Shown: positions 1-57,788 of the stretch, piece after piece
Numbering within the stretch: the stretch's first letter is position 1
Layout: every line of letters starts with the position of its first letter
Assembly (NCBI GenBank): GCA_003154775.1
Contig: PMES01000069.1
Coordinates: forward strand, 1-57,788
Reading direction: 5' to 3'
DNA length: 57,788 bases
DNA from: Acidobacteriota bacterium
GTDB lineage: Bacteria > Acidobacteriota > Terriglobia > Acidiferrales > UBA7541
Program-made: the position numbers and the translations under genes
Notes under the pieces: model-generated
The model's input: the letters and a program-made list of their open reading frames with translations, nothing else
Database searches by the model: none
Told to the model about the DNA's origin: nothing

Positions 1-74
1 GCATCGACCGGTTGAGCTCGCATTAGTTAACGGACCACCGCCTCTCAAATTTGTCGCGACGGTATCCCTGATGG

Positions 75-1457
75 TCAGCTCAATGAACTGTTTCGAGGGG
101 AGGCTCCCGCAAGTTCATAGACTAGCCGGCTGCCATCCAGGACAGCGTAGGCCACCCGCGCCCTTTCTCTTTCCGGTCCCACGATTTCCCACTCGTTTCC
201 TTGAGGTATCAGCCTCATCTTGCTCCTCGCTCTCCACCAGCGGTCCACATCTCCCGGGAGAACGGCCCATATCTTTTCACGTGCAACGAGTTGTCGCAGA
301 TAATCGACCAGCAACTCATAAACTGTGCATGCGCGCCGTTCAATTAGATAGTCCGGGTGGGTAATAAAGCTGATCAGTCCGTTTCTTTCTCGGATGAGAG
401 CCACTTGTTGCTTCCAAAGATCGAGCGAGTAGTCGTTCAAGATGTGAAAGAGTGAATAATCCTGTGCGGCAGTGAGAGGAAGCTCAACGATTTTGCCTAT
501 GAAATAAGGCATAACCGTGCAACAACCGCCGCGCATTGGTTCCAAATGCGCGACGTTCGGAACGGACATGTCATAGGAAAACTCGAAAACATCGTACCAC
601 TCCTGATTGCGATACATCGCGCCAGCACGAAACCCTCGGCTGTCGTATCGGTGCAGATAGCGGTTGATTTCTGCCGCCCGGCGCACAAATTCTCCCCGCT
701 CCCGGTAGAGGTGCCCATCGTGATTCAAATCATGGATGTTGAATTCACAACCGCGGCTTCGGATTTCACTGACGTACTCATCCGGGACCTCGTAGCGCTT
801 TTCAGGGATGACCTGAAACGAGGCCTTGATTCCGTATGAATCGTCTAGGTCCATCAACTTGGAAGTGAAGTCGCGGCCTGCGGAAGTTTCCACGTCGTGC
901 GTCATGATTAGGCAATTGGGGGCACCCTCCGGCCAAAACCATATGAACGGCACCTTCTTCACACCACTCGCTTCCATCAATCGCCGCAAGAGCTCCTCGT
1001 GAAGGGTGTCCACGGTGAAGTCGACGGGCCAGGCAGGGAATAGTAGTTTCCTCCAATCGCGAAAGTACGCTCTTTGTAACTGGCGACGGAAGGAAACCGG
1101 CAAACACTCTCTCATGAAGTAGTAAAGCTTGCGGACCGGTTCGCTTTCGGCGAACACTTCCCTTCCCGGAGTCACTTTCTGCCGATAGCGTTCTAGACGA
1201 AGATTATCGACCACCTCAGTGAAATCAAAAGGGAGGTGAATCGTGGTGCCGTCGCGACGAATATCTTTCGAAGCATCGAATTCTCGGGAGCCTGCCAAAT
1301 CTGCCGCAACACCAGACTGGCACGGCCCGTAGCAAATATTGTTTGCGCCGAATTGAAAGAAGCCTGCACCTCCAGACGCGGGATTATCAGTCAGGGATAT
1401 TCCGCCCAGCAAGTCTTCGGGAATGAGGTAGTAGTCTAAAAGAGTCTGAATCATCAT
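75..1457 (-). CDS. NodB-like polysaccharide deacetylase family protein
   Basis: This 460-residue protein probably belongs to the polysaccharide deacetylase (carbohydrate esterase 4, NodB-fold) superfamily. The segment around residues 155-175 (FIWFWPEGAPNCLIMTHDVE) has the beta-strand ending in a T/S-H-D-V metal-binding motif typical of the family. FNIHDLNHDGHLY further on supplies a possible H-x(4)-H pair, and ISFITHPDY near the C-terminus resembles the last metal or active-site strand. The substrate is probably an EPS amino sugar or lipid-linked intermediate, acting in the cytoplasm or at the inner membrane face; I see no signal peptide. It is the last complete gene of the leftward EPS block. 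The start at two consecutive ATGs lacks a clear ribosome binding site. The family call is fair; the substrate is unknown. Confidence 0.7.
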   Translation of the reverse strand: MMIQTLLDYYLIPEDLLGGISLTDNPASGGAGFFQFGANNICYGPCQSGVAADLAGSREFDASKDIRRDGTTIHLPFDFTEVVDNLRLERYRQKVTPGREVFAESEPVRKLYYFMRECLPVSFRRQLQRAYFRDWRKLLFPAWPVDFTVDTLHEELLRRLMEASGVKKVPFIWFWPEGAPNCLIMTHDVETSAGRDFTSKLMDLDDSYGIKASFQVIPEKRYEVPDEYVSEIRSRGCEFNIHDLNHDGHLYRERGEFVRRAAEINRYLHRYDSRGFRAGAMYRNQEWYDVFEFSYDMSVPNVAHLEPMRGGCCTVMPYFIGKIVELPLTAAQDYSLFHILNDYSLDLWKQQVALIRERNGLISFITHPDYLIERRACTVYELLVDYLRQLVAREKIWAVLPGDVDRWWRARSKMRLIPQGNEWEIVGPERERARVAYAVLDGSRLVYELAGASPRNSSLS

Positions 1458-1704
1458 CTGGTGTGGGTGACCTGGCCCAGGTTTGTCGTCCAGCCATTAT
1501 GGAGCATTTCGGCCTCTTCTTCCTTCTTCTGCAAAGTACTTGCCAAAAAAAGAGAAACTCCTTCGGCAAGTTGCGATAACCCTCAGTCGCGTCGTTCCCA
1601 GTTCGCAGGCCGCAGACTCAGTCGAAGAGCCTATCGCGAGGTTCTTGCTTCTTAAATTCCTGGGGAGCCCACGACCCTACTTGTAACGCTGCAAGGCTAG
1701 CTTC

Positions 1705-2802
1705 CTAACCGATATGGCGGTAGATCAATTTCCCAATGATCGTAAGTAATCTGTCTGGCATGCATGAAAAGGCGCGTTTGGCCATCTCCAATTTCCAGCC
1801 ACCGACTAAATCAAGAGAAGAAGCGTGAGGAAATTGCCAATAAACCAATCGTTTCGGTTGGGGGACCCAGTGGTTCTTGAATGCAAGAAGTCCCGTGTTG
1901 CCGTCCTCTGTCCGTCCCATGTCAAATTCGTTTGCTCCATTCGATTTCCCGGCTGCGATTGCTTTCCATAAAAGCCACGGTGTTGCCCCAAATTTGTTGA
2001 ACCGTGCATCGGAACACCCATATTTATAGTAGACGAAGTCCCTGAATTGCAAAGTGAGAATGGCAGCGATTGGAGTTTTATCTTTATATGCCAGACGAAT
2101 CTCTAGTGCTTCGCCGAAACAATGAATTAAGTTCCGAAACCAGGCGTAGGGGATAGGAGGCAAGCGGTGCCGGCTCCGCGTAATTACAAAGAGAGCGTAG
2201 AAGTCTTTGAGCAGGTCATCGGACCTGCCGCATTTCTCTACTAGGCCGGCCCGCTCGGCCCGCCGAATTCGGCGCTGAACAGAATCCTTGTTGAAACTCT
2301 GGAACACCTCCTTTAAGTCTGGACGCAGATCAAGCCTATGCAGAAAGTATGTTGCCGTGGGTCGAAAGTCGATTCCGCCACCTTTTTGGCCAAAATATCC
2401 GTCGATTGGACGAACCTCCAGATATTTCCATTCCTCATGCTCGAAGGCGGTTTGCAAGTAGCAAATCAGGAAGTTAAACTCTTCGGTTGAGTCGCAAAGT
2501 GGTTCGCAATGATCTGAAAAGGGTAGCGATACAATACGGCTCCCGGTTAACCAGCTGTTAATGCGACAGAACGCCAGCCCATTCTTCAACTCACCGGTGG
2601 GCGGTGATGTAGTGAAGGCCACCGGCTCGTACCCATATGTACGTCGAAGTGCCTGGAGCCAGGCTACCGTGTGGAACACAGAAGCCTTGGGATGCTTCTC
2701 TACAAGCTCGGCCCACCGCGGGTCCTGTGTCGGGTCAAGTTGATAACAACACAAGCGAGAAGCAGACTGGATATCACTCTTTGGCAATGGACTGGTCATC
2801 AT
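1705..2802 (-). CDS. FemAB/GNAT-like acyltransferase of the EPS/exosortase type
   Basis: About 365 residues, resembling the FemAB-related GNAT-fold proteins found with exosortase EPS loci. The N-terminal part (HPKASVFHTVAWLQALRRTY) is the usual opening of this family, and the C-terminal half contains KYGCSDARFNKFGATPWLLW and EFDMGRTEDGNTGLLAFKNHW, typical of the second GNAT-like lobe. Such proteins transfer an acyl or aminoacyl group to a cell-envelope precursor; the acceptor here is unknown. The frame is open from a TTG at 2850, but the paired ATGs at 2802/2799 make a more ordinary start, so the N-terminus is uncertain. A second, divergent family member lies at 14135-15088. Confidence 0.7.
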   Translation of the reverse strand: MMTSPLPKSDIQSASRLCCYQLDPTQDPRWAELVEKHPKASVFHTVAWLQALRRTYGYEPVAFTTSPPTGELKNGLAFCRINSWLTGSRIVSLPFSDHCEPLCDSTEEFNFLICYLQTAFEHEEWKYLEVRPIDGYFGQKGGGIDFRPTATYFLHRLDLRPDLKEVFQSFNKDSVQRRIRRAERAGLVEKCGRSDDLLKDFYALFVITRSRHRLPPIPYAWFRNLIHCFGEALEIRLAYKDKTPIAAILTLQFRDFVYYKYGCSDARFNKFGATPWLLWKAIAAGKSNGANEFDMGRTEDGNTGLLAFKNHWVPQPKRLVYWQFPHASSLDLVGGWKLEMAKRAFSCMPDRLLTIIGKLIYRHIG

Positions 2803-2855
2803 TCTGCACGATGAGAATTCTCTGCGATCCTCACCCGCGCGGTGACTCAACGGTT

Positions 2856-3337
2856 TCAGTTGGCCGGGCGTAATTCGCTCGATAGTTTCCTAAAGGACAT
2901 GAATTCCTCTCGTACCGAAGGTATAAGTATCGAGAGCGAGTAAATTGCTGCGAAACCCAGGGCGATAACTAGGAGTTACGAAACTATCCGCTCTGGACCG
3001 ATTGAGTGCAGGGCAAACTCTGCAAGCAAAACGCTGATGAGGCACAGCGAATTCGGATACAGAAGAGCTCCTCTAAGACTCTGCAATGTCAAGCTTGTGG
3101 CGCGAAAGGTAGACTTTAGCAACAACGGAAGAATGACACCTGAAAACAAGGAGCCGGAAAGGGTCGATCAGTTGATGCCGAAAGTCAGGCCGATAACAAG
3201 GCTAGCGACGATGACGAGAGAGTTGAATAACAAGAGCTAGAAAAGCCGCCAGGACGCATCGAGCTTTCCGCACTCCATATTGGGGCCGCGGTACGACTCT
3301 CGTGCAAAAGTTATCGAACCGTTGAAATTAAACCACT
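2856..3337 (-). pseudogene. Remnant of an integral membrane protein (flippase/transporter-like C-terminus)
   Basis: The 487 bases between the FemAB-like gene and the glycosyltransferase hold one continuous minus-strand reading frame interrupted by three in-frame stops: TAG at 3237-3239, TGA at 3168-3170 and TAA at 2976-2978. It ends at TGA 2856-2858. Read through, the frame gives hydrophobic segments such as SLVIVASLVIGLTFGIN, LLYPNSLCLISVLLAEFAL and LLVIALGFAAIYSLSILIP, followed by a charged tail. This is the profile of the last membrane helices of a polysaccharide flippase or similar transporter. Frame conservation across 480 bases makes chance unlikely. The family name is a guess; an intact flippase is at 5041-6627. 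Confidence 0.6.
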
Positions 3338-4519
3338 CTACATACCTCGAAAAGTGCGAACAAATCGACGAGCATAATTTCCAAGGGGCCCGAGAAAAAT
3401 AAGGAATAGCTTCAAACGCACTCTCGCCATTCGCCAATCCTTCTGCAATGCAAGCAGATAGTGTCTCCTGGCGGCCATCAGGTCTCCGCGCCAGAAGAAC
3501 TTATCACCCATCCCCTCGAAAACTCGCGCGCGAATCCAGGCCCTTTCCCGCTCGCTTTCAGTGCTTCGGCAAAGCGACTCTTCGAACTGGCCAACCGTCA
3601 TACACGACGTGCCCGATCGATACTGCTTTGACACTCGATGCGCAGCATATTCTTGGGCGACGCCGAGCAGGCAATATTTAGACACCTTCCGGATGCCACG
3701 CTCGTTAGCTTTCTGCCGGATCAGCCAAGGCACTGCAATGTCGGCTGCAGCGCAGCCTTCGATGTTTTCCTGGCTCGTGAGAGCGTTAGAGATACTGAGA
3801 CTGTGTTGGCGGTAGCAAACCATGGGTTCCGCAAAGTATCCGACATCGAATGATAATGCGAAAAGGCACCATAAATACCAGTCGCCGGCCCAACACATGT
3901 TGACCCGGGCACCGGCCCACGTTATGTCTGTCGGGAAAAGACTGATCCTTTCATAGCATTCGCGACGTGCCATTGCAGAGGCAGCTATAACCATGCTTCC
4001 TCCGACCAAGGTTTTCAGAAAAACGTGGCCACTGACAATGCGATCTCGCTTGCCGTAACTGCCCTGTACTCCCGTTTCCTGTCCGTTTTCAACAATGATA
4101 CCGGGGCAGAACGCGTATCCAACGTTCGGATGTTTTTCCATTAAATCAACATACCGCTGCAATATATATGGCCGCCGCAGGTAGTCGTCAGCAGAAATGA
4201 TCCACACATATTTGCAGCGGCTTAACCGAACGCCCTCATTTTGGTTGCCAAGAAGCCCGAGGTTCTTGTCGTTGCGTATGTGTTTCACCCGAGGGTCCTG
4301 GAACGATTTCGCCACCTCCGCGGTACGATCCGGGGAACAATCATCCATTATGAGCACTTCGAAGTCGGTATACGTTTGCGAGAGTATCGAGTCGACGCAT
4401 TCTGGGAGCAGATGAGCTAACTTGTAACATAGAACGATGAAGCTAGCGGTCGGAGGGTGCATCGAGCTTTCGGCACTATTCAGGTACTGGATGGAAGCAT
4501 CTTTGAGCGTTGAAGCCAT
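3338..4519 (-). CDS. Family 2 glycosyltransferase
   Basis: A 393-residue GT-A-fold glycosyltransferase (GT2). Residues 24-85 read FIVLCYKLAHLLPECVDSIL followed by FEVLIMDDCSPDRT, which is the classic GT2 nucleotide-binding opening with its first Asp pair. VWIISADDYLRRP supplies the DXD-like metal site near residue 110. The C-terminal 120 residues are helical and basic, suggesting membrane contact. It would add one sugar to the lipid-linked EPS repeat unit at the cytoplasmic face. GGGAGG upstream of the ATG at 4519 supports this start, although an internal ATG at residue 20 is possible. Donor and acceptor cannot be told from sequence. Confidence 0.85.
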   Translation of the reverse strand: MASTLKDASIQYLNSAESSMHPPTASFIVLCYKLAHLLPECVDSILSQTYTDFEVLIMDDCSPDRTAEVAKSFQDPRVKHIRNDKNLGLLGNQNEGVRLSRCKYVWIISADDYLRRPYILQRYVDLMEKHPNVGYAFCPGIIVENGQETGVQGSYGKRDRIVSGHVFLKTLVGGSMVIAASAMARRECYERISLFPTDITWAGARVNMCWAGDWYLWCLFALSFDVGYFAEPMVCYRQHSLSISNALTSQENIEGCAAADIAVPWLIRQKANERGIRKVSKYCLLGVAQEYAAHRVSKQYRSGTSCMTVGQFEESLCRSTESERERAWIRARVFEGMGDKFFWRGDLMAARRHYLLALQKDWRMARVRLKLFLIFLGPLGNYARRFVRTFRGM

Positions 4520-4617
4520 TCAAGTCCTACCTCCCACAGAATGCGCGGACAGAGCTAAACCTGCGAAGTGCGGACCGTGGGCGGAAACTTTCAGCGTGCG
4601 TACAATACGCAACCCTT

Positions 4618-4904
4618 TCAGGGTCTGCTCCCCTTGGAAAAATACTCGGCTGGCTTCGGTTTGGACAGGATCCATTCGGCATACCGCTGCATCCCATCCC
4701 AGACAGAAACAGTTTCCAACCTAGGGAAGTCATCGTCGAGTTGTCCGCAACTAGATAGCGGCAATCCATGCCGGATTGCCCTCGACATGCGTACAGGGTT
4801 CGAGATTGTCCAAAATCCGTACTTCGTAACCTTTTTCGAGCAGCCGGTCTGCGATATGCGATCCGATCCAATCAGCCCAGCCCCCCAGTCACCAGTGCCT
4901 TCAT
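4618..4904 (-). pseudogene. Decayed NAD-dependent epimerase/dehydratase (SDR)
   Basis: Two pieces of an extended SDR sugar-nucleotide epimerase remain. The first starts at ATG 4904 and reads MKALVTGG, then needs one extra G in a run of six (near 4881-4886) to continue as AGLIGSHIADRLLEKGYEV and on to ILDNLEPCTHVEGNPAWIAAI before a TAG at 4751-4753. The second, in another frame at about 4733-4618, reads DFPRLETVSVWDGMQRYAEW, which matches the C-terminal end of such enzymes. Roughly 200 middle residues are gone. It sits between the GT2 gene and the flippase and was presumably once part of the same operon. Confidence 0.75.
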
Positions 4905-5040
4905 TGCGTTCTCCTTTTACTTCAATAAGCCAGCATATACTAGGTAATTGCTCGTGCCGAGCGCTGGTTTCACGTTGTTTCTACTTCGTGGCCTACCGAA
5001 GCTGGCTTTTCTGTAAGAGTAAGTTTCGACGTTAGGCGAC

Positions 5041-6627
5041 TCACGCGGAACTCGTAGGAACAAAGCCGACTCTGACGAGCAATCGCCGCATGGGACCCGG
5101 AATCTGGTCCCAGGAGATCAGTGTGAAGAGAACCCGAATCGAGTAAATTCCGCTCACAAGTACGGCCAGCGTCCCCAGGCAGGCGGCCCAAAGAAGTGGC
5201 AGCGCGTAGAATCCGCAGAACACCACCGAGATCAAAGCGAGAAAAAGCAGGCCCGTTTGTTTGTTCGCGGTGGACCAGCGAAAACCGCTGAGCTGACGCA
5301 CGATCGGGTACAGCAGTACTCCGTAAGATACGTATGATCCAAAGAACGCCATGCCAGCGCCGTTCAATCCGAAAGAACTCACGCAGATCCACGCGAGTCC
5401 GAGACTGGCGAGAGTCCAAGCTAGTTCAGTGCCGAAATAGATGGCCTGCTTGCCTTTGGCCACGATGATGAAGCTCATGGGCCAGGTAATTACTTGGAGC
5501 GTCGTTCCCAGACATATCCAGCGCAGGATTCCCACCGCCGCACCGAATTTCCCACTGTAGAACAGTGCGATGACCACCGGCGCAAACGTAAGGGTACCGA
5601 GCACGCCCGGCCCGGCCAACAATAGGCCCACTCGTGTCTGTTCGTTAACCAGGCGATTGCATGCCGGATTGTCGTTGGCGCTTGCAGTCAAACGGGGGTA
5701 AAAGTCCGCTGCCATGGCCTGTAGAATGAACCCAACGTACAGTCCGCCAAGAGTCCAAGCAGCTTGATAAACCCCAGTTGCTGCAAGGCCGACTTTGCGG
5801 AGCAGAATGATTCGGACCGCGTAGGCGATCCCCAACGTCATAAAGTTACTTGCCATGAACGCGAAGCCGAGCTTCAAAAGCGCTCCAGCTTCCTGCCTCA
5901 CCTGGGAGAACGTCACTGAAGGGGTCTGGACACGTATCTTCCGGACGTACCACCATGATGTAATGATCGCCATCCCCGCAACGGCAACAAGCGCTGGCAC
6001 CACACCTTTATCTCGGAGAAAGTACACCATGACGATGCTGATCAGCGTCCCGAAGAGCGCGCCCAACACTCCCATCTTGGCGAGATCGAGGATGCGCCGC
6101 ATCCCCTGAATGAGCGCGCCTTGGCCATCGGAAATTAACTGGAAAAACACGGCGACCGACAGCAGGGCTATGGCGGTCGCGTGTCTATCGTTGCCAAAAG
6201 TTAAGGCGGACACCTGCCTGCAAAACACGAGAAGCAAGCCAGTTCCCAGGAGCCCGAGGAAGATCGCTGTTCGCCGCAGCACGGCAGTAGTCATCGCGAT
6301 CCGCTCGGTGTCGCCCGAGCCAACAGCTTCGGCAATCTGGCGTACACCACTGCTGTTGATGCCCATTCCAGCAATACTTTGAGTAAGGGTAGCGATCGAT
6401 CCGTAGAGGCCAAACAATCCGAACCCGGCCGGACCGAGTAGCAGCGCCATGGCTTTGGTGCGAACGATTCGAATTAAAATGCCCACAGCTTGCCCGCCGC
6501 CGACCAATGCCGAGGACTTCAGAATTTGGTCGTAGGTGTACTTCTCGGCTGTGGCAGTCGGTGCTGCTTGGGGCAATGCTTCTAGCGAAGGGGCCAAAAG
6601 CTGATTGTTGGGAGAGTTTAATGACAT
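5041..6627 (-). CDS. Wzx-type oligosaccharide flippase (MOP superfamily)
   Basis: An integral membrane protein of about 528 residues with roughly 12-14 hydrophobic helices and no soluble domain. The first helix region (QILKSSALVGGGQAVGILIR followed by TKAMALLLGPAGFGLFGLYG) is characteristic of Wzx/O-antigen translocases. It would flip undecaprenyl-linked EPS repeat units from cytoplasm to periplasm for polymerisation, working with the O-antigen-ligase-like protein at 15157-16557 and the Wzz protein at 39723-41240. The frame is open to a GTG at 6717, but the first 30 residues there are atypical; I chose ATG at 6627. It is the only intact flippase in the window. Confidence 0.85.
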   Translation of the reverse strand: MSLNSPNNQLLAPSLEALPQAAPTATAEKYTYDQILKSSALVGGGQAVGILIRIVRTKAMALLLGPAGFGLFGLYGSIATLTQSIAGMGINSSGVRQIAEAVGSGDTERIAMTTAVLRRTAIFLGLLGTGLLLVFCRQVSALTFGNDRHATAIALLSVAVFFQLISDGQGALIQGMRRILDLAKMGVLGALFGTLISIVMVYFLRDKGVVPALVAVAGMAIITSWWYVRKIRVQTPSVTFSQVRQEAGALLKLGFAFMASNFMTLGIAYAVRIILLRKVGLAATGVYQAAWTLGGLYVGFILQAMAADFYPRLTASANDNPACNRLVNEQTRVGLLLAGPGVLGTLTFAPVVIALFYSGKFGAAVGILRWICLGTTLQVITWPMSFIIVAKGKQAIYFGTELAWTLASLGLAWICVSSFGLNGAGMAFFGSYVSYGVLLYPIVRQLSGFRWSTANKQTGLLFLALISVVFCGFYALPLLWAACLGTLAVLVSGIYSIRVLFTLISWDQIPGPMRRLLVRVGFVPTSSA

Positions 6628-6742
6628 GGACGGGTGCCCCGACGACGATCCGGGCCACCAACCGCCGTACTGAAAAGCAACGTGCCACCGGCACCGCGGG
6701 AGGCGCTTCGGAAACACGACATTAGGATTGATTCTGACGGTT

Positions 6743-8059
6743 TCATGAAGGTGCCTTCACGTCGAGAGATGCCCTCGATGCGTCACGATTCGATAATTCC
6801 CCAGGATAGGGTATTCGAAGCAAGCCGGCATATAGACTCATGGTCATTTGGCCAACAACGTCCCAAGAATGCTGTTTTGTCGCGTAGTCTCGTATCTCAT
6901 GCCGTCGCGTGCTTAAATCCTTGTATAAATCGCTTGCGAAGTACGTTTCGATGGCCCTCGCCAAGTCAATCGGATCTTCTGGCCTAAATACAAACCCCGT
7001 CTCGCCCTCCACAATTTCATCTTTCAGGGACCCCACGTCGGCTGCCAGAACGGGCAGGCCGAAACTGTACCCTAGAAACAGGACCCCACTTTGGTAGATG
7101 TGCCGGTAGGGCAACACGAGAACGTCTGCTGCTTTGAAATAGACCTCGGTCTCATCATCAGGAATGTAGTCCGCCCTGAGCAGTATTCGCCCCCTCTGAA
7201 CGTCCTCACGGATCGCTTCCCCGATTGTGCTCCAGTATCGCTCGCAATTCTTCGGCCAGCCGGCAATAATCAACCGATAATCGCCACCGCGGCCCCAGAT
7301 ATGTTGAAATGCAGTGATCAGGTACTCGAGCCCTTTGTAAGGTGCGATGTTGCCGAAAAAGAGAATCGTCCTTTCAGCGTCTGGGAGACCCAATCGTTGC
7401 CTTGCCTCACCTGAAGTAAGGCCCGTATTCGGAACGGCATTGTTGATCCCGAACGGGATGACACTGACCCGGGCCCCTTGCAAGCCGAACTCTCGGACCA
7501 GTTCGTTCTTCATCTGTTCCGTATGAACAAAGAAATGGTCGGCAAGCCGATATTGGACTCGCAACGTAAGCCGATTGAATAGTGTATCTGTGGAATCCCG
7601 CTTGCCTGCATTCACGTTGTGCACTGTGAGAACGATCGTTTTCCCCAGCAGCTTGTAGTAAAGCATAAGCAGCGTTCGATCAAAGGATTGGAATCTGTTG
7701 TTCCACAGGATATGAAAGATTCTCGGCTCGGCTGTTGCAGCATAGCGAATCAGCTTGGCGTAGTACGTCAAAACCCTGAGAGTCTTTGTCACGAAGCCAA
7801 CATCTGGCCGCTGATCGCCTCGCAGATTAAGAAAGTGCACTCCGGGATTGCCGTGAAATTCCAGGCAATCCAAATCATCATTACCAATTAGATCCAGGGC
7901 CGCACCCTTTGAGATGAGTTCCGTTGCGAGGCCAAACGCGTAGGGCTTGTCACCACCACCAGTGAGCAGGGCCACTGCAATCTCATGAGCCGCACCGGAC
8001 ACCGTCGATTCCGGCAGCCCTGCGGTGCCTTGCTGGTCTCTATTAAAATCCTCGTCCAT
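6743..8059 (-). CDS. Family 4 (GT-B) glycosyltransferase
   Basis: A 438-residue GT-B retaining glycosyltransferase. The N-terminal domain has the donor-side glycine pattern LLTGGGDKPYAFGLATELI. The C-terminal Rossmann domain has ILFFGNIAPYKGLEYLITAF at about residues 230-250 and the GT4 donor-binding stretch YFKAADVLVLPYRHIYQSGV, then FGLPVLAADVGSLKDEIVEG, containing the conserved Glu-rich loop. It would add a hexose or heptose to the EPS repeat from an NDP-sugar in the cytoplasm. The flippase start lies close downstream, so the two are probably co-transcribed. No strong Shine-Dalgarno is visible at the chosen ATG. The 253 bases upstream (8060-8312) show no gene. Confidence 0.85.
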   Translation of the reverse strand: MDEDFNRDQQGTAGLPESTVSGAAHEIAVALLTGGGDKPYAFGLATELISKGAALDLIGNDDLDCLEFHGNPGVHFLNLRGDQRPDVGFVTKTLRVLTYYAKLIRYAATAEPRIFHILWNNRFQSFDRTLLMLYYKLLGKTIVLTVHNVNAGKRDSTDTLFNRLTLRVQYRLADHFFVHTEQMKNELVREFGLQGARVSVIPFGINNAVPNTGLTSGEARQRLGLPDAERTILFFGNIAPYKGLEYLITAFQHIWGRGGDYRLIIAGWPKNCERYWSTIGEAIREDVQRGRILLRADYIPDDETEVYFKAADVLVLPYRHIYQSGVLFLGYSFGLPVLAADVGSLKDEIVEGETGFVFRPEDPIDLARAIETYFASDLYKDLSTRRHEIRDYATKQHSWDVVGQMTMSLYAGLLRIPYPGELSNRDASRASLDVKAPS

Positions 8060-8312
8060 CTGTCTTTACCGGTGAGTTCTCCAGTTATTTCGTGGCACTT
8101 CTGCTTCCCCTGGTTCCATTGAGGAGCCTGCCGCAGCCACCCGCGGGCTAGCTGGTGCTATTCAATCCGTTGGTAGTGGTCGCAAGTGCAGAGAACACCG
8201 GTAGTCTTGCGCCATGAAGTAGGGGCGATCGCCGAGGAAGAAGTGGCGATCGAATGCAAGCACTCACATTTTCCCGTTGTTCCATACATAGTAGGCCTTC
8301 ACAAATTCTGTT

Positions 8313-8900
8313 TCATGCCTCCGCTAGTCTCTCTTCCAAAAGCTCACAGATCGCATGGCCGATCGTGATGTGCATCTCCTGAATCCGCGCCGTCGATTTG
8401 GAGGGGACGCAAAGGCACAAGTCGCATATTGCTCGCATCTGTCCCCCCGATTCGCCTGTCAGGCCGATGACGGTGATTTTGCACTGGCGAGCCGCCTCAA
8501 TTGCGCGCAGAATATTCGCGCTGTTGCCGCTGGTGGAGATCGCCAGCAGCACATCACCTGGCCGGGCATGGGCAGAAAGCTCGCGGGCAAAAACATGTTC
8601 ATATCCGTAATCGTTTCCGATGGCCGTAAGAGCCGAGGTGTTACCGTGCAGCGCAATGGCTCTCAAGGGTTGCCGCTCGAGCAGGAATCGTCCCGTTAGT
8701 TCTGCGGCGATATGCTGCGCATCGGCCGCGGACCCCCCGTTCCCCGCAATGAGCAGTTGACCGCCTGCGGCCAGCGAGGAATAGATCGTGTCAACGGCAC
8801 TGGATACATCTGTCGTGAGCCTTGGGAGGGCTCCAGCGACCTTTAGGTGTTCGTCCCAGATGGCCCTGATTCTATCTATCTGTTGGGTGGGGCTTGCCAC
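8313..8900 (-). CDS. gmhA: D-sedoheptulose-7-phosphate isomerase GmhA
   Basis: A 195-residue single SIS-domain protein matching GmhA (usual length about 190-200). It shows LLIAGNGGSAADAQHIAAEL, the family fingerprint with the catalytic/substrate-binding Ser and the following His, then GDVLLAISTSGNSANILRAI for phosphate binding, and the C-terminal EMHITIGHAICELLE helix with its active-site Glu and His. GmhA converts sedoheptulose 7-phosphate to D-glycero-D-manno-heptose 7-phosphate, the first step of heptose-nucleotide synthesis. The next three steps are encoded at 24929-27377 in this same window, which makes the assignment firm. Confidence 0.93.
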   Translation of the reverse strand: MASPTQQIDRIRAIWDEHLKVAGALPRLTTDVSSAVDTIYSSLAAGGQLLIAGNGGSAADAQHIAAELTGRFLLERQPLRAIALHGNTSALTAIGNDYGYEHVFARELSAHARPGDVLLAISTSGNSANILRAIEAARQCKITVIGLTGESGGQMRAICDLCLCVPSKSTARIQEMHITIGHAICELLEERLAEA

Positions 8901-8946
8901 GTTCGTACTCTCCTATCCTAATCCCATCGGATGACGCCCATAGCAT

Positions 8947-9963
8947 TTAACGGCTTGCCTTGCGAGTTTCGAACTCAAACATTGCTTTGTCCCAACGTTT
9001 TAACAATGAAGCCTTTGTTTCCGGAAGCATTCTCTGAGCCCATTTCGCAGCTTTCCATCCAAGTATCGGTTTCATCCAGGCATATTTCCATCGCAAGCGA
9101 GGTTCCTCCAGGCGACCCTGAAGTTCTGCAGCCAGGCTCTGAAGCTCCGCAATAATGTCCGGTCGATCCGGATAGAAATTCTCGTACCAAGTGTGTAGAT
9201 AGTTCAAACATGCTTTTCGGACACGTTCGCTATCTTCAAGCGAGCGGATGTATTGGACGTGCAGCCTCATCGAACGCACCAGGGAGTTTTTCTTCTTATC
9301 CGAGTTGCCAATGTAGCTGATGCGGTTTGAGTCTGATAATCTGTAAAATACTCTGGCTTCGGGTACGAAACGGGTGCCTTCTGATGCCAGGAGCACACGG
9401 CAAAAATATTCGCCGTCTTGATCATAATCAAGACGTGTGTCCCAGGGTCCTGCCTCCTCGGTCAGTTCCCGGCTCACCAGCCAGGTTGCGTTTTGCATGT
9501 GCAGGTTTTCGCTCATCTTCCTCAGGAGCCACTCGACGGGAGAAAGGTCCTGCCAGAGGGAGTTTGGAACGAAGCGAGCGTGGCTGGTCCGATGGTAAAA
9601 GGAGGCCCACGGCGAGGAAAGAAGTATTCGCTTGCTGTCACCTTCCCGTAGGGCTGCAAGCTGCCTCTCGATCTTGTCCTGCGCTAGTAGATCATCCGCG
9701 TCCAGCTCTTGGATGTAGTCACCTTGGCAGAGTCTGTAGGCATTGTTCACGGCCCCCGAAAGGCCCTGGTTGTCCGTGGACACGACCTTGACTTCTTTCG
9801 AGGCAAATCGCCGCACCATCTCGGGCGTCTGGTCCGTGGAGCCATCGTCCACGACGATAATTTCCTTGCGTTGCCAGGTTTGCGCAATCGCGGATTGGAG
9901 CGTGTAGTTGATCCAAGTTTCGGCGTTATAGGCGGGAATCAGAATGGAGACCAACGGTTTCAT
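8947..9963 (-). CDS. Family 2 glycosyltransferase
   Basis: A 338-residue GT2 enzyme. It opens MKPLVSILIPAYNAETWINY and continues with EIIVVDDGSTDQTPEMVRRF, the canonical nucleotide-binding motif; YIQELDADDLLA gives the DXD-type metal site near residue 90. The frame stays open 45 codons further upstream, but GAGGAG seven bases before ATG 9963 decides the start. It would extend the EPS repeat at the cytoplasmic membrane face. It lies 46 bases upstream of gmhA. On its upstream side is the oppositely oriented secreted protein gene, so this gene is cut off from the main operon and needs its own promoter or read-through. Confidence 0.87.
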   Translation of the reverse strand: MKPLVSILIPAYNAETWINYTLQSAIAQTWQRKEIIVVDDGSTDQTPEMVRRFASKEVKVVSTDNQGLSGAVNNAYRLCQGDYIQELDADDLLAQDKIERQLAALREGDSKRILLSSPWASFYHRTSHARFVPNSLWQDLSPVEWLLRKMSENLHMQNATWLVSRELTEEAGPWDTRLDYDQDGEYFCRVLLASEGTRFVPEARVFYRLSDSNRISYIGNSDKKKNSLVRSMRLHVQYIRSLEDSERVRKACLNYLHTWYENFYPDRPDIIAELQSLAAELQGRLEEPRLRWKYAWMKPILGWKAAKWAQRMLPETKASLLKRWDKAMFEFETRKASR

Positions 9964-10159
9964 GGCAATCAGCTCCTCGCTCAATTCGTTTGTCTGTGCA
10001 AGACCGTTTTCAAGTCCCCTGTCTCGGACCCTTCCGGCTATACCCCCGGGCGTAAGCGTATACGTTGGCCCTTCCCACTGAACCTCCAACCTTGGCACGC
10101 TTGCATCTCAAAGTCCCTGAACGACCAGCAGTTTGAAGGCTATGTGACCTGCTCGGGAA

Positions 10160-10200
10160 CTGTACGGTGGCAGCTGTCCTAAGCCTGTCCGCCTGTACAG
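10160..10200 (+). promoter_or_regulatory. Candidate inverted-repeat element CTGTAC...GTACAG
   Basis: Upstream of the beta-helix gene, CTGTAC (10160-10165) and GTACAG (10195-10200) form an inverted pair enclosing CTGTCC twice. Related sequence, sharing GCCTGTAC and GGACAG/CTGTCC, lies upstream of both other secreted-protein genes (48948-48971 and 56627-56654). It may be an operator; the binding protein is unknown. Confidence 0.35.
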
Positions 10201-10283
10201 TGGACATTGCTGTTGTTTGCACCCAAGATGTTATATGGAAGACTGGAAAATGCCGTATGGCTCGAGGATATGGGACAGTGCAA

Positions 10284-11888
10284 ATGACCAAAATCATAAA
10301 ATGGCAGTTATTGTTGTCCGCCCTTCTATTGAGCGTTCTTTTTGGTAAACAGGCGCAGGGTGCCACTTACACAGCGGCGTCCTGTTCTGAATCTGACGTG
10401 GCGAATGCAGTTGCCCAGGCGACGAACGGCGACACCGTGATTATTCCTGCCTGTTCTAGCACGACTCCGGGCGGGACTAACACCTGGACAACCAGCCTCA
10501 CAATCACCGTAGGAATTACCCTACAAGGTCAAGGCATCGGCAACACGGTCTTAATAGACAACGTGTCCAAGGGGAATAGTAGCTGTGGTGCTGCTTCTCC
10601 AATGCTGACGATGAGTCCTGGCACGAATAACTTTCGGATAACGGGATTTACGCTTCAGGGAGACGCGCCGGACACCTATGTCTGCCAACCTGGGCATATT
10701 GTCCTCACTGGAACCGGAAGTGCGAGTCGTGTGGACCATATTAGTTTTTCAAACCAGCAAACTGTCGGTATACGGACCTCCGGTTGCATCTACGGAGTGA
10801 TCGACCACAATACCTTTCAGGGTACTTTTAAGCAGGGAGTTATGGTATGGCATGACGGTTGTGGCGGCGATTCCTACGGTGACTATAACTGGAATGCTGC
10901 CACACAACTCGGAACCGCAAATTTCATATTCATTGAAACCAATACCTTTACCGACCCATCCGCCGTAGGCGCGGGTGCGATGGATAATTTTGGCGGAAGC
11001 CGTGTCGTATTCCGTTACAACACAGCGAGTTTCATCGTGGGTCACGGAACCGAGTCCACTGGCCGAGTGCGCGGAATGCGGGCGTTTGAAATTTACAACA
11101 ATACTTTTACCGCTATTGAAGCATCGCAGTTCGCCGCTTTCTACGTGCGAAGTGGGACCGGAGTAATTCATGATAATCAGTTCAACGATAGTGGTTCGTT
11201 TACATACGGAGCAACCATCAATGTCATAAACGACCGTGATAGCGATGCCTTTTCGCCGTGGGGGACACCAGCCGGAAGCGGACATCCCGGTGCCTGCGAC
11301 GGTACAGGCCCTTACGACGGCAATGCAGGTACGGTCTACGCCAGCGGCACCTACAACGGGACCAGCGGTGTCAGCAACGTGATGACCGACTCGACCAAAA
11401 GTTTCACGACGAACCAATGGGTAGGAAGCTACGCGATCCGAAATGTGACGGAGGGATGGGGCGCGATCATAGCGTCGAATACCTCCAACACAATCACGAA
11501 TGCTAGTTCGGCGTACGGGCAGAGCCGCAATTGGAACTCCGGGGATTCATACCAAGTTCTGAGCGCGTATCCTTGCACCGACCAGGTTGGCCGTGGCGTG
11601 GGAGTGCTTCTGAGCGGAGCAACGCCAACGCCGACAAGTTCGGTGAGTGAAGCTTTGGAGCCGGTCTATCAGTGGAACAACACGCACAACGGAGTTTCAG
11701 GCAGCGTAACCATCTCCAGCCAATCAATGCGGATCGTGGCAAACCGAGATTATTACGACAATACGCCGATGCCGGGTTACACGCCGTACGTGTATCCGCA
11801 TCCGCTCGTAAGTGGGACTCCTCCCCCACCGCCGCCCACAGGTCCCGCTGCACCGTCGGGTCTGGCTGCTGTGGTTCACTCGAACTAG
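10284..11888 (+). CDS. Secreted right-handed beta-helix (pectate-lyase-like) protein
   Basis: A 534-residue exported protein. From ATG 10284 it opens MTKIIKWQLLLSALLLSVLF with GKQAQGA following, a standard Sec signal peptide. The body is rich in Thr, Ser, Asn and Gly and repeats short beta motifs (FRITGFTLQGD, IDHNTFQGTF, FIETNTFTDP, FEIYNNTFTA, VIHDNQFND), as in parallel beta-helix polysaccharide lyases and adhesins. The C-terminus is a Pro-rich linker (PPPPPPTG) plus about a dozen residues, so it may have lost a following FN3 domain. No PEP-CTERM-like sorting signal is present. It might bind or trim the EPS outside the cell. It is the only rightward gene in the first 37 kb; its stop overlaps that of the FkbM remnant. 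Confidence 0.75.
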   Translation: MTKIIKWQLLLSALLLSVLFGKQAQGATYTAASCSESDVANAVAQATNGDTVIIPACSSTTPGGTNTWTTSLTITVGITLQGQGIGNTVLIDNVSKGNSSCGAASPMLTMSPGTNNFRITGFTLQGDAPDTYVCQPGHIVLTGTGSASRVDHISFSNQQTVGIRTSGCIYGVIDHNTFQGTFKQGVMVWHDGCGGDSYGDYNWNAATQLGTANFIFIETNTFTDPSAVGAGAMDNFGGSRVVFRYNTASFIVGHGTESTGRVRGMRAFEIYNNTFTAIEASQFAAFYVRSGTGVIHDNQFNDSGSFTYGATINVINDRDSDAFSPWGTPAGSGHPGACDGTGPYDGNAGTVYASGTYNGTSGVSNVMTDSTKSFTTNQWVGSYAIRNVTEGWGAIIASNTSNTITNASSAYGQSRNWNSGDSYQVLSAYPCTDQVGRGVGVLLSGATPTPTSSVSEALEPVYQWNNTHNGVSGSVTISSQSMRIVANRDYYDNTPMPGYTPYVYPHPLVSGTPPPPPPTGPAAPSGLAAVVHSN

Positions 11889-12213
11889 GGTCGCACCGAG
11901 GTTTTCCAAGAGATTTCCATGCTTTCGTCTGTGCAGGAATTAAGTACAGCCACGAATTCCTCTGCTGCAAGCCATTGTTTAAGTACCAAACCTCGCCGAC
12001 AGTCCGACGCGTAGTTGAACTTGCCATCCCGAGCCAGGCGTCCCAGCACTTGGACACACTCCAGTCCTTCCAGCCTGAATTCAGGGAGATTGACCTCGAA
12101 TGAGAGGTGAGGTACAGGCTGCTGCAAACCGCGCAAAACGTTCAGTTCGTAGCCCTCGACGTCGATTTTGACAAAGAAGGGCAAGCCGTTGCATGTGGCA
12201 CGCTGACTTCAGC
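11885..12213 (-). pseudogene. FkbM-family methyltransferase, C-terminal remnant
   Basis: The frame reads PFFVKIDVEGYELNVLRGLQ, the hallmark of FkbM SAM-dependent methyltransferases, then LSFEVNLPEF and about 60 C-terminal residues. The N-terminal SAM-binding half is missing. Just upstream, after a GGAGG, ATG 12213 starts MTAEVSVPHATACP in a different frame, so a deletion seems to have joined an old gene start to the methyltransferase tail. The TAG stop (11885-11887) is interleaved with the stop of the convergent beta-helix gene. It is unlikely to make a working enzyme. The rest of 11889-12302 holds nothing else I recognise. Confidence 0.7.
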
Positions 12214-12302
12214 AGTCATTCGCATTTCCTCCACAGGCACTCGGGATCGCCGCAAGCGAGCGGCAAATGACGGCGGCGTTCAGTGAATACAACGCGTGCA
12301 TA

Positions 12303-14126
12303 TTAGTGGGAGTCCAGGAAGAGGCGGTGGAGGAGTTCGAGGGTTAGCACCTTGTGGATCTCGGTGGTGTAGTTCCGGTCACCCTTGAGGTGACTCCGAA
12401 CCACCTCTTCCAGCCGCTTTCGTCCAATATAAGGCCTGCCAAGACTGCGCGGGTCGAGCAGCATTTCCTGAACGTACCCAGCGAGCACATCCCGGTACCA
12501 GATCCGGAAATGGAAGACCTTGTGTCTCCCGAGGAAGAGACGTTCGAGGCGCAAACCAGAAAAGACATGGTCTATCCTGGCCACCCACTGTGGCATTCCC
12601 ACGTCATACGCATACTCTGCTTTAAACAGGAATTCGAGGAAACCCCGGGAGGCCGCACCCGAAAAGCGTCCCCGTCCTCCTGCCAAACCACGGTCGGTCG
12701 AAATTCGCAGGAGTTCCTTATTTCCGTCGGCAATCAACCGGAGGGAAACCTCGTTGCTGGAGAGGGCAGACTCGGGCGCTCGAAATACGGTTCGAACTAG
12801 ATCGTTGTCGAGGAATGGAGACCGCAGTGAGAGCTGCGTCTGTTCCAGGGCGAGTATCCCGTAATGATTCCACGGGCTCTGCTTGAAAACGGCAAAGGAA
12901 ACCGGGTGCACCTGAATGAGCCTTGCATACGTCTCACCTGCTTGGTTGACGTAGGAGAGAATCTCGGGACGGAACAGCCCTGGCAGGGGCTCCACGGGCT
13001 TGAACGTGCGGACCCGCCGGAGGACCTCTCCTCCATAGTTCCCGGTCATTCTGACTGGCGCGATCTCGCGCGCCCTCTCGTTCAAATAAAGGTCGGGGGC
13101 ACGGCTCATGTCAACGCATCCGTCGGTGAGGTACACCGCACGCTCGGCGTAGTGCGGAAATCGGGCGAGGAATTCCTTCCCCACGGGGATTACCTGGTGG
13201 GGCTGCCCGCACATGCTGGCCACTCGTTGGCCCAAGGTGACGTCCTGACAATCGCGAAACATTCCTCCGAAGGTATAGCAGGGAAGGGATCCTGGTTGGG
13301 ACTTCTGCCAGGCCATTATCATTCGGGTGTCCGATCCGCCCGTCAATGACATTGCGATCCGCTCATTGCCATTGAAATACCGCGGGAGGTTTTGCGTGAA
13401 TACTTCCCGAAGCTTCCGATAATAGGATTCCGGGTCGAGTGTTTCTTGATCTTCCCACTCCCGCGGATGGAAATAGCTGCTTTTCCGCTCGATCGAACCA
13501 TTCCGAAAAACCCACGCCGAAGCTGGGGGCAGCACGTGGATACCTTCAAACAGCGTCCGGTTCTCCAAGACAGAGCCACAGGCGACGAACTCACCTAACC
13601 CCTGAGGATCAACCCTTCGGAGTTCGGGACGCACGACAAGGATTGCTTTGGCTTCGGCAGCGAAATAGAACGCGGCCTTCGACTCATGGTAGTAGATGCG
13701 GTGCATCCCATAGCGATCATTGAAGAGCACGGCGGTGCCGCGGCTCCGATCCGAGAGGAGCCCGTGGAATCGACCATTCAATCCCACCGGAAAGGATGGG
13801 TCTTCTTCGTAGAGGTGAGCCAGATAGGAAGGCCCGGCCACATCCAGTTCATGCCCCCGGTCTTTCAGACCCTGGGCTGTCCCCGGTTCCGGAAACTCCT
13901 CACCGGAAAAAACGAGCACCACATCACCCCGTTCATTTCGCAGCGGCATTCCATCAGAGAAGGAATCTTTTCTGGCGATCCAGCCGACGTAGACTCCCAG
14001 TGACTCATCCGCCCACATACCCGGCACATAGAAATCCTCATGACAGAGAGCTTCAACCATCTGGAGAAGCTCACGGTCGGCCACTTCGCGCGGCATTTTC
14101 GTGATTAGCCCGACGATTCCCGGCAT
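12303..14126 (-). CDS. Asparagine-synthase-like protein with altered N-terminal nucleophile
   Basis: A 607-residue protein with the two-domain AsnB layout. The N-terminal glutaminase-like domain begins MPGIVGLI instead of MCGI; the Cys2 nucleophile that hydrolyses glutamine is replaced by Pro, so ammonia production from glutamine is probably lost. The C-terminal ATP-pyrophosphatase domain has IAMSLTGGSDTRMIMAW, a diverged form of the SGGxDS PP-loop. Such paralogues in EPS and natural-product clusters can adenylate a carboxylate and form an amide. It lies 8 bases downstream of the GNAT-like gene and is the last gene of that run. A canonical AsnB is encoded at 20680-22569. Confidence 0.8.
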   Translation of the reverse strand: MPGIVGLITKMPREVADRELLQMVEALCHEDFYVPGMWADESLGVYVGWIARKDSFSDGMPLRNERGDVVLVFSGEEFPEPGTAQGLKDRGHELDVAGPSYLAHLYEEDPSFPVGLNGRFHGLLSDRSRGTAVLFNDRYGMHRIYYHESKAAFYFAAEAKAILVVRPELRRVDPQGLGEFVACGSVLENRTLFEGIHVLPPASAWVFRNGSIERKSSYFHPREWEDQETLDPESYYRKLREVFTQNLPRYFNGNERIAMSLTGGSDTRMIMAWQKSQPGSLPCYTFGGMFRDCQDVTLGQRVASMCGQPHQVIPVGKEFLARFPHYAERAVYLTDGCVDMSRAPDLYLNERAREIAPVRMTGNYGGEVLRRVRTFKPVEPLPGLFRPEILSYVNQAGETYARLIQVHPVSFAVFKQSPWNHYGILALEQTQLSLRSPFLDNDLVRTVFRAPESALSSNEVSLRLIADGNKELLRISTDRGLAGGRGRFSGAASRGFLEFLFKAEYAYDVGMPQWVARIDHVFSGLRLERLFLGRHKVFHFRIWYRDVLAGYVQEMLLDPRSLGRPYIGRKRLEEVVRSHLKGDRNYTTEIHKVLTLELLHRLFLDSH

Positions 14127-14134
14127 TGTTGTTC

Positions 14135-15088
14135 CTAGAGACTCTCTTTGACGTCTTTCAATCTACGTCCGTACCAAGAGTTTCTAATTTTCAGGAGCTG
14201 GCTAAGTACGGCTTTTGGAATACGTTGCACAAGCCCACGATGAAGTCCCAATCGCAAGGCGATTTTTCCTTTGAGCGTCAGTGGAATGTAATATCGGGGC
14301 AGCAGCACCTGCTCAAAGCCGTTTCGTCGTTTGAACTCGGTGAGCGAGCTCTTCGGGTCGTTATAGATGTAGTTGCAGTACATCAGATAAGAGATTCCCC
14401 CTTGCTCGCAAATCTCAACGGCCTTTGCGATCAAGGCATTGGCCGGCCTTTTGTCGTAGTGCTTCATCATCGAGAGCAGCTGAACGATGCTGGCCATCGC
14501 GTCGGCGTAAATGATTCTAATGAAACCAATCAATTGATTCTCATAATACGCACCTAGGAAGGCATTTCTCCCCGGGTAGGTCGAATTTTCGCGCTTGACA
14601 TCCTCGAAACTCTTCTGAAAGTGCCAAAACGCTCGGCCTTGTCTAATCGGTGTCTCGTTATTGATGCCGACTATGCCATTTACAAAAGCATCGTCGAATT
14701 CCACCAACTTGACGACGAGCCCGAGCTTGGCTGCCTTCCTGACAGCCCTGCGCACACTGGGTTCGATACGCTTCTCCCACCAATCAGAAAAAGTTGTAAT
14801 TGGAATTATGGCTAAATTGTCCCACTCGAGATGGTAGGCGTACTTTGGGGTGGTATCGGGCAGCTTCTGAGCAAACGTGAACATGTCGGCGTTCAGTCCG
14901 GATTCCTTCAGCTTGGAAACGAACGACTGAGGATCCAAGACGGTTTCACCTTCTATCAGCTCTTCATCCTGAGCAGCAGCTAGCTTGAGCCATTTGCCTG
15001 TGGCGATTACTGTTCTGCCATCAATCTGCGCTGATGGGACTGAAACAGCCTTTCCTCGTATTCCGATTTCTGTATGACCGATGCTCAT
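14135..15088 (-). CDS. FemAB/GNAT-like N-acyltransferase
   Basis: A 317-residue protein with a GNAT fold in its second half: AFLGAYYENQLIGFIRIIYA followed by MASIVQLLSMMKHYDKRPANALI, a beta-strand plus acyl-CoA-type loop, and a C-terminal FKRRNGFEQVLLPRYYIPL strand. The first 100 residues are a variable extension. It probably transfers an acyl or aminoacyl group to an EPS sugar or envelope precursor in the cytoplasm. It sits 8 bases before the asparagine-synthase-like gene, suggesting coupled translation and possibly linked chemistry (amide formation on the sugar). It shares no obvious motif identity with the protein at 1705-2802. The acceptor is unknown. Confidence 0.6.
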   Translation of the reverse strand: MSIGHTEIGIRGKAVSVPSAQIDGRTVIATGKWLKLAAAQDEELIEGETVLDPQSFVSKLKESGLNADMFTFAQKLPDTTPKYAYHLEWDNLAIIPITTFSDWWEKRIEPSVRRAVRKAAKLGLVVKLVEFDDAFVNGIVGINNETPIRQGRAFWHFQKSFEDVKRENSTYPGRNAFLGAYYENQLIGFIRIIYADAMASIVQLLSMMKHYDKRPANALIAKAVEICEQGGISYLMYCNYIYNDPKSSLTEFKRRNGFEQVLLPRYYIPLTLKGKIALRLGLHRGLVQRIPKAVLSQLLKIRNSWYGRRLKDVKESL

Positions 15089-15156
15089 AGTTCCTCATGG
15101 AGATTCAAAGTGTGTTCTAGGAGCCGATATCACAGCTTGGCTGACCGGGAACGTAA

Positions 15157-16557
15157 CTACCGCCGCTGACGTGCCGCTTCTAACGGAGGCCTGAGAAATG
15201 GCTTGGGGGCGATCGCGTCGTCAACTGTCGTAACACTGCGTACGCGATCCTTGGCGCGCTCTGGGACGGCAATAGCAACCAGAAGGAATGTAACCCACAT
15301 CAAATGGTACTTGAACGCTGCCTCGGTCATATTGTAGAAGAGCATAATGGTCCACAAGGCGATGTTAAGCGTTGCTAGGGTAGGAGAGGACGTGAATTGT
15401 CTGCAGACATTCCGGTAGCTGATGATCAGCAATCCGACAAGAAGGAAAACTCCGATCAGACCTAGGTTGAGATAGACCTCCAGGTAGCCGTTGTGTGACT
15501 CATTAAGGGGGCCAAACACCTGCCAGATGGGTTGGAGCCGAGGGCCTAGCCAGAAGCTCTCGTAGCCTGTGCCAACGACCGGATTGGTGCGCATGTTGAG
15601 AAGAGAACTCCAAATGGTGGTTCTGTCGGTGAGCGTGGGGTCCCGGCCGACGGCCCCGGCCAGCTCCCCGTTGATGTTGAAACCGAATGCCAGAATCAGA
15701 TACAGGCAGAAAGACGCTGGAATTAGCACTTTGAGGAAGCCGGGGTGGCGTTTGGCCCAGCTACTGTGAGCCGCCACGATCACCAAACAGCCGATCACCA
15801 GGCAAACGCGGGAAGTCGCGCTGTCGGAGAGATTCATCAGCCAGAGTGTCATGGCGATAAATGCAAAATTTACCATGATGATCCGTTTCGTGCGTCGTTC
15901 CTTTCGATCGGACCAGCGCGTCACAGTATCCCAGAAAAAGAAGATCCCGCTGATCAGGCATACGACGCCGAGCATGTTCTTGCTGGTCATAGCTCCGATG
16001 TACTCGGCAGCGCCTGTCCATTCCGAGTACGCTCTACCCAGGTAGGAGTAATACTTGATGAGCAAAATGGATAGCGGGATCAGAAGATAGCAAAGGCGTC
16101 GAAGCAACGTATGGACAGCTTCCAGCGGCCGAGGATCGGACAGAACTACGAGAATTACTATGTAGTTGCCGAGGTCCCGAAACCACCGCTTGAAAGAGAC
16201 GAGGGGAAAGTCGGACCACAAAACGCTCACCAGAGCAAAAGAAACGAATGCCACAAGAGCAACGTTGCGCGCGACGAAATCGCCCCAGTTGAAGGACCGC
16301 AAGATGAGGATGCCGATTGCCAGCAGGATCAGGACGAAAAAGACGGTGCGGTCCAATGGATTCCCTTCCTCAAGAGACCCTGCCGCCGTCCCCACCTGGC
16401 CTCCGAGCCATTGCGCGGGCAGCCGCGATCCGACGATGAACATCCAGGTCAACGGCACCCACAGCGCCGCCGAAGTCCCCGCGTCCTTGGCAGGGTCGTA
16501 ACGCAGCAGCCCCAAAAGAAGGACGAGCCAAAGTAGCAACGCTAGGAAAGGAGGCAT
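15157..16557 (-). CDS. O-antigen ligase/polymerase (Wzy/WaaL family)
   Basis: A 466-residue polytopic membrane protein with about 10-12 helices. The Wzy_C signature region is present: DRTTIWSSLLNMRTNPVVGT, then a long periplasmic loop and LNESHNGYLEVYLNLGLIGV. The His in NESHNGYLE is the residue typically conserved in EPS polymerases of exosortase clusters. It would polymerise or ligate undecaprenyl-linked repeat units in the periplasm, after the flippase at 5041-6627 and with length set by the Wzz-like protein. The start is the ATG at 16557 opening MPPFLALLLWLVLLLGLL. The 183 bases upstream (16558-16740) contain no convincing gene. Confidence 0.88.
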   Translation of the reverse strand: MPPFLALLLWLVLLLGLLRYDPAKDAGTSAALWVPLTWMFIVGSRLPAQWLGGQVGTAAGSLEEGNPLDRTVFFVLILLAIGILILRSFNWGDFVARNVALVAFVSFALVSVLWSDFPLVSFKRWFRDLGNYIVILVVLSDPRPLEAVHTLLRRLCYLLIPLSILLIKYYSYLGRAYSEWTGAAEYIGAMTSKNMLGVVCLISGIFFFWDTVTRWSDRKERRTKRIIMVNFAFIAMTLWLMNLSDSATSRVCLVIGCLVIVAAHSSWAKRHPGFLKVLIPASFCLYLILAFGFNINGELAGAVGRDPTLTDRTTIWSSLLNMRTNPVVGTGYESFWLGPRLQPIWQVFGPLNESHNGYLEVYLNLGLIGVFLLVGLLIISYRNVCRQFTSSPTLATLNIALWTIMLFYNMTEAAFKYHLMWVTFLLVAIAVPERAKDRVRSVTTVDDAIAPKPFLRPPLEAARQRR

Positions 16558-16740
16558 CGTATCAATTCCCTTGCGGCTGCCCGGACACGCTTGGCCAGAT
16601 GCAATGCTCGCCTAGGACCACCCCGAAGAGCCACCCGCAGAGGAGTGAGCATTTCCGGTCCCGATATAGCGAAATGCTCTGGGATTGCAGCCCCTGCCAG
16701 CCTCTCGCCACTCCAACCTCCCGGCTCATAACGAGCTGAT

Positions 16741-17877
16741 TCAAGGTGCAATCTTTCCGGAAGGAACTCGATTCTCTTGAAAGGGCAGATGATCGTGCGG
16801 CCAGCTGCTGCTGAGTTGTTCAAAGATGGCTTCCATAATTCTGGCGGTGAGTAAGATTTCCCGGTAAGGAATGGGCACGGGGGCGTCCTCCCGGATCGAA
16901 CGGTAGAAGGACTGGATGAGATACTTCATACCGGAATCCATGTGAAAATCCCTGCCCAGGAATAGCCGAACGTTGGTAACCAGATTCCCAAAATGCTGCT
17001 TCGCAAGCAGCGCAGGGGGAATGAACATGTCTGCATAGCTCTTGAACTTCTGGCCGCGGAGCCTGATCAAGATTTCGTGGTCTTGGTCAAGAACGAGGCC
17101 ATTCTTCGGACCATAGATTCGAAGTTGGTGCATTGAAGGCCTCATCTGGGACGAAAAAGTGAAGTAGGCTGTTGTTTGCTCCCCCCCGCTGATGATGACT
17201 CGGAGTTCGTCCACAATCTCAGTTTCGTTTATTTGCTTCAGAAGCGAGCTCACAAAGCCGTACGCAATCACGTGAGGCGCATCGCTTGTCAGGAACTCTG
17301 CAATTCTGGCGATCCCATGGCTGATCACGTTTTGGAGCAGCTTTCCTGGCAATCTCCGGACCCAATGGTGCTTGTCGCCGAGCAGGGCCCGTGCGTAACT
17401 GGGATCTCCAAGATCGTAGGAGTAGTAACTCTCCATGTGTACAGGAGGCCCGCCCAAGTAGCCGCTTTGGACCAGCGCTCTCATGCGCCGCGCTACGTGG
17501 CTGAATTGCTCGTTGTGGCCAGCTGTGAGCTTAAGCCCTCTTTTCTCGGCGAGATCCACCAGCCTCTGCGCTTGCTCCGCATACACTGTAAAGGGTTTCT
17601 CGACATAGACACTTGCCCCTTGTTCCAGGCAGAGCTTGGCTAGATCGAAGTGACTTTCTGGTGGGGTTGTGATGTGGACGACGTTCGGCTGAGCTTTGCT
17701 GAGGAGTTCGGCTACATCCGTAAAGTAGTTCTTGACGGGGAATCGCTCATAGAGCTGCTTGGCCATCAGCGGCTCACGATCGCACACGCCGACGATCTCG
17801 CATCCTTCTATTCTCTGAATATGAGACGCGTGGGCATCGGCGATCTTACCGCATCCTACAATGGCAACCTTAAGCAT
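16741..17877 (-). CDS. Gfo/Idh/MocA-family NAD(P)-dependent oxidoreductase
   Basis: A 378-residue two-domain oxidoreductase. The N-terminal Rossmann domain opens MLKVAIVGCGKIADAHASHI with the GxGxxA fingerprint, and GASVYVEKPFTVYAEQAQRL contains the family EKP motif with its Lys. AGHNEQFSHVARRM leads into the substrate-binding alpha/beta domain. Members oxidise or reduce sugar or sugar-nucleotide hydroxyls. It overlaps the 3' end of the upstream SDR gene by a few bases, so the two are translationally coupled and probably act in sequence on one sugar. An ATG three codons earlier (17886) is possible; MLKVAI is the better start for this family. Confidence 0.87.
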   Translation of the reverse strand: MLKVAIVGCGKIADAHASHIQRIEGCEIVGVCDREPLMAKQLYERFPVKNYFTDVAELLSKAQPNVVHITTPPESHFDLAKLCLEQGASVYVEKPFTVYAEQAQRLVDLAEKRGLKLTAGHNEQFSHVARRMRALVQSGYLGGPPVHMESYYSYDLGDPSYARALLGDKHHWVRRLPGKLLQNVISHGIARIAEFLTSDAPHVIAYGFVSSLLKQINETEIVDELRVIISGGEQTTAYFTFSSQMRPSMHQLRIYGPKNGLVLDQDHEILIRLRGQKFKSYADMFIPPALLAKQHFGNLVTNVRLFLGRDFHMDSGMKYLIQSFYRSIREDAPVPIPYREILLTARIMEAIFEQLSSSWPHDHLPFQENRVPSGKIAP

Positions 17878-19003
17878 GATTTCCACCTTGGGCGCAGCTT
17901 TCGAAATAACGCCTTAGCGCTTCCGCAGTGGACACTTTTGGCGCCCAGCCTAGTTTGGCCTTCAATTTCTTGTTCGTGTAACGTGTCTTCTTCCAGTACG
18001 CGTGCCACCGCCTCCGATTGAAAACGGGCGGCAATTGTCCCTCAGACCACTCCGAATACTTCTCCCACAAGTAGCAGAGCGCATGACTAACAGCATGGGG
18101 CACATAGATTGACTTGAAGCGTCTGACATTTTTCTTGTACTGCCGCAAGAACTGACGGCTGGAGGGGAGGTCATCGTCAACGACGTTGAATATCTCGCCA
18201 TCGACTCCTTTCACCAGGCCGGCCAGGATAATCGCCTCCGCGCAATTGTCCACGTAGGTGAGGGGCAAGGTGTTGGAGCCACCTATATGCATAAAGATCC
18301 CGAATGTATTGATGCCGACACGACCAATAATTTCCTTCTTGCCTGCGCCATAGACATTGCCGGGTCTAATCACTACGTACGGAATTCCGAAGTTCTTGCC
18401 ATACTCGACGACGATTTGCTCTTGTTTGACCTTTGCGAAGCAGTAGGCCTCACCGCGAAGTTCACCATGCTCTTCGACCGGGCACAATTCGTCCAATAGC
18501 CGCCCTTGGGGTTTCTGACAATTTGAGTACACAGAAAACGAGCTAATGAGCACGAAACGTCGCAAGCGCCCGCACTGCATGCTGGCATCAAGCAGGTTGC
18601 GCGTGGTTACGACGGAGTTCATGAACGCATCGGGAAAGGATTTCTCGCCCGTGCCTGCGGCCAAATGAATAATGAGAGCCACATCTTTGCATGCGGTCTC
18701 ACAATCCTGGCGAGAAAGCAGATTTCCCTTTAGCACCCTGATTCGTGCTCCGGGCGGTCCGTGTTTGAGGATGTCCTCAATCCGATCCAGTTTGCCGGAC
18801 GGTCGACCAAAACAGATCAGGTTGCGAAACCCGCGATTCAGCAGACCCTCGACGACTCGAGAACCGATGAAGCCCGCAGCCCCGGTCACGAGAATTGGAT
18901 CATCTGGTGAAATGATGAAGGAATCGCGCTTTTCAGGCATGGACAGCTGGCCTGTCGGCGATTTAGTTCCATTGCTTGTAGTATTTGACGTGGAGTTATT
19001 CAT
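17870..19003 (-). CDS. NAD-dependent epimerase/dehydratase (extended SDR)
   Basis: A 377-residue extended short-chain dehydrogenase. ILVTGAAGFIGSRVVEGLLN (about residues 37-56) is the nucleotide-binding fingerprint, after an unusual 35-residue Asn/Ser/Thr-rich leader. LISSFSVYSN supplies the catalytic Ser. The YxxxK position reads YCFAK, with Tyr and Lys in place. It probably epimerises, dehydrates or reduces a nucleotide sugar. Its ATG overlaps the stop of the upstream deacetylase-like gene (ATGA, 19000-19003), and its 3' end overlaps the Gfo/Idh gene, so three genes are coupled. The exact substrate is not predictable. Confidence 0.85.
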   Translation of the reverse strand: MNNSTSNTTSNGTKSPTGQLSMPEKRDSFIISPDDPILVTGAAGFIGSRVVEGLLNRGFRNLICFGRPSGKLDRIEDILKHGPPGARIRVLKGNLLSRQDCETACKDVALIIHLAAGTGEKSFPDAFMNSVVTTRNLLDASMQCGRLRRFVLISSFSVYSNCQKPQGRLLDELCPVEEHGELRGEAYCFAKVKQEQIVVEYGKNFGIPYVVIRPGNVYGAGKKEIIGRVGINTFGIFMHIGGSNTLPLTYVDNCAEAIILAGLVKGVDGEIFNVVDDDLPSSRQFLRQYKKNVRRFKSIYVPHAVSHALCYLWEKYSEWSEGQLPPVFNRRRWHAYWKKTRYTNKKLKAKLGWAPKVSTAEALRRYFESCAQGGNHA

Positions 19004-20673
19004 GGTTTGGCCCCAGAGCGAACACTCGTTTCAACGTACTCGGCGACAGCCACGTCGACATAATCAGAAGAATGGTAACCACCAGCGCCTTGCAGCGAGC
19101 CCACTTTATACGTCCGCAAGCGTAATCCCGGAAGATTTTCGCCTTGGTCGGCGGCGACTTTGATCCTCACGGCACGTGGTCCCGTCGCATCAATTTCGAA
19201 TGTCGCCGACCGACGCTTTCGAAACCAGGAGACCGCCTGTCCGGCGGTAGAGAACCATGCACCTCGACTCTTCAGATCCGTGAGCAAGTCCCGATAGCAT
19301 GCATCCCAAAACCTCTCCGGGCCGACGCTGCGATCATGCCAATTGATCGTCAGGACGCCTCCGAAGTGGTCGGCATTGTCCGCCATTTGGCGAAGGATGA
19401 GATTCGCCTGCTTCTGGGACAACTCCAGACGAGTCGGATAGAACAGGGCCGTGTCCATCACATGCAGGGGCAATTCGAGCAATTGGGTTGTTCCGAGCGG
19501 CTTGTATGCTTGTGTTGTGCCCGCGCGATATCCGACTGTTTCGTTGTAGCCAAACGTTGAGTCGTATTCCGCTCCGGCCTTTTCCAGGACGGCCGGCGAG
19601 TGCAGATCAAAGTAAAGCCAGTGCATGCGGACACCGGTCTCAGAGACTCCCGTCAGGCGCCGAATCTCTTGCAGTTCCTCGTGCCCCTTCGAGCTGTCGA
19701 TCCACGCATCAATGCCGTGTAACCCGACCTCATGTCCTGCAGATACCAGCTTCCGGATAATGTCTGCGATGTCTTGAGCGCCATAGCCAGCTCCCCGAAA
19801 GGACGGCGCCGGGCCATTGGAGGTTTTTCCCGGAGAGCTCTTGAAGGGGACGACAAAGAACGTTGATCGAAGGCCTTGTTCGAGCTGCAGATATCGGTCA
19901 GCGAACCCACGCCAGAAGTCCTTCGCGAGGCCGATGTAAACGAGCGGGAGTTTCAAGACCGCTGCCCAATTCGCCAGTAGATCGCGCAGGGACATTTGTC
20001 CCTGGACAAGTTTGCGTAAGGAACCAAAGGTGGCGCGGTACAAAAACCCGAACATGGTGTGATCCCACTTATGTGGGCGAATCGACGGGTGATCGACATC
20101 ATGACTCAAGCAGGCGATGAACGGAAATCCCTCCGGGGCGGGAGGAATTTCAACCAGCTCAATGCCGGACCCCGTAATCAAGTTTCTCAGCAAGGCGATA
20201 TGCTCTTCCAGTGCGGGCATACTCGCATTGGCGGGCGGTTGGCCCACGGAGAGCAAGGTACGAACCTCTTCGAACAGATCGTAGCCGATGCGTGCCAGAA
20301 CTCGATCTCCCGACGTGTCCAGGAAAGCCACGCACTCTTGGGAGGCTACATCCGTCAGGAGCCCGGCCGCTTTTTCTGTAAAGGAGATCGATTCCCCGTA
20401 GAGTGGAAGTTGATTCCCCTGATACCTGAGGATGCAGGCGTTCTTACGTTGGCGGCCGATGGGGATCTTTTGTTCATCGTCGAAGTCCGTCTTTTTACTG
20501 GCATAAACCAGAACGAGGCTGGCTGTGGCGTCGTATCGACCGCTACCAGCGCAGAGCAAGACATCGTACCGTCGATTCCCCTGGTAAAACTCCCATGGAG
20601 TTTTGAAGAGCTCAAAGAATTCCCGCACGATTTCCTGTTCCGCGGGATCTGCAAGGACACCAATCATTACCAA
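19000..20673 (-). CDS. Large polysaccharide-deacetylase-like (NodB-fold) protein
   Basis: A 557-residue protein with a central NodB-like barrel. FPFIACLSHDVDHPSIRPHK (about residues 183-202) carries the first metal Asp pair, STFFVVPFKS the second strand, and GHEVGLHGIDAWIDSS the GLHG/HxxxD metal site; MHWLYFDLHSPAVLEKAGAE and LTINWHDRS complete the fold. The first 180 residues (possibly a nucleotide- or sugar-binding domain) and the last 60 (beta-rich) are extensions absent from simple deacetylases. It starts six bases after the AsnB gene ends, in the same operon, and overlaps the SDR gene by ATGA. The role is probably removal of an acyl group from EPS sugars; substrate unknown. Confidence 0.72.
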   Translation of the reverse strand: MVMIGVLADPAEQEIVREFFELFKTPWEFYQGNRRYDVLLCAGSGRYDATASLVLVYASKKTDFDDEQKIPIGRQRKNACILRYQGNQLPLYGESISFTEKAAGLLTDVASQECVAFLDTSGDRVLARIGYDLFEEVRTLLSVGQPPANASMPALEEHIALLRNLITGSGIELVEIPPAPEGFPFIACLSHDVDHPSIRPHKWDHTMFGFLYRATFGSLRKLVQGQMSLRDLLANWAAVLKLPLVYIGLAKDFWRGFADRYLQLEQGLRSTFFVVPFKSSPGKTSNGPAPSFRGAGYGAQDIADIIRKLVSAGHEVGLHGIDAWIDSSKGHEELQEIRRLTGVSETGVRMHWLYFDLHSPAVLEKAGAEYDSTFGYNETVGYRAGTTQAYKPLGTTQLLELPLHVMDTALFYPTRLELSQKQANLILRQMADNADHFGGVLTINWHDRSVGPERFWDACYRDLLTDLKSRGAWFSTAGQAVSWFRKRRSATFEIDATGPRAVRIKVAADQGENLPGLRLRTYKVGSLQGAGGYHSSDYVDVAVAEYVETSVRSGAKP

Positions 20674-20679
20674 GAACCC

Positions 20680-22569
20680 TCAGCTCAGGGTGGCTACCGG
20701 TTCCTCATGGGTCCGAAGCCATTCTTCGAAGACGACAAGGCTAAAGAGGACTTTATGATTGTCGTGCCGCCCAGCGGCATGCTGCTCGAACAGTTCGCGT
20801 ACAGCTTGCGGGCGAAGATATTGGTAGATCCTGGAGCCGCCATCGAGCAGCGTGTCCGCCATCTTGTTATCGATAACACCGCGGAACCAATCATCCACCA
20901 CATTGACGGCGAATCCCCGCTTCGGCCGTTTCACAATCGACTCCGGCAGGTAGGTCCGGCAAACTTGCCGGTGCAACCATTTCCGGGAGCCATTCCTCAC
21001 TTTAAAACTGGCCGGTAATCTCTCGACATATTCGACGATTTCTTTATCGACAAATGGCACGCGAAGTTCGAGACCATGCGCCATCGAGAGCTTGTCGGCA
21101 TACATGAGGAGTTCGTCCGGGAGCGTGGAGCGCACCTCTAGGAACTGGAGCCCACCCAATTCGTCGGTTCCGGCCATCAGTTCGCCAAGGTCCTGCCAGC
21201 AATCAAGGATGGCATCCCCCGCCTGAGGAGCCAGGAGCCCGTCCTGGAACAGTCCTTCGATTTGGTCTCCTGGAAGGAGAGAAAGAACGTGCTGATACCT
21301 GCGCATCCGATCGGGGATCGCCAGGGAATAAACGCCGCGCTTGAGAGTCTCATTTCTCGGCAGGGCCGCCACCGTTGAGGAGATCGGTTTACGCATCCAA
21401 CTGGGCAAGCCGGCCCATAACGCGCCATAACGCACGCCCAAGTGGCGGCGATATCCGCCAAACAATTCATCCGGCCCCTGTCCGACTAGGGCCACTTTGA
21501 CGTCCTGGCGGGCTCGTTGGCAGACGAAATACATGGGGACAATGGAAGATGCTGCGATCGGCTCCTCCAATACCCCGACAATCTTGGGCAGCACGTCTTC
21601 GAAGGTTGATCTCGAGATCGTGATACTGGAGTGTTTCGACCCCAGCAAGCGAGCGGTTTCTGCGGCATCGGCCAGCTCATCACCGGCGAACGACGAACCG
21701 TATCCGACCGTGTAGGTTGGCCAGGAACTCCCGTTGAGATTCATCAGCGCCAGCAGCAGCCCGGAATCGATGCCGCCGCTCAAAAGTAAGCCTACAGGCA
21801 CGTCGCTGATGAGTTGGCGCTTGATCGCACCCTTATATAGAGAAAGCAGCTCTTCTCTGGCCTCGGCTGGCGACTTTGCCGGCGTGAAGGGTTCGGGCTT
21901 GAATCTGTACCAGCGGCTAACCTCGCAGGAGCCGTTTTGGACCGTCAGCTTGGTCCCCGGGGCGAGCTTGCGCACCCCCTTGAGGATCGTGTAGGGCGAC
22001 GGCGTAAACCTATATCGCAGGAAGAGATTTAGAGAGGTGGTATCAATCTCCGCCTTGCCCGGCATGATTGCACGGATGGGGCGCATCTCTGAGCCGAAGT
22101 AGAGACTATCCCCGTCAATTCGGTAGTAAATCAGCTTGATCCCAAACGGATCGCGGGCAAGAACCAGCCGCCTCTGGCGAACGTCCCAGATGGCGAGACC
22201 GAACATGCCATTCAGGCGATTGAGCACCTCGTCACCCCACTGCTTGTATCCGTGGATGATGACCTCAGTGTCGGAGTTAGTGCGGAAGACGTGGCCATGG
22301 CCCTGTAGTTCACGTTTAAGTTCCGGGAAGTTATAGATCTCTCCGTTGAAGATCACCCACACGGATTCTTCCTGATCCGACATGGGTTGATGCCCTCCGG
22401 AAAGATCGATGATCGAGAGCCGGCGAAATCCAAATCCAAGCGGACCGGCGATGAAATAGCCCTCGTCATCCGGACCTCTATGGATGATGGACCTGGCCAT
22501 GGCTTCGATGTCCACACGCCGTACGGGCGCCTGATTTCCGAAATTAAATTGTCCGCATATGCCGCACAT
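20680..22569 (-). CDS. asnB: Glutamine-dependent asparagine synthase-like amidotransferase (exosortase/EPS type)
   Basis: A 629-residue class II amidotransferase. MCGICGQFNFGNQ places Cys2 as the glutaminase nucleophile; IIHRGPDDEGYF, DLSGGHQPM and WVIFNGEIYNF are canonical glutaminase-domain motifs. The synthase domain has VGLLLSGGIDSGLLLALMN, the ATP PP-loop. Length and motifs match the amidotransferases that accompany exosortase EPS loci, where an amide on a uronic acid sugar is a plausible product, as well as free asparagine. It lies between the toroid protein (9 bases upstream) and the deacetylase-like gene (6 bases downstream). The gene symbol denotes the family, not a proven function. 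Confidence 0.9.
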   Translation of the reverse strand: MCGICGQFNFGNQAPVRRVDIEAMARSIIHRGPDDEGYFIAGPLGFGFRRLSIIDLSGGHQPMSDQEESVWVIFNGEIYNFPELKRELQGHGHVFRTNSDTEVIIHGYKQWGDEVLNRLNGMFGLAIWDVRQRRLVLARDPFGIKLIYYRIDGDSLYFGSEMRPIRAIMPGKAEIDTTSLNLFLRYRFTPSPYTILKGVRKLAPGTKLTVQNGSCEVSRWYRFKPEPFTPAKSPAEAREELLSLYKGAIKRQLISDVPVGLLLSGGIDSGLLLALMNLNGSSWPTYTVGYGSSFAGDELADAAETARLLGSKHSSITISRSTFEDVLPKIVGVLEEPIAASSIVPMYFVCQRARQDVKVALVGQGPDELFGGYRRHLGVRYGALWAGLPSWMRKPISSTVAALPRNETLKRGVYSLAIPDRMRRYQHVLSLLPGDQIEGLFQDGLLAPQAGDAILDCWQDLGELMAGTDELGGLQFLEVRSTLPDELLMYADKLSMAHGLELRVPFVDKEIVEYVERLPASFKVRNGSRKWLHRQVCRTYLPESIVKRPKRGFAVNVVDDWFRGVIDNKMADTLLDGGSRIYQYLRPQAVRELFEQHAAGRHDNHKVLFSLVVFEEWLRTHEEPVATLS

Positions 22570-22578
22570 ATGAGCTTG

Positions 22579-23850
22579 TTAGTTTGTGATCTTGAACGGG
22601 AGGGAAAGAAGCGAATCCTTGGAATCCTGGCCTTGCGACTTCGGCAGGTTTTTCGACAAAAAGAAACAGAGGCTCCGAAACAGCTGCGATTGAGCCCAAC
22701 GATGCATGGGAACATTATCCCAGCCGATCAAAAGCTCACGGGCCCGAAACGAGCCATCGGACTTCTGCCACCGGCGAAGCAGATCGGTGAGAACAACCGA
22801 CAAGATCCGGTCTAATTCCGGGAATCGGCCGTGGAGCAAAACGCCTAGGTTGATGCATTCCGCATAATCGTAAAGCTCTCTGCGGTAGACGGTAAGCCGC
22901 GGCCGCTTCGAAAAGGGCTTTGGAAGGCCGTTCGAGTCGAACAGGTTCTTGACGTAATAGTTGACACCCCGCTCGATGGCACTTCGGCATTGCGGCGATC
23001 CTGTCAATTGTTCAATTTTTGCGAGGGCCTTCAGAACAAAACAGGTGTGAAAGTGATCGACAAAATCTCTAACATTGTCAATCGCGTAGTACCAAGAGCC
23101 GTTTGGATTTTGGGATTCGATGACAAAGTTTAGATTTCTTTCTGCAACCTTCCGATATTTCTCTTCCGAAAAATCTAGCGCGGCTCTCGTCAGGAGAAAT
23201 GCCCGGTAGGCGCTGGCATTGATGACGCCGCTGGAGTTACCCGGTCCTGGGCAGTAGCAGCACGTGGAAGCGTTGGGTGAAACCTCAAAGTCCCGATAGT
23301 CCTCGAGGGCGTGCTGGGCGATCGAACGCATTACCTCCAGCCATTGGGGATCCCCATCAAGCTGGTAAACCTGCCAGAACGCCTCATAAACATAAGGCAC
23401 GGACGTGATCATGGGCGTCCCTTCTTTAAGGGTTCCGTTGCGTGTTTCCCAGTTGAATGGGTAGCCCCAGGCGTAATGGCTGAAGCCCTTACAACGTGTC
23501 TCCTTGAGCACTTCGAGAAAATGAACAGCGTGCTTGAGGTGCGATTTTTGCCCGAGAACCTGAGCGAGGAAGGCGAAGCCCATGGCGTAGTGCGCATCCG
23601 CGATGGGAAACCGCTGCGGTTTCCAGAACAGTCGTCGGGCCGAGGGTACGAAAGCCTCGGAGAGAATCATGGGCGACACCGCCAGTACCCCCAAAAGAGG
23701 CTTTCGATAGTACAAAGCCTTGGCACTGCGCCCCAGATCACTCGCAAAATAACTCTGGTGGTCGAAGGAGGTTTCTCCGTGGCGTTCGAGCCAGGCGACA
23801 AATTGGAGAACGGCCGCCTGCACCTTTTCAGCTGTGACTGTTTCTTTCAT
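22579..23850 (-). CDS. Alpha/alpha-toroid protein, possible EPS-modifying enzyme
   Basis: A 423-residue protein without transmembrane segments or signal peptide. It is almost wholly helical, with repeats of the six-hairpin/terpenoid-cyclase-like toroid type: AHYAMGFAFLAQVLGQKSHL, PYVYEAFWQVYQLDGDPQWL, ESQNPNGSWYYAIDNVRDFV, DHFHTCFVLKALAKIEQLTG and YAECINLGVLLHGRFPELDR. The QNPNGSWYY motif is common in squalene-cyclase-like and glycan-active toroids. It may be an uronate epimerase, lyase or glycosidase-like enzyme acting on lipid-linked sugars. It is tightly packed between a GT2 gene and asnB. A weakly similar toroid is at 33139-34365. I do not recognise a specific family. Confidence 0.6.
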   Translation of the reverse strand: MKETVTAEKVQAAVLQFVAWLERHGETSFDHQSYFASDLGRSAKALYYRKPLLGVLAVSPMILSEAFVPSARRLFWKPQRFPIADAHYAMGFAFLAQVLGQKSHLKHAVHFLEVLKETRCKGFSHYAWGYPFNWETRNGTLKEGTPMITSVPYVYEAFWQVYQLDGDPQWLEVMRSIAQHALEDYRDFEVSPNASTCCYCPGPGNSSGVINASAYRAFLLTRAALDFSEEKYRKVAERNLNFVIESQNPNGSWYYAIDNVRDFVDHFHTCFVLKALAKIEQLTGSPQCRSAIERGVNYYVKNLFDSNGLPKPFSKRPRLTVYRRELYDYAECINLGVLLHGRFPELDRILSVVLTDLLRRWQKSDGSFRARELLIGWDNVPMHRWAQSQLFRSLCFFLSKNLPKSQGQDSKDSLLSLPFKITN

Positions 23851-23880
23851 TTTTTCAACTCGGACACGTAGCGTCTGGAA

Positions 23881-24813
23881 TCAGGTCGGCTTGACCTCAA
23901 AGCTGTCGATTTTCTTGAATGAGAGCAGGGACTTGAATATGGTTTTCAACTTTTTCATCTGCTCCCGGCGATGAAATCGCATCAGCTCGTCGGAAACAGG
24001 CCTGTCCATACGGCGCAGAAAAGCAGAGACATAGCCCGAGAACAAGGCGAGACCACCCAGAAGATAGGGTTTCTTTGTTGCGCGATAAGCAACTCGGAAG
24101 ACCTCCCAGAGCGGATGCCCACCGAGGTAGTAATCCTTCTCTCCGTAGGAAAATGTGGAAGCGAGGAGAGAGCGTTCGGCAGTTCCCAAACTGCGGTAAT
24201 GAAAGAAAAATTTCTCTCGAAAGGACCGCGTCTTCCAACCCTTCATACGAGCGGTAGTTACGGCAATCCAGTCGATGCCCCCCGCGTTGTTGGGGATGTA
24301 TCCGCCGATATCCTGGAAACAGTGGCGTCGAAAAAGCTGGCAACCACCAGCAACATGGTTCTGCCCCTCAAAGCTGTCCGTTGCGGAGCTATAACCTTCT
24401 TGGTGAAATATGGTTCCCGCGACTCCAAGATTTGGGTCTTCTTGGAACTTATTCATCAGGAATTCAAGGTAGTCCGGTTCAAACGAAATGTCTGAATCCA
24501 GATTACCGATGACCTCATATTCGAGGTTTTTTACTCTCTCAAAGCCGGCATTAAAAGCGTAGACCTTCGCTGCAAAACTGCGATCCCGGTGCGGGGACAG
24601 GTTCAGCAGTTCGATCCAGTCGTATTTCGCTACGTAGCCGGACACAATGCTTGGTGTAGCATCCGTCGACCCGTCGTTCACGATGACCCACCTGCTCGGC
24701 GGGACTGTCTGGCTGATCACCGACCGGATCAGTTTTTCGATAAATCGTTCTTCATTACGCGCAGGCGTAATGAGGACGTAAGGCATTCGATTAGGGAGAT
24801 TGCTCATCGGCAT
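23881..24813 (-). CDS. Family 2 glycosyltransferase
   Basis: A 310-residue GT2 enzyme: MPYVLITPARNEERFIEKLI opens the fold, SRWVIVNDGSTDATPSIVSG is the nucleotide site, and EVIGNLDSDISFEPDYLEFL gives the DSD metal motif. EGYSSATDSFEGQNHVAGGC and GGIDWIAVTTARMKGWKTRS belong to the acceptor side. It lacks transmembrane helices but the C-terminal 70 residues are hydrophobic and basic. It lies 30 bases upstream of the toroid gene. The short N-terminal MPMSN extension means that either ATG 24813 or the later ATG before PYVLI could be the start. It probably adds one EPS sugar. Confidence 0.86.
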   Translation of the reverse strand: MPMSNLPNRMPYVLITPARNEERFIEKLIRSVISQTVPPSRWVIVNDGSTDATPSIVSGYVAKYDWIELLNLSPHRDRSFAAKVYAFNAGFERVKNLEYEVIGNLDSDISFEPDYLEFLMNKFQEDPNLGVAGTIFHQEGYSSATDSFEGQNHVAGGCQLFRRHCFQDIGGYIPNNAGGIDWIAVTTARMKGWKTRSFREKFFFHYRSLGTAERSLLASTFSYGEKDYYLGGHPLWEVFRVAYRATKKPYLLGGLALFSGYVSAFLRRMDRPVSDELMRFHRREQMKKLKTIFKSLLSFKKIDSFEVKPT

Positions 24814-24928
24814 TGGATAATGACTTGGCCCTAAGGGCCAGCTGGAAATTAGTCCCGGAAGTGACCAGAAACTTGGTTAGTTCAAAAAAAGTTAGAAAGC
24901 TGGCTCATGGTATCAACCAGTCACCAGC

Positions 24929-25990
24929 CTAGTTCGCATTAGAGGACGGTCGTTGCGCGTACACCTCACACCGCTCCACTGTCAACGATTTATCGTAGAC
25001 TTCGTCCGGTTCATGCACCACGACGTGGCTGCCCCGATTGGAGAACGCGAACGGAACGCACAACAGGTTTTTCAATCGCATCCGCAATTCCTTTCGACGT
25101 TCAGGCGGCACGAAGAACAGCATGAAGCCGCCACCGCCGGCTCCGAGCAGTTTGCCGCCGAGCGCACCGGCACTGCGACCTGCCTCATAGATTTCATCGA
25201 GGCTGGTATTTGTGATGTTTTGTGTGAGCGTTCTCTTAATCTGCCAGGATTCGTGCAGCAAACGACCGAATTCATCGAGAGGGCGATTCGAATTTGTGAT
25301 AATAGCTTCCGCTTCGTCAACCATCTGATGCATCGAGTCGAGCTCACGCTTCCGGTGCGGCGTCACCTTAATTTGTTCTTTAGCAATTTCCGAAGCCGTC
25401 CGGGAAAATCCCGTGAAGAAGAGCGCAAAGTGTTGTTGCAGCGCGGCTAGCCTGGCGGCCGGAGTTATCACCTGTTTGACTTCGAAACCGCCGTCAACGT
25501 TGAAATTGATGCGATTGAAGCCTCCATAAGCGGCGCTGATCTGGTCTTGCGACCCCACGGCTTCTTTGAGCACTTCCTGTTCCACATGAATGGCATCGAG
25601 GGCGAGGGCCTGCTTATTGCGCATCTGCTCTTTCAGCGCGTACAGGCCGAGCAATAGACCGACAGTAAAAGCCGAACTGGTTCCCAACCCGGTGCGAGCA
25701 GGCAGGTCAGCAACGTGGTGAATTTCGACCCCTTCGTCAACTCCTAGAAACTGCAAGCATCCGCGAACGGACGGGTGTTCGAATGCACTGTTCTGGTCCA
25801 CGTTTTCGACTTTGGAATACGAGACTCGACTGTGGTATTCGAAAAAAGGTGGAAGACGCCGGCAGGTGATGTAACAGCATTTATCGATGGTCGTAGACAG
25901 GACAGCGCCACCGAATTCGCGGTACCAAACTGGGTAGTCGGTGCCCCCGCCAAAGAAAGAGATGCGGAGTGGGGTGCGAGTGATAATCAT
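24929..25990 (-). CDS. hddA: D-glycero-alpha-D-manno-heptose-7-phosphate kinase (GHMP family)
   Basis: A 353-residue GHMP kinase. MIITRTPLRISFFGGGTDYP is the typical HddA opening, ADLPARTGLGTSSAFTVGLL the ATP-binding GHMP motif 2, and GAGGGGFMLFFVPPERRKEL the C-terminal motif 3. HddA phosphorylates D-glycero-alpha-D-manno-heptose 7-phosphate at C1 using ATP, giving the 1,7-bisphosphate. It is followed upstream in transcript order by gmhB (28 bases) and hddC, so the three genes form a sub-operon; gmhA is 16 kb away. This is the GDP-heptose branch rather than the ADP-heptose (HldE) one used for LPS core. Confidence 0.92.
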   Translation of the reverse strand: MIITRTPLRISFFGGGTDYPVWYREFGGAVLSTTIDKCCYITCRRLPPFFEYHSRVSYSKVENVDQNSAFEHPSVRGCLQFLGVDEGVEIHHVADLPARTGLGTSSAFTVGLLLGLYALKEQMRNKQALALDAIHVEQEVLKEAVGSQDQISAAYGGFNRINFNVDGGFEVKQVITPAARLAALQQHFALFFTGFSRTASEIAKEQIKVTPHRKRELDSMHQMVDEAEAIITNSNRPLDEFGRLLHESWQIKRTLTQNITNTSLDEIYEAGRSAGALGGKLLGAGGGGFMLFFVPPERRKELRMRLKNLLCVPFAFSNRGSHVVVHEPDEVYDKSLTVERCEVYAQRPSSNAN

Positions 25991-26018
25991 GCCCTTGGTT
26001 TCCTTTTTACAGCTGGCT

Positions 26019-26570
26019 TCACGGAACGATCTGGCGAATCACCTCAAGCAGTGAGTGCCCAACAATATCCGCTTCACAAGTTGAGGCCTTGCGGTGTTCT
26101 GGCTCGGTGTCCGTCTGATTTTTCATCGACAGGAGCGCCGTTCTGCACCCGGCGTTTTTGCCGGCTTGGATGTCTACGTCGGAATCGCCAATCATCCACG
26201 ACGCCGCCAGATCAAGCCCATGCGCGCGAGCTGCATCCAGCAACATGCCGGGAGTAGGTTTCCGGCAACTGCAGGGTGGCTCAATTTCGTGCGGGCAGTA
26301 ATAGATTGCGTCAATCGTGGCGCCGGCCTGCACGAGATGATCAGACATTCGCCCGTGCAGCTGTTGCAGGTCAGCCTCCGTTATGAGGCCTTTCGCGACA
26401 CAGCGTTGGTTGGTAACAACGATGACGCAAAGCCCGGCTCGGTTTAACTGAGCAATACCTTCGATTACCCCTGGTAAAAGATGAAAGTCTTCCCAGCGGG
26501 TCACGTACTGGCCTTCTGGAGCTTTTCGATTGATGACGCCGTCACGATCCAAGAACACTGCTCTGGTCAA
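26019..26570 (-). CDS. gmhB: D-glycero-D-manno-heptose-1,7-bisphosphate 7-phosphatase
   Basis: A 183-residue HAD-IIIA phosphatase. MTRAVFLDRDGVINRK carries the DxD nucleophile/acid pair, CVIVVTNQRCVAKGLITEAD the motif II Thr/Ser, and YYCPHEIEPPCSCRKPTPGM the Cys/His zinc loop plus the motif III Lys that defines GmhB. SWMIGDSDVDIQAGKNAGC is motif IV. It removes the 7-phosphate from heptose 1,7-bisphosphate, leaving heptose 1-phosphate for HddC. Its length matches the family (about 180). It lies between hddC and hddA with short gaps, as in known GDP-heptose operons. Confidence 0.93.
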   Translation of the reverse strand: MTRAVFLDRDGVINRKAPEGQYVTRWEDFHLLPGVIEGIAQLNRAGLCVIVVTNQRCVAKGLITEADLQQLHGRMSDHLVQAGATIDAIYYCPHEIEPPCSCRKPTPGMLLDAARAHGLDLAASWMIGDSDVDIQAGKNAGCRTALLSMKNQTDTEPEHRKASTCEADIVGHSLLEVIRQIVP

Positions 26571-26606
26571 GGAGCAACACCTTTTCTACGCAATGTGCGG
26601 CCCGAA

Positions 26607-27377
26607 TCACGATTCGGGCAGAGCTGCCTGATAGAGACTGTGGCAGAGCGTTTGGGCACGCGCGTAATCTTCGGGTGTCCCGATGTCGATGAACATTCCG
26701 TGCTGCTCAAGGGCATATACCCCATGCTCGAGTAACCAAGGAAACACATCTTTCTCAAGGCTGGCGGGTCCGGCCGGAATATGCTGCAGAATGGCGCGCT
26801 TGAACACGTACACGCCGCCGTTTACGATGCCAGGAACCGGTGCCCCCATCTTTTCACGAAAGCCAAGAACTCGATTCTGTGTGTTCAGTTGAACGGTTCC
26901 GTATCGCGTTGCGTCCGGGACTCTGCGTACCGCCATGCTGATCAAACCGTCGTGCTCGCGATGAAAACGAATGAGCTCATGGAAATCGAGTTCGAGAAAT
27001 GAGTCGCCATTCATGACCAGGAAGTCCGAAGCTTGCTTGAGATAGCCTTCCGCGAATTTCACCGCACCCGCTGTTCCGAGCGGGCGCGGTTCCTTCGAGT
27101 AGGCAATCGCAACGTCCCATTTGTGTCCATCGTTGAATTCTCTTTCGACCTGGTCGGCAAGATGCCCGGTACACATCACCAAGCGGCGTATGCCCTGCGA
27201 TCGCAGTTGCCTGACCAGCAGCTGAAGGAAAGGCGCATCTCCAACGGGAGCCAGTGGTTTGGGGGTAGCTGGCAGTACGGGTTGCAATCGCGTCCCTATC
27301 CCGCCGACGAGCAGAAGGGCAGGTAGGTCTTCTGGAGCAACACCCGGTCGCGACGGAATCTTTGCTTTGGGTTCCAC
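26607..27377 (-). CDS. hddC: D-glycero-alpha-D-manno-heptose-1-phosphate guanylyltransferase
   Basis: A 256-residue nucleotidyltransferase. ALLLVGGIGTRLQPVLPATP and PKPLAPVGDAPFLQLLVRQL are the pyrophosphorylase signature with the catalytic Arg/Lys; FLVMNGDSFLELD provides the metal-binding Asp, VNGGVYVFKRAIL and MFIDIGTPEDYARAQ the C-terminal catalytic motifs. With hddA and gmhB beside it the substrate is very likely heptose 1-phosphate and the product GDP-D-glycero-alpha-D-manno-heptose, although the domain alone would also fit mannose or glucose 1-phosphate. There is no left-handed beta-helix extension. Confidence 0.88.
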   Translation of the reverse strand: MEPKAKIPSRPGVAPEDLPALLLVGGIGTRLQPVLPATPKPLAPVGDAPFLQLLVRQLRSQGIRRLVMCTGHLADQVEREFNDGHKWDVAIAYSKEPRPLGTAGAVKFAEGYLKQASDFLVMNGDSFLELDFHELIRFHREHDGLISMAVRRVPDATRYGTVQLNTQNRVLGFREKMGAPVPGIVNGGVYVFKRAILQHIPAGPASLEKDVFPWLLEHGVYALEQHGMFIDIGTPEDYARAQTLCHSLYQAALPES

Positions 27378-27436
27378 TGTGAGTACGCGATTCGATTCAA
27401 ATTCAGGAAAAGGATCGTGCTCGGCCCTTCAAAAAA

Positions 27437-28384
27437 TTACATGGCCCCGTTCCAATATTCCAACATCGAGCCGAGCGTCTGCTCGATCGAATTCAACGGT
27501 CTCCAACCTGTCTCTCTACGGATCTTGCGTGTACTGCCGAAGATAATTCTTTCGTCCGAGGGGCGCATTAGCCGCGGAACGGGCCGGATCTCTGCTTGCA
27601 CACCGGATAAGCGGATCGCATTGTGCAAGAGCTCGCTAATCTGATAGGTCCGGGCTGCGCACAAATTGTAAGCCTCACCTCGCTTGCCTTTTGTCGCCGC
27701 CAGATAGAAACCGCGCACCGTATCACTAACATCCAGGAACGCCCGGCGGGGCTGCAGGTTTCCAACTTCGATCACCGGCGGTTGCAGACCCTTCTTGATG
27801 CGAATCAACTGCCGCACGAAATCCGAGGGCGCATCGTTCGTCTTGCCCGGGCCCGTGGTGTTGAAAAGCCGCACGTTGACTGCCGGAATGCTGTAATCCA
27901 GGAAATATTCACGCGCCAGGAGGTCTAGGCAAACTTTGCTGATACCGTACGGATGTAGCGGCTGAAGCGGCTGCTCTTCCGTGACCGGAATTGCCCATGC
28001 CGGCACATGACCGTATTCGGCACTCGAGCACGCCGAAACGACAACGGGAAGCCGCTTCATGTGACGCACTGCCTCGAACAGGTGCAATGAGCCCATGATG
28101 TTGGATTCGAAGGTCGTGACTGGATCCGACCACGACACCGTGGGCAGGCTCTGCGCCCCGAAGTGAAATAGGTGTGTCGGCTGATACTCAGCTAGGATCT
28201 GCGTAACGCGCTGGCCATTCCGTAGATCACATTGCGTGAAACGTAGATTCGGCAACCTCGGAAAAGAAGCAGCGTCGCCCTGGAGATAGGATCCGATTAC
28301 ATTCCATCCCCTGGCCTGCAGAAACTTCACCATATGAGATCCGATAAATCCCTCTGCGCCCGTTACCAGTGCGATCTTTTTCAT
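27437..28384 (-). CDS. GDP-mannose 4,6-dehydratase-like SDR, possibly acting on GDP-heptose
   Basis: A 315-residue extended SDR. IALVTGAEGFIGSHMVKFLQ is the NAD(P)-binding fingerprint, SACSSAEYGHV (about 117-127) holds the catalytic Ser/Glu, and HPYGISK (144-150) the Tyr-xxx-Lys pair. TTGPGKTNDAPSDFVRQLIR and NLQPRRAFLDVSDTVRGFYL are typical of GDP-mannose dehydratase relatives. Because it sits 59 bases upstream of hddC, the natural substrate may be GDP-D-glycero-D-manno-heptose, as for the DmhA dehydratases of 6-deoxyheptose pathways in Campylobacter and Yersinia. That is inference; a GDP-mannose or reductase role is also open. Confidence 0.82.
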   Translation of the reverse strand: MKKIALVTGAEGFIGSHMVKFLQARGWNVIGSYLQGDAASFPRLPNLRFTQCDLRNGQRVTQILAEYQPTHLFHFGAQSLPTVSWSDPVTTFESNIMGSLHLFEAVRHMKRLPVVVSACSSAEYGHVPAWAIPVTEEQPLQPLHPYGISKVCLDLLAREYFLDYSIPAVNVRLFNTTGPGKTNDAPSDFVRQLIRIKKGLQPPVIEVGNLQPRRAFLDVSDTVRGFYLAATKGKRGEAYNLCAARTYQISELLHNAIRLSGVQAEIRPVPRLMRPSDERIIFGSTRKIRRETGWRPLNSIEQTLGSMLEYWNGAM

Positions 28385-28480
28385 TGGAATTGTAAGGTCG
28401 CTTTCGACGGTACTTAACGGCCAAAAGTCCGCAGCTTTGAACCGGGGGTTCCCACTCGGAGCGGACCGTTCCGAGAAATC

Positions 28481-29755
28481 CTATTCTCTATTGAGGATTT
28501 CACTCACGCGACCGAGCAGCGTCTCCCTCTCACGGTCCCAGGCGTGCTCCAGGAAAACCTCTTGCGCTTTTCGCACAATCTCCTGAACTTCGCGGGGGTG
28601 GGAGTACGCGTATTCTATTTGTTGCGCCAGATCGCCGGGGTTCCCGGGCTCGAAGAATAGAAGAGACTCTTTGTTGAAGTAGTCTTGTATGCCTGGCGTG
28701 GACGGTGCGATGACCGGCTTCCCCAAAGCCAGATACTCAAAAATGCGCGTCGGTGTATTGATCTCCGTAAATGCATTTCGATGGTTGGGTATGACGCCCA
28801 GATCGCAGTTCTCGATTTCCGTTACAAGATCTTCTAGCCGCCTGGATCCGAGATAGCGAACTGATTCCTGCAGGTTCTTGTTCCGGGCCGACTCCATCAT
28901 GCGCTCAAGGAATGGCGTGTTCGGGCCGACAATGCGTAGTTCCGCGGTGGGGACAGCCTCGCGTACTCGCGAGAGCGCGTCGATAGCGACGTCCAGCCCA
29001 TTCCGCTCAACGAGCGATCCGTGGTACATGATCACGAAGGGTTCATTGCCAGTTTTTCCTCGAAAAGCCTCAGGCCGTGTCGCGCGGAATGGGAAAATCT
29101 TTCCGTCGGGAGAATTCATGACCACCGCAATCTTCTCCGGCCGGCAGCTGCGGGAGGAGAAGATTCGTTTGCACGCGACGTTGACCGTGATCACCAAATT
29201 CGCCCGCGCGATGCTCCACTTCTCAAGACGCTTTAACAGTTGAACGCTCTTACTACCCTGCGGGGCGCCAAAGATCGTCATCATGAGCTCGGGCATCGGA
29301 TCGTGTAAATCGAGGACCACCTTTGCTCCCAGTGCCTTGGGTATCAACGAACTCAGCACAAGTATATCGGGCATATTGTGCACGTAGACCAAGTCATAGC
29401 GGCGGGCCAATGAGCGCAGTGCAAAGATCACGGCTGAAGTCAGAATGAAGCCAGCATACCGGTACGCGTAGGCGAACTTCCCGCGCCGGTCATGCTTAAT
29501 GGGAAGACGCAGAACGTTGACCCCGTTCAGGACCTCTCGTTTAGGAGCACCTTGATTTCCCAAGCATATGAGATCTACGCTAGCACCCTCTGCTACCAGT
29601 GCATCCACAGCGCGGCGTGGTCTGGGATCGAAGGGGTAAGGCGAAAACGTAACCATCGCCACCCGCTTACCAGCAAAACGACTGCTGTTTCCGGTCACCG
29701 CAGGGTGAACACCTGAAGCGGGATTAATCGGTAGGGCCATGGGGGAAGTAATCAT
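28481..29755 (-). CDS. Family 4 (GT-B) glycosyltransferase
   Basis: A 424-residue GT-B enzyme. RVAMVTFSPYPFDPRPRRAV opens the acceptor domain, YDLVYVHNMPDILVLSSLIP is typical of GT4, and the C-terminal domain has PFVIMYHGSLVERNGLDVAI at about residues 240-260, NCDLGVIPNHRNAFTEINTP and FEYLALGKPVIAPSTPGIQD with the donor-binding Glu. It lies directly downstream of the short nucleotide-sugar dehydrogenase-like gene. It probably transfers one EPS sugar, conceivably the heptose, in the cytoplasm. The first 25 residues before the GT fold are non-conserved, so the start could be somewhat later than ATG 29755. Confidence 0.86.
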   Translation of the reverse strand: MITSPMALPINPASGVHPAVTGNSSRFAGKRVAMVTFSPYPFDPRPRRAVDALVAEGASVDLICLGNQGAPKREVLNGVNVLRLPIKHDRRGKFAYAYRYAGFILTSAVIFALRSLARRYDLVYVHNMPDILVLSSLIPKALGAKVVLDLHDPMPELMMTIFGAPQGSKSVQLLKRLEKWSIARANLVITVNVACKRIFSSRSCRPEKIAVVMNSPDGKIFPFRATRPEAFRGKTGNEPFVIMYHGSLVERNGLDVAIDALSRVREAVPTAELRIVGPNTPFLERMMESARNKNLQESVRYLGSRRLEDLVTEIENCDLGVIPNHRNAFTEINTPTRIFEYLALGKPVIAPSTPGIQDYFNKESLLFFEPGNPGDLAQQIEYAYSHPREVQEIVRKAQEVFLEHAWDRERETLLGRVSEILNRE

Positions 29756-29824
29756 CTCACGGTCCGGGTTTAATCAGCAACGCGGGCCACGTTCTCGCAT
29801 GGATCCGCGGTCGCAGCAGGGGCT

Positions 29825-30598
29825 TCAATCCCCTGACCCAGTCGCCTTCGTGGTCTGTTCGCTCAATTTCTTACGGGACTCACGCTCGATCTTCGCACGA
29901 TTGGAAGATTCGATTGCCCTAAGGAGTGAGGAATCATCAAACTTGCGCAGGATTTCGATGTTAGGCATGACACAATGGCCGCCGATAATTCCTGGGAAGT
30001 ACTTCGTCGTTGGAAAAAACGAGATCTCTTCATAGAAGGAGATGATTTCTTCGTAAGCCTGACCCGTTTGATCACAGTACCGCTCAAGCTCCTGCGCCCA
30101 AGCAATCAGCAGGCCAAAGTAAGTCGTCTCGGTCAGCTTCGCCAGTTCGGTTGCTTCCGGAGCTGACAAAATCCTTGTCTTGAAGCCCGCAGACTCGAAA
30201 TGCTCGGCAGCGGACTTGCCGCAGGTGCGATCAATACCTCCCACGAATTTCGTGTAAGTGCGTAGTTCCTGCTTCATACGCACGTGCTTGCCGCGCACCG
30301 GGCTGTGCACCACAGCGACACCGGTTCGCTCTGCTATCGTTCGCGTGGTACCGACTCCGACCGTGCTGTTAATAATTGTCAGCGGGGGCCTGAAAAGCTC
30401 GATGTAACGGGCCGTCTCACCGACAAAATCCTTGATCGCGAACGGGTAGCACACATGCAAAACATCGACCTTCCCTACGGGCCCGGCAGGCGGCGCAACG
30501 TCTATTCCGATAACATTGTAGTGCTCAGAGAGGCATTCAAGGAGAGGCCGGCCCACCTCTCCAAGTCCGACGACAACGACATTGTTTTCTTGTCTCAC
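29825..30598 (-). CDS. Short nucleotide-sugar dehydrogenase-like protein
   Basis: A 257-residue protein resembling the first two thirds of UDP-glucose/GDP-mannose dehydrogenases. NVVVVGLGEVGRPLLECLSE is the Rossmann fingerprint, TIINSTVGVGTTRTIAERTG and HSPVRGKHVRMKQELR match conserved parts of domain 1, TELAKLTETTYFGLLIAWAQ the central helix, and FPGIIGGHCVMPNIEIL holds the GGHC motif with the catalytic Cys. The C-terminal nucleotide-binding domain (about 120 residues in true dehydrogenases) is missing and the N-terminal domain is shortened. The remainder is a charged helix. It could be a dimer-only or regulatory relative, or act on a different ligand. No frameshift is seen. Confidence 0.75.
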   Translation of the reverse strand: MRQENNVVVVGLGEVGRPLLECLSEHYNVIGIDVAPPAGPVGKVDVLHVCYPFAIKDFVGETARYIELFRPPLTIINSTVGVGTTRTIAERTGVAVVHSPVRGKHVRMKQELRTYTKFVGGIDRTCGKSAAEHFESAGFKTRILSAPEATELAKLTETTYFGLLIAWAQELERYCDQTGQAYEEIISFYEEISFFPTTKYFPGIIGGHCVMPNIEILRKFDDSSLLRAIESSNRAKIERESRKKLSEQTTKATGSGD

Positions 30599-30801
30599 TG
30601 CCTAGCCTCCTTCGAGAAGCGTTCAAGTTCCTGAGGTACATTCACTGGTCCGCCTTCCATTTGGCAGCGGAGTGAGTTGCACAGCACAGGGGATGAGGCG
30701 ACCTGGACTCGAGCACATGTCCCATCGCCAAGGTGAAATGCTGACCGCGCTCGCGTGAAGGCAGCCGCGGTATCCGGAATGGTACGCCGAATGAATTAAC
30801 T

Positions 30802-32022
30802 TTACACCACCAACACATTTTGCGGCCCGGTGTACTTTGCGCTTCGAACCACAGCGTGCACGACCCGCGCCTGATCCGCCTCTGAAAGGCCGGGGAACAT
30901 GGGGAGGGACACGATTCGTTCGGCAGCCTTTTCACACACAGGGAAAGCGCCATGCTTGTACCCGAGGCCACTGTACGCCTTCTGTAGATGCAGGGGCACA
31001 GGATAATGTATGCCCGTATCGATCTTCTCTTTTGCGAGATCTGCTTGTACTGCTTCCCGGTTCTCCACTTGCAAAACGTACAGGTGATAGACGGCCTTCG
31101 ACCAGGGAGCTTCAAACGGCGGAATGATGTTCGCTTCCGCGGCAGCAAACAATTCATTATATTTGCGGGCATGCTCACGGCGGCTTTCGTTCCACCTCGC
31201 GAGGTGCTTCAGCTTGACGCGCAGAATGCCGGCCTGAATGGCATCGAGCCGGCCGTTGTAACCCTCAACGTCGTGATAATACTTCTTGGACTGTCCGTGG
31301 TCGCGGAACATTCTGACTTTACGAGCGATCGCTTCATCGTCCGTGGTAACCGCGCCGCCTTCGCCACAGGCGCCTAAATTCTTGCCGGGATAAAAGCTGA
31401 ACGCGGCCGCGCGGCCCATCGAACCCGCCTTTCGCCAGCAATTCTCCTTCTTCGAAAAATACTCCGCACCGTGTGCCTGGCAGGCGTCTTCGATAACGGC
31501 CAGGTTGTAGCGTTCCGCCATCTCCAGGATCGGATCCATGTCCGCCATCTGGCCGTACAGGTGAACGGGAACCACAGCGGTGACCGGTTTCCCGAGAGTC
31601 CGATGCACAAGTCGTCTGGTTGCGGGATCGAATACGCACTGTGTCTGCAGGTATTGGCGAAGCTTCTCAGGGTCCATCGTGTACGTACGCGCATCAATGT
31701 CGACAAAGTCCGGACGAGCGCCAGCCTGCGAAATCGCTTCGGTTGTAGCAATGAAGGTGAGCGGGACGGTCAAGACGACATCACCCGGATTAACCCCCGC
31801 TGCGGAGAGGGCGAAGCGCAACGCGTCGGTTCCACTGCTCACTCCGACACTGTGCTTCGCATCACAGTACAGAGCAAATTCGCGCTCGAATCCCTCCACC
31901 ATCGGGCCACCGATGAAGCCCGCCGTCGCGAGCGCGGCTTTGAAAACATCCACCAATTCCTCTTGGAGTTCCCGATGCGGTGTAACGAGATCGACGAAGG
32001 GAATCTTAGCATCTTGACTCAT
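30802..32022 (-). CDS. DegT/DnrJ/EryC1/StrS-family sugar aminotransferase
   Basis: A 406-residue PLP enzyme. KIPFVDLVTPHRELQEELVD opens the fold; VGVSSGTDALRFALSAAGVN binds the PLP phosphate, VIEDACQAHGAEYFSKK holds the PLP-contacting Asp, and FSFYPGKNLGACGEGGAVTT contains the Schiff-base Lys (PGKN). It transfers an amino group, normally from glutamate, to a keto sugar nucleotide. The reading frame is open to 32223 but ATG 32022 overlaps the stop of the upstream acyltransferase gene as ATGA, so this start is preferred. The pair probably makes an N-acylated amino sugar. The 203 bases downstream (30599-30801) appear non-coding. Confidence 0.92.
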   Translation of the reverse strand: MSQDAKIPFVDLVTPHRELQEELVDVFKAALATAGFIGGPMVEGFEREFALYCDAKHSVGVSSGTDALRFALSAAGVNPGDVVLTVPLTFIATTEAISQAGARPDFVDIDARTYTMDPEKLRQYLQTQCVFDPATRRLVHRTLGKPVTAVVPVHLYGQMADMDPILEMAERYNLAVIEDACQAHGAEYFSKKENCWRKAGSMGRAAAFSFYPGKNLGACGEGGAVTTDDEAIARKVRMFRDHGQSKKYYHDVEGYNGRLDAIQAGILRVKLKHLARWNESRREHARKYNELFAAAEANIIPPFEAPWSKAVYHLYVLQVENREAVQADLAKEKIDTGIHYPVPLHLQKAYSGLGYKHGAFPVCEKAAERIVSLPMFPGLSEADQARVVHAVVRSAKYTGPQNVLVV

Positions 32023-32522
32023 GGAGCTATCCTTTCGCTTGGATTGACGGAACGCAGTACCTTGGCCGGGTTGCCAGCTACAATCGTGTTGGGTGGCACC
32101 TCGCGGGTCACAACGCTGCCAGCGCCGACGATAGCGTTCTCCCCGATGACGACATTGGAGAGAATCGTGGCCCCTGAGCCAATCGAGGCGCCCTTCTTCA
32201 CGAGGGTCTGCTCGACTTTCCAATCCTGTTCGGTCTGTAACTGGCCGTCGGGCGCTGTTGCGCGTGGGTAGGAATCATTAATGAAGGTGACGCCATGACC
32301 GATGAATACGTCGTCCTCGATCGTGACGCCTTCACAAATAAAGCTATGGCTGGAGACCTTGCAGTTCTTCCCGACGGTTGCGTTCTTCTGGATTTCAACA
32401 AAGGCTCCGATTTTCGTGTTCTCTCCGATTTGGCAGCCGTAAAGGTTGATGAATTTAGAAAGCTTGACTCCGTCAGCCAATTTCACATCTGGAGCAATCG
32501 AGCAGAATTCGTTCACAGGCAC
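32019..32522 (-). CDS. Left-handed beta-helix (hexapeptide) sugar N-acyltransferase
   Basis: About 167 residues of hexapeptide repeats: NLYGCQIGENTKIGAFVEIQ, ATVGKNCKVSSHSFICEGVT, EDDVFIGHGVTFINDSYPRA, GASIGSGATILSNVVIGENA and IVGAGSVVTREVPPNTIVAG, the left-handed beta-helix of WbpD/QdtC/FdtC-type N-acetyl or N-acyl transferases, with the conserved NDxxPRA loop. It probably acylates the amino group installed by the DegT enzyme encoded next, with which it overlaps by ATGA. The ATG at 32552 has no ribosome binding site; AAGGAG seven bases before GTG 32522 makes that the better start. It is the first gene after a sigma-54 promoter and an ops-like leader. Confidence 0.88.
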   Translation of the reverse strand: MPVNEFCSIAPDVKLADGVKLSKFINLYGCQIGENTKIGAFVEIQKNATVGKNCKVSSHSFICEGVTIEDDVFIGHGVTFINDSYPRATAPDGQLQTEQDWKVEQTLVKKGASIGSGATILSNVVIGENAIVGAGSVVTREVPPNTIVAGNPAKVLRSVNPSERIAP

Positions 32523-32624
32523 ACCAATTCTCCTTCCATTTGCATGGAACAATCGGCAAAAAGGTGCTTCTCAAAAAAAGCGGACATCTATTGGGGTGTT
32601 GGGGTTGCCGTGCACCATTTGGGC

Positions 32625-32635
32625 AGGCTACCGCC
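32625..32635 (-). promoter_or_regulatory. ops-like element (GGCGGTAGCCT) in operon leader
   Basis: The minus strand reads AATGGCGGTAGCCTG. GGCGGTAGC followed by any base and T is the ops pause element that recruits RfaH in enterobacteria. The same sequence lies in the leader of the NusG-paralogue gene (36669-36679). Here it is about 110 bases downstream of the sigma-54 start region and 103 bases before the GTG of the acyltransferase gene, so it would be transcribed. Confidence 0.65.
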
Positions 32636-32745
32636 ATTAACGACACTAGTGGACATCACCGATTCTTCCTTCATGTGAAACTAACTGTAACAAAATAAAT
32701 AACTTAGTTGCAAGAAAAGAAACGTCAGACTGCACGAAAAAGTAT

Positions 32746-32761
32746 TGCAATCAGACTGCCA
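32746..32761 (-). promoter_or_regulatory. Sigma-54 (-24/-12) promoter of the main EPS operon
   Basis: The minus strand reads TGGCAGTCTGATTGCA; against the consensus TGGCAC-N5-TTGCW only one of the defined bases differs, and GG and GC are the required ten bases apart. Transcription would begin near 32734 and run through an ops-like site into the acyltransferase/DegT gene and the long leftward operon. The 377 bases upstream to the end of the toroid gene (32762-33138) contain no gene. Confidence 0.75.
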
Positions 32762-33138
32762 GACTACCGCCGGCTAGGTGAAGAGCCAATGAAACCGAAT
32801 CATGTCTCAATTGACTGAAAACGCATAGGTTAGTAACAAAGTAGGCGACCAAAGAACTTCGCCTGGAGGGGATCTCTCTACGCGAGGCGAGGGAAAACTC
32901 TTACCACATTTTGACAAACGGGGTCCTAGCGGCACCTAGCGTTGAGTTCCAGGCTCATCTCTACCTTATCGTCTAGGGTGTTCCTTCCAGCCGGTTCACT
33001 TGATTTTGCGCACGAAGGATCGAAATCTGCTCTGTACCTTCTGCGCCGCGGGCAAGTCCCAACGTGTCTGCTGCTGAGGCTTGTGTCCCCTGCTAAGTCT
33101 TACAATCTGTGCTTCCACGGAGTGCCTCGGTTGGTTCC

Positions 33139-34365
33139 CTAATGTGTTGTATCGGCATCGGTAGCAATCCCTACCTTCGGTAGGCCAAACCTGCCGAAGG
33201 CGTAGAGTAACCAGCCGAAGTGATCGGGCCGGGCCTCATACCGAATTCGGAGGCTCTCGGCCTGCGGCCCACCGGAAATGTTCATGAAGTGGAGCGCCGC
33301 CTCCCAATAGTTCGTCATCCGCCTCCTCGGCGCGATGGAATCCCAAATCAAACCTCGATCCAGATTCCGAAGGTCATCCCCAAGTTCATTCCCTCCGGCA
33401 AGCCAAGCTAATCCCTTGAATATCGGTTCGTGAAAGCTCTGGCCAGTGGCTTCTCCTAAAGCAAGGAGGCTAACAGGCGCAATGCCATCCTGATGTAGGG
33501 AAAACACAGGGTATCGATTCACGACGCGGCATGCGCTCTTATCGTAAAGGTACCACCATTGCCCCATTTCTCCTTGGAGCGCGCGAAGCGAGTTGGCACA
33601 ACCCAACGCGGACCCGAGTGGCTCCTCAATCTGAAATGCCCGGGCGAAAGTTGTGAGCGCGTAAATGGCGTAAATTTGATCGGCGAACGTTCCAAAGCGG
33701 TTGCAAAAGGCCCGTTGAAAAAACCCAGGAAATCCTGCGTGTCCGAAGATCGCGCCCTCGCTTTGGTTGTCCTGCAGCAAGTGGTATGTATCCACAGCGA
33801 TGTCCGTCAGATCCGGAATTGTTCCTGGACACGCGAGTCGTGCGTGCGCTATGCCTGCCAGAAACCAAGCTAATCCCTTAGTGCAGGCCTGGCGGCCATC
33901 CGCGTAACTCTCGAGGGCCGTCCCCAATTCCCATTCCTTGAGCAGCACTCCGAGTCTCTCGGGCGCGCACTTGGCTGTGAACCAAATCAGAAGGCCTAGA
34001 TCTCCGACACTCCTGACCCAGCTTGTGTCTTTCAAGACCACATCTCGAATCGAAGCGACGTCGACAGGTGGTGCTGCCCCCGACTCCGCCAGACGCTGCA
34101 GACCCAAGAGCGCAATGACCGTGCGTTTTCGTGATGTCCCTTCCCGGTGAAATCCGTCCTCCGTCAAAGTGACGCGCCGAGAGAAGAGCTTTTCTTTTTC
34201 CTCGAACAACGAAACAAGCGACCGCAATGCCAGCGCATTCAGGGCGGGAATGTCCAGTTGCGAACCACAATTGTCAGTAGGAACGTTGACTCGCTCCCGA
34301 ACAGAAACGGCTTCGAGGAGCGGCCGTGGTGACATTTCGCTTCTTGATGAGTATTCTTGCGCCAA
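33139..34365 (-). CDS. Alpha/alpha-toroid protein of unknown function
   Basis: A 408-residue, probably cytoplasmic, helix-rich protein. Its segments (RKRTVIALLGLQRLAESG, SVGDLGLLIWFTAKCAPERL, ACTKGLAWFLAGIAHARLAC, QIYAIYALTTFARAFQIEE, LRALQGEMGQWWYLYDKSAC, GIAPVSLLALGEATGQSFHE) are spaced like the hairpins of a terpenoid-cyclase/six-hairpin toroid. LQGEMGQWWYLYD resembles the QxxxGxW-type repeat motif, as seen in the toroid at 22579-23850. No catalytic residues can be assigned. It sits between the sugar transferase gene and the second sigma-54 promoter, as if it belonged to the first transcript. A role in modifying EPS sugars is a guess. Confidence 0.55.
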   Translation of the reverse strand: MAQEYSSRSEMSPRPLLEAVSVRERVNVPTDNCGSQLDIPALNALALRSLVSLFEEKEKLFSRRVTLTEDGFHREGTSRKRTVIALLGLQRLAESGAAPPVDVASIRDVVLKDTSWVRSVGDLGLLIWFTAKCAPERLGVLLKEWELGTALESYADGRQACTKGLAWFLAGIAHARLACPGTIPDLTDIAVDTYHLLQDNQSEGAIFGHAGFPGFFQRAFCNRFGTFADQIYAIYALTTFARAFQIEEPLGSALGCANSLRALQGEMGQWWYLYDKSACRVVNRYPVFSLHQDGIAPVSLLALGEATGQSFHEPIFKGLAWLAGGNELGDDLRNLDRGLIWDSIAPRRRMTNYWEAALHFMNISGGPQAESLRIRYEARPDHFGWLLYAFGRFGLPKVGIATDADTTH

Positions 34366-34745
34366 GATTGATTCGATCAGAGAGATTGCCGGAATGGAGA
34401 GAGGTTCAAGAGACGGGCGAATTCATGGTGATGTATTACTTGCGTTAGTTCTTGAGGTTTCTGCTCATTTCCATGGCCGCGAGCGCACCAAAACTCCCAT
34501 ACGACCTACACTTGTGTTCTCTCGCCGCGCTCTGGCAATGTGGGATTCAACGAGCCGCACAGGAGACTGCGAATTGGCAAGTCGACAATTGAGATGTGCG
34601 GCCAGGTCAGATCGCGATGGAAGCTCTGCGAGGCACTTCAGAAAATCATATTCCGAAGCTGTTTAAGATCGGGTCGTGGAGAAAACAATGGAATCTGGGG
34701 TCTATGGAATGTCCAGCCCTGCTGGACCAGCGACATCCTCAGAGA
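34366..34745. other. Intergenic stretch without recognised gene
   Basis: The 380 bases between the toroid gene and the sugar transferase gene have no coding frame I can support. Translations of both strands give only short, low-quality frames, and I see no promoter better than chance or an inverted repeat with a T tract. Confidence 0.5.
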
Positions 34746-35933
34746 TCAGTAAGCGCCGTCACCCATTAGGACCACAAGTGGAGTAACGAGAAGGATCTTG
34801 AGGTCCAACCACAGCGACCAGCACTGCGAATAACGCAGATCCAAGCGGACCATATCTTCAAAGCAGATGCGACTCCGGCCACTCACTTGCCATAATCCTG
34901 TAACACCGGGTTTCATCTCGAATACTCTGCGGCGGTGCCAATCATCATAAAGTTCAAACTCATACGGCACTGGAGGACGCGGGCCCACGAGAGACATCTC
35001 GCCGCGCAATACATTCCAGAACTGCGGAAACTCATCAAGGCTAAGCTTGCGGAGGAATTTCCCAATCGGTGTGACCCGCGGATCACTCGTAATCTTGTAC
35101 ACGACGGGTTCGGTCTCGCTCTCATTCTCCTTCGCCGCCTTGCCCGCGATAAGCTGTTGGACATAATCACGATGAATCTTTGGATCATTGTCCGTGTACA
35201 TGGTACGAAACTTAAGGCACTGGAATCTTTTCCCCAGCCATCCCACCCGTTCCTGTTTGAAAATGACCTCACCTTTCGAACTTAGCTTGATTGCCAAAGC
35301 GATAGCCACTAGAAGGGGCGAGTGAACTAGCAAGAAAATGCTGCTTCCCACAATGTCAATCCCGCGCTTGATAATGATCGGGAGCCGCTTTTTTAGAACC
35401 TTTCGAGAATAATCTTGGTACGTCTCGATGTCGGCCACTCGATCGGGTCGGTGCATATCCCAACTTTCTGGAATAAGATGAGCCGAAACGACGAGATTCG
35501 ATGCGAGCCGGTGATCGAGGTTATCCCGCAAGGCGGTCACAACTTTGGAATGCAAGACCTCGGTAATGGGACTCTTCCCCTGTAGGTTGACTTCCGTGAA
35601 TATCACGCCGAGAATCAGGCCCTCCTCGTACCAACCGATGATGTCGGTCTCTCGAGTCGCATCGGAGACGACCGACGTGAGTCGCTCGAGGAAAGCCGCG
35701 TCCCTCGCCTTCTTGTGTACCGCATGTGAGTCAACCAGGATTAGAACGACTGGCTTGCGAGAACGTTCCGCGCGCCGACGTTCGCGGGTTAGCATCGCGT
35801 GGAACGCTTCTTCTTTGAGAACGTTTTCTCGGGACGCTAGCAGGTTGCCGAAGCGCGAGAGCGCCTTCCGGCCATTTCCCTGGCGCGCTCCTTGTCCTCT
35901 AAGAATGGCGTTCTTTGAGTCGCTATTTCCCAT
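34746..35933 (-). CDS. Initiating sugar transferase (undecaprenyl-phosphate type) with a degenerate GGDEF-like N-terminal domain
   Basis: A 395-residue protein. The C-terminal 205 residues are a bacterial sugar transferase: KRGIDIVGSSIFLLVHSPLL is the membrane re-entrant helix (about 189-208), then KQERVGWLGKRFQCLKFRTM, KLSLDEFPQFWNVLRGEMSL, VGPRPPVPYEFELYDDWHRR and KPGVTGLWQVSGRS, all canonical. It would link the first sugar phosphate to undecaprenyl phosphate, starting EPS repeat synthesis. The N-terminal part is soluble and replaces the four helices of WcaJ-type enzymes. Residues 45-115 resemble a GGDEF domain: RRRAERSRKPVVLILVD, then RETD at 94-97 where the RxxD I-site falls, and WYEEGLILGV where GGDEF would stand. 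It lies in the operon headed by the NusG paralogue. Confidence 0.88.
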   Translation of the reverse strand: MGNSDSKNAILRGQGARQGNGRKALSRFGNLLASRENVLKEEAFHAMLTRERRRAERSRKPVVLILVDSHAVHKKARDAAFLERLTSVVSDATRETDIIGWYEEGLILGVIFTEVNLQGKSPITEVLHSKVVTALRDNLDHRLASNLVVSAHLIPESWDMHRPDRVADIETYQDYSRKVLKKRLPIIIKRGIDIVGSSIFLLVHSPLLVAIALAIKLSSKGEVIFKQERVGWLGKRFQCLKFRTMYTDNDPKIHRDYVQQLIAGKAAKENESETEPVVYKITSDPRVTPIGKFLRKLSLDEFPQFWNVLRGEMSLVGPRPPVPYEFELYDDWHRRRVFEMKPGVTGLWQVSGRSRICFEDMVRLDLRYSQCWSLWLDLKILLVTPLVVLMGDGAY

Positions 35934-36041
35934 TCTTGTTCCTGTGTCCTAACTCTTCGACGTGGCTGAAGATCCCGGTCCAGTTAGGAATTCCTACAGC
36001 GGCCGCTAAACCATGAAAACTTGCCATACTCAATTACCGTT

Positions 36042-36617
36042 CTAGGCAACCACTCCTTGCTGCAACGGATGCGACATGATCAGCTCGAGAGCGGGGGTTC
36101 GAGTTGGTCCAAGGGGACGCACGCAGCTCCGATCGATCTCCAACGCTACGGATCGACGAAGCAGCGAAACGGAGACCACGATGCGATGATTCCCTTTGAA
36201 CTTGATCAAAATGCCCTCAAGGCCGCTGAGAGCGTCACTCTCGATCCGAATTCTCTGACCAATTTCAAGGTAGGGCCACGGTTCGGCGGGTAAACCCGAG
36301 GAGACAACCGTTTGGATGGCAGCAATCTCAGCATCGTCCACCGGAACGGGAACTCTGCCACAGCCGACCACGGCAATCACGCCTGGTGTAACAAGGATCG
36401 GTAAGCGATTCAGCGCATCAAACTGGCAGAAGACATAGCCGGGAAAGAGAGGGGCGTTGAGCTGCTTCAGCCTTCCATTCCAACGCTTCTTCGTCTGATA
36501 CGTGGGGAGGAGAGTCTGATAGCCTTTTCCAGAAAGTAGCAGGGCCGTTGAGTTCTCCCAGCGCGTCCTGACTTGGAGGGCAAACCATCTTTGGCCGTCT
36601 GTTCCGGGACTCATCAT
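36042..36617 (-). CDS. Specialised NusG paralogue (RfaH/UpxY-like antiterminator)
   Basis: A 191-residue NusG-family protein. RWFALQVRTRWENSTALLLS begins the NGN domain, and KRWNGRLKQLNAPLFPGYVF is its signature, as in NusG, RfaH and UpxY. A KOW-type C-terminal domain follows (GQRIRIESDALSGLEGILIK, with NHRIVVSVSLLRRSVALEID). Its location at the head of an EPS locus, not in a secE/rplK setting, marks it as a specialised paralogue rather than housekeeping NusG. Such proteins bind paused RNA polymerase and let it read through long operons. It is preceded by a perfect sigma-54 promoter and an ops-like element. The sugar transferase gene follows after 108 bases. Confidence 0.88.
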   Translation of the reverse strand: MMSPGTDGQRWFALQVRTRWENSTALLLSGKGYQTLLPTYQTKKRWNGRLKQLNAPLFPGYVFCQFDALNRLPILVTPGVIAVVGCGRVPVPVDDAEIAAIQTVVSSGLPAEPWPYLEIGQRIRIESDALSGLEGILIKFKGNHRIVVSVSLLRRSVALEIDRSCVRPLGPTRTPALELIMSHPLQQGVVA

Positions 36618-36668
36618 GAATCAGTGTCTCCCTTTAGGTCTAGCGATCTCGAAACTCAACTCTAATCT

Positions 36669-36679
36669 AGGCTACCGCC
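36669..36679 (-). promoter_or_regulatory. ops-like element (GGCGGTAGCCT) in leader of the NusG paralogue gene
   Basis: The minus strand reads CAATGGCGGTAGCCTAG, containing the RfaH-recruiting ops core GGCGGTAGCnT. It lies about 20-30 bases after the predicted sigma-54 transcription start and 52 bases before the ATG of the NusG paralogue gene. Thirteen bases (ATGGCGGTAGCCT) are identical with the element at 32625-32635, while the flanks differ. Confidence 0.68.
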
Positions 36680-36709
36680 ATTGAAGCGACTTGCCGCCCT
36701 ATAGGGTAA

Positions 36710-36725
36710 AGCAACTGGAGTGCCA
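36710..36725 (-). promoter_or_regulatory. Sigma-54 promoter, perfect consensus
   Basis: The minus strand reads TGGCACTCCAGTTGCT, an exact match to TGGCAC-N5-TTGCW. It would start a transcript near 36698 that includes the ops-like site, the NusG paralogue, the sugar transferase and possibly the toroid gene. A long inverted repeat abuts the -24 box on its upstream side. Confidence 0.82.
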
Positions 36726-36764
36726 GACTCCCCCTCGTACGCGGACGAGATGAGTCGGAGTCTG
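36724..36764. repeat. Inverted repeat abutting the sigma-54 -24 box
   Basis: CAGACTCC at 36724-36731 and GGAGTCTG at 36757-36764 are exact inverse complements, and inside them CTCGT (36734-36738) pairs with ACGAG (36744-36748). The outer arm overlaps the first two bases of the -24 element, so a protein bound here could block or position the sigma-54 polymerase. It could also be an activator site or a former terminator. Confidence 0.5.
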
Positions 36765-37789
36765 AAGATCCCAAAAGATAGATAAAAAAGGCTTTAACTA
36801 GGATGCTTGAAGGCAATCACCTGCGGTGTGAGAACGGTCACGCTAGAGAGCCAGAACTAGTGAAAACGCTTGCCACTATTTGCGAAATGGCTTCCTCCAT
36901 TGGCCCACAGGATCCTGATGAAGGCAGTGTATCTTTAATATTTTCATTATGTTACAAGACATTGCGCGCCCGAGGGCGTGGTCCATTTTGGCGCAATCTG
37001 TCGACGATTCAGTCCTTAATGTCTGCACCTGTTGGCTTCGGGTCTGTGTCACGTTGAGACGGTGTCGTGAGAGAGTCGGTACTTAGAGAATGGCGTAAAG
37101 CCACGAAGAGTGCGGGGATAGGGGCTCGTGGGTAGGCCCGAGTTCACGACGGTGTTCTGCTTCCTGCAACGCGTCGACGACCAGGCTATCGGCTGGACCG
37201 TCGACGCGACGAGTTTGGCGCAACCGAGCGGTCAGCGTGTTCTTTGTATGGCGCATGCACCATCACGGGCAAAAATCGCTGCCGTGACGGGACTGGCTGA
37301 ACTGCGTGGTCGTGACGGATCTGGATCAGCCCTTGCTAGAGTCAAAGAGCCCACGACGCAACCCGTGGAGCGACTTCGCGAATTTCCCCGCGGCCGTGGA
37401 ACCTGCTTCTCAGAAAACCCCGATCGAGATGGTGTCGGCAACCCCGGGTTCGACAGCGGAAGAAGTCATACGTAAATCCGGCAGCAGGTCGCGGCGCAAA
37501 GTGTAGCCCCCCACTAAGCGTGGGAAGAAAACGTGGCGGGTGCGCTGGCTCCGTGCCGAGGTGCCGCGGGCCTTTCGGCGGCAGCTCACCCGGCGTCGGG
37601 CATTGGTCGGGAGCGTTTCCCCTTGGCGAAGCGCAACTTCTCGGTTCCTGCGCCGGGCCGCTCCCTGGGCATGCACGTGCCGCTAAAGGCTCTTGCGCTT
37701 ATTCTGAAACTCACATCAGGGCTTCGTACCTTGGGGGAGGTTCCTGTAGGATAGTCAGAGTTGCAGGCTGTCTGCAGGAGAAGACTCTT
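36765..37789. other. Kilobase-long region without a recognised gene
   Basis: Between the sigma-54 promoter of the NusG paralogue and the divergent exosortase gene lie about 1,000 bases with no gene I can support. Several frames stay open for 60-115 codons on both strands in the GC-rich part (37080-37680), but none resembles a known family or has a good start. The last 80 bases should include the exosortase promoter. It could hold a decayed gene, a long leader or a small RNA. Confidence 0.45.
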
Positions 37790-38683
37790 TTGAACGCTGA
37801 GACTCAAAGTGACCGCAGACGACTCCTGTTTTACGCCCTGTGGCTCGTCCTATCGATCGCCTTCTTCTGGAAACCGTGTGTCGCGTTGGTTCGTTTCTCG
37901 CTTGTGAACGACAATGCATCGCACATTATTCTCATTCCATTCATAAGCGCATGGCTGATTTACATAGAGCAAAAGCAGATTTTTCGACGGGTTTCTTTTG
38001 ATTATTCTTTCGCTGGTGTCCTCTTCACGATCTCCGCTGTCACTTACATCTGGACGTTCCGATCCCCTGCTTCCTGGACACAAGCTGACCTGCTCGCCGG
38101 CTTCGCGCTGGCATTGGTGCTTCTGTGGATCTCCGGTTTTGTTCTTTTTTTTGGGAGAGCAGCACTTAAGAATGCACCTTTCCCATTGCTCTTTCTCTTT
38201 CTCACGATCCCGTTACCGGACGCGCTGCTGAATCGCTCGATCTATTTCCTGCAAAAGGGATCCGCAGATGTCGCTGAAATGATTTTTGACCTCGTGGGAG
38301 TTCCCGCTCTTCGAGAGGGATTCGTTTTTCATCTCGCGCATTTCAATATTGAAGTCGCGAAGGAATGCAGCGGTATCCGCTCGAGCCTGGCATTACTTAT
38401 TCTCGCGCTTGTCGTTGGGCATCTATTGCTGCACACCCTCTGGAGACAGGCCGTTCTCGTGATTGCGGGTTTGCTGATTATGGTGGTAAAGAACGGAATC
38501 CGGATCGCGACTTTGACGATCCTCGCGCAATATGTGGACCCGGGCTTTCTTTACGGTCGACTGCATCGTGAAGGTGGCGTGGTGTTTTTCCTGCTCGGTC
38601 TGGTTCTTCTGTTACCGATCCTCTGGCTCCTCCAGCGCAGCGAGAAACCAGTGGGGACAATCGAAAACTCTTCGGCTGCCTGA
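37790..38683 (+). CDS. Exosortase-family protein
   Basis: A 297-residue polytopic membrane protein with about eight helices, the usual fold and length of exosortases without extra domains. The catalytic triad is visible: Cys193 in VAKECSGIRSSLALL, Arg238 in MVVKNGIRIATLTI, and His259 in GRLHREGGVVFF. Exosortases cleave C-terminal sorting signals (PEP-CTERM type) of secreted proteins at the periplasmic face, and are typically linked to EPS loci. No EpsI-like C-terminal domain is fused. The frame is open from 37520, but AGGAG eight bases before TTG 37790 and the loss of membrane-protein character upstream fix the start. It converges with the BY-kinase gene. No PEP-CTERM substrate is seen in this window. 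Confidence 0.88.
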   Translation: MNAETQSDRRRLLFYALWLVLSIAFFWKPCVALVRFSLVNDNASHIILIPFISAWLIYIEQKQIFRRVSFDYSFAGVLFTISAVTYIWTFRSPASWTQADLLAGFALALVLLWISGFVLFFGRAALKNAPFPLLFLFLTIPLPDALLNRSIYFLQKGSADVAEMIFDLVGVPALREGFVFHLAHFNIEVAKECSGIRSSLALLILALVVGHLLLHTLWRQAVLVIAGLLIMVVKNGIRIATLTILAQYVDPGFLYGRLHREGGVVFFLLGLVLLLPILWLLQRSEKPVGTIENSSAA

Positions 38684-38781
38684 AATGGATTCAGGAAACG
38701 ACGGTTTATATGGTGAGGCTATCGGTCCGGAGATAGTCGGAGCAGACGATAGGAGCATCCGAAGCTTGAGATCGAGTGGAC

Positions 38782-39699
38782 CTAGATTTTCTTTTTGTCC
38801 ACCTCTGGATACTTGTAATAATAACCACCGTAGGATTCGTGCTTCTCGACGCGATTTAAGACCACCCCTAGCAGATTCTTATCCCGAAATTCAGAAGATG
38901 CTTTTTCCGCTATTTCGAAACTGGTCGCTCCCGCTCGTACAACAAAAAGAACGCCATCGCAAAGATCGGCAAGCAGACTCGCGTCGTGGACAGGCAGCGC
39001 CGGCGGTGAATCGAGAACCAGCCAGTCGAAAACCGGAGTGACCACTTCCAGTAGATGCTTCATGCGTTCGCCGAGGAGAAGCTCACTGGGGTTCGCAACT
39101 GGGCTGCCACCGGGAATGAAACACAGATTCCCTTCGAACCCTCTCTGGATCACTGCGATTTCATCCGCTTCGCCGCGCAAATACTCTGTTAGTCCGGGTT
39201 TGACGGGAGCGCCCAGCGCCTGGTGCAGACGCGACAGCCGGAGATCCCCATCAATCAAAAGCACGCGGCGGTGATCTTGCCGCGCAATGGACTGCGCCAA
39301 ATTCGCCGCAACAAAAGTCTTCCCTTCCTCCGGGATACTGCTTGTCACGAGAACGCTTTTCAACTGACGAGTTGCCGCAATCTGATAAAGGCGGGAACGC
39401 AACGTTCGGAAGCTCTCGGCGCCGGCCTGGTTACTGTCCGCACCGAGAAAAACGTCGATTCTCGGATCAATCTGCCATGCGGGGTGGGCGCACTTCTTCA
39501 CGAGTTCTTCGAAGCTAAGAAAGGGTGAATTCTGTTTTGGTGCCACATCGCCAAGTGAAGGCAGGGTTCGAGTTTCGGCGGGAACCGTTGTTCGACTTAT
39601 ATCGGTAGCAACGTCAACAAAATCCGGCGAAGTCCCGGACGAAAGCCGCAAGGATCGTTCTTGCGCTGCTTTTTTCAGTGCTTCGTGGATCCGGCTCAT
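38782..39699 (-). CDS. CpsD/CapB-type tyrosine autokinase (BY-kinase)
   Basis: A 305-residue cytoplasmic BY-kinase. MSRIHEALKKAAQERS is the usual opening in exosortase-linked EPS loci. VLVTSSIPEEGKTFVAANLA (117-136) is Walker A, RRVLLIDGDLRLSRLHQ (144-160) the Walker A' motif, and FDWLVLDSPPALPVHDASLL Walker B. The C-terminus ends ESYGGYYYKYPEVDKKK, a Tyr cluster (YGGYYYKY) that would be autophosphorylated. It works with the chain-length protein encoded 23 bases upstream (39723-41240), which supplies the membrane activator, and cycles of phosphorylation control EPS polymerisation. GAGGAAACG precedes the ATG. Confidence 0.92.
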   Translation of the reverse strand: MSRIHEALKKAAQERSLRLSSGTSPDFVDVATDISRTTVPAETRTLPSLGDVAPKQNSPFLSFEELVKKCAHPAWQIDPRIDVFLGADSNQAGAESFRTLRSRLYQIAATRQLKSVLVTSSIPEEGKTFVAANLAQSIARQDHRRVLLIDGDLRLSRLHQALGAPVKPGLTEYLRGEADEIAVIQRGFEGNLCFIPGGSPVANPSELLLGERMKHLLEVVTPVFDWLVLDSPPALPVHDASLLADLCDGVLFVVRAGATSFEIAEKASSEFRDKNLLGVVLNRVEKHESYGGYYYKYPEVDKKKI

Positions 39700-39722
39700 C
39701 GTTTCCTCATGAACATAGGCGC

Positions 39723-41240
39723 TCAGGCCTTTGTTGTGACCGCGTCGTAAGTCTTCTCCGCCACTCTTGTCGTGTGTTTGGCTTGGCGGGCAGCTACGTC
39801 CAACGTCGGGACTAAAACCAATACCGGAAGCTTGAGGGCCAGCTCAACATCGCGTTCGTTGTGGAACGATTTGTCGCTCGATGCGATCAGAAAGAGAATC
39901 CCCAGGCCGAGAGCAAGCCCGCCCCCCAATCCGCCACCGATAAAGACGATCTTTTTCGGAAACGACGGCTGGTCTGGGAGACTCGGAGGATCGTATACGC
40001 GAAACTGTTCGCTCTGCTGCTGGCTCTCAAGGTCCCCAGCGACCCCTGCGCTTTGCCGCTTCTTCAAGAGGTCATTGTAAAAGTCGAGTGCTGTTTGGTA
40101 GTTACGAGTCAATTCTTTGAATTGCTGCTCCACCATGGGGCTAGCCTGCACGCGTCCTTGCAACTGACGAATCTGTTCCTGGATTTGGCTCTGCCGATGC
40201 GTCAAATCAGTGATGCTTATCTCGTCCTGCCGCAATTTCGCGCGGAGCTGCTGAATCTGGGGTGGCTCCCTCGTGGATGCCGGCGACTTGCCATCTGCTG
40301 GCCCATTATTCTTCGGCGCCGCCGCCAGCTGTTTTTTTAGTTCCTCAACCTGATTTTTGAGCTTTATGACATCAGGGTACTCGGGAGTATAGCGCGCTTG
40401 CAAATTCGTGAGCTGGTCTTGCAGAGCGCCAAGCTGCTGTTCGGCAGTTTCCGGATTTTGCCCTATTTGGGATGCCTTCCAATTCGCTTCCTGTTGGTTG
40501 AGAAGTGACTCCGTAAAGGCCTTATCCTGCTGCGCGCGGCTGAGCGCCTGGGTATTGGCTTCGAGTTGCGCATTCATCCCCATCAGGATACTGAGATTGG
40601 TTTGCTCTTCTTCTGGTAACTCCCCCAGATACTGCCGCTTGAACTGCGCGAGTTTTGCGTCCTGTGCATCCAAGCTCTGTTTAGCCTCTTCCAGTTGCTG
40701 GCTGAGAAAGTTCGTTGTCACTTTTACCTGTTTCTGGCGGTCTTCGGCATTCTGCGCCAGGATCATGGACGTGATCTCGGTGCAAATCTGCTGTGCAGTC
40801 CGAGGGCTATTAAACGTGACGTTTACATAGAAACCAGGCAATTGCCGACTCTCCGTCCCTGGCGTTGGCGCCATGGGCTTGATCTCCACGGCACCCCGTA
40901 ACCGCTCGATGAGGTCATCAATGTGCACGCGGTCACGGTCACTTGGGTAAAGACTGAATTTCTCGATAATCGGTTGCAGGCGTGTCCGGCTGAGGACTTG
41001 TTCCTGCATGGAGGCGAGGCGACGATTCAGATCCATGGTGACGACCGGTTTCACGTAGTCGGGCCCAACGGTTGGCTGCTCCACGAGCACCATGGTCTGC
41101 GACGTGTATTTCTTGGGTAGCACCAGGGCGGCAGCAAAGCCAAGTGCTCCGACAAAAATCGTTGTGATCGGCAAGATCCACCAGTACCGCCGGAGGACCC
41201 GCTTCACATCGGACAGACTCATTTCACCATTCCGAACCAT
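39723..41240 (-). CDS. Wzz-family EPS chain-length determinant protein
   Basis: A 505-residue inner-membrane protein with two helices: WWILPITTIFVGALGFAAALVL near the N-terminus (about 20-41) and IVFIGGGLGGGLALGLGILFLI near residue 445. Between them is a long periplasmic coiled-coil region of Gln/Glu-rich helices, and PPSLPDQPSFPKK directly before the second helix is the Pro-rich motif of Wzz/GumC/PCP-2 proteins. It sets polymer length and activates the BY-kinase next to it. The cytoplasmic tail ends KTYDAVTTKA. A sigma-54 promoter lies at 41357-41372. The ATG at 41240 follows AAGG; ATG at 41222 is an alternative. Confidence 0.92.
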   Translation of the reverse strand: MVRNGEMSLSDVKRVLRRYWWILPITTIFVGALGFAAALVLPKKYTSQTMVLVEQPTVGPDYVKPVVTMDLNRRLASMQEQVLSRTRLQPIIEKFSLYPSDRDRVHIDDLIERLRGAVEIKPMAPTPGTESRQLPGFYVNVTFNSPRTAQQICTEITSMILAQNAEDRQKQVKVTTNFLSQQLEEAKQSLDAQDAKLAQFKRQYLGELPEEEQTNLSILMGMNAQLEANTQALSRAQQDKAFTESLLNQQEANWKASQIGQNPETAEQQLGALQDQLTNLQARYTPEYPDVIKLKNQVEELKKQLAAAPKNNGPADGKSPASTREPPQIQQLRAKLRQDEISITDLTHRQSQIQEQIRQLQGRVQASPMVEQQFKELTRNYQTALDFYNDLLKKRQSAGVAGDLESQQQSEQFRVYDPPSLPDQPSFPKKIVFIGGGLGGGLALGLGILFLIASSDKSFHNERDVELALKLPVLVLVPTLDVAARQAKHTTRVAEKTYDAVTTKA

Positions 41241-41356
41241 AACGACCTTCTTTGCCTCGCCCAGACCGTCGCCTTTAACAGAAAACGTCGCTAAATTGGC
41301 CCTCTAAACAAAGCACTGGCGCCGAGATTCCGCCAGTCTACCTACCCTATGGACAA

Positions 41357-41372
41357 TGCACGGTCCTTGCCA
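41357..41372 (-). promoter_or_regulatory. Sigma-54 promoter of the Wzz/BY-kinase operon
   Basis: The minus strand reads TGGCAAGGACCGTGCA, close to TGGCAC-N5-TTGCW with two differences and exact GG-N10-GC spacing. Transcription would begin near 41345, giving a leader of about 105 bases before ATG 41240. It lies in the 509-base divergent region 41241-41749, which holds no gene. Confidence 0.65.
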
Positions 41373-41679
41373 TGCCAGGAGCTCTTCATGCACTTCCATT
41401 GATTTCGATAACACTAAGAATATCATACATTTAGAACACACCATGCCGCTCATCCTGCGGCCCCATAAGATCGTACACATCTCGAACCAAACTGGGAAGT
41501 GGAAGCATTCTATCCAAAACTATCCCATGAGTTCTCTCTGGCCAACCCGATCTCCGAGAGAAGTCGATATTTTGAAGCGAATTAGTCTGCAGAAGGATTT
41601 TCTTGTCTTGGGAGTTAACACATTCTTTTTCAGATCCTTAGAAGAATCGTAGAAATAAGTCTTTCCTTGCCTATCCTCA

Positions 41680-41695
41680 GGGCGCAAAATTGCAC
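41680..41695 (+). promoter_or_regulatory. Possible weak sigma-54 promoter of the TPR lipoprotein gene
   Basis: AGGGCGCAAAATTGCA has the exact spacing and a perfect -12 half (TTGCA), but only GG is conserved in the -24 half. It lies 55 bases before ATG 41750, opposite the stronger divergent site at 41357-41372. It could be a chance match. Confidence 0.3.
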
Positions 41696-41749
41696 CCAGC
41701 TACACTCTCGAGAGGGTATGTGTGGAATTTTGCCCCTAGATTGAGGCCC

Positions 41750-44038
41750 ATGAGACGTAAGTCAAACCTGGCGCTGTTGTTGAGTGTTTCTCTGCTTCTG
41801 GGCGTTTTTGCGGCAGGCTGCTCACGTGATCCTAATGTGCGAAAGCAAAAGTTCTTCGACCAGGGAAACCGTGATTTTGACAGGGGCAAGTATCCCGAGG
41901 CCTTAATTTCCTATCGCCGCGCATTGCAGATCGACTCGCGCTTTGTCGAGGCTCATTACAAACTTGCACAATGTTATTTGAAACAGCGAAGCTGGGCCCC
42001 GGCATTTCAGGAGCTGAATCGCACGGTCGATCTCCAGCCGGACAACTGGCCTGCGCAACTAGAGATCGCTCGAATGTTTCTCTCCGCCCGCAGGTATCAG
42101 GACGCCAAGGACCGCGCTCTATTGATCCTTCACAGCAATCCAAAGGACGCAGAGGCACAAATCCTGCTTTCAGACGCGGACTTCGCCTTAGGCAGCCCGA
42201 AAGACGCGCTCGAGGAAGCAAAAGAAGCGACAGAAATGGCACCGGATCATGCAGCGGGCTATCTCCATCTTGCTTTGATTCAGACGCGGACAGGGGCACT
42301 TACCGAAGCGGAGACCAGCCTGAAAAAAGCGCAATCCTGCGACCCATCCTCCATCGCACCGTTGTTGGCCCTGGGAAGATTCTACCACCAGCAGAAGCGC
42401 TGGACGGATGCGGAAAAGCAGTATCAAGCGGCAATTGCACTCGCGCCCAAAAATCCCATACCTCGCGCCGCACTGGCAGGTCTGTACCTCAGTCAGGGAC
42501 AGGAATCGCTGGCGGAAAAGACCTTGATGGATGCGAAGCAACAACTCGGTGACGATCCGGCCGGATATCGCCTGCTCGGTGACTACTATCTCGCCCGCGG
42601 AGAAAATGCTAAGGCTCTCACCGAGTTCGCCGCTTTATCGGCGCAATACAAAAACGATCTTAGTGTTCAAAAAGCATACGCCCAGCTTCTGATTTTGAAC
42701 CGGAGATTCGATGAAGCCGGGAAACTTACGGACGATCTTCTCAAGAAGACACCCCAGGATGCCGAAGTATTGATCCTGAAAGGGCAGATACAGCTTCAGC
42801 AGAGGAAAATTGACGAAAGCATTCAGACCTTGCAACAGGCCCGCACGAATGCACCTGACAATGCTTTCGGCCATTACGAACTGGGCTTGGCCTACAAAGA
42901 AAAGGGCGATACGCAGCAAGCGGAGAGTGAATGGCGGGAAGCTGTACGCTTGCGTCCGGAGCTGGCTGAGGCTTGGCTCGCGCTGGGAGCAAGCGCCACC
43001 CAGCGTGGCGATTGGCGGACTCTGGAAGAGGTCAGCAATCAGCTGAAAAAATATTCGCCGAATTCAATCGAGGCCTATCTCGATCACGCCACCGCACGTG
43101 TCAACCAGGGAGACGCGCTGGGAGCGGAAGCCGACCTCGTTCATGTTCAGCAACTGGCCCCCAATAGCCCGTTACCCTATGCAAAGCTGGGCGAATTGCG
43201 GCTGGCGCAACGACGCCCAGGGGATGCGGAAACCCTGTTTCGTCAGGCCCTCACTCACAATCCGGACTTCCCCGAAGCCGTGCGCGGGATGGTCCAAGTT
43301 CTTCTCATCAAGAACAAGCCTGCTGACGCCTTGACCTTTTTGCGTGACCAGATTACCAGGAATCCCAATAGTTCCGGTCTGTACCAACTGCAAGCTGAGG
43401 TATTCCTGCGAACCAAACAAGCGGATCAGGCGCTCTCATCGCTCACACGCGCGGTTGATTTGGATAACAAAAACGTGGGCGCTCTTGCTCTTCTGGCGCA
43501 GCTCCAAGCCGCAAGAGGTCAACCGGATCAGGCCATCACGAATTACCAGCGAGCGATTGCGGTGGCACCCACCGACGCTGGCCTTTATGTTGCTCTCGGC
43601 AGTGTCTATGAATCGATCGGCAACTGGCAGCAAGCAGAAACCACATACCAGAAAGCACTGACCATTCAGCCGGACAACGCCCTGGCAGCCAATAACCTCG
43701 CCTACCTCCTCCTCGAGCATGGCGGCAGCCCGAACGCGGCTTTGAGTCTCGCCGAGACGGCGCGCAAGGGCCTTCCCAAGCTCCCCAATTCCGCCGATAC
43801 CTTGGGTTGGGCCTATTACAACAACGGCGCCTACTCCGTTGCGGCGCCACTTTTTGAAGATGCCGTCAAAAATGTGCCGAATAATCAGACCTACCGCTAT
43901 CATCTCGGTTTGACCTACAAGAAGCTCAACGATTCCTCTCGCGCCAAGGTCGAACTCGAAAAGGCCATCGCCTTGAATCCCACTTCTCCGCTCGCTGACC
44001 ATGCGCGCCGCGCTCTTTCTGAATTGACGGGCGGTTGA
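41750..44038 (+). CDS. TPR-repeat lipoprotein of exosortase/EPS systems (PrsT-like)
   Basis: A 762-residue exported lipoprotein. From ATG 41750 it opens MRRKSNLALLLSVSLLLGVF and AAGC forms the lipobox, so Cys25 would be lipidated; translation from the frame's first ATG at 41690 would spoil the signal peptide. The rest is a continuous run of about 18-20 tetratricopeptide repeats (examples GKYPEALISYRRALQIDSR, GDTQQAESEWREAVRLRPEL, GNWQQAETTYQKALTIQPDN). It resembles the large TPR lipoproteins found with exosortase A loci, where they are thought to scaffold EPS export or assembly in the periplasm. The next intact gene is rfbB, with an rfbA remnant between. Confidence 0.87.
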   Translation: MRRKSNLALLLSVSLLLGVFAAGCSRDPNVRKQKFFDQGNRDFDRGKYPEALISYRRALQIDSRFVEAHYKLAQCYLKQRSWAPAFQELNRTVDLQPDNWPAQLEIARMFLSARRYQDAKDRALLILHSNPKDAEAQILLSDADFALGSPKDALEEAKEATEMAPDHAAGYLHLALIQTRTGALTEAETSLKKAQSCDPSSIAPLLALGRFYHQQKRWTDAEKQYQAAIALAPKNPIPRAALAGLYLSQGQESLAEKTLMDAKQQLGDDPAGYRLLGDYYLARGENAKALTEFAALSAQYKNDLSVQKAYAQLLILNRRFDEAGKLTDDLLKKTPQDAEVLILKGQIQLQQRKIDESIQTLQQARTNAPDNAFGHYELGLAYKEKGDTQQAESEWREAVRLRPELAEAWLALGASATQRGDWRTLEEVSNQLKKYSPNSIEAYLDHATARVNQGDALGAEADLVHVQQLAPNSPLPYAKLGELRLAQRRPGDAETLFRQALTHNPDFPEAVRGMVQVLLIKNKPADALTFLRDQITRNPNSSGLYQLQAEVFLRTKQADQALSSLTRAVDLDNKNVGALALLAQLQAARGQPDQAITNYQRAIAVAPTDAGLYVALGSVYESIGNWQQAETTYQKALTIQPDNALAANNLAYLLLEHGGSPNAALSLAETARKGLPKLPNSADTLGWAYYNNGAYSVAAPLFEDAVKNVPNNQTYRYHLGLTYKKLNDSSRAKVELEKAIALNPTSPLADHARRALSELTGG

Positions 44039-44181
44039 TCGTCCTTCCTCAGCAGCACAGCAAATTAAGCTACGATCTCCCCGGCAAACTCATGCGCCCT
44101 GGTTCGCCTGATCAGTACGGGCATAGATGGTCACCCCTACTTCGCGAAATGGGGAATGGTCCGTCCTACTCTCTTGTGCCG

Positions 44182-44583
44182 ATGGAAGGAAAGAGTTCCC
44201 GGCTTTATCCGCTCACGCGAGTGACCAACAAGCATTTGCTACCCGTCTAGGACCGGCCGATGATTTTCTATCTGATTCAGGCTCTAGTCGACGCAGGCAT
44301 TCGCGAAATCATTGTTGTCACAGGTGGACAGAATGCGGGCGATTTCCTTCGCCTGCGCGCCACTGGCAAAGACTTCGGCTTGCACCGCATTCATCACACA
44401 TACCAGGAGGGCGAGGGAGACATCGCTGATGCGTGACGGCTGGACGGATGCGGGAACGTTGGAATCTCTCCGGCGTACGACAAATCTTGCCACTGCGACC
44501 GGGGCCAACAAGATGCCCGGCCGCGGGGCTCCTCCGCGCCAACGCAAGGATTTGGATTGCTGCGTTGCGGCACCTCTGATGTA
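44182..44583 (+). pseudogene. rfbA: Glucose-1-phosphate thymidylyltransferase (rfbA) remnant
   Basis: SSRLYPLTRVTNKHLLPV, then an in-frame TAG (44248-44250) where the family has Tyr, then DRPMIFYLIQALVDAGIREI and IVVTGGQNAGDFLRL up to HHTYQEGEGDIADA: this is the N-terminal half of RfbA with one nonsense codon. A TGA follows. Directly overlapping in the next frame, DGWTDAGTLESLRRTTNLA is the C-terminal GTFESL region of the same enzyme. So about 120 middle residues were deleted with a frameshift, and the N-terminal GGxGTRL loop is also damaged. It sits immediately before intact rfbB, the usual operon partner. Confidence 0.88.
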
Positions 44584-44619
44584 ATCAGCAGGGTTGTACT
44601 CTGGAGAGGGAAAAACAGC

Positions 44620-45645
44620 GTGAAAGTCTTGGTTACAGGCGGAGCAGGTTTTATCGGTTCGAATTTTGTGCGGTATCTATTAAAGTCCCGCCGCGATCTC
44701 GAGCTCTTCAACTTCGACAAGCTTACCTACGCAGGAAACCCGGAAAGCCTGGCGGATGTGGCGCAGGATCCCCGCTATCACTTCGTCCGTGGCGACATCG
44801 CCGACCAGCAGGCGGTCGACCAAATATTTGAACGCGGTTTCAACGCGATCGTTCACTTTGCTGCGGAAACCCATGTGGATCGTAGCATCGAGGACGCATC
44901 TCCCTTTCTCAAGACCAATATACTCGGCACCCACGGTCTTCTCGAGGCAGCGCGGCGTTTTCCCGCCATGCGCTTCATCCACATCAGCACCGATGAGGTT
45001 TACGGTAGCGTCCCTGCTGGGGTGAGTTTCACGGAAGAGGCAACCCTCAATCCGCGCAGCCCATATGCGGCTAGCAAGGCCTCCGCAGAACATCTCGTCA
45101 CTGCCTACGCCAACACCTATGGAGTTCCAGTTGTCATCCTGCGCTGCACAAACAATTTCGGCCCATTTCAATTTCCGGAAAAGTTGATCCCCCTGATGAT
45201 CGCCAACGCACGCGAAGATAAGGCTGTTCCGATCTATGGGGACGGCCTACAGGAACGTGATTGGCTTTTCGTGGAAGACCACTGCCGCGCGATCACCTTG
45301 GCGCTCGACAAGGCCAAACCGGGTTCGGTCTACAATGTTTCCTCGGGGGTGCCACAACCCAATCTGAAGATTGTGCGCACGATCCTGCAACATCTGGGCA
45401 AACCCGAATCGCTCATGCAGTACGTGCAAGACCGCCCCGGTCACGATCGCCGCTATGCACTTGACAGTTCGAAAATTCGGCGCGAACTGGGTTGGGCGCC
45501 GATGGTACGCTTCGAGGAAGGTCTACACAGAACCACCGAATGGTACCAAGCCAACGCCATGTGGCTCGATCACACCCGCTCCGGGGAATACCGCAAGTAC
45601 TATGATCGGCACTACACCCGCCGTTCGGAAACGTTTCGCATCTAG
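44620..45645 (+). CDS. rfbB: dTDP-glucose 4,6-dehydratase
   Basis: A 341-residue extended SDR. It starts at GTG 44620 as MKVLVTGGAGFIGSNFVRYL, the NAD fingerprint; FIHISTDEVYGSVPAG (119-134) holds the catalytic Thr-Asp-Glu, and SPYAASKA (147-154) the Tyr-xxx-Lys pair. It converts dTDP-glucose to dTDP-4-keto-6-deoxyglucose, precursor of rhamnose and many deoxy- and aminosugars. GGAGAGGG about nine bases before GTG decides the start over the longer frame from 44557. Its normal neighbours rfbA, rfbC and rfbD are absent here (rfbA is a pseudogene), so dTDP-glucose must come from elsewhere, perhaps for the DegT/acyltransferase pair. Confidence 0.93.
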   Translation: MKVLVTGGAGFIGSNFVRYLLKSRRDLELFNFDKLTYAGNPESLADVAQDPRYHFVRGDIADQQAVDQIFERGFNAIVHFAAETHVDRSIEDASPFLKTNILGTHGLLEAARRFPAMRFIHISTDEVYGSVPAGVSFTEEATLNPRSPYAASKASAEHLVTAYANTYGVPVVILRCTNNFGPFQFPEKLIPLMIANAREDKAVPIYGDGLQERDWLFVEDHCRAITLALDKAKPGSVYNVSSGVPQPNLKIVRTILQHLGKPESLMQYVQDRPGHDRRYALDSSKIRRELGWAPMVRFEEGLHRTTEWYQANAMWLDHTRSGEYRKYYDRHYTRRSETFRI

Positions 45646-45763
45646 GTTGACTCTCCTATCGAACTAGTGGTCAACTCTTCAGACGACTTTCGTTTCAGAC
45701 GAAGCATTCCGTGAAAGTCAAGAGAGGCACCAGGCGTTCGCAACGAACGATAAGGAAAATATT

Positions 45764-46234
45764 ATGTTCAGCCGCCTGAAATACTGGTTACCCGCAATTC
45801 TTGTTGCTCTCCTGATTTCGCTGTTTTCCACGCATTATTTCAGCGGCGAGGAAACCGCCCGGGTCATCATCCCACTGCTCCATTGGCTTTTTGCTGCAGC
45901 AACACCCCGCATGCTACGCCTTATGCATGTGGGGATCCGCAAAATGGCACACGTCACTGAATTCGGCTTATTCAGCATCACCGTCTTCCATGGAATTCGC
46001 GGAGGGCGTTCTGGCTGGCGCTTCCACTGGGCCTTGGCCACTCTGGTGATTGCCGTCACCTACGCTGGCCTGGATGAATGGCACCAGTCCTTCGTGCCCG
46101 TTCGCCAAGCCAGCGCCCGTGATGTCGCGATTGACGCTCTGGGTGCGTTGCTGGCGCAGGTTCTGGTCTGGGCCTATGCCAATTGGAGGCACCTTCACCG
46201 GGCCGCCATTTCTCTCGGCAAGGACCTCCGCTAA
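45764..46234 (+). CDS. VanZ-like membrane protein
   Basis: A 156-residue protein with four predicted helices, matching the VanZ-like family: LPAILVALLISLFSTHYFSG, RKMAHVTEFGLFSITVFHGI (the conserved K-x-x-H-x-x-E/F pattern), LATLVIAVTYAGLDEWHQSF with its DE-x-HQ motif, and ARDVAIDALGALLAQVLVWA with the RD-x-x-ID motif. The function of the family is not settled; members often sit in or near EPS and exosortase loci. It follows rfbB by 118 bases on the same strand and converges with the large secreted protein gene, 27 bases apart. Confidence 0.85.
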   Translation: MFSRLKYWLPAILVALLISLFSTHYFSGEETARVIIPLLHWLFAAATPRMLRLMHVGIRKMAHVTEFGLFSITVFHGIRGGRSGWRFHWALATLVIAVTYAGLDEWHQSFVPVRQASARDVAIDALGALLAQVLVWAYANWRHLHRAAISLGKDLR

Positions 46235-46261
46235 GAAATGAAGTTGTTCTGCCCTAGGAAC

Positions 46262-48865
46262 TCAGGGAATGATGGCTTGGGCTTGGTTAGAATGCGAGCT
46301 CTCCGTATCGCTAGAATCCACAGCCGTCGTGACGTAGTAGTAGGTCGTTCCGTTCTGCACGGTTGTGTCCGTATAGGTCAGGTTGGTGACCGAGGATCCG
46401 TTAATCTTCACGTAGCCAGTCCCGCTCGTCGTGCTGCGATACACATAGTAACTTAGCCCTGTCGGGTTGCTCTCATCCCAATTCAGAACTACGGAATGAG
46501 GGGGATCCCCCGTTCCCGACAACGCTATGGTCGCGGGTGATCCAGTCGCGTTGCTGGTTACGTTAACCGTGCCGGTCGCGCTTCCCGCATTTGTCGGGGC
46601 AAAGATGACGCTAAAGGTGAGCGTTTGCCCCGCCGAAAGCCCCACGGGTGTTCCCGCTCCACTGAGGCTGTAGCCGCTCCCGCTGACGCTGATCTGCGTG
46701 ATCTGTACATTCGTGTTGCCGGTGTTTGTGATCGTCTCAGGTTGCGTGGACGAAGTGCCCGTGTTCACATTTTCGAAGCTAAAACTGTTCGAGCTGAGGC
46801 TGAGGGTGAGCGTTGCGGCCACCCCGGTGCCAGTCAGTGCCACCGTCGCTGGCGAACCGGGAGCGCTGCTCGTGATGGTCAGGCTCCCGCCCGTGCCGCC
46901 TGTAGATGTCGGGGAGAACTGCGCATTGAACGTACTAGCTTGCGCCGGGTTCAACGTGAGCGGCAGGCTCAATCCGTTGGTGCTGAATGCGCTCCCTGTC
47001 ACGCTGACCTGTGAAACCGTCAACGCAGCCGTGCCCGTATTACTGAGCTGGATGGTCTGGGAATCGGTCGTCCCCACCGTAACATTGACGAAGCTGAAGC
47101 TGGATGGCGTAATGCTCAACGCCGCCTGCACTCCAGTCCCCGTGACCGGAATGACGGCGCTTGCTCCTAGTGTATTCGCAACGGTCACGTTTCCGCTGAC
47201 GTTCTCGCTGCTCGTCGGACTGAACTTCACGGTCATCGACGTGGCTTGGGAAGGCGTCAATGTAACGGGCGTGGTGATCCCGGAGACACTCACGTCCTTT
47301 GCATTCACCGTAACCTGGGAAATCGTGACACTGGTGTTCCCGGTGTTCGTGATGCTGACACTCTGCGAGCCGGAGCTGCCCGCCGTCACACTTCCGAAGG
47401 TCACACTCGATGGGCTTGGGGTCATCGTTACTGTCCCAGCCACACCCGTGCCGGTCAAGAAGACCGTCACGGGTGACCCAGGTGCATTGCTCGAAATGCT
47501 CACCGTTCCTGGCAGCGATCCCGCCGTGGTGGGTGAGAATTCTGCTGTCACGGTGGTGCTCTGTCCCGCCGTAAGCGTCGCCGGTGTGGTCAGCCCGCTG
47601 ATACTGTAGCCGATGCCACTTGCCGTAACATTTGAGATTGTGAGCGTTGCTGTCCCGGTATTCGTCAGCGTGAGTGCTTGTGTCTTCGTCTGTCCATCCA
47701 CAACGCTTCCGAAGTTGAAAGTGGACGGCGTGACGCTCAATCCCGCCTGCACACCAGCGCCACTCAAATTAATCGTCAAGGGCGAGCCGCTTGCGTTGCT
47801 GGTTACTGTCACTGTACCCGTGGCATTCCCGACTGTCGTGGGAGCGAATTTCGCCGTGAAGCTCAAAGTCTGAGAAGCCGCTACCGTTGCCGGTGTGCTC
47901 ACGCCGGTCAAGCTAAACCCGGTTCCACTCACAGTAATGCTCGAAATTTGCGCAGCGGCATTCCCGGTATTTGTCAGTGTGATCAACTGGCTGGCGCTGC
48001 TGCTGGTCGAAACATTTCCAAAGTTCACGCTGGCCGGATTGGCGCTCAGCTGCCCTAGAGCCGTGGACGAACCGGTTCCCGTCAAGCCAACCACCGCCGT
48101 CGGCGTGGTTGGATCGTTGCTCGTGATCGTCAGGCTGCCAGACACCGCGCCGGCTAGCGTCGGCGCGAACGTCAAGGTCACCGGAGCGTTTTGCCCGGCA
48201 CTGATCGTCTTAGGCGTGGTAATGCCGCTGATCCCAAAGTCCGCTCCCGAAAGTGTCAGGAGGGAAATCGTCAAATCTGCCGTGCCCGCATTTGAAATGG
48301 TCAGGCTCGAGCTCCCGGTCGATCCGACGGAAACGCTTCCAAAGTTCACCGCACTCGCACTCAAACTCAACTGCGGTTGCGGTGTCACGCCTGTCGCGGA
48401 GAGATTTACCACTACCGGCGAACTGCCTCCATCGCCCTGCACTGTCAATGTCCCCGTGATAGCACCAGCGCTCGTCGGATTAACGGAGACAGAAAAACTG
48501 CCGCCTTGCCCCGTGGCCAGCACCATCGGCGGGGTCATTCCGGAGAGGCTGAACTGAGAATTCGAGAAAGTCGCCTGCGTGATGTTGACCGCGATATTGC
48601 CGGTATTGGAGACCGAGAGGCTCTGCAAAGTTGCCTTGCCTACCGGCACTTTGCCAAAACTGACGCTCGCTGGTGTGACTTGAAAGGACCCTTGGGATAC
48701 CGGCTGTGTCTTTGAAGCACTAACTACACCCGCGCAGCCGTTTAGCAGCGTCAAAGGCAGGATTGCGGTGACAAGCAGGAGGGAAGTTTCACGTTTCCAA
48801 TTCTTGCGTGCGACGCGCTGATTTTCGATCCATGTCCCAGCCCCTTCGACACACGTGCTCGCCAT
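46262..48865 (-). CDS. Secreted choice-of-anchor-D repeat protein with C-terminal FN3 domain
   Basis: An 867-residue exported protein. An N-terminal hydrophobic segment (SLLLVTAILPLTLLNGC) ends in a possible lipobox (LNGC) around residue 43, following a basic stretch. Seven ASH/choice-of-anchor-D-type beta domains of about 100 residues follow, each opening with a pattern like PASVSFGKVPVGK, ASAVNFGSVSVGS or PSTFNFGSVVDGQ and ending in GSPxTVxLTGTG. A fibronectin type III domain closes it (VVLNWDESNPTGLSYYVYRS, YYYVTTAVDSSDTES). The repeats are long and similar, so it is likely to recombine. It has no PEP-CTERM signal. It may be a surface or matrix adhesin, shares its architecture with 56678-57739, and the upstream 452 bases (48866-49317) hold a shared GCCTGTAC element. 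Confidence 0.85.
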   Translation of the reverse strand: MASTCVEGAGTWIENQRVARKNWKRETSLLLVTAILPLTLLNGCAGVVSASKTQPVSQGSFQVTPASVSFGKVPVGKATLQSLSVSNTGNIAVNITQATFSNSQFSLSGMTPPMVLATGQGGSFSVSVNPTSAGAITGTLTVQGDGGSSPVVVNLSATGVTPQPQLSLSASAVNFGSVSVGSTGSSSLTISNAGTADLTISLLTLSGADFGISGITTPKTISAGQNAPVTLTFAPTLAGAVSGSLTITSNDPTTPTAVVGLTGTGSSTALGQLSANPASVNFGNVSTSSSASQLITLTNTGNAAAQISSITVSGTGFSLTGVSTPATVAASQTLSFTAKFAPTTVGNATGTVTVTSNASGSPLTINLSGAGVQAGLSVTPSTFNFGSVVDGQTKTQALTLTNTGTATLTISNVTASGIGYSISGLTTPATLTAGQSTTVTAEFSPTTAGSLPGTVSISSNAPGSPVTVFLTGTGVAGTVTMTPSPSSVTFGSVTAGSSGSQSVSITNTGNTSVTISQVTVNAKDVSVSGITTPVTLTPSQATSMTVKFSPTSSENVSGNVTVANTLGASAVIPVTGTGVQAALSITPSSFSFVNVTVGTTDSQTIQLSNTGTAALTVSQVSVTGSAFSTNGLSLPLTLNPAQASTFNAQFSPTSTGGTGGSLTITSSAPGSPATVALTGTGVAATLTLSLSSNSFSFENVNTGTSSTQPETITNTGNTNVQITQISVSGSGYSLSGAGTPVGLSAGQTLTFSVIFAPTNAGSATGTVNVTSNATGSPATIALSGTGDPPHSVVLNWDESNPTGLSYYVYRSTTSGTGYVKINGSSVTNLTYTDTTVQNGTTYYYVTTAVDSSDTESSHSNQAQAIIP

Positions 48866-48947
48866 GGCCTACCCCTCCCTAGCTGTATCCAGCTACGAAG
48901 GTATCGGTAATGGTACTCACCAGCCTACTGGTTAGAGGGCCAATTTC

Positions 48948-48971
48948 GGGACAGTCGCCTGTACTGTACGG
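48948..48971. promoter_or_regulatory. Candidate element GGGACAG..GCCTGTAC upstream of the large secreted protein gene
   Basis: The plus strand reads GGGACAGTCGCCTGTACTGT and continues ACGG. GGGACAG plus GCCTGTAC, two bases apart, recurs upstream of the smaller ASH/FN3 gene (56627-56654, three bases apart), and CTGTCC plus GCCTGTACAG upstream of the beta-helix gene (10160-10200). It is about 83 bases from the ATG of the minus-strand gene. Confidence 0.35.
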
Positions 48972-49317
48972 AGGACCATCCTTTATCTGGCCCAGACCTT
49001 GCACCCCTAGGAATTCCCTATCTCGGGCTTTCCAGGCACCCGCTACAGAAGCATGTCAAAGCGGAAGCAACTTGCTGAAAATAAAGCGGTTATGATGAGT
49101 GAGGAGTAAAGCCACGCCACAGCCTTGTGAATAACTTCAGAGGTGCTGTTCCGACGCCCGTGCCGCAACTCGGCGCGCCACCAACAACACTGGCGCGGGT
49201 GTCAATTTGAAGTTTAGGCCAAGTGAACCCCGCAGCCACCAGGCGGTCGGCCCGGGATGAACTTGCGGACTCCACTAGGCCACTACCCTCGAGCGCAGGC
49301 CGTTCGTTGTCGCACAA

Positions 49318-50481
49318 CTAATCTGTCGCGTAGTTCCGCACCGATTCACTCGACAGATTCGTCGCGCGCTCCCCGCGCTGCGCGGCCTTTCTGGTCATCA
49401 ATCCCGCATCGTGGATCTTGTAGATCAGTGCGCGGTAGCTGATTTTCAGCGCCAGCGCCGTCTTTCGGCGGTTCCACTGATTCGTGCGGAGTGTTTCCAG
49501 AATGATGTTGCGCTCCATCTCTCGAATGGCGTCTTTCGCCAATTGCTTTAAGGTTACGGGTGTCCCATTGCCTTCGGCGGACCGCACCGCCTTGGGTTTT
49601 TTCGGAGCGTGCTCTTGATAAATCGCAGCCTCGGGTCCGATCAGAACGTACCGCGCAACGCCGTTCGACAGTTCTCTCAGATTCCCCGGCCAATTCAGAT
49701 TTTGGAGGTACTGGAGCATCTCCGGAGGGAACATGTCTCTCTTAGTCCCAAACTGCTTTTCAAAATGGACCCTGAAGAACTCGGCCAGCGCCGGAATGTC
49801 TTCGCGCCTCTCGCGCAGCGTCGGCACCTTTAAGCGAAACCCATTTATGCGGTAAAACAAGTCTTGCCGGAATCTTCCGGCTTGCGTTTCCTGATCCAGA
49901 TCCTTGTGGGTCGCGCAGATAACACGCGCATCGATCCGCCGTTCGGAGTGATCCCCGATCCGCGAGAACGTGCCGTCTTGCAGGAATTGCAAAAGTTTGC
50001 TCTGAAGATTCGGATCCAGCTCCGCAATCTCATCCAAAAACAAAGTGCCGCGATGCGCCATTTCCACTCGCCCGGGCTTGGCAACGTTTGCCCCGGTAAA
50101 CGCTCCCTGCTCGTATCCAAACAACTCGCTTTCAAGCAGCGTCCCGGGAATCGCTGCGCAGCTGACCTTGACGAACTCTCCGGAGGCGTACTCCGAATTC
50201 ACATGTATCCATCTTGCAAGCGCTTCTTTGCCCGTGCCGCCCTCACCACAAAGCAAAATCGGGACGTTCGTCCGGCAGATTTTCTCCGCTCTCTGACGCA
50301 CCTCCGCCATCACTGCCGAGCGCCCGAACAAAACAGGGTCTGGGGGCACGTGGTCTAGTCTTTCCCAACTGGCGTTCCGGGTTGGACATTCTCCTGCCAT
50401 GTGTTCTGGTACCAAGGCGTTGCACATCGCCAGCCAAAGGCGGTGCGTATCTGGCGTGTTTCCGAACCCCTCCCCAGGCAA
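49318..50481 (-). CDS. Sigma-54 activator lacking a receiver domain
   Basis: A 387-residue bacterial enhancer-binding protein. After about 50 unconserved residues comes the AAA+ domain: ILLCGEGGTGKEALARWIHV (Walker A), ELFGYEQGAFTGANVAKPGR with the intact GAFTGA loop (126-131) that contacts sigma-54, and RGTLFLDEIAELDPNLQSKL (Walker B). The arginine finger region is QDLFYRINGFRLKVPTLRER. A Fis-type helix-turn-helix ends it (LRTNQWNRRKTALALKISYR). With no receiver, GAF or PAS domain it may be controlled by a partner protein or by its own level. It is a candidate activator for the five sigma-54 promoters in this window. Confidence 0.9.
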   Translation of the reverse strand: MPGEGFGNTPDTHRLWLAMCNALVPEHMAGECPTRNASWERLDHVPPDPVLFGRSAVMAEVRQRAEKICRTNVPILLCGEGGTGKEALARWIHVNSEYASGEFVKVSCAAIPGTLLESELFGYEQGAFTGANVAKPGRVEMAHRGTLFLDEIAELDPNLQSKLLQFLQDGTFSRIGDHSERRIDARVICATHKDLDQETQAGRFRQDLFYRINGFRLKVPTLRERREDIPALAEFFRVHFEKQFGTKRDMFPPEMLQYLQNLNWPGNLRELSNGVARYVLIGPEAAIYQEHAPKKPKAVRSAEGNGTPVTLKQLAKDAIREMERNIILETLRTNQWNRRKTALALKISYRALIYKIHDAGLMTRKAAQRGERATNLSSESVRNYATD

Positions 50482-50752
50482 TAAGGCTTTCTTTTTCAGT
50501 ACAATACAGACAGCGCCCCCTGCAAAGTCCTAGTACTATAAGGCCCCTCAACTTTTCTTCCATCTGTAACAATGGGAAAACTTCAAGACACTACGAGAAA
50601 GGATTGTTCTCTCGAATGGCTAAGAAACCATACAGAGCCCGCGGGGCAAGTTGCGGTAAAGAAATCAGAAGTAGAGCAGGACTGTTAGTCTGTGCCCTGC
50701 TCCATGGTGAGAATCTAGTCCGGCTGCGTAGCGTTGGAATCCACGGTATTTG

Positions 50753-51100
50753 TCAGGCTCGCGCGGGTTCTCCACGAATAATGTCGTAGCGCTCGATCAC
50801 CGCCGCTACTCCCATCCGTGGCTCTCCATCCTCCACGCGACGTTCCACGCGGACCACTTTCCCTTGCGCGCGAACAAAAACATCCGTGCCGTGCGTGATC
50901 TCTGCGGGCAGCGTCAGCGTGATGTCCAGCTTGGATCCCGCATCCACATCCTGCCCGATCACGAAATACAATCCCCGCGTTGAAATATCTCTCGTCTTCC
51001 CCTCTTGCCGGTTGACGAGTCTTTCGGCTGCGAACCGGATGCTGATTGGCAACGTCAAGTCATAGCGTCGCGCCGTGCGGCGTTCTTCCATTACTGACAT
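50753..51100 (-). CDS. PilZ-domain (c-di-GMP-binding) protein
   Basis: A 115-residue single PilZ domain. EERRTARRYDLTLPISIRF gives the RxxxR motif and KTRDISTRGLYFVIGQDV the D-x-S-xx-G motif that together bind c-di-GMP. VFVRAQGKVVRVERRVEDGE forms the barrel strands. ATG 51100, after GGAGTCGAGG, is preferred over a start at 51136. It would be a stand-alone c-di-GMP receptor in the cytoplasm. It lies between two sigma-54 activator genes on the same strand and may pass the c-di-GMP signal to them or to EPS enzymes. Confidence 0.85.
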   Translation of the reverse strand: MSVMEERRTARRYDLTLPISIRFAAERLVNRQEGKTRDISTRGLYFVIGQDVDAGSKLDITLTLPAEITHGTDVFVRAQGKVVRVERRVEDGEPRMGVAAVIERYDIIRGEPARA

Positions 51101-51551
51101 CCTCGACTCCGTCCGTGGCTCCAGAGCGCAAGCCACTTCCCCAATTGCGGTTTCTTGCTAAAAGATTTTGCCGGATTCTTGCTTGCCTTCACGGGTGAGA
51201 ACGAAGATCTCAGTCGGCCCTGACGTGTTTCCGCTGGGATTCCTTCATGCTCCCTCGCGGTCATCCCGAATCAACCTGATTCGGAAGCCGAAAAGAAGCA
51301 CGCATTCTCTCAATCGCTCGGGCCTCGGAATTCCTGCAGACTCTCGCTCCCGCAGGAAGTCCCGACGCGCAACCCCCTCCCCCGTTCTTTGAGCTCTCGA
51401 CCCAAATTTCACTCAACGGGAGGTTTGCTGCGCTTTTGTCCAGCACTGTGTTGCTTTTCGCTGCGCAACATACCCCGCACAAGCTTTTCCTGCAAGTTCT
51501 CTTTTCCCCCAGCGTGCTCAGGACCAACCACGTCGTACTAGACCTGCTCTG
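51101..51551. other. Intergenic stretch without recognised gene
   Basis: About 450 bases separate the PilZ gene from the response-regulator gene. I see no supported frame. Two poor GG-N10-GC matches on the minus strand are too weak to call promoters, although the PilZ gene needs one in this stretch. Confidence 0.45.
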
Positions 51552-53021
51552 TCACTCTACCTTGGTCCCCACCGTCGCCGGTGCCGTCTCCTCTGCTTTC
51601 GCTGCCGCAGTCCGGCGCGTCCTCGGCGTGTCCAGATTGAATCGCCTCATCTTATAGAGCAGGGCCTTGTAGCTGATCCCCAGCATCTTGGCGGCGTCCT
51701 TGCGGCACCACCGCGTCTTTTCCAGCGCGTCGGCGATCGCTTCCATCTCCGCTTCGTCCTTCAACCCGCGCACCAGCGCTTTCAAACCCTGCTCTTTCGG
51801 AACGTTCGTCACCTCACGAGGAGAAATCCTCTGCCGAGTCGCGGACATCTCCACTAACTCCCGCAGGCTGCCTTCGTCATCTTCGAGAATCACGTACCGC
51901 TTGACGAAGTTTTCCAGTTCCCGCAAATTCCCGGGCCATGGATAATTCAATGCCGCATCCAAAAGATGCTCGGAAGGAGCCACTGCCGGCTTGCCGAATT
52001 TCTCGCTGTACTTTTGCAGGAAATGACGGAAAAGGAGCGGAATTTCAGCCGTCCGTTCCCGCAGCGGAGGCACCATGATCGACAGCACGTTCAACCGGTA
52101 ATACAAATCTTCGCGGAATTTCCCCGTCTTCATGGCTTCCTGCACATCCACGTTTGTCGCCGCCAACACGCGAACATCTGTCTCTACCAGGTGCCTTCCA
52201 CCCAGTCGCGAATACTGGTGATCCTGTAAGACATGAAGCAATTTGGCTTGCAGGTGCGTGGACATCTCCGCGATCTCATCCAGGAAGATCGTGCCCTTGT
52301 TGGCCATCTCGAATTTTCCGGGCTTCGCCCGCACCGCTCCCGTAAACGCCCCTTGTTCATATCCGAATAGTTCCGACTCGAGCAACTCCCCCGGGAGCGC
52401 CGCGCAATTCACCTTGACGAACGCTTGATTCCTTCGTTTCGAACGCAGATGGATCATCCGGGCCACCACTTCCTTGCCCACGCCGCTCTCCCCGCAGATG
52501 AACACCGGCACGTCTACGGGAGCGATTTGCAGAATCTGCTGCCGGATGCGCACCATCTGGGGGCTCGCTGCCAGGAAGCTCAAATCCTCGGTGATCTGCT
52601 CGCAATACTCCCGCAACGCCTGGTTTTCCTGGGTCAGCTGTTTCTTTTGCCGCGACTTGAGCATCGCCGCGTCGAGTTCCGTCTTTTCAAATGGCTTTGT
52701 CAGGTAGTCGTGTGCCCCGAGCCGGATAGCTTCCACCACTGTCCCTACCTCATTCGAACAAGACAGCATGATCACATTCAGGCTGCGGTCCAGCCGCATC
52801 AGTTCCCGCAGCGTGTCGAGCCCGTTCATTTCGGGCATCAGCACATCCAGAATGATGAAGTCCGGCCGTTCGCCGGCGTTCACACGCGTCAGCGCTTCCC
52901 TGCCGCTGCTCACCGTCTCCACATCAAACCCATCCACCTCCAGCAGGGTCTGCAAGTATTTTCGAATGCTGGGCTCATCATCGACGACTAGGATCTTCTC
53001 TTTCACTTCTTTCACAGCCAT
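51552..53021 (-). CDS. NtrC-family sigma-54 response regulator
   Basis: A 489-residue response regulator. The receiver opens with KILVVDDEPSIRKYLQTLLE and Asp59 in FIILDVLMPEMNG is the phosphorylation site; DYLTKPFEK has the conserved Lys. The AAA+ domain has VFICGESGVGKEVVARMIHL (Walker A), LFGYEQGAFTGAVRAKPGK (GAFTGA 224-229) and GTIFLDEIAEMSTHLQAKLL. A Fis-type HTH (KTRWCRKDAAKMLGISYKAL) ends it. GAGGAG before ATG 53021 fixes the start, later than the frame's first start at 53042. The histidine kinase gene ends 30 bases upstream, so the two form a two-component pair, similar to the exosortase-linked PrsK/PrsR pairs, although this kinase is soluble. Confidence 0.93.
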   Translation of the reverse strand: MAVKEVKEKILVVDDEPSIRKYLQTLLEVDGFDVETVSSGREALTRVNAGERPDFIILDVLMPEMNGLDTLRELMRLDRSLNVIMLSCSNEVGTVVEAIRLGAHDYLTKPFEKTELDAAMLKSRQKKQLTQENQALREYCEQITEDLSFLAASPQMVRIRQQILQIAPVDVPVFICGESGVGKEVVARMIHLRSKRRNQAFVKVNCAALPGELLESELFGYEQGAFTGAVRAKPGKFEMANKGTIFLDEIAEMSTHLQAKLLHVLQDHQYSRLGGRHLVETDVRVLAATNVDVQEAMKTGKFREDLYYRLNVLSIMVPPLRERTAEIPLLFRHFLQKYSEKFGKPAVAPSEHLLDAALNYPWPGNLRELENFVKRYVILEDDEGSLRELVEMSATRQRISPREVTNVPKEQGLKALVRGLKDEAEMEAIADALEKTRWCRKDAAKMLGISYKALLYKMRRFNLDTPRTRRTAAAKAEETAPATVGTKVE

Positions 53022-53051
53022 TTTTCTTTCTCCTCGCCCCAAATCCAGCGC

Positions 53052-54281
53052 TTAGTTTTGGTCCATCGGCAGCAAAAACGCAAACGTGCTTCCCCGGTTT
53101 TGCTCGCTTTCCACCCAGATTTTCCCCCGGTGTGCCTGGATCAACCTTTTCGCGATGGCCAGTCCCAAGCCCATTCCGGAGGTATTCCGGTCCACGCGCA
53201 CAAAGTCCTCGAAAATTTCCTGATGATGTTCCGGTGCTATCCCTGCTCCGGAGTCTGTCACGCTGACTTCCACACTGTTCGGCCGGGGCAGCCGGAATCT
53301 CCTGCGTTCTTCGACCGGAGCTATTTTCGCCACGCGGCGTTCCCAAAAATGGGGGCGCGCTCGCAAGGTCACGGTTCCGCCGGATGGTGTGTGCTTCAAC
53401 GCGTTGTCCAGGAGATTTGCCGCTGCCTGTTGAATCTTCTGGTAATCGAAGCGGAAAGTCGGGATCGACGGATCCAGCAGCACCTCCAGCTTCACCCCTT
53501 TTCGCTGAAACGCTTCCGACCATCGGTTGGCCGTCTCTTCGAGGCAATCTCGCAGGTCGTTCTCTCTCAATTGCAGTACCAACTTCCCGCTCTCCAGCGC
53601 GGAGTAGTTGAGGAACATCGACACCAGCCGCACCAGCCTCTCGCAGCTCTCTTTCGACTCCTCCAGAATGTCTTTTTGTTTCTCGCTCAGTCTTCCGAGT
53701 GATCCTGTCAGGAGCAGATCGTAGTAGCCCTTGATCACCGCCAGAGGTGTTTTCAATTCGTGTGCTGCCGACGCCAGGAACACGGTCTTCTGCCGGTTTA
53801 CTTCCTGCAATTTCAGGTAGGCTGCGAGCAAATTCCGGTACGTTATCTCGCGCTCCTGCAGCAGTTCCTGTACCGTCAGTTGGGCAGCGCTCTCTGCGCT
53901 ATTCTCTTCTTCCTCATCGTTCTCAAACTGGATCGCTATCCAATCTGACTCCGCTAGCCATTGCACGCGCGCCCGATAGCCTTTGATGCTCGTGCGGCCT
54001 TCCAGTTCCAGTTGGTTTTCGCCATTCTCAATTCTCTGCGAAATCGTCTTTGGATCGATATTCAATACATCTGCGAATATGTTGAGGGGGGTAGTCTCGT
54101 CTTTGCCGTGCGCTTCCAGGTATTTCCTCCCCCGCGCGTTCACCACCAGCACGCGTCCTTCGAGGTTCGCCACCACTACGCCTTTGTCGACCGTGTCGAG
54201 AAGCGCTCGAACATGCTCAATTGTCAGATTCGGGCTCGACGTAGGCACTCTTCCCGCATCTGTTGTGGCCCAACCATCCAT
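53052..54281 (-). CDS. Soluble PAS-containing sensor histidine kinase
   Basis: A 409-residue kinase with no transmembrane segment. A PAS domain spans about 20-120 (LLDTVDKGVVVANLEGRVLV); a helical linker follows; the HisKA H-box is FLASAAHELKTPLAVIKGYY with His174. The HATPase domain shows the N-box (QQAAANLLDNALKHTPSGG), the G1 box VTDSGAGIAPEHHQEIFEDF and the G2 box SGMGLGLAIAKRLIQAHRG. It would sense a cytoplasmic signal through PAS and phosphorylate the adjacent NtrC-type regulator. TGTACA at 54298-54303 upstream resembles part of the CTGTAC elements noted elsewhere. Confidence 0.92.
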   Translation of the reverse strand: MDGWATTDAGRVPTSSPNLTIEHVRALLDTVDKGVVVANLEGRVLVVNARGRKYLEAHGKDETTPLNIFADVLNIDPKTISQRIENGENQLELEGRTSIKGYRARVQWLAESDWIAIQFENDEEEENSAESAAQLTVQELLQEREITYRNLLAAYLKLQEVNRQKTVFLASAAHELKTPLAVIKGYYDLLLTGSLGRLSEKQKDILEESKESCERLVRLVSMFLNYSALESGKLVLQLRENDLRDCLEETANRWSEAFQRKGVKLEVLLDPSIPTFRFDYQKIQQAAANLLDNALKHTPSGGTVTLRARPHFWERRVAKIAPVEERRRFRLPRPNSVEVSVTDSGAGIAPEHHQEIFEDFVRVDRNTSGMGLGLAIAKRLIQAHRGKIWVESEQNRGSTFAFLLPMDQN

Positions 54282-54507
54282 GCTTCTGCTACCCCTTTGT
54301 ACAGTGGAAAATGTTTTCCTATGCTATTCTGCCCATGCTTACAAAGCCACACCAGCCTGTCAATGGTAAATGCGTTCCATTTGCACAATTTGGGAAATCC
54401 CTAGCCCATCCACGCCCACTCTTCTCTTCACGCCCAAACCCCTCATTATGATGGCTGCTAAGTTATTGATTTATAAAGGCTCTAGTTCTAGATTTTAGCC
54501 AGGAAAC

Positions 54508-54523
54508 TGGCACTCAACCTGCT
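54508..54523 (+). promoter_or_regulatory. Sigma-54 promoter of the PilZ gene
   Basis: TGGCACTCAACCTGCT matches TGGCAC-N5-TTGCW with one difference (C for the first T of the -12 half) and exact spacing. It lies 31 bases before ATG 54555, placing the transcription start around 54535. Confidence 0.7.
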
Positions 54524-54554
54524 CCCTGTGTACTAGTTCCTGAGTACTATCACT

Positions 54555-54911
54555 ATGGTTCTCCGCCTCGATCAGTCTAAGGAGGGGCCCCGCGTGGATT
54601 CCTCCGAATCGCGCCGATCATCCCGCCTCCGCATCCAAGTCCCTGTATTTCTCCGGGGCTCGGACGCTTCGGGTGCGGAGTTTATAGAGCTCACCAAGAC
54701 GCTCAATATCAGCGCTACCGGAGCTTGTATCACTTCAGTCCATCTCCTTCGCCCAGACCAGACGGTCCACCTCACCATCCCAGCCCCCTCCCTCGCTTCC
54801 TCCAGCCTCATCCCCAGCGAAACTCCCCCAATTGTGGCCAAGGTGCGCCGATTGGACCACTTGGGTGAACTTCGTCTATTTGGGTTGGAATTTCTGCACC
54901 CTCTTGAGTAA
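54555..54911 (+). CDS. PilZ-domain protein
   Basis: A 118-residue protein. SSESRRSSRLRIQVPVFLRG gives the R-rich PilZ opening (RRSSR) and LTKTLNISATGACITSVHLL the N-x-S-xx-G motif, a common variant of D-x-S-xx-G. LGELRLFGLEF is the last barrel strand. It would bind c-di-GMP in the cytoplasm, though the Asn at the D position could weaken this. The sigma-54 promoter 31 bases upstream links it to the EPS regulon. The GGDEF-PilZ gene follows on the same strand after 269 bases with its own sigma-54 promoter. Confidence 0.8.
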   Translation: MVLRLDQSKEGPRVDSSESRRSSRLRIQVPVFLRGSDASGAEFIELTKTLNISATGACITSVHLLRPDQTVHLTIPAPSLASSSLIPSETPPIVAKVRRLDHLGELRLFGLEFLHPLE

Positions 54912-55088
54912 TTCCCTGTCCCTCGGGAACTCTCCAGCCCCATCGCGTTGTATGCGCCTGTCTTGGGCTACCGCTTCGCTGAAAAAGTTCCTTCCGGGAT
55001 CTCGCTTATCTCTTCGTTTTGTAATAGGATACCGGCGTCCCCTTCGCATCTCCTTTCCGTGGATGCAGTTTGCACACACGGTCTTGAT

Positions 55089-55104
55089 TGGCACTTGATT
55101 TGCT
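55089..55104 (+). promoter_or_regulatory. Sigma-54 promoter, perfect consensus, of the GGDEF-PilZ gene
   Basis: TGGCACTTGATTTGCT is an exact match to TGGCAC-N5-TTGCW with correct spacing. Transcription would begin near 55116, about 65 bases before ATG 55181. This puts c-di-GMP synthesis under the same sigma factor as the EPS genes. Confidence 0.82.
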
Positions 55105-55180
55105 CCCTTTTAGGGTCAGTCATCCAAATGTGCTTGCCCCAGCCCCCGCGGGGAGAGGCAGATTGTAGGAAAACCCGGCC

Positions 55181-56443
55181 ATGCCCAGTTCCGGAGCCCC
55201 GGCAGCCCCGCGTTTGCCCATGGAAGATGCCTACCTCGAGCTCCTTGCGGACACGCTCGACGTCATGGACATTCCCGCGCGCAGTCAGTTCCTGCAGCGC
55301 TATTTTCGCACCACCACGCGTCTCGATCTGCGCGAGTCTCAGTGCCTGCACCTGTGGGAGGAAATGCTCACGCGCCGCCGCGAACTCGCGGATCAGCTCG
55401 CACGTCCCGTGTCTCTCAAAACCGTTCTGATGGATGTCCTCTCTTCCGCCGGCCTGATTCGCGTTCCGATTGTGCTCGAATACGAAGAGTACAAAAAACT
55501 CCAGGTCAATGCGGTCACCGACCCGCTCACCGGCCTCTACAATCGCCGCTTGTTTGCCGAGTCCTTCGAAAAGGAACTCAATCGCGCCCGCCGCTACGGT
55601 CTTCCGCTCGGCATCGTCATCCTGGACTTGCACCGCTTCAAGGAAGTGAACGATAAGTACGGGCATCCACGCGGCGACGAGGTCCTCCGCGCCGCCGCCG
55701 CCACGCTCCAAAAAGCGCTGCGCACCTCGGACTCTGCCTTCCGCATTGGTGGCGATGAATTCGCTCTCCTTCTCCCCCAAACCGATGCCGCTCAAGCCCT
55801 GGCTCTCAGCCGTCGTATTGAGACTGTTTTTGAGGAAATCCTGCGCCCTCTGCAACTCGCTTTCCCAGTGACCATGGATCACGGCGTGGCCAATTTCCCT
55901 CAGGACGGCGATCAGTCCGATCAGTTGGTGCGCGTCGCCGACGAACGTCTCTATCGTCTGAAGCACGCCAATCACGCTCACACCGCCGATGGCTCGGCAC
56001 GTCCTGCGGCTCCCCCCGCGGCCGCACCACTTCCTGTGGCGCCCTCGCCCATCTCCATCTCTGCTGGCCGTCCATCCGAAAAACCTCCCTCCGACTTAGC
56101 CGACGCTTCTTCCGCTGCCGCTCGCTCCCTTATGGAGCAAACTCCACCGGCCCCCTTAACGCCAGCTTCGTATGCGATTCAGCGTAAAGCCGAGCGCATC
56201 TCCATGGTTGGCACGAATGCCCACGCCATCATTGGCGAGCAGGGCACCCGCCGCGCTCGCGTGTTGGACCTCGGCTTCGGCGGTGTCGCGCTCGAATTTG
56301 AGCAGCCGGAAGATCTGCCGGAGAACATCCTCGCCATTCTTCACGTCCCCATTCTTCCCCCCGTCCGCGTTTATCTGAAGCCGGTGTGGTCCCGTCGCAC
56401 GGCGGAAGGCGCGTTCCGCTTCGGCTGCCACTTCATCTCCTGA
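55181..56443 (+). CDS. Diguanylate cyclase fused to a PilZ-like domain
   Basis: A 420-residue cytoplasmic protein. Residues 1-105 are helical with no known domain. The GGDEF domain (about 110-275) has VTDPLTGLYNRRLFAESFEK, GIVILDLHRFKEVNDKYGH and the active motif IGGDEF at 190-194; RTSD at 181-184 is an intact inhibitory I-site. A Pro/Ala-rich linker (about 275-325) leads to a C-terminal PilZ-like domain (QRKAERISMVGTNAHAIIG, RARVLDLGFGGVALEFEQ). It should make c-di-GMP from two GTP and sense it by I-site and perhaps PilZ, though the RxxxR motif is altered. It is preceded by a perfect sigma-54 promoter and codon use is strikingly C-rich. Confidence 0.9.
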   Translation: MPSSGAPAAPRLPMEDAYLELLADTLDVMDIPARSQFLQRYFRTTTRLDLRESQCLHLWEEMLTRRRELADQLARPVSLKTVLMDVLSSAGLIRVPIVLEYEEYKKLQVNAVTDPLTGLYNRRLFAESFEKELNRARRYGLPLGIVILDLHRFKEVNDKYGHPRGDEVLRAAAATLQKALRTSDSAFRIGGDEFALLLPQTDAAQALALSRRIETVFEEILRPLQLAFPVTMDHGVANFPQDGDQSDQLVRVADERLYRLKHANHAHTADGSARPAAPPAAAPLPVAPSPISISAGRPSEKPPSDLADASSAAARSLMEQTPPAPLTPASYAIQRKAERISMVGTNAHAIIGEQGTRRARVLDLGFGGVALEFEQPEDLPENILAILHVPILPPVRVYLKPVWSRRTAEGAFRFGCHFIS

Positions 56444-56626
56444 TCCTCGCCACTCGGCAGGGCCGCCTCGAGTTCTGTTCCTCCGAGAGCGTTCTCTTCG
56501 CAGGGTCTCTCCTCACCGTCTGCATCCGCATTTCATCTCTTGCTGAATCTGCGACATGCGGCCGCTTCCTGAATTGCGGCACTGCCCGAAGGTACAGGTT
56601 CGACCAGGCCCCATCCTGTCCTACAA

Positions 56627-56654
56627 CTGTACCGGGGACAGGTTGCCTGTACAG
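56627..56654 (+). promoter_or_regulatory. Candidate element CTGTAC..GGGGACAG..GCCTGTACAG
   Basis: CTGTAC (56627-56632) and GTACAG (56649-56654) form an inverted pair around GGGGACAG. It is the third copy of the element seen before the beta-helix gene (10160-10200) and the large ASH/FN3 gene (48948-48971). It lies only about 23 bases before the GTG start of the next gene. Confidence 0.35.
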
Positions 56655-56677
56655 CTGCCCAGAAGTTATTTTCCTGT

Positions 56678-57739
56678 GTGGTGACCCTGAGGGGGTTCGT
56701 TCTCGCAGTGTTCTTGCGCTGTTCATCGGCTTCCGCAGTTCGCGGCTACGCCTCCGTTGCCTGCCTCGTCGGTGTGTCTTTCTTTTTTTCCGGTTGCGCC
56801 AGTTACAATTCGCAAACAACTGCGCTTGCACCAGCCCTGACGGTCTCGGCAAACAGTTTTAATTTCAATACCATCGCCGTCGGGCAATCCGCCACGCAGA
56901 CCCTGCACCTGACGAACTCGGGCAATGCGCCTCTGCAGATCTCTTCCCTTTCTCTCTCCAACAAGGAATTCGCCATCAGCGGCCCGTCCCTTCCCCGCAC
57001 CGTGCTGCCGGCCATAAGTCTCGACTACACACTGGCGTTCGCTCCCACAGCTGCGGGGAACGCCTCGGCTTCCCTGACCATCACCAGCAATGCCCCGCAC
57101 TCCCCTGCCGCCGTCTCGCTCGCCGGCGTTGCAGAAAAAGTCGTTGTGGCCCTGCAGGTCACTCCCACTTCCGTCAGTTTCGGCAACGAAAATCTGCAAT
57201 CGACTGCAACCCAGAACGTCACGTTGCAAAACACCGGCGATGTCAATATCACCATCAATGGTGTCACCGCTGCCGGCTCAGGCTTTGGTTACTCCGATCT
57301 TTCTCCTGGCTTTTCGCTTTCTCCCAATCAACAGGTCACCTTTCAGGTTTGGTTTCGCCCGCAAACGAGTGGCGCCGCCTCTGGCACCGTGTCCATCCTG
57401 AGCGCGAATCTTACTTCGCCTGAAACGGTCTCCCTTACCGGTGATGGAATCAGTTCCACTCCAACGCCCTCACCTGCACCGCCTCCAGTCGCTCAACCCA
57501 CGGTTCAACTCACTTGGAATGCCAGTTCCAGTGTCGTCGCCGGCTATCGCGTCTACCGCAGCACCACCTCTGGTAACTTCTACAGCCCTGTGTTCTCTAC
57601 GCCCCTCAACGCCCTCTCCTTCGACGATTCCACCGTCACCAACGGCGACACCTACTACTATGTCGTCACCGCCGTGGACGACAACGGCGTCGAAAGTTTG
57701 TACTCGAATCAAGCCACCGCCAACGTGCCCGCCTCGTAG
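56678..57739 (+). CDS. Secreted choice-of-anchor-D protein with C-terminal FN3 domain
   Basis: A 353-residue exported protein. Its N-terminal hydrophobic stretch SVACLVGVSFFFSGC ends in a possible lipobox, so it may be a lipoprotein; the first 25 residues before it are not signal-like and the true start could be a later GTG/TTG. Two ASH-type beta domains follow (SANSFNFNTIAVGQSATQTL and TPTSVSFGNENLQSTATQNV), then a Pro-rich linker (TPTPSPAPPPVAQP) and an FN3 domain (VQLTWNASSSVVAGYRVYRS, YYYVVTAVDDNGVESLYSNQ). It is a short version of the protein at 46262-48865 and ends in the same FN3 tail. No sorting signal is seen. Possible matrix or surface protein. Confidence 0.82.
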   Translation: MVTLRGFVLAVFLRCSSASAVRGYASVACLVGVSFFFSGCASYNSQTTALAPALTVSANSFNFNTIAVGQSATQTLHLTNSGNAPLQISSLSLSNKEFAISGPSLPRTVLPAISLDYTLAFAPTAAGNASASLTITSNAPHSPAAVSLAGVAEKVVVALQVTPTSVSFGNENLQSTATQNVTLQNTGDVNITINGVTAAGSGFGYSDLSPGFSLSPNQQVTFQVWFRPQTSGAASGTVSILSANLTSPETVSLTGDGISSTPTPSPAPPPVAQPTVQLTWNASSSVVAGYRVYRSTTSGNFYSPVFSTPLNALSFDDSTVTNGDTYYYVVTAVDDNGVESLYSNQATANVPAS

Positions 57740-57788
57740 TTCCCCGCCCGTACCCCCGAGCTCCTGAAGTTCGTGACTGTAAGATTTT

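Follow-up and report, generated by a model that had tools for sequence, protein, structure and literature searches.

A putative RfaH-like elongation circuit with a NusG paralogue, ops-like elements and sigma-54-type sites in an acidobacterial exopolysaccharide locus

Among the closest described systems is RfaH of Escherichia coli with its ops element, in which the non-template strand forms a hairpin with the loop G4-A7 and the pair C3:G8 (PMC5995543). LoaP, another NusG paralogue with a leader signal, binds a UNCG-type RNA hairpin (PMC12691694). For UpxY of Bacteroides, whose gene heads a polysaccharide operon, we found no ops-like recruitment element described in the accessible parts of the sources. 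The PrsK/PrsR-RpoN system is associated with the control of exosortase and exopolysaccharide (EPS) genes; in Aquincola, RpoN drives a PEP-CTERM gene, and the EPS genes seem not to be RpoN-dependent (PMC9850573). A 2025 list of NusG-paralogue families names none for Acidobacteriota in the part available (PMC12691694), and one paper bringing sigma54, RfaH and ops together concerns LPS of E. coli (PMC6358824). The literature searched contained no description of the circuit proposed below, none joining Acidobacteria with a NusG paralogue, ops and RfaH, and nothing joining Acidobacteria, antitermination, exopolysaccharide and NusG.

The DNA analysed here, referred to as the window, is a contig of 57,788 nucleotides carrying a large polysaccharide locus (Table 1). 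The initial annotation had judged it from the letters alone to be probably from Acidobacteriota, in agreement with three named relatives, MAGs that carry the labels Candidatus Acidiferrales, Acidobacteria and Acidobacteriales. As in PrsK/PrsR-RpoN control, a PrsR-similar sigma-54 response regulator, PrsT, an exosortase and sigma-54-type sites reside in one locus; unlike in Aquincola, EPS operons here have sigma-54-type sites ahead of them and ops in the leader. The gene rpoN is present as well. The DegT frame as listed overlaps the acyltransferase frame and therefore probably begins further in. Intrinsic terminators were not in excess between 31900 and 37600 (5 found, 6.4 expected).

Table 1. 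Features of the window, with inferred transcript starts and family scores.
Feature	Position	Strand	Remark
Polysaccharide genes downstream of element B (glycosyltransferases, epimerases, nucleotidyltransferase, flippase, SIS-domain, amidotransferase/Asn-synthase)	3338..30598	mostly -	~10167-12300 left unannotated
DegT-type sugar aminotransferase	30802..32223	-	TIGR03588 249.8 bits, cut-off 423.5 not reached
Hexapeptide acyltransferase, first gene behind element B	32019..32552	-	true start may be further in
ops-like element B, GGCGGTAGCCT	32625..32635	-	G1 at ~+101 of inferred transcript
sigma-54-type site TGGCAGTCTGATTGC	32747..32761	-	inferred start ~32735
ORF, 408 aa	33139..34365	-	no Pfam/NCBIfam match
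Polyprenyl glycosylphosphotransferase (EPS initiating enzyme), next gene after NusG paralogue	34746..35933	-	TIGR03025 289.9 bits, just below cut-off 295.55
NusG paralogue, 191 aa	36042..36617	-	Pfam NusG 60.2 bits
ops-like element A, GGCGGTAGCCT	36669..36679	-	G1 at ~+21 of inferred transcript
sigma-54-type site TGGCACTCCAGTTGC	36711..36725	-	inferred start ~36699
Exosortase	37520..38683	+	TIGR02602 120.6 bits, cut-off 105.55 passed
Tyrosine autokinase	38782-39699	-	
Polysaccharide chain-length determinant	39723-41240	-	
PrsT-type TPR protein of XrtA/PEP-CTERM systems	41690..44038	+	TIGR02917 344.9 bits, cut-off 312.2 passed
sigma-54 activator without receiver domain	49318..50481	-	Pfam Sigma54_activat 214.3 bits
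sigma-54-dependent response regulator, candidate activator of both promoters	51552..53042	-	PrsR similarity, 375 bits in TIGR02915, under cut-off 502.6
Histidine kinase adjoining the response regulator	53052..54281	-	

The 11-mer GGCGGTAGCCT occurs twice in the window, both times on the coding strand of a leader, as had been noted before. Element A is separated by 51 nt from the start codon (ATG at 36617) of the NusG paralogue, whose gene follows directly behind it, and element B is found in the leader ahead of the acyltransferase and DegT genes. The block common to both copies comprises 14 bases, AATGGCGGTAGCCT, rather than the thirteen claimed initially. The architecture of element B is repeated before closely similar acyltransferase frames in two other genomes (G034, L295; G017, L294). 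Like E. coli ops, the element consists of the core GGCGGTAGC and T11, is capable of forming a hairpin with the stem pair C3:G8 and the loop G4-A7, and resides in the leaders of surface-polysaccharide operons, several of them unlinked in one genome.

The 11-mer alone is not enriched, as the 4.6-Mb genome contains 19 copies of GGCGGTAGCNT against 37 of the reversed pattern. Within the window, 7 matches with one mismatch allowed compare with 3.16 expected, a number reached by 7 of 100 shuffles; the near-copy at 32761-32771, GGCGGTAGTCT, shares bases with a sigma-54-like site and could be a chance match. Only three of the 19 exact genomic copies have a sigma-54-type site (TGGCN7TTGC) within 200 nt upstream, namely elements A and B and an unlinked leader on another contig, whose operon encodes an ABC-2 permease, Wzt, a pyruvyl transferase, NeuB and Epimerase_2. 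The remaining 16 are inside open frames of 101-966 aa without such a site upstream. Chance occurrence is likely for these 16 copies and not for the three leaders; it is the upstream sigma-54-type site, together with the conservation before related genes, that raises elements A and B above chance.

Exact GGCGGTAGC was found within 250 nt upstream in 49 of 80 fetched leaders of NusG-paralogue relatives, where 0.003 per leader would be expected by chance, and always in the sense orientation (49 sense, 0 antisense). All 49 belong to the 67 leaders of proteins with at least 46% identity, and none to the 13 below 46%. The initial annotation had named lack of conservation in related leaders as a result that would refute it; these counts show the opposite and, with the three sigma-54-associated copies in the genome itself, support that earlier reading overall. 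The flanks have diverged, because no column outside -12..+13 exceeds 0.29 bits. On the protein tree, the presence of ops requires 8 changes, compared with 18.9 in shuffles, none of 500 of which was as low. Among 70 fetched leaders of the ops clade, 12 do not match the strict tetraloop patterns, in some cases by a single base. In five proteins closely related to that of the window (L089, L090, L091, L094, L095), the gene's own leader has a sigma-54-type site and lacks ops.

The sigma-54-type sites, the unlinked operon, a second hairpin type and a conserved upstream block were all absent from the initial annotation. The start at ~36699 was placed by the -24/-12 spacing that we take to hold for such a site. 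The pattern TGGCRN6TTGC matches 6 times in the window (1.52 expected; 0 of 100 shuffles reach 6), and related leaders carry equivalent sites at a similar distance ahead of ops. Across 89 genomes, the combination of a sigma-54-type site with ops was counted 26 times at short spacing, against 5 for reversed-pattern controls, and 8 against 3 at long spacing; many of the genes behind these pairs are paralogue or polysaccharide genes. Alongside these counts, WATGGCGGTAGCNTR gave 32 against 8 in its control, and 21 of the 30 fetched loci had a sigma-54-type site upstream. Since a strict site lies within 250 nt in just 17 of 70 ops-clade leaders, the sigma-54 part belongs to a subset of leaders.

The NusG paralogue misses all NCBIfam cut-offs tried. 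UpxY (NF033644) is its best NCBIfam match with 91.3 bits (cut-off 100), whereas it scores 71.9 bits for RfaH (TIGR01955, cut-off 144.5) and 52.9 bits for LoaP (NF033641, cut-off 125); the NusG cut-off was missed as well. In contrast to RfaH, its gene belongs to the EPS locus and has its own ops in front, and the leaders associated with it here carry sigma-54-type sites. Like UpxY, it stands at the head of a polysaccharide operon. We compared the RfaH residues in 65 proteins having an ops leader. The position of K10 is basic (R/K) in 59, as in RfaH. H20 is retained in 15, R23 is replaced mainly by G (33) or N (21), and R73 by P in 60. Because R73, R23 and mostly H20 are not conserved, recognition of ops must differ in detail from that by RfaH. 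For the autoinhibition residues, I93 is I in 54 of 65, whereas E48 has mostly given way to V, L or A, and F130 to L or V. As regards the alpha-helical, refolding C-terminal domain of RfaH, the AlphaFold model of the paralogue contains five C-terminal strands, but is too poor to rely on (mean pLDDT 49.6).

A sister clade of paralogues is associated with a different element, GGCG(A/G)AGC, and both elements fit GC-GNNA-GC or GC-GNA-GC. GNNA and GNA loops give very stable DNA mini-hairpins (PMC4686876). The loop type tracks the protein clade, with 58 tetraloop leaders in one clade and 9 triloop leaders in the other and no crossing, save one ops-clade leader carrying both. A pyrimidine (C or T) occupies position 10 in 55 of 61 leaders, which allows G1 to pair with it; this and the triloop sister element set the family apart from E. 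coli ops. Folding with DNA energies predicts a 3-pair hairpin of -2.4 kcal/mol for GGCGGTAGCCT and none for two triloop oligos, possibly because the energies used include no GNA bonus. Counts over 396 genomes of the phylum are weak: the bipartite tetraloop pattern is not commoner than its reversed control (9 vs 11), so support at that depth comes only from where the matches lie, and the triloop pattern is in mild excess only (72 vs ~46). With one mismatch allowed, the triloop pattern in the own genome matches 2 times, against 3 in the control.

From these data we infer, with a probability of roughly 0.8, an RfaH-like, operon-specific elongation circuit in which the NusG paralogue acts at a non-template DNA hairpin. 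The elements, their strand and placement, their conservation, the clade-specific loop types, the sigma-54-type sites and the kinds of genes downstream can be read directly from the DNA; sigma-54 initiation, pausing, hairpin formation, binding and antitermination are inferred, as there are no expression, pausing or binding data. RNA polymerase with sigma-54 would start at the EPS leaders, probably controlled by a sigma-54 activator whose gene is in the window, and about 20-100 nt after the start would transcribe GGCGGTAGCYT and pause. The displaced non-template strand could then fold into a mini-hairpin with the stem GGC/GCY and the loop GGTA, and the paralogue would dock onto the exposed loop and the polymerase, ousting the housekeeping NusG. 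The polymerase bound in this way may pass through polysaccharide operons otherwise silenced by NusG and Rho, the presumed targets being the paralogue's own operon, the neighbouring EPS block and the unlinked Wzm/Wzt-NeuB operon. On a different contig, a sister paralogue would use a triloop hairpin, GGGCGAAGC, to serve its own cluster. The antitermination circuit suggested in the initial annotation thereby stands as the likely mode of action, with antitermination itself inferred, though not as membership of the RfaH family, for which the protein scores below the cut-off.

A variant of this explanation, not exclusive of it, is a composite signal: a hairpin in the nascent RNA would hold the polymerase, and the DNA mini-hairpin would recruit the paralogue. 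An RNA hairpin may contribute here as for LoaP. We consider this possible, at somewhat less than even odds. It draws on two conserved blocks separated by 4 nt and on the pairing of TGNGACTC at -12..-5 with upstream sequence, which scored 13.6 compared with 12.0 for arms shuffled among leaders (sd 0.28, 0 of 500); all 7 of 7 pairs form in 18 of 61 leaders (shuffle mean 10.4, maximum 17 in 300 shuffles). Both sets of shuffles ignore relatedness. However, the upstream block is absent from the sigma-54 leaders of the window and from those of the nearest relatives, which retain the DNA block. RNAalifold gave the arm no support, finding just the ops mini-stem with zero covariation in 39 of the 49 distinct leaders, even though the ten omitted mostly had no evident arm, a choice favouring the hairpin.

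The same pairing would also suit a purely RNA-borne signal, that is, an attenuator, an RNA hairpin or a site at which the paralogue or another factor binds nascent RNA, as LoaP does in its own leader (PMC12691694). We regard this as unlikely, because the RNAalifold result counts against it as well, the core is identical, letter for letter, to the E. coli DNA signal, and the inferred transcript of leader A has only ~20 nt ahead of ops, too short for an upstream hairpin. The sole Rfam match (E <=1) between 31900 and 37600 is a fluoride riboswitch under the gathering score (19.5 bits vs 34), and was rejected.

Ops-like sequences pause diverse RNA polymerases (PMC7593976), and the element might be a plain consensus pause for the housekeeping NusG or for translation timing, to which the paralogue is incidental; a generic pause would not need the loop type to track the paralogue clade, which makes this very improbable. 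The proximity to sigma-54-type sites would equally fit a site in duplex DNA for a regulator acting near the promoter, or a part of the promoter, an even less convincing idea given that the spacing varies (22-50 and 95-120 nt), the element is within the inferred transcript in a fixed orientation, and many leaders retain it without a sigma-54-type site. A short translated leader, ATGGCGGTAGCC reading M-A-V-A, is suggested by the AT directly before both window copies and can be ruled out for practical purposes, as the ATG occurs in just 24 of 61 leaders with neither frame nor length in common.

Returning to the elongation circuit at the non-template hairpin, our data suggest that the ops signal carried by some Acidobacteriota and the NusG-like family next to it form a second branch of the control system, here tied to sigma-54 promoters. 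A broader proposition, for which we find the evidence evenly balanced, is that in Acidobacteriota a few non-template-strand DNA mini-hairpins serve as a small code that addresses RNA polymerases to different polysaccharide operons. Each paralogue clade would read its own loop (GNNA tetraloop or GNA triloop) on the same GC stem, and separate elongation circuits would run side by side in one cell, one of them coupled to sigma-54 initiation. With the element, a large family of paralogues gains a candidate signal for its recruitment. The finding further suggests that a protein without most of the RfaH contact residues makes use of the ops hairpin, and the natural loop variants make the question of structure versus sequence testable. 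If true, the circuit would link sigma-54 initiation to operon-specific control of elongation.

The initial annotation described two copies of an ops-like element, resembling the RfaH recruitment signal of E. coli, in the leaders of a NusG paralogue gene (leader A) and of an acyltransferase/DegT operon (leader B). GGCGGTAGCCT was found at both places, directly upstream of the NusG paralogue in one case and preceding hexapeptide acyltransferase and DegT aminotransferase genes in the other. The flanks do differ as described, but the block common to both copies comprises 14 bases (AATGGCGGTAGCCT) instead of 13. The ops-like motif by itself is not rare in the genome, where GGCGGTAGCNT has 19 copies versus 37 for the reversed pattern. 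Sixteen of the 19 reside inside open frames of 101–966 aa, and none of these 16 has TGGCN7TTGC, which we take to be a sigma-54-type -24/-12 site, within 200 nt upstream. Three copies have this site within the same distance, namely those of leaders A and B and a third element on an unlinked contig (G000:C105), with 46, 126, and 56 nt, respectively, between the start of the site and G1 (ops numbering). The leader B copy is also overlapped by a 145-aa open frame. The third site is followed by a polysaccharide-type gene run with ABC-2 permease, Wzt, pyruvyl transferase, PglD-type, NeuB, Epimerase_2, nucleotidyl- and cytidylyltransferase, short-chain dehydrogenase, and glycosyltransferase domains.

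Positions of the elements and neighboring features (window coordinates unless a contig is named)
Feature	Position	Strand	Remark
Element, leader A	36669-36679	-	
Element, leader B	32625-32635	-	
NusG-domain protein, 191 aa	ATG 51 nt past element 36669-36679	-	
Third element	G000:C105:43902-43912		unlinked contig of own genome
Stretch with extra block, leader B	32636-32746	-	between sigma-54-type site and ops
Near-copy GGCGGTAGTCT	32761-32771	-	overlaps start of leader B sigma-54-type site
408-aa ORF	33139-34365	-	behind NusG paralogue; no Pfam or NCBIfam match
Two proteins of repeated HYDIN/ASH-type Ig-like domains	46262-48865; 56678-57739	-; +	near right end of window
Cluster of second paralogue (L161)	G000:C75:9430-25929		triloop element; DDE transposase gene between flippase and epimerase genes
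Triloop-type matches downstream of paralogue gene	G333:C28:347347 (paralogue at 359624); G263:C3:9207; G102:C123:33106		

The paralogue has matches at E 1e-3 in 82 of the 89 genomes of its family, the weakest of which are probably housekeeping NusG; the three named relatives are Acidobacteriota MAGs. We fetched 80 genes from the top of the relatives list, without a fragment at a contig end (G076:C38) but with G000:C75 and G004:C180, which rank lower; the conservation counts refer to these 80 only, not to the full list. Of the 80 genes, 49 have an exact GGCGGTAGC in the 250 nt upstream (49/67 at ≥46% identity, 0/13 below), 49 times sense and never antisense; the rate over the rest of the sense strand in these sequences predicts 0.003 exact copies per leader. 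A lack of conservation in related leaders, which would have refuted the initial annotation, is thus not observed. Because the 61 leaders aligned at the element were selected with nine ops-like 9-mers, the conservation of letters 1–9 is partly by choice. Outside the selected letters, T11 is found in 58/61, TGNGACTC at -12 to -5 (0.9–1.7 bits), and A at -2 in 48/61; between -24 and +30, no column outside -12 to +13 exceeds 0.29 bits. The midpoint-rooted tree of 81 proteins splits a clade of 71 (the ops clade, 60 with ops at ≤1 mismatch) from 10 without it (support 97), and the ops label requires 8 changes versus 18.9 in shuffles (0/500 as low). The element and its association with this paralogue clade are near certain.

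Five close relatives of the window protein have no ops in their own leaders (L089, L090, L091, L094, and L095), where a sigma-54-type site is present. Their genomes (G009, G010, G014, G012, and G007), as well as G082 with a broken element, carry WATGGCGGTAGCNTR or sigma-54/ops sites elsewhere, which is more in keeping with a target recognized in trans than with a switch serving the NusG gene alone. The L091 and L094 leaders contain an inverted repeat like CCGTGA...TCACGG.

As for the sigma-54-type sites, TGGCRN6TTGC has 6 matches in the window versus 1.52 expected (0/100 shuffles reach 6). The genome contains rpoN, and genes for two sigma-54 activators lie in the window. One of these is a response regulator adjoining a histidine kinase; its best models (AtoC, NtrC, and PrsR) are all under cut-off. 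Assuming the usual sigma-54 promoter-to-start spacing, G1 would be placed at about +21 (leader A), +101 (leader B), and +31 (G000:C105), downstream of the start, and the element would therefore be transcribed. TGGCAC is given as a -24 motif in the accessible portion of PMC9850573. Among the 89 genomes, TGGCN7TTGC followed by GCGGTAGCNT gave 26 matches at 22–50 nt spacing versus 5 for the reversed control, and 8 versus 3 at 95–120 nt; WATGGCGGTAGCNTR gave 32 versus 8, and 21 of the 30 loci fetched have a strict sigma-54-type site no more than 170 nt upstream. The first ORF of ≥100 aa behind 34 sigma-54/ops matches is a NusG paralogue in 11 (BLAST) and, by position, in L270. Pfam covers only ten of the other first ORFs: ABC-2 permease, NAD epimerase, GFO/IDH oxidoreductase, FemAB/GNAT, dTDP-sugar epimerase, nucleotidyltransferase, UDP-GlcNAc 2-epimerase, CheR-type domain, and polysaccharide flippase, with one lacking a match. 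The matches at L268, L271, L276, and L278 are without G at position 1 and may have arisen by chance. Among 70 paralogue leaders of the ops clade, just 17 have a strict site within 250 nt; sigma-54 coupling is therefore limited to a subset including the window. An extra block is shared by seven leaders in which the site and ops are about 110 nt apart (leader B, L291-L295, and L297); it reads CTAAGTTA(T/C)TTATTTTGTTA in the window and L295 and is looser in the others.

Most of the ten sister-clade leaders carry another element, roughly TGTAAGTSACRGGGCGRAGCY, including the leader of the second paralogue in the own genome (C75). This paralogue heads a cluster of nucleotidyltransferase, epimerase, DegT, flippase, Wzy-type, and glycosyltransferase genes. 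Both elements match GC-loop-GC with a GNNA (tetraloop) or GNA (triloop) loop. GGC[GNA or GNNA]GC occurs in 64/80 family leaders (5.3 in Markov shuffles, 1/80 in same-length gene stretches) and in 28/89 leaders elsewhere in the phylum (8.6 in Markov shuffles, 4/89 in genes). This pattern was defined with knowledge of the family leaders and of the first 29 of the 89; among the 60 unseen leaders, 17 match, compared with 6.0 in shuffles and 3 in stretches within genes. The ops clade comprises 58 tetraloop leaders (one also a triloop match) and 12 with neither, the sister clade 9 triloop leaders and 1 with neither (58:0 versus 0:9, Fisher 2e-11, although the rows are related). The tetraloop variants GTTA, GATA, and GTAA retain G4, A7, and the stem; isolated exceptions occur, for example GGTG (L107). 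A pyrimidine (C or T) occupies position 10 in 55/61 leaders, so that G1 is able to pair with it, unlike E. coli ops12 with G at this position; the non-template hairpin of E. coli ops has the loop G4-A7 and the pair C3:G8 (PMC5995543, available excerpt). GNA or GNNA loops with ≥2 G-C pairs make very stable mini-hairpins, according to the accessible text of PMC4686876. A hairpin code with separate circuits is about an even bet.

Across 396 phylum genomes, the bipartite TGNGACTNNNNNGGCGGTAGC shows no numerical enrichment, with 9 matches (two of them in the own genome) versus 11 for the control. Three of the seven outside matches precede NusG-paralogue ORFs of two other families (L166, L169, and L170) by 31–56 nt, counted from element start to ORF start, one precedes a Poly_export gene (L164), and the remaining three show no such gene. 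The paralogue profile at E 1e-20 has matches in 118/396 genomes. The triloop pattern gave 72 matches versus about 46 control (tallied from the table) in phylum genomes; with one mismatch in the own genome, it gave 2 versus 3, the single exact match being the C75 leader.

Pairing of TGNGACTC with upstream sequence reached 13.6 versus 12.0 for arms shuffled among leaders (sd 0.28, 0/500), and it is fully paired in 18/61 leaders (shuffled mean 10.4, maximum 17 in 300 shuffles). These values are suggestive of a putative hairpin in the nascent RNA of some family members. RNAalifold gave no support for the upstream arm in 39 leaders, and leader A is too short for an upstream hairpin.

According to the accessible parts of PMC7593976 and PMC12691694, RfaH belongs mostly to Proteobacteria, and no family from Acidobacteriota is named there; Acidobacteria are unmentioned in PMC7593976 (whole-word), PMC13015549, and PMC7819879. 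We found no description of such an Acidobacteriota NusG-paralogue circuit in the open papers searched, which is weak evidence, as subscription papers are mostly outside coverage. The paralogue matches Pfam NusG at 60.2 bits and remains under all NCBIfam cut-offs (UpxY 91.3/100, RfaH 71.9/144.5, LoaP 52.9/125, and NusG 33.2/135.7 bits). Compared with E. coli RfaH, the 65 proteins with an ops leader have a basic residue at K10 in 59, whereas R73 is P in 60, the R23 position is mainly G or N, and H20 is H in 15. The T68 position, a loop contact in RfaH, is P in 57/65 of them and R in 11/22 triloop-side proteins. I93 is retained, whereas E48 and F130, on which autoinhibition of RfaH depends (PMC7593976, portion available), are replaced. 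On present evidence, the paralogue would act like RfaH, yet from family scores and residues it is not filed as RfaH. An RfaH-like circuit acting through recruitment and antitermination is in our view likely, with a probability of roughly 0.8, both of these being inferred.
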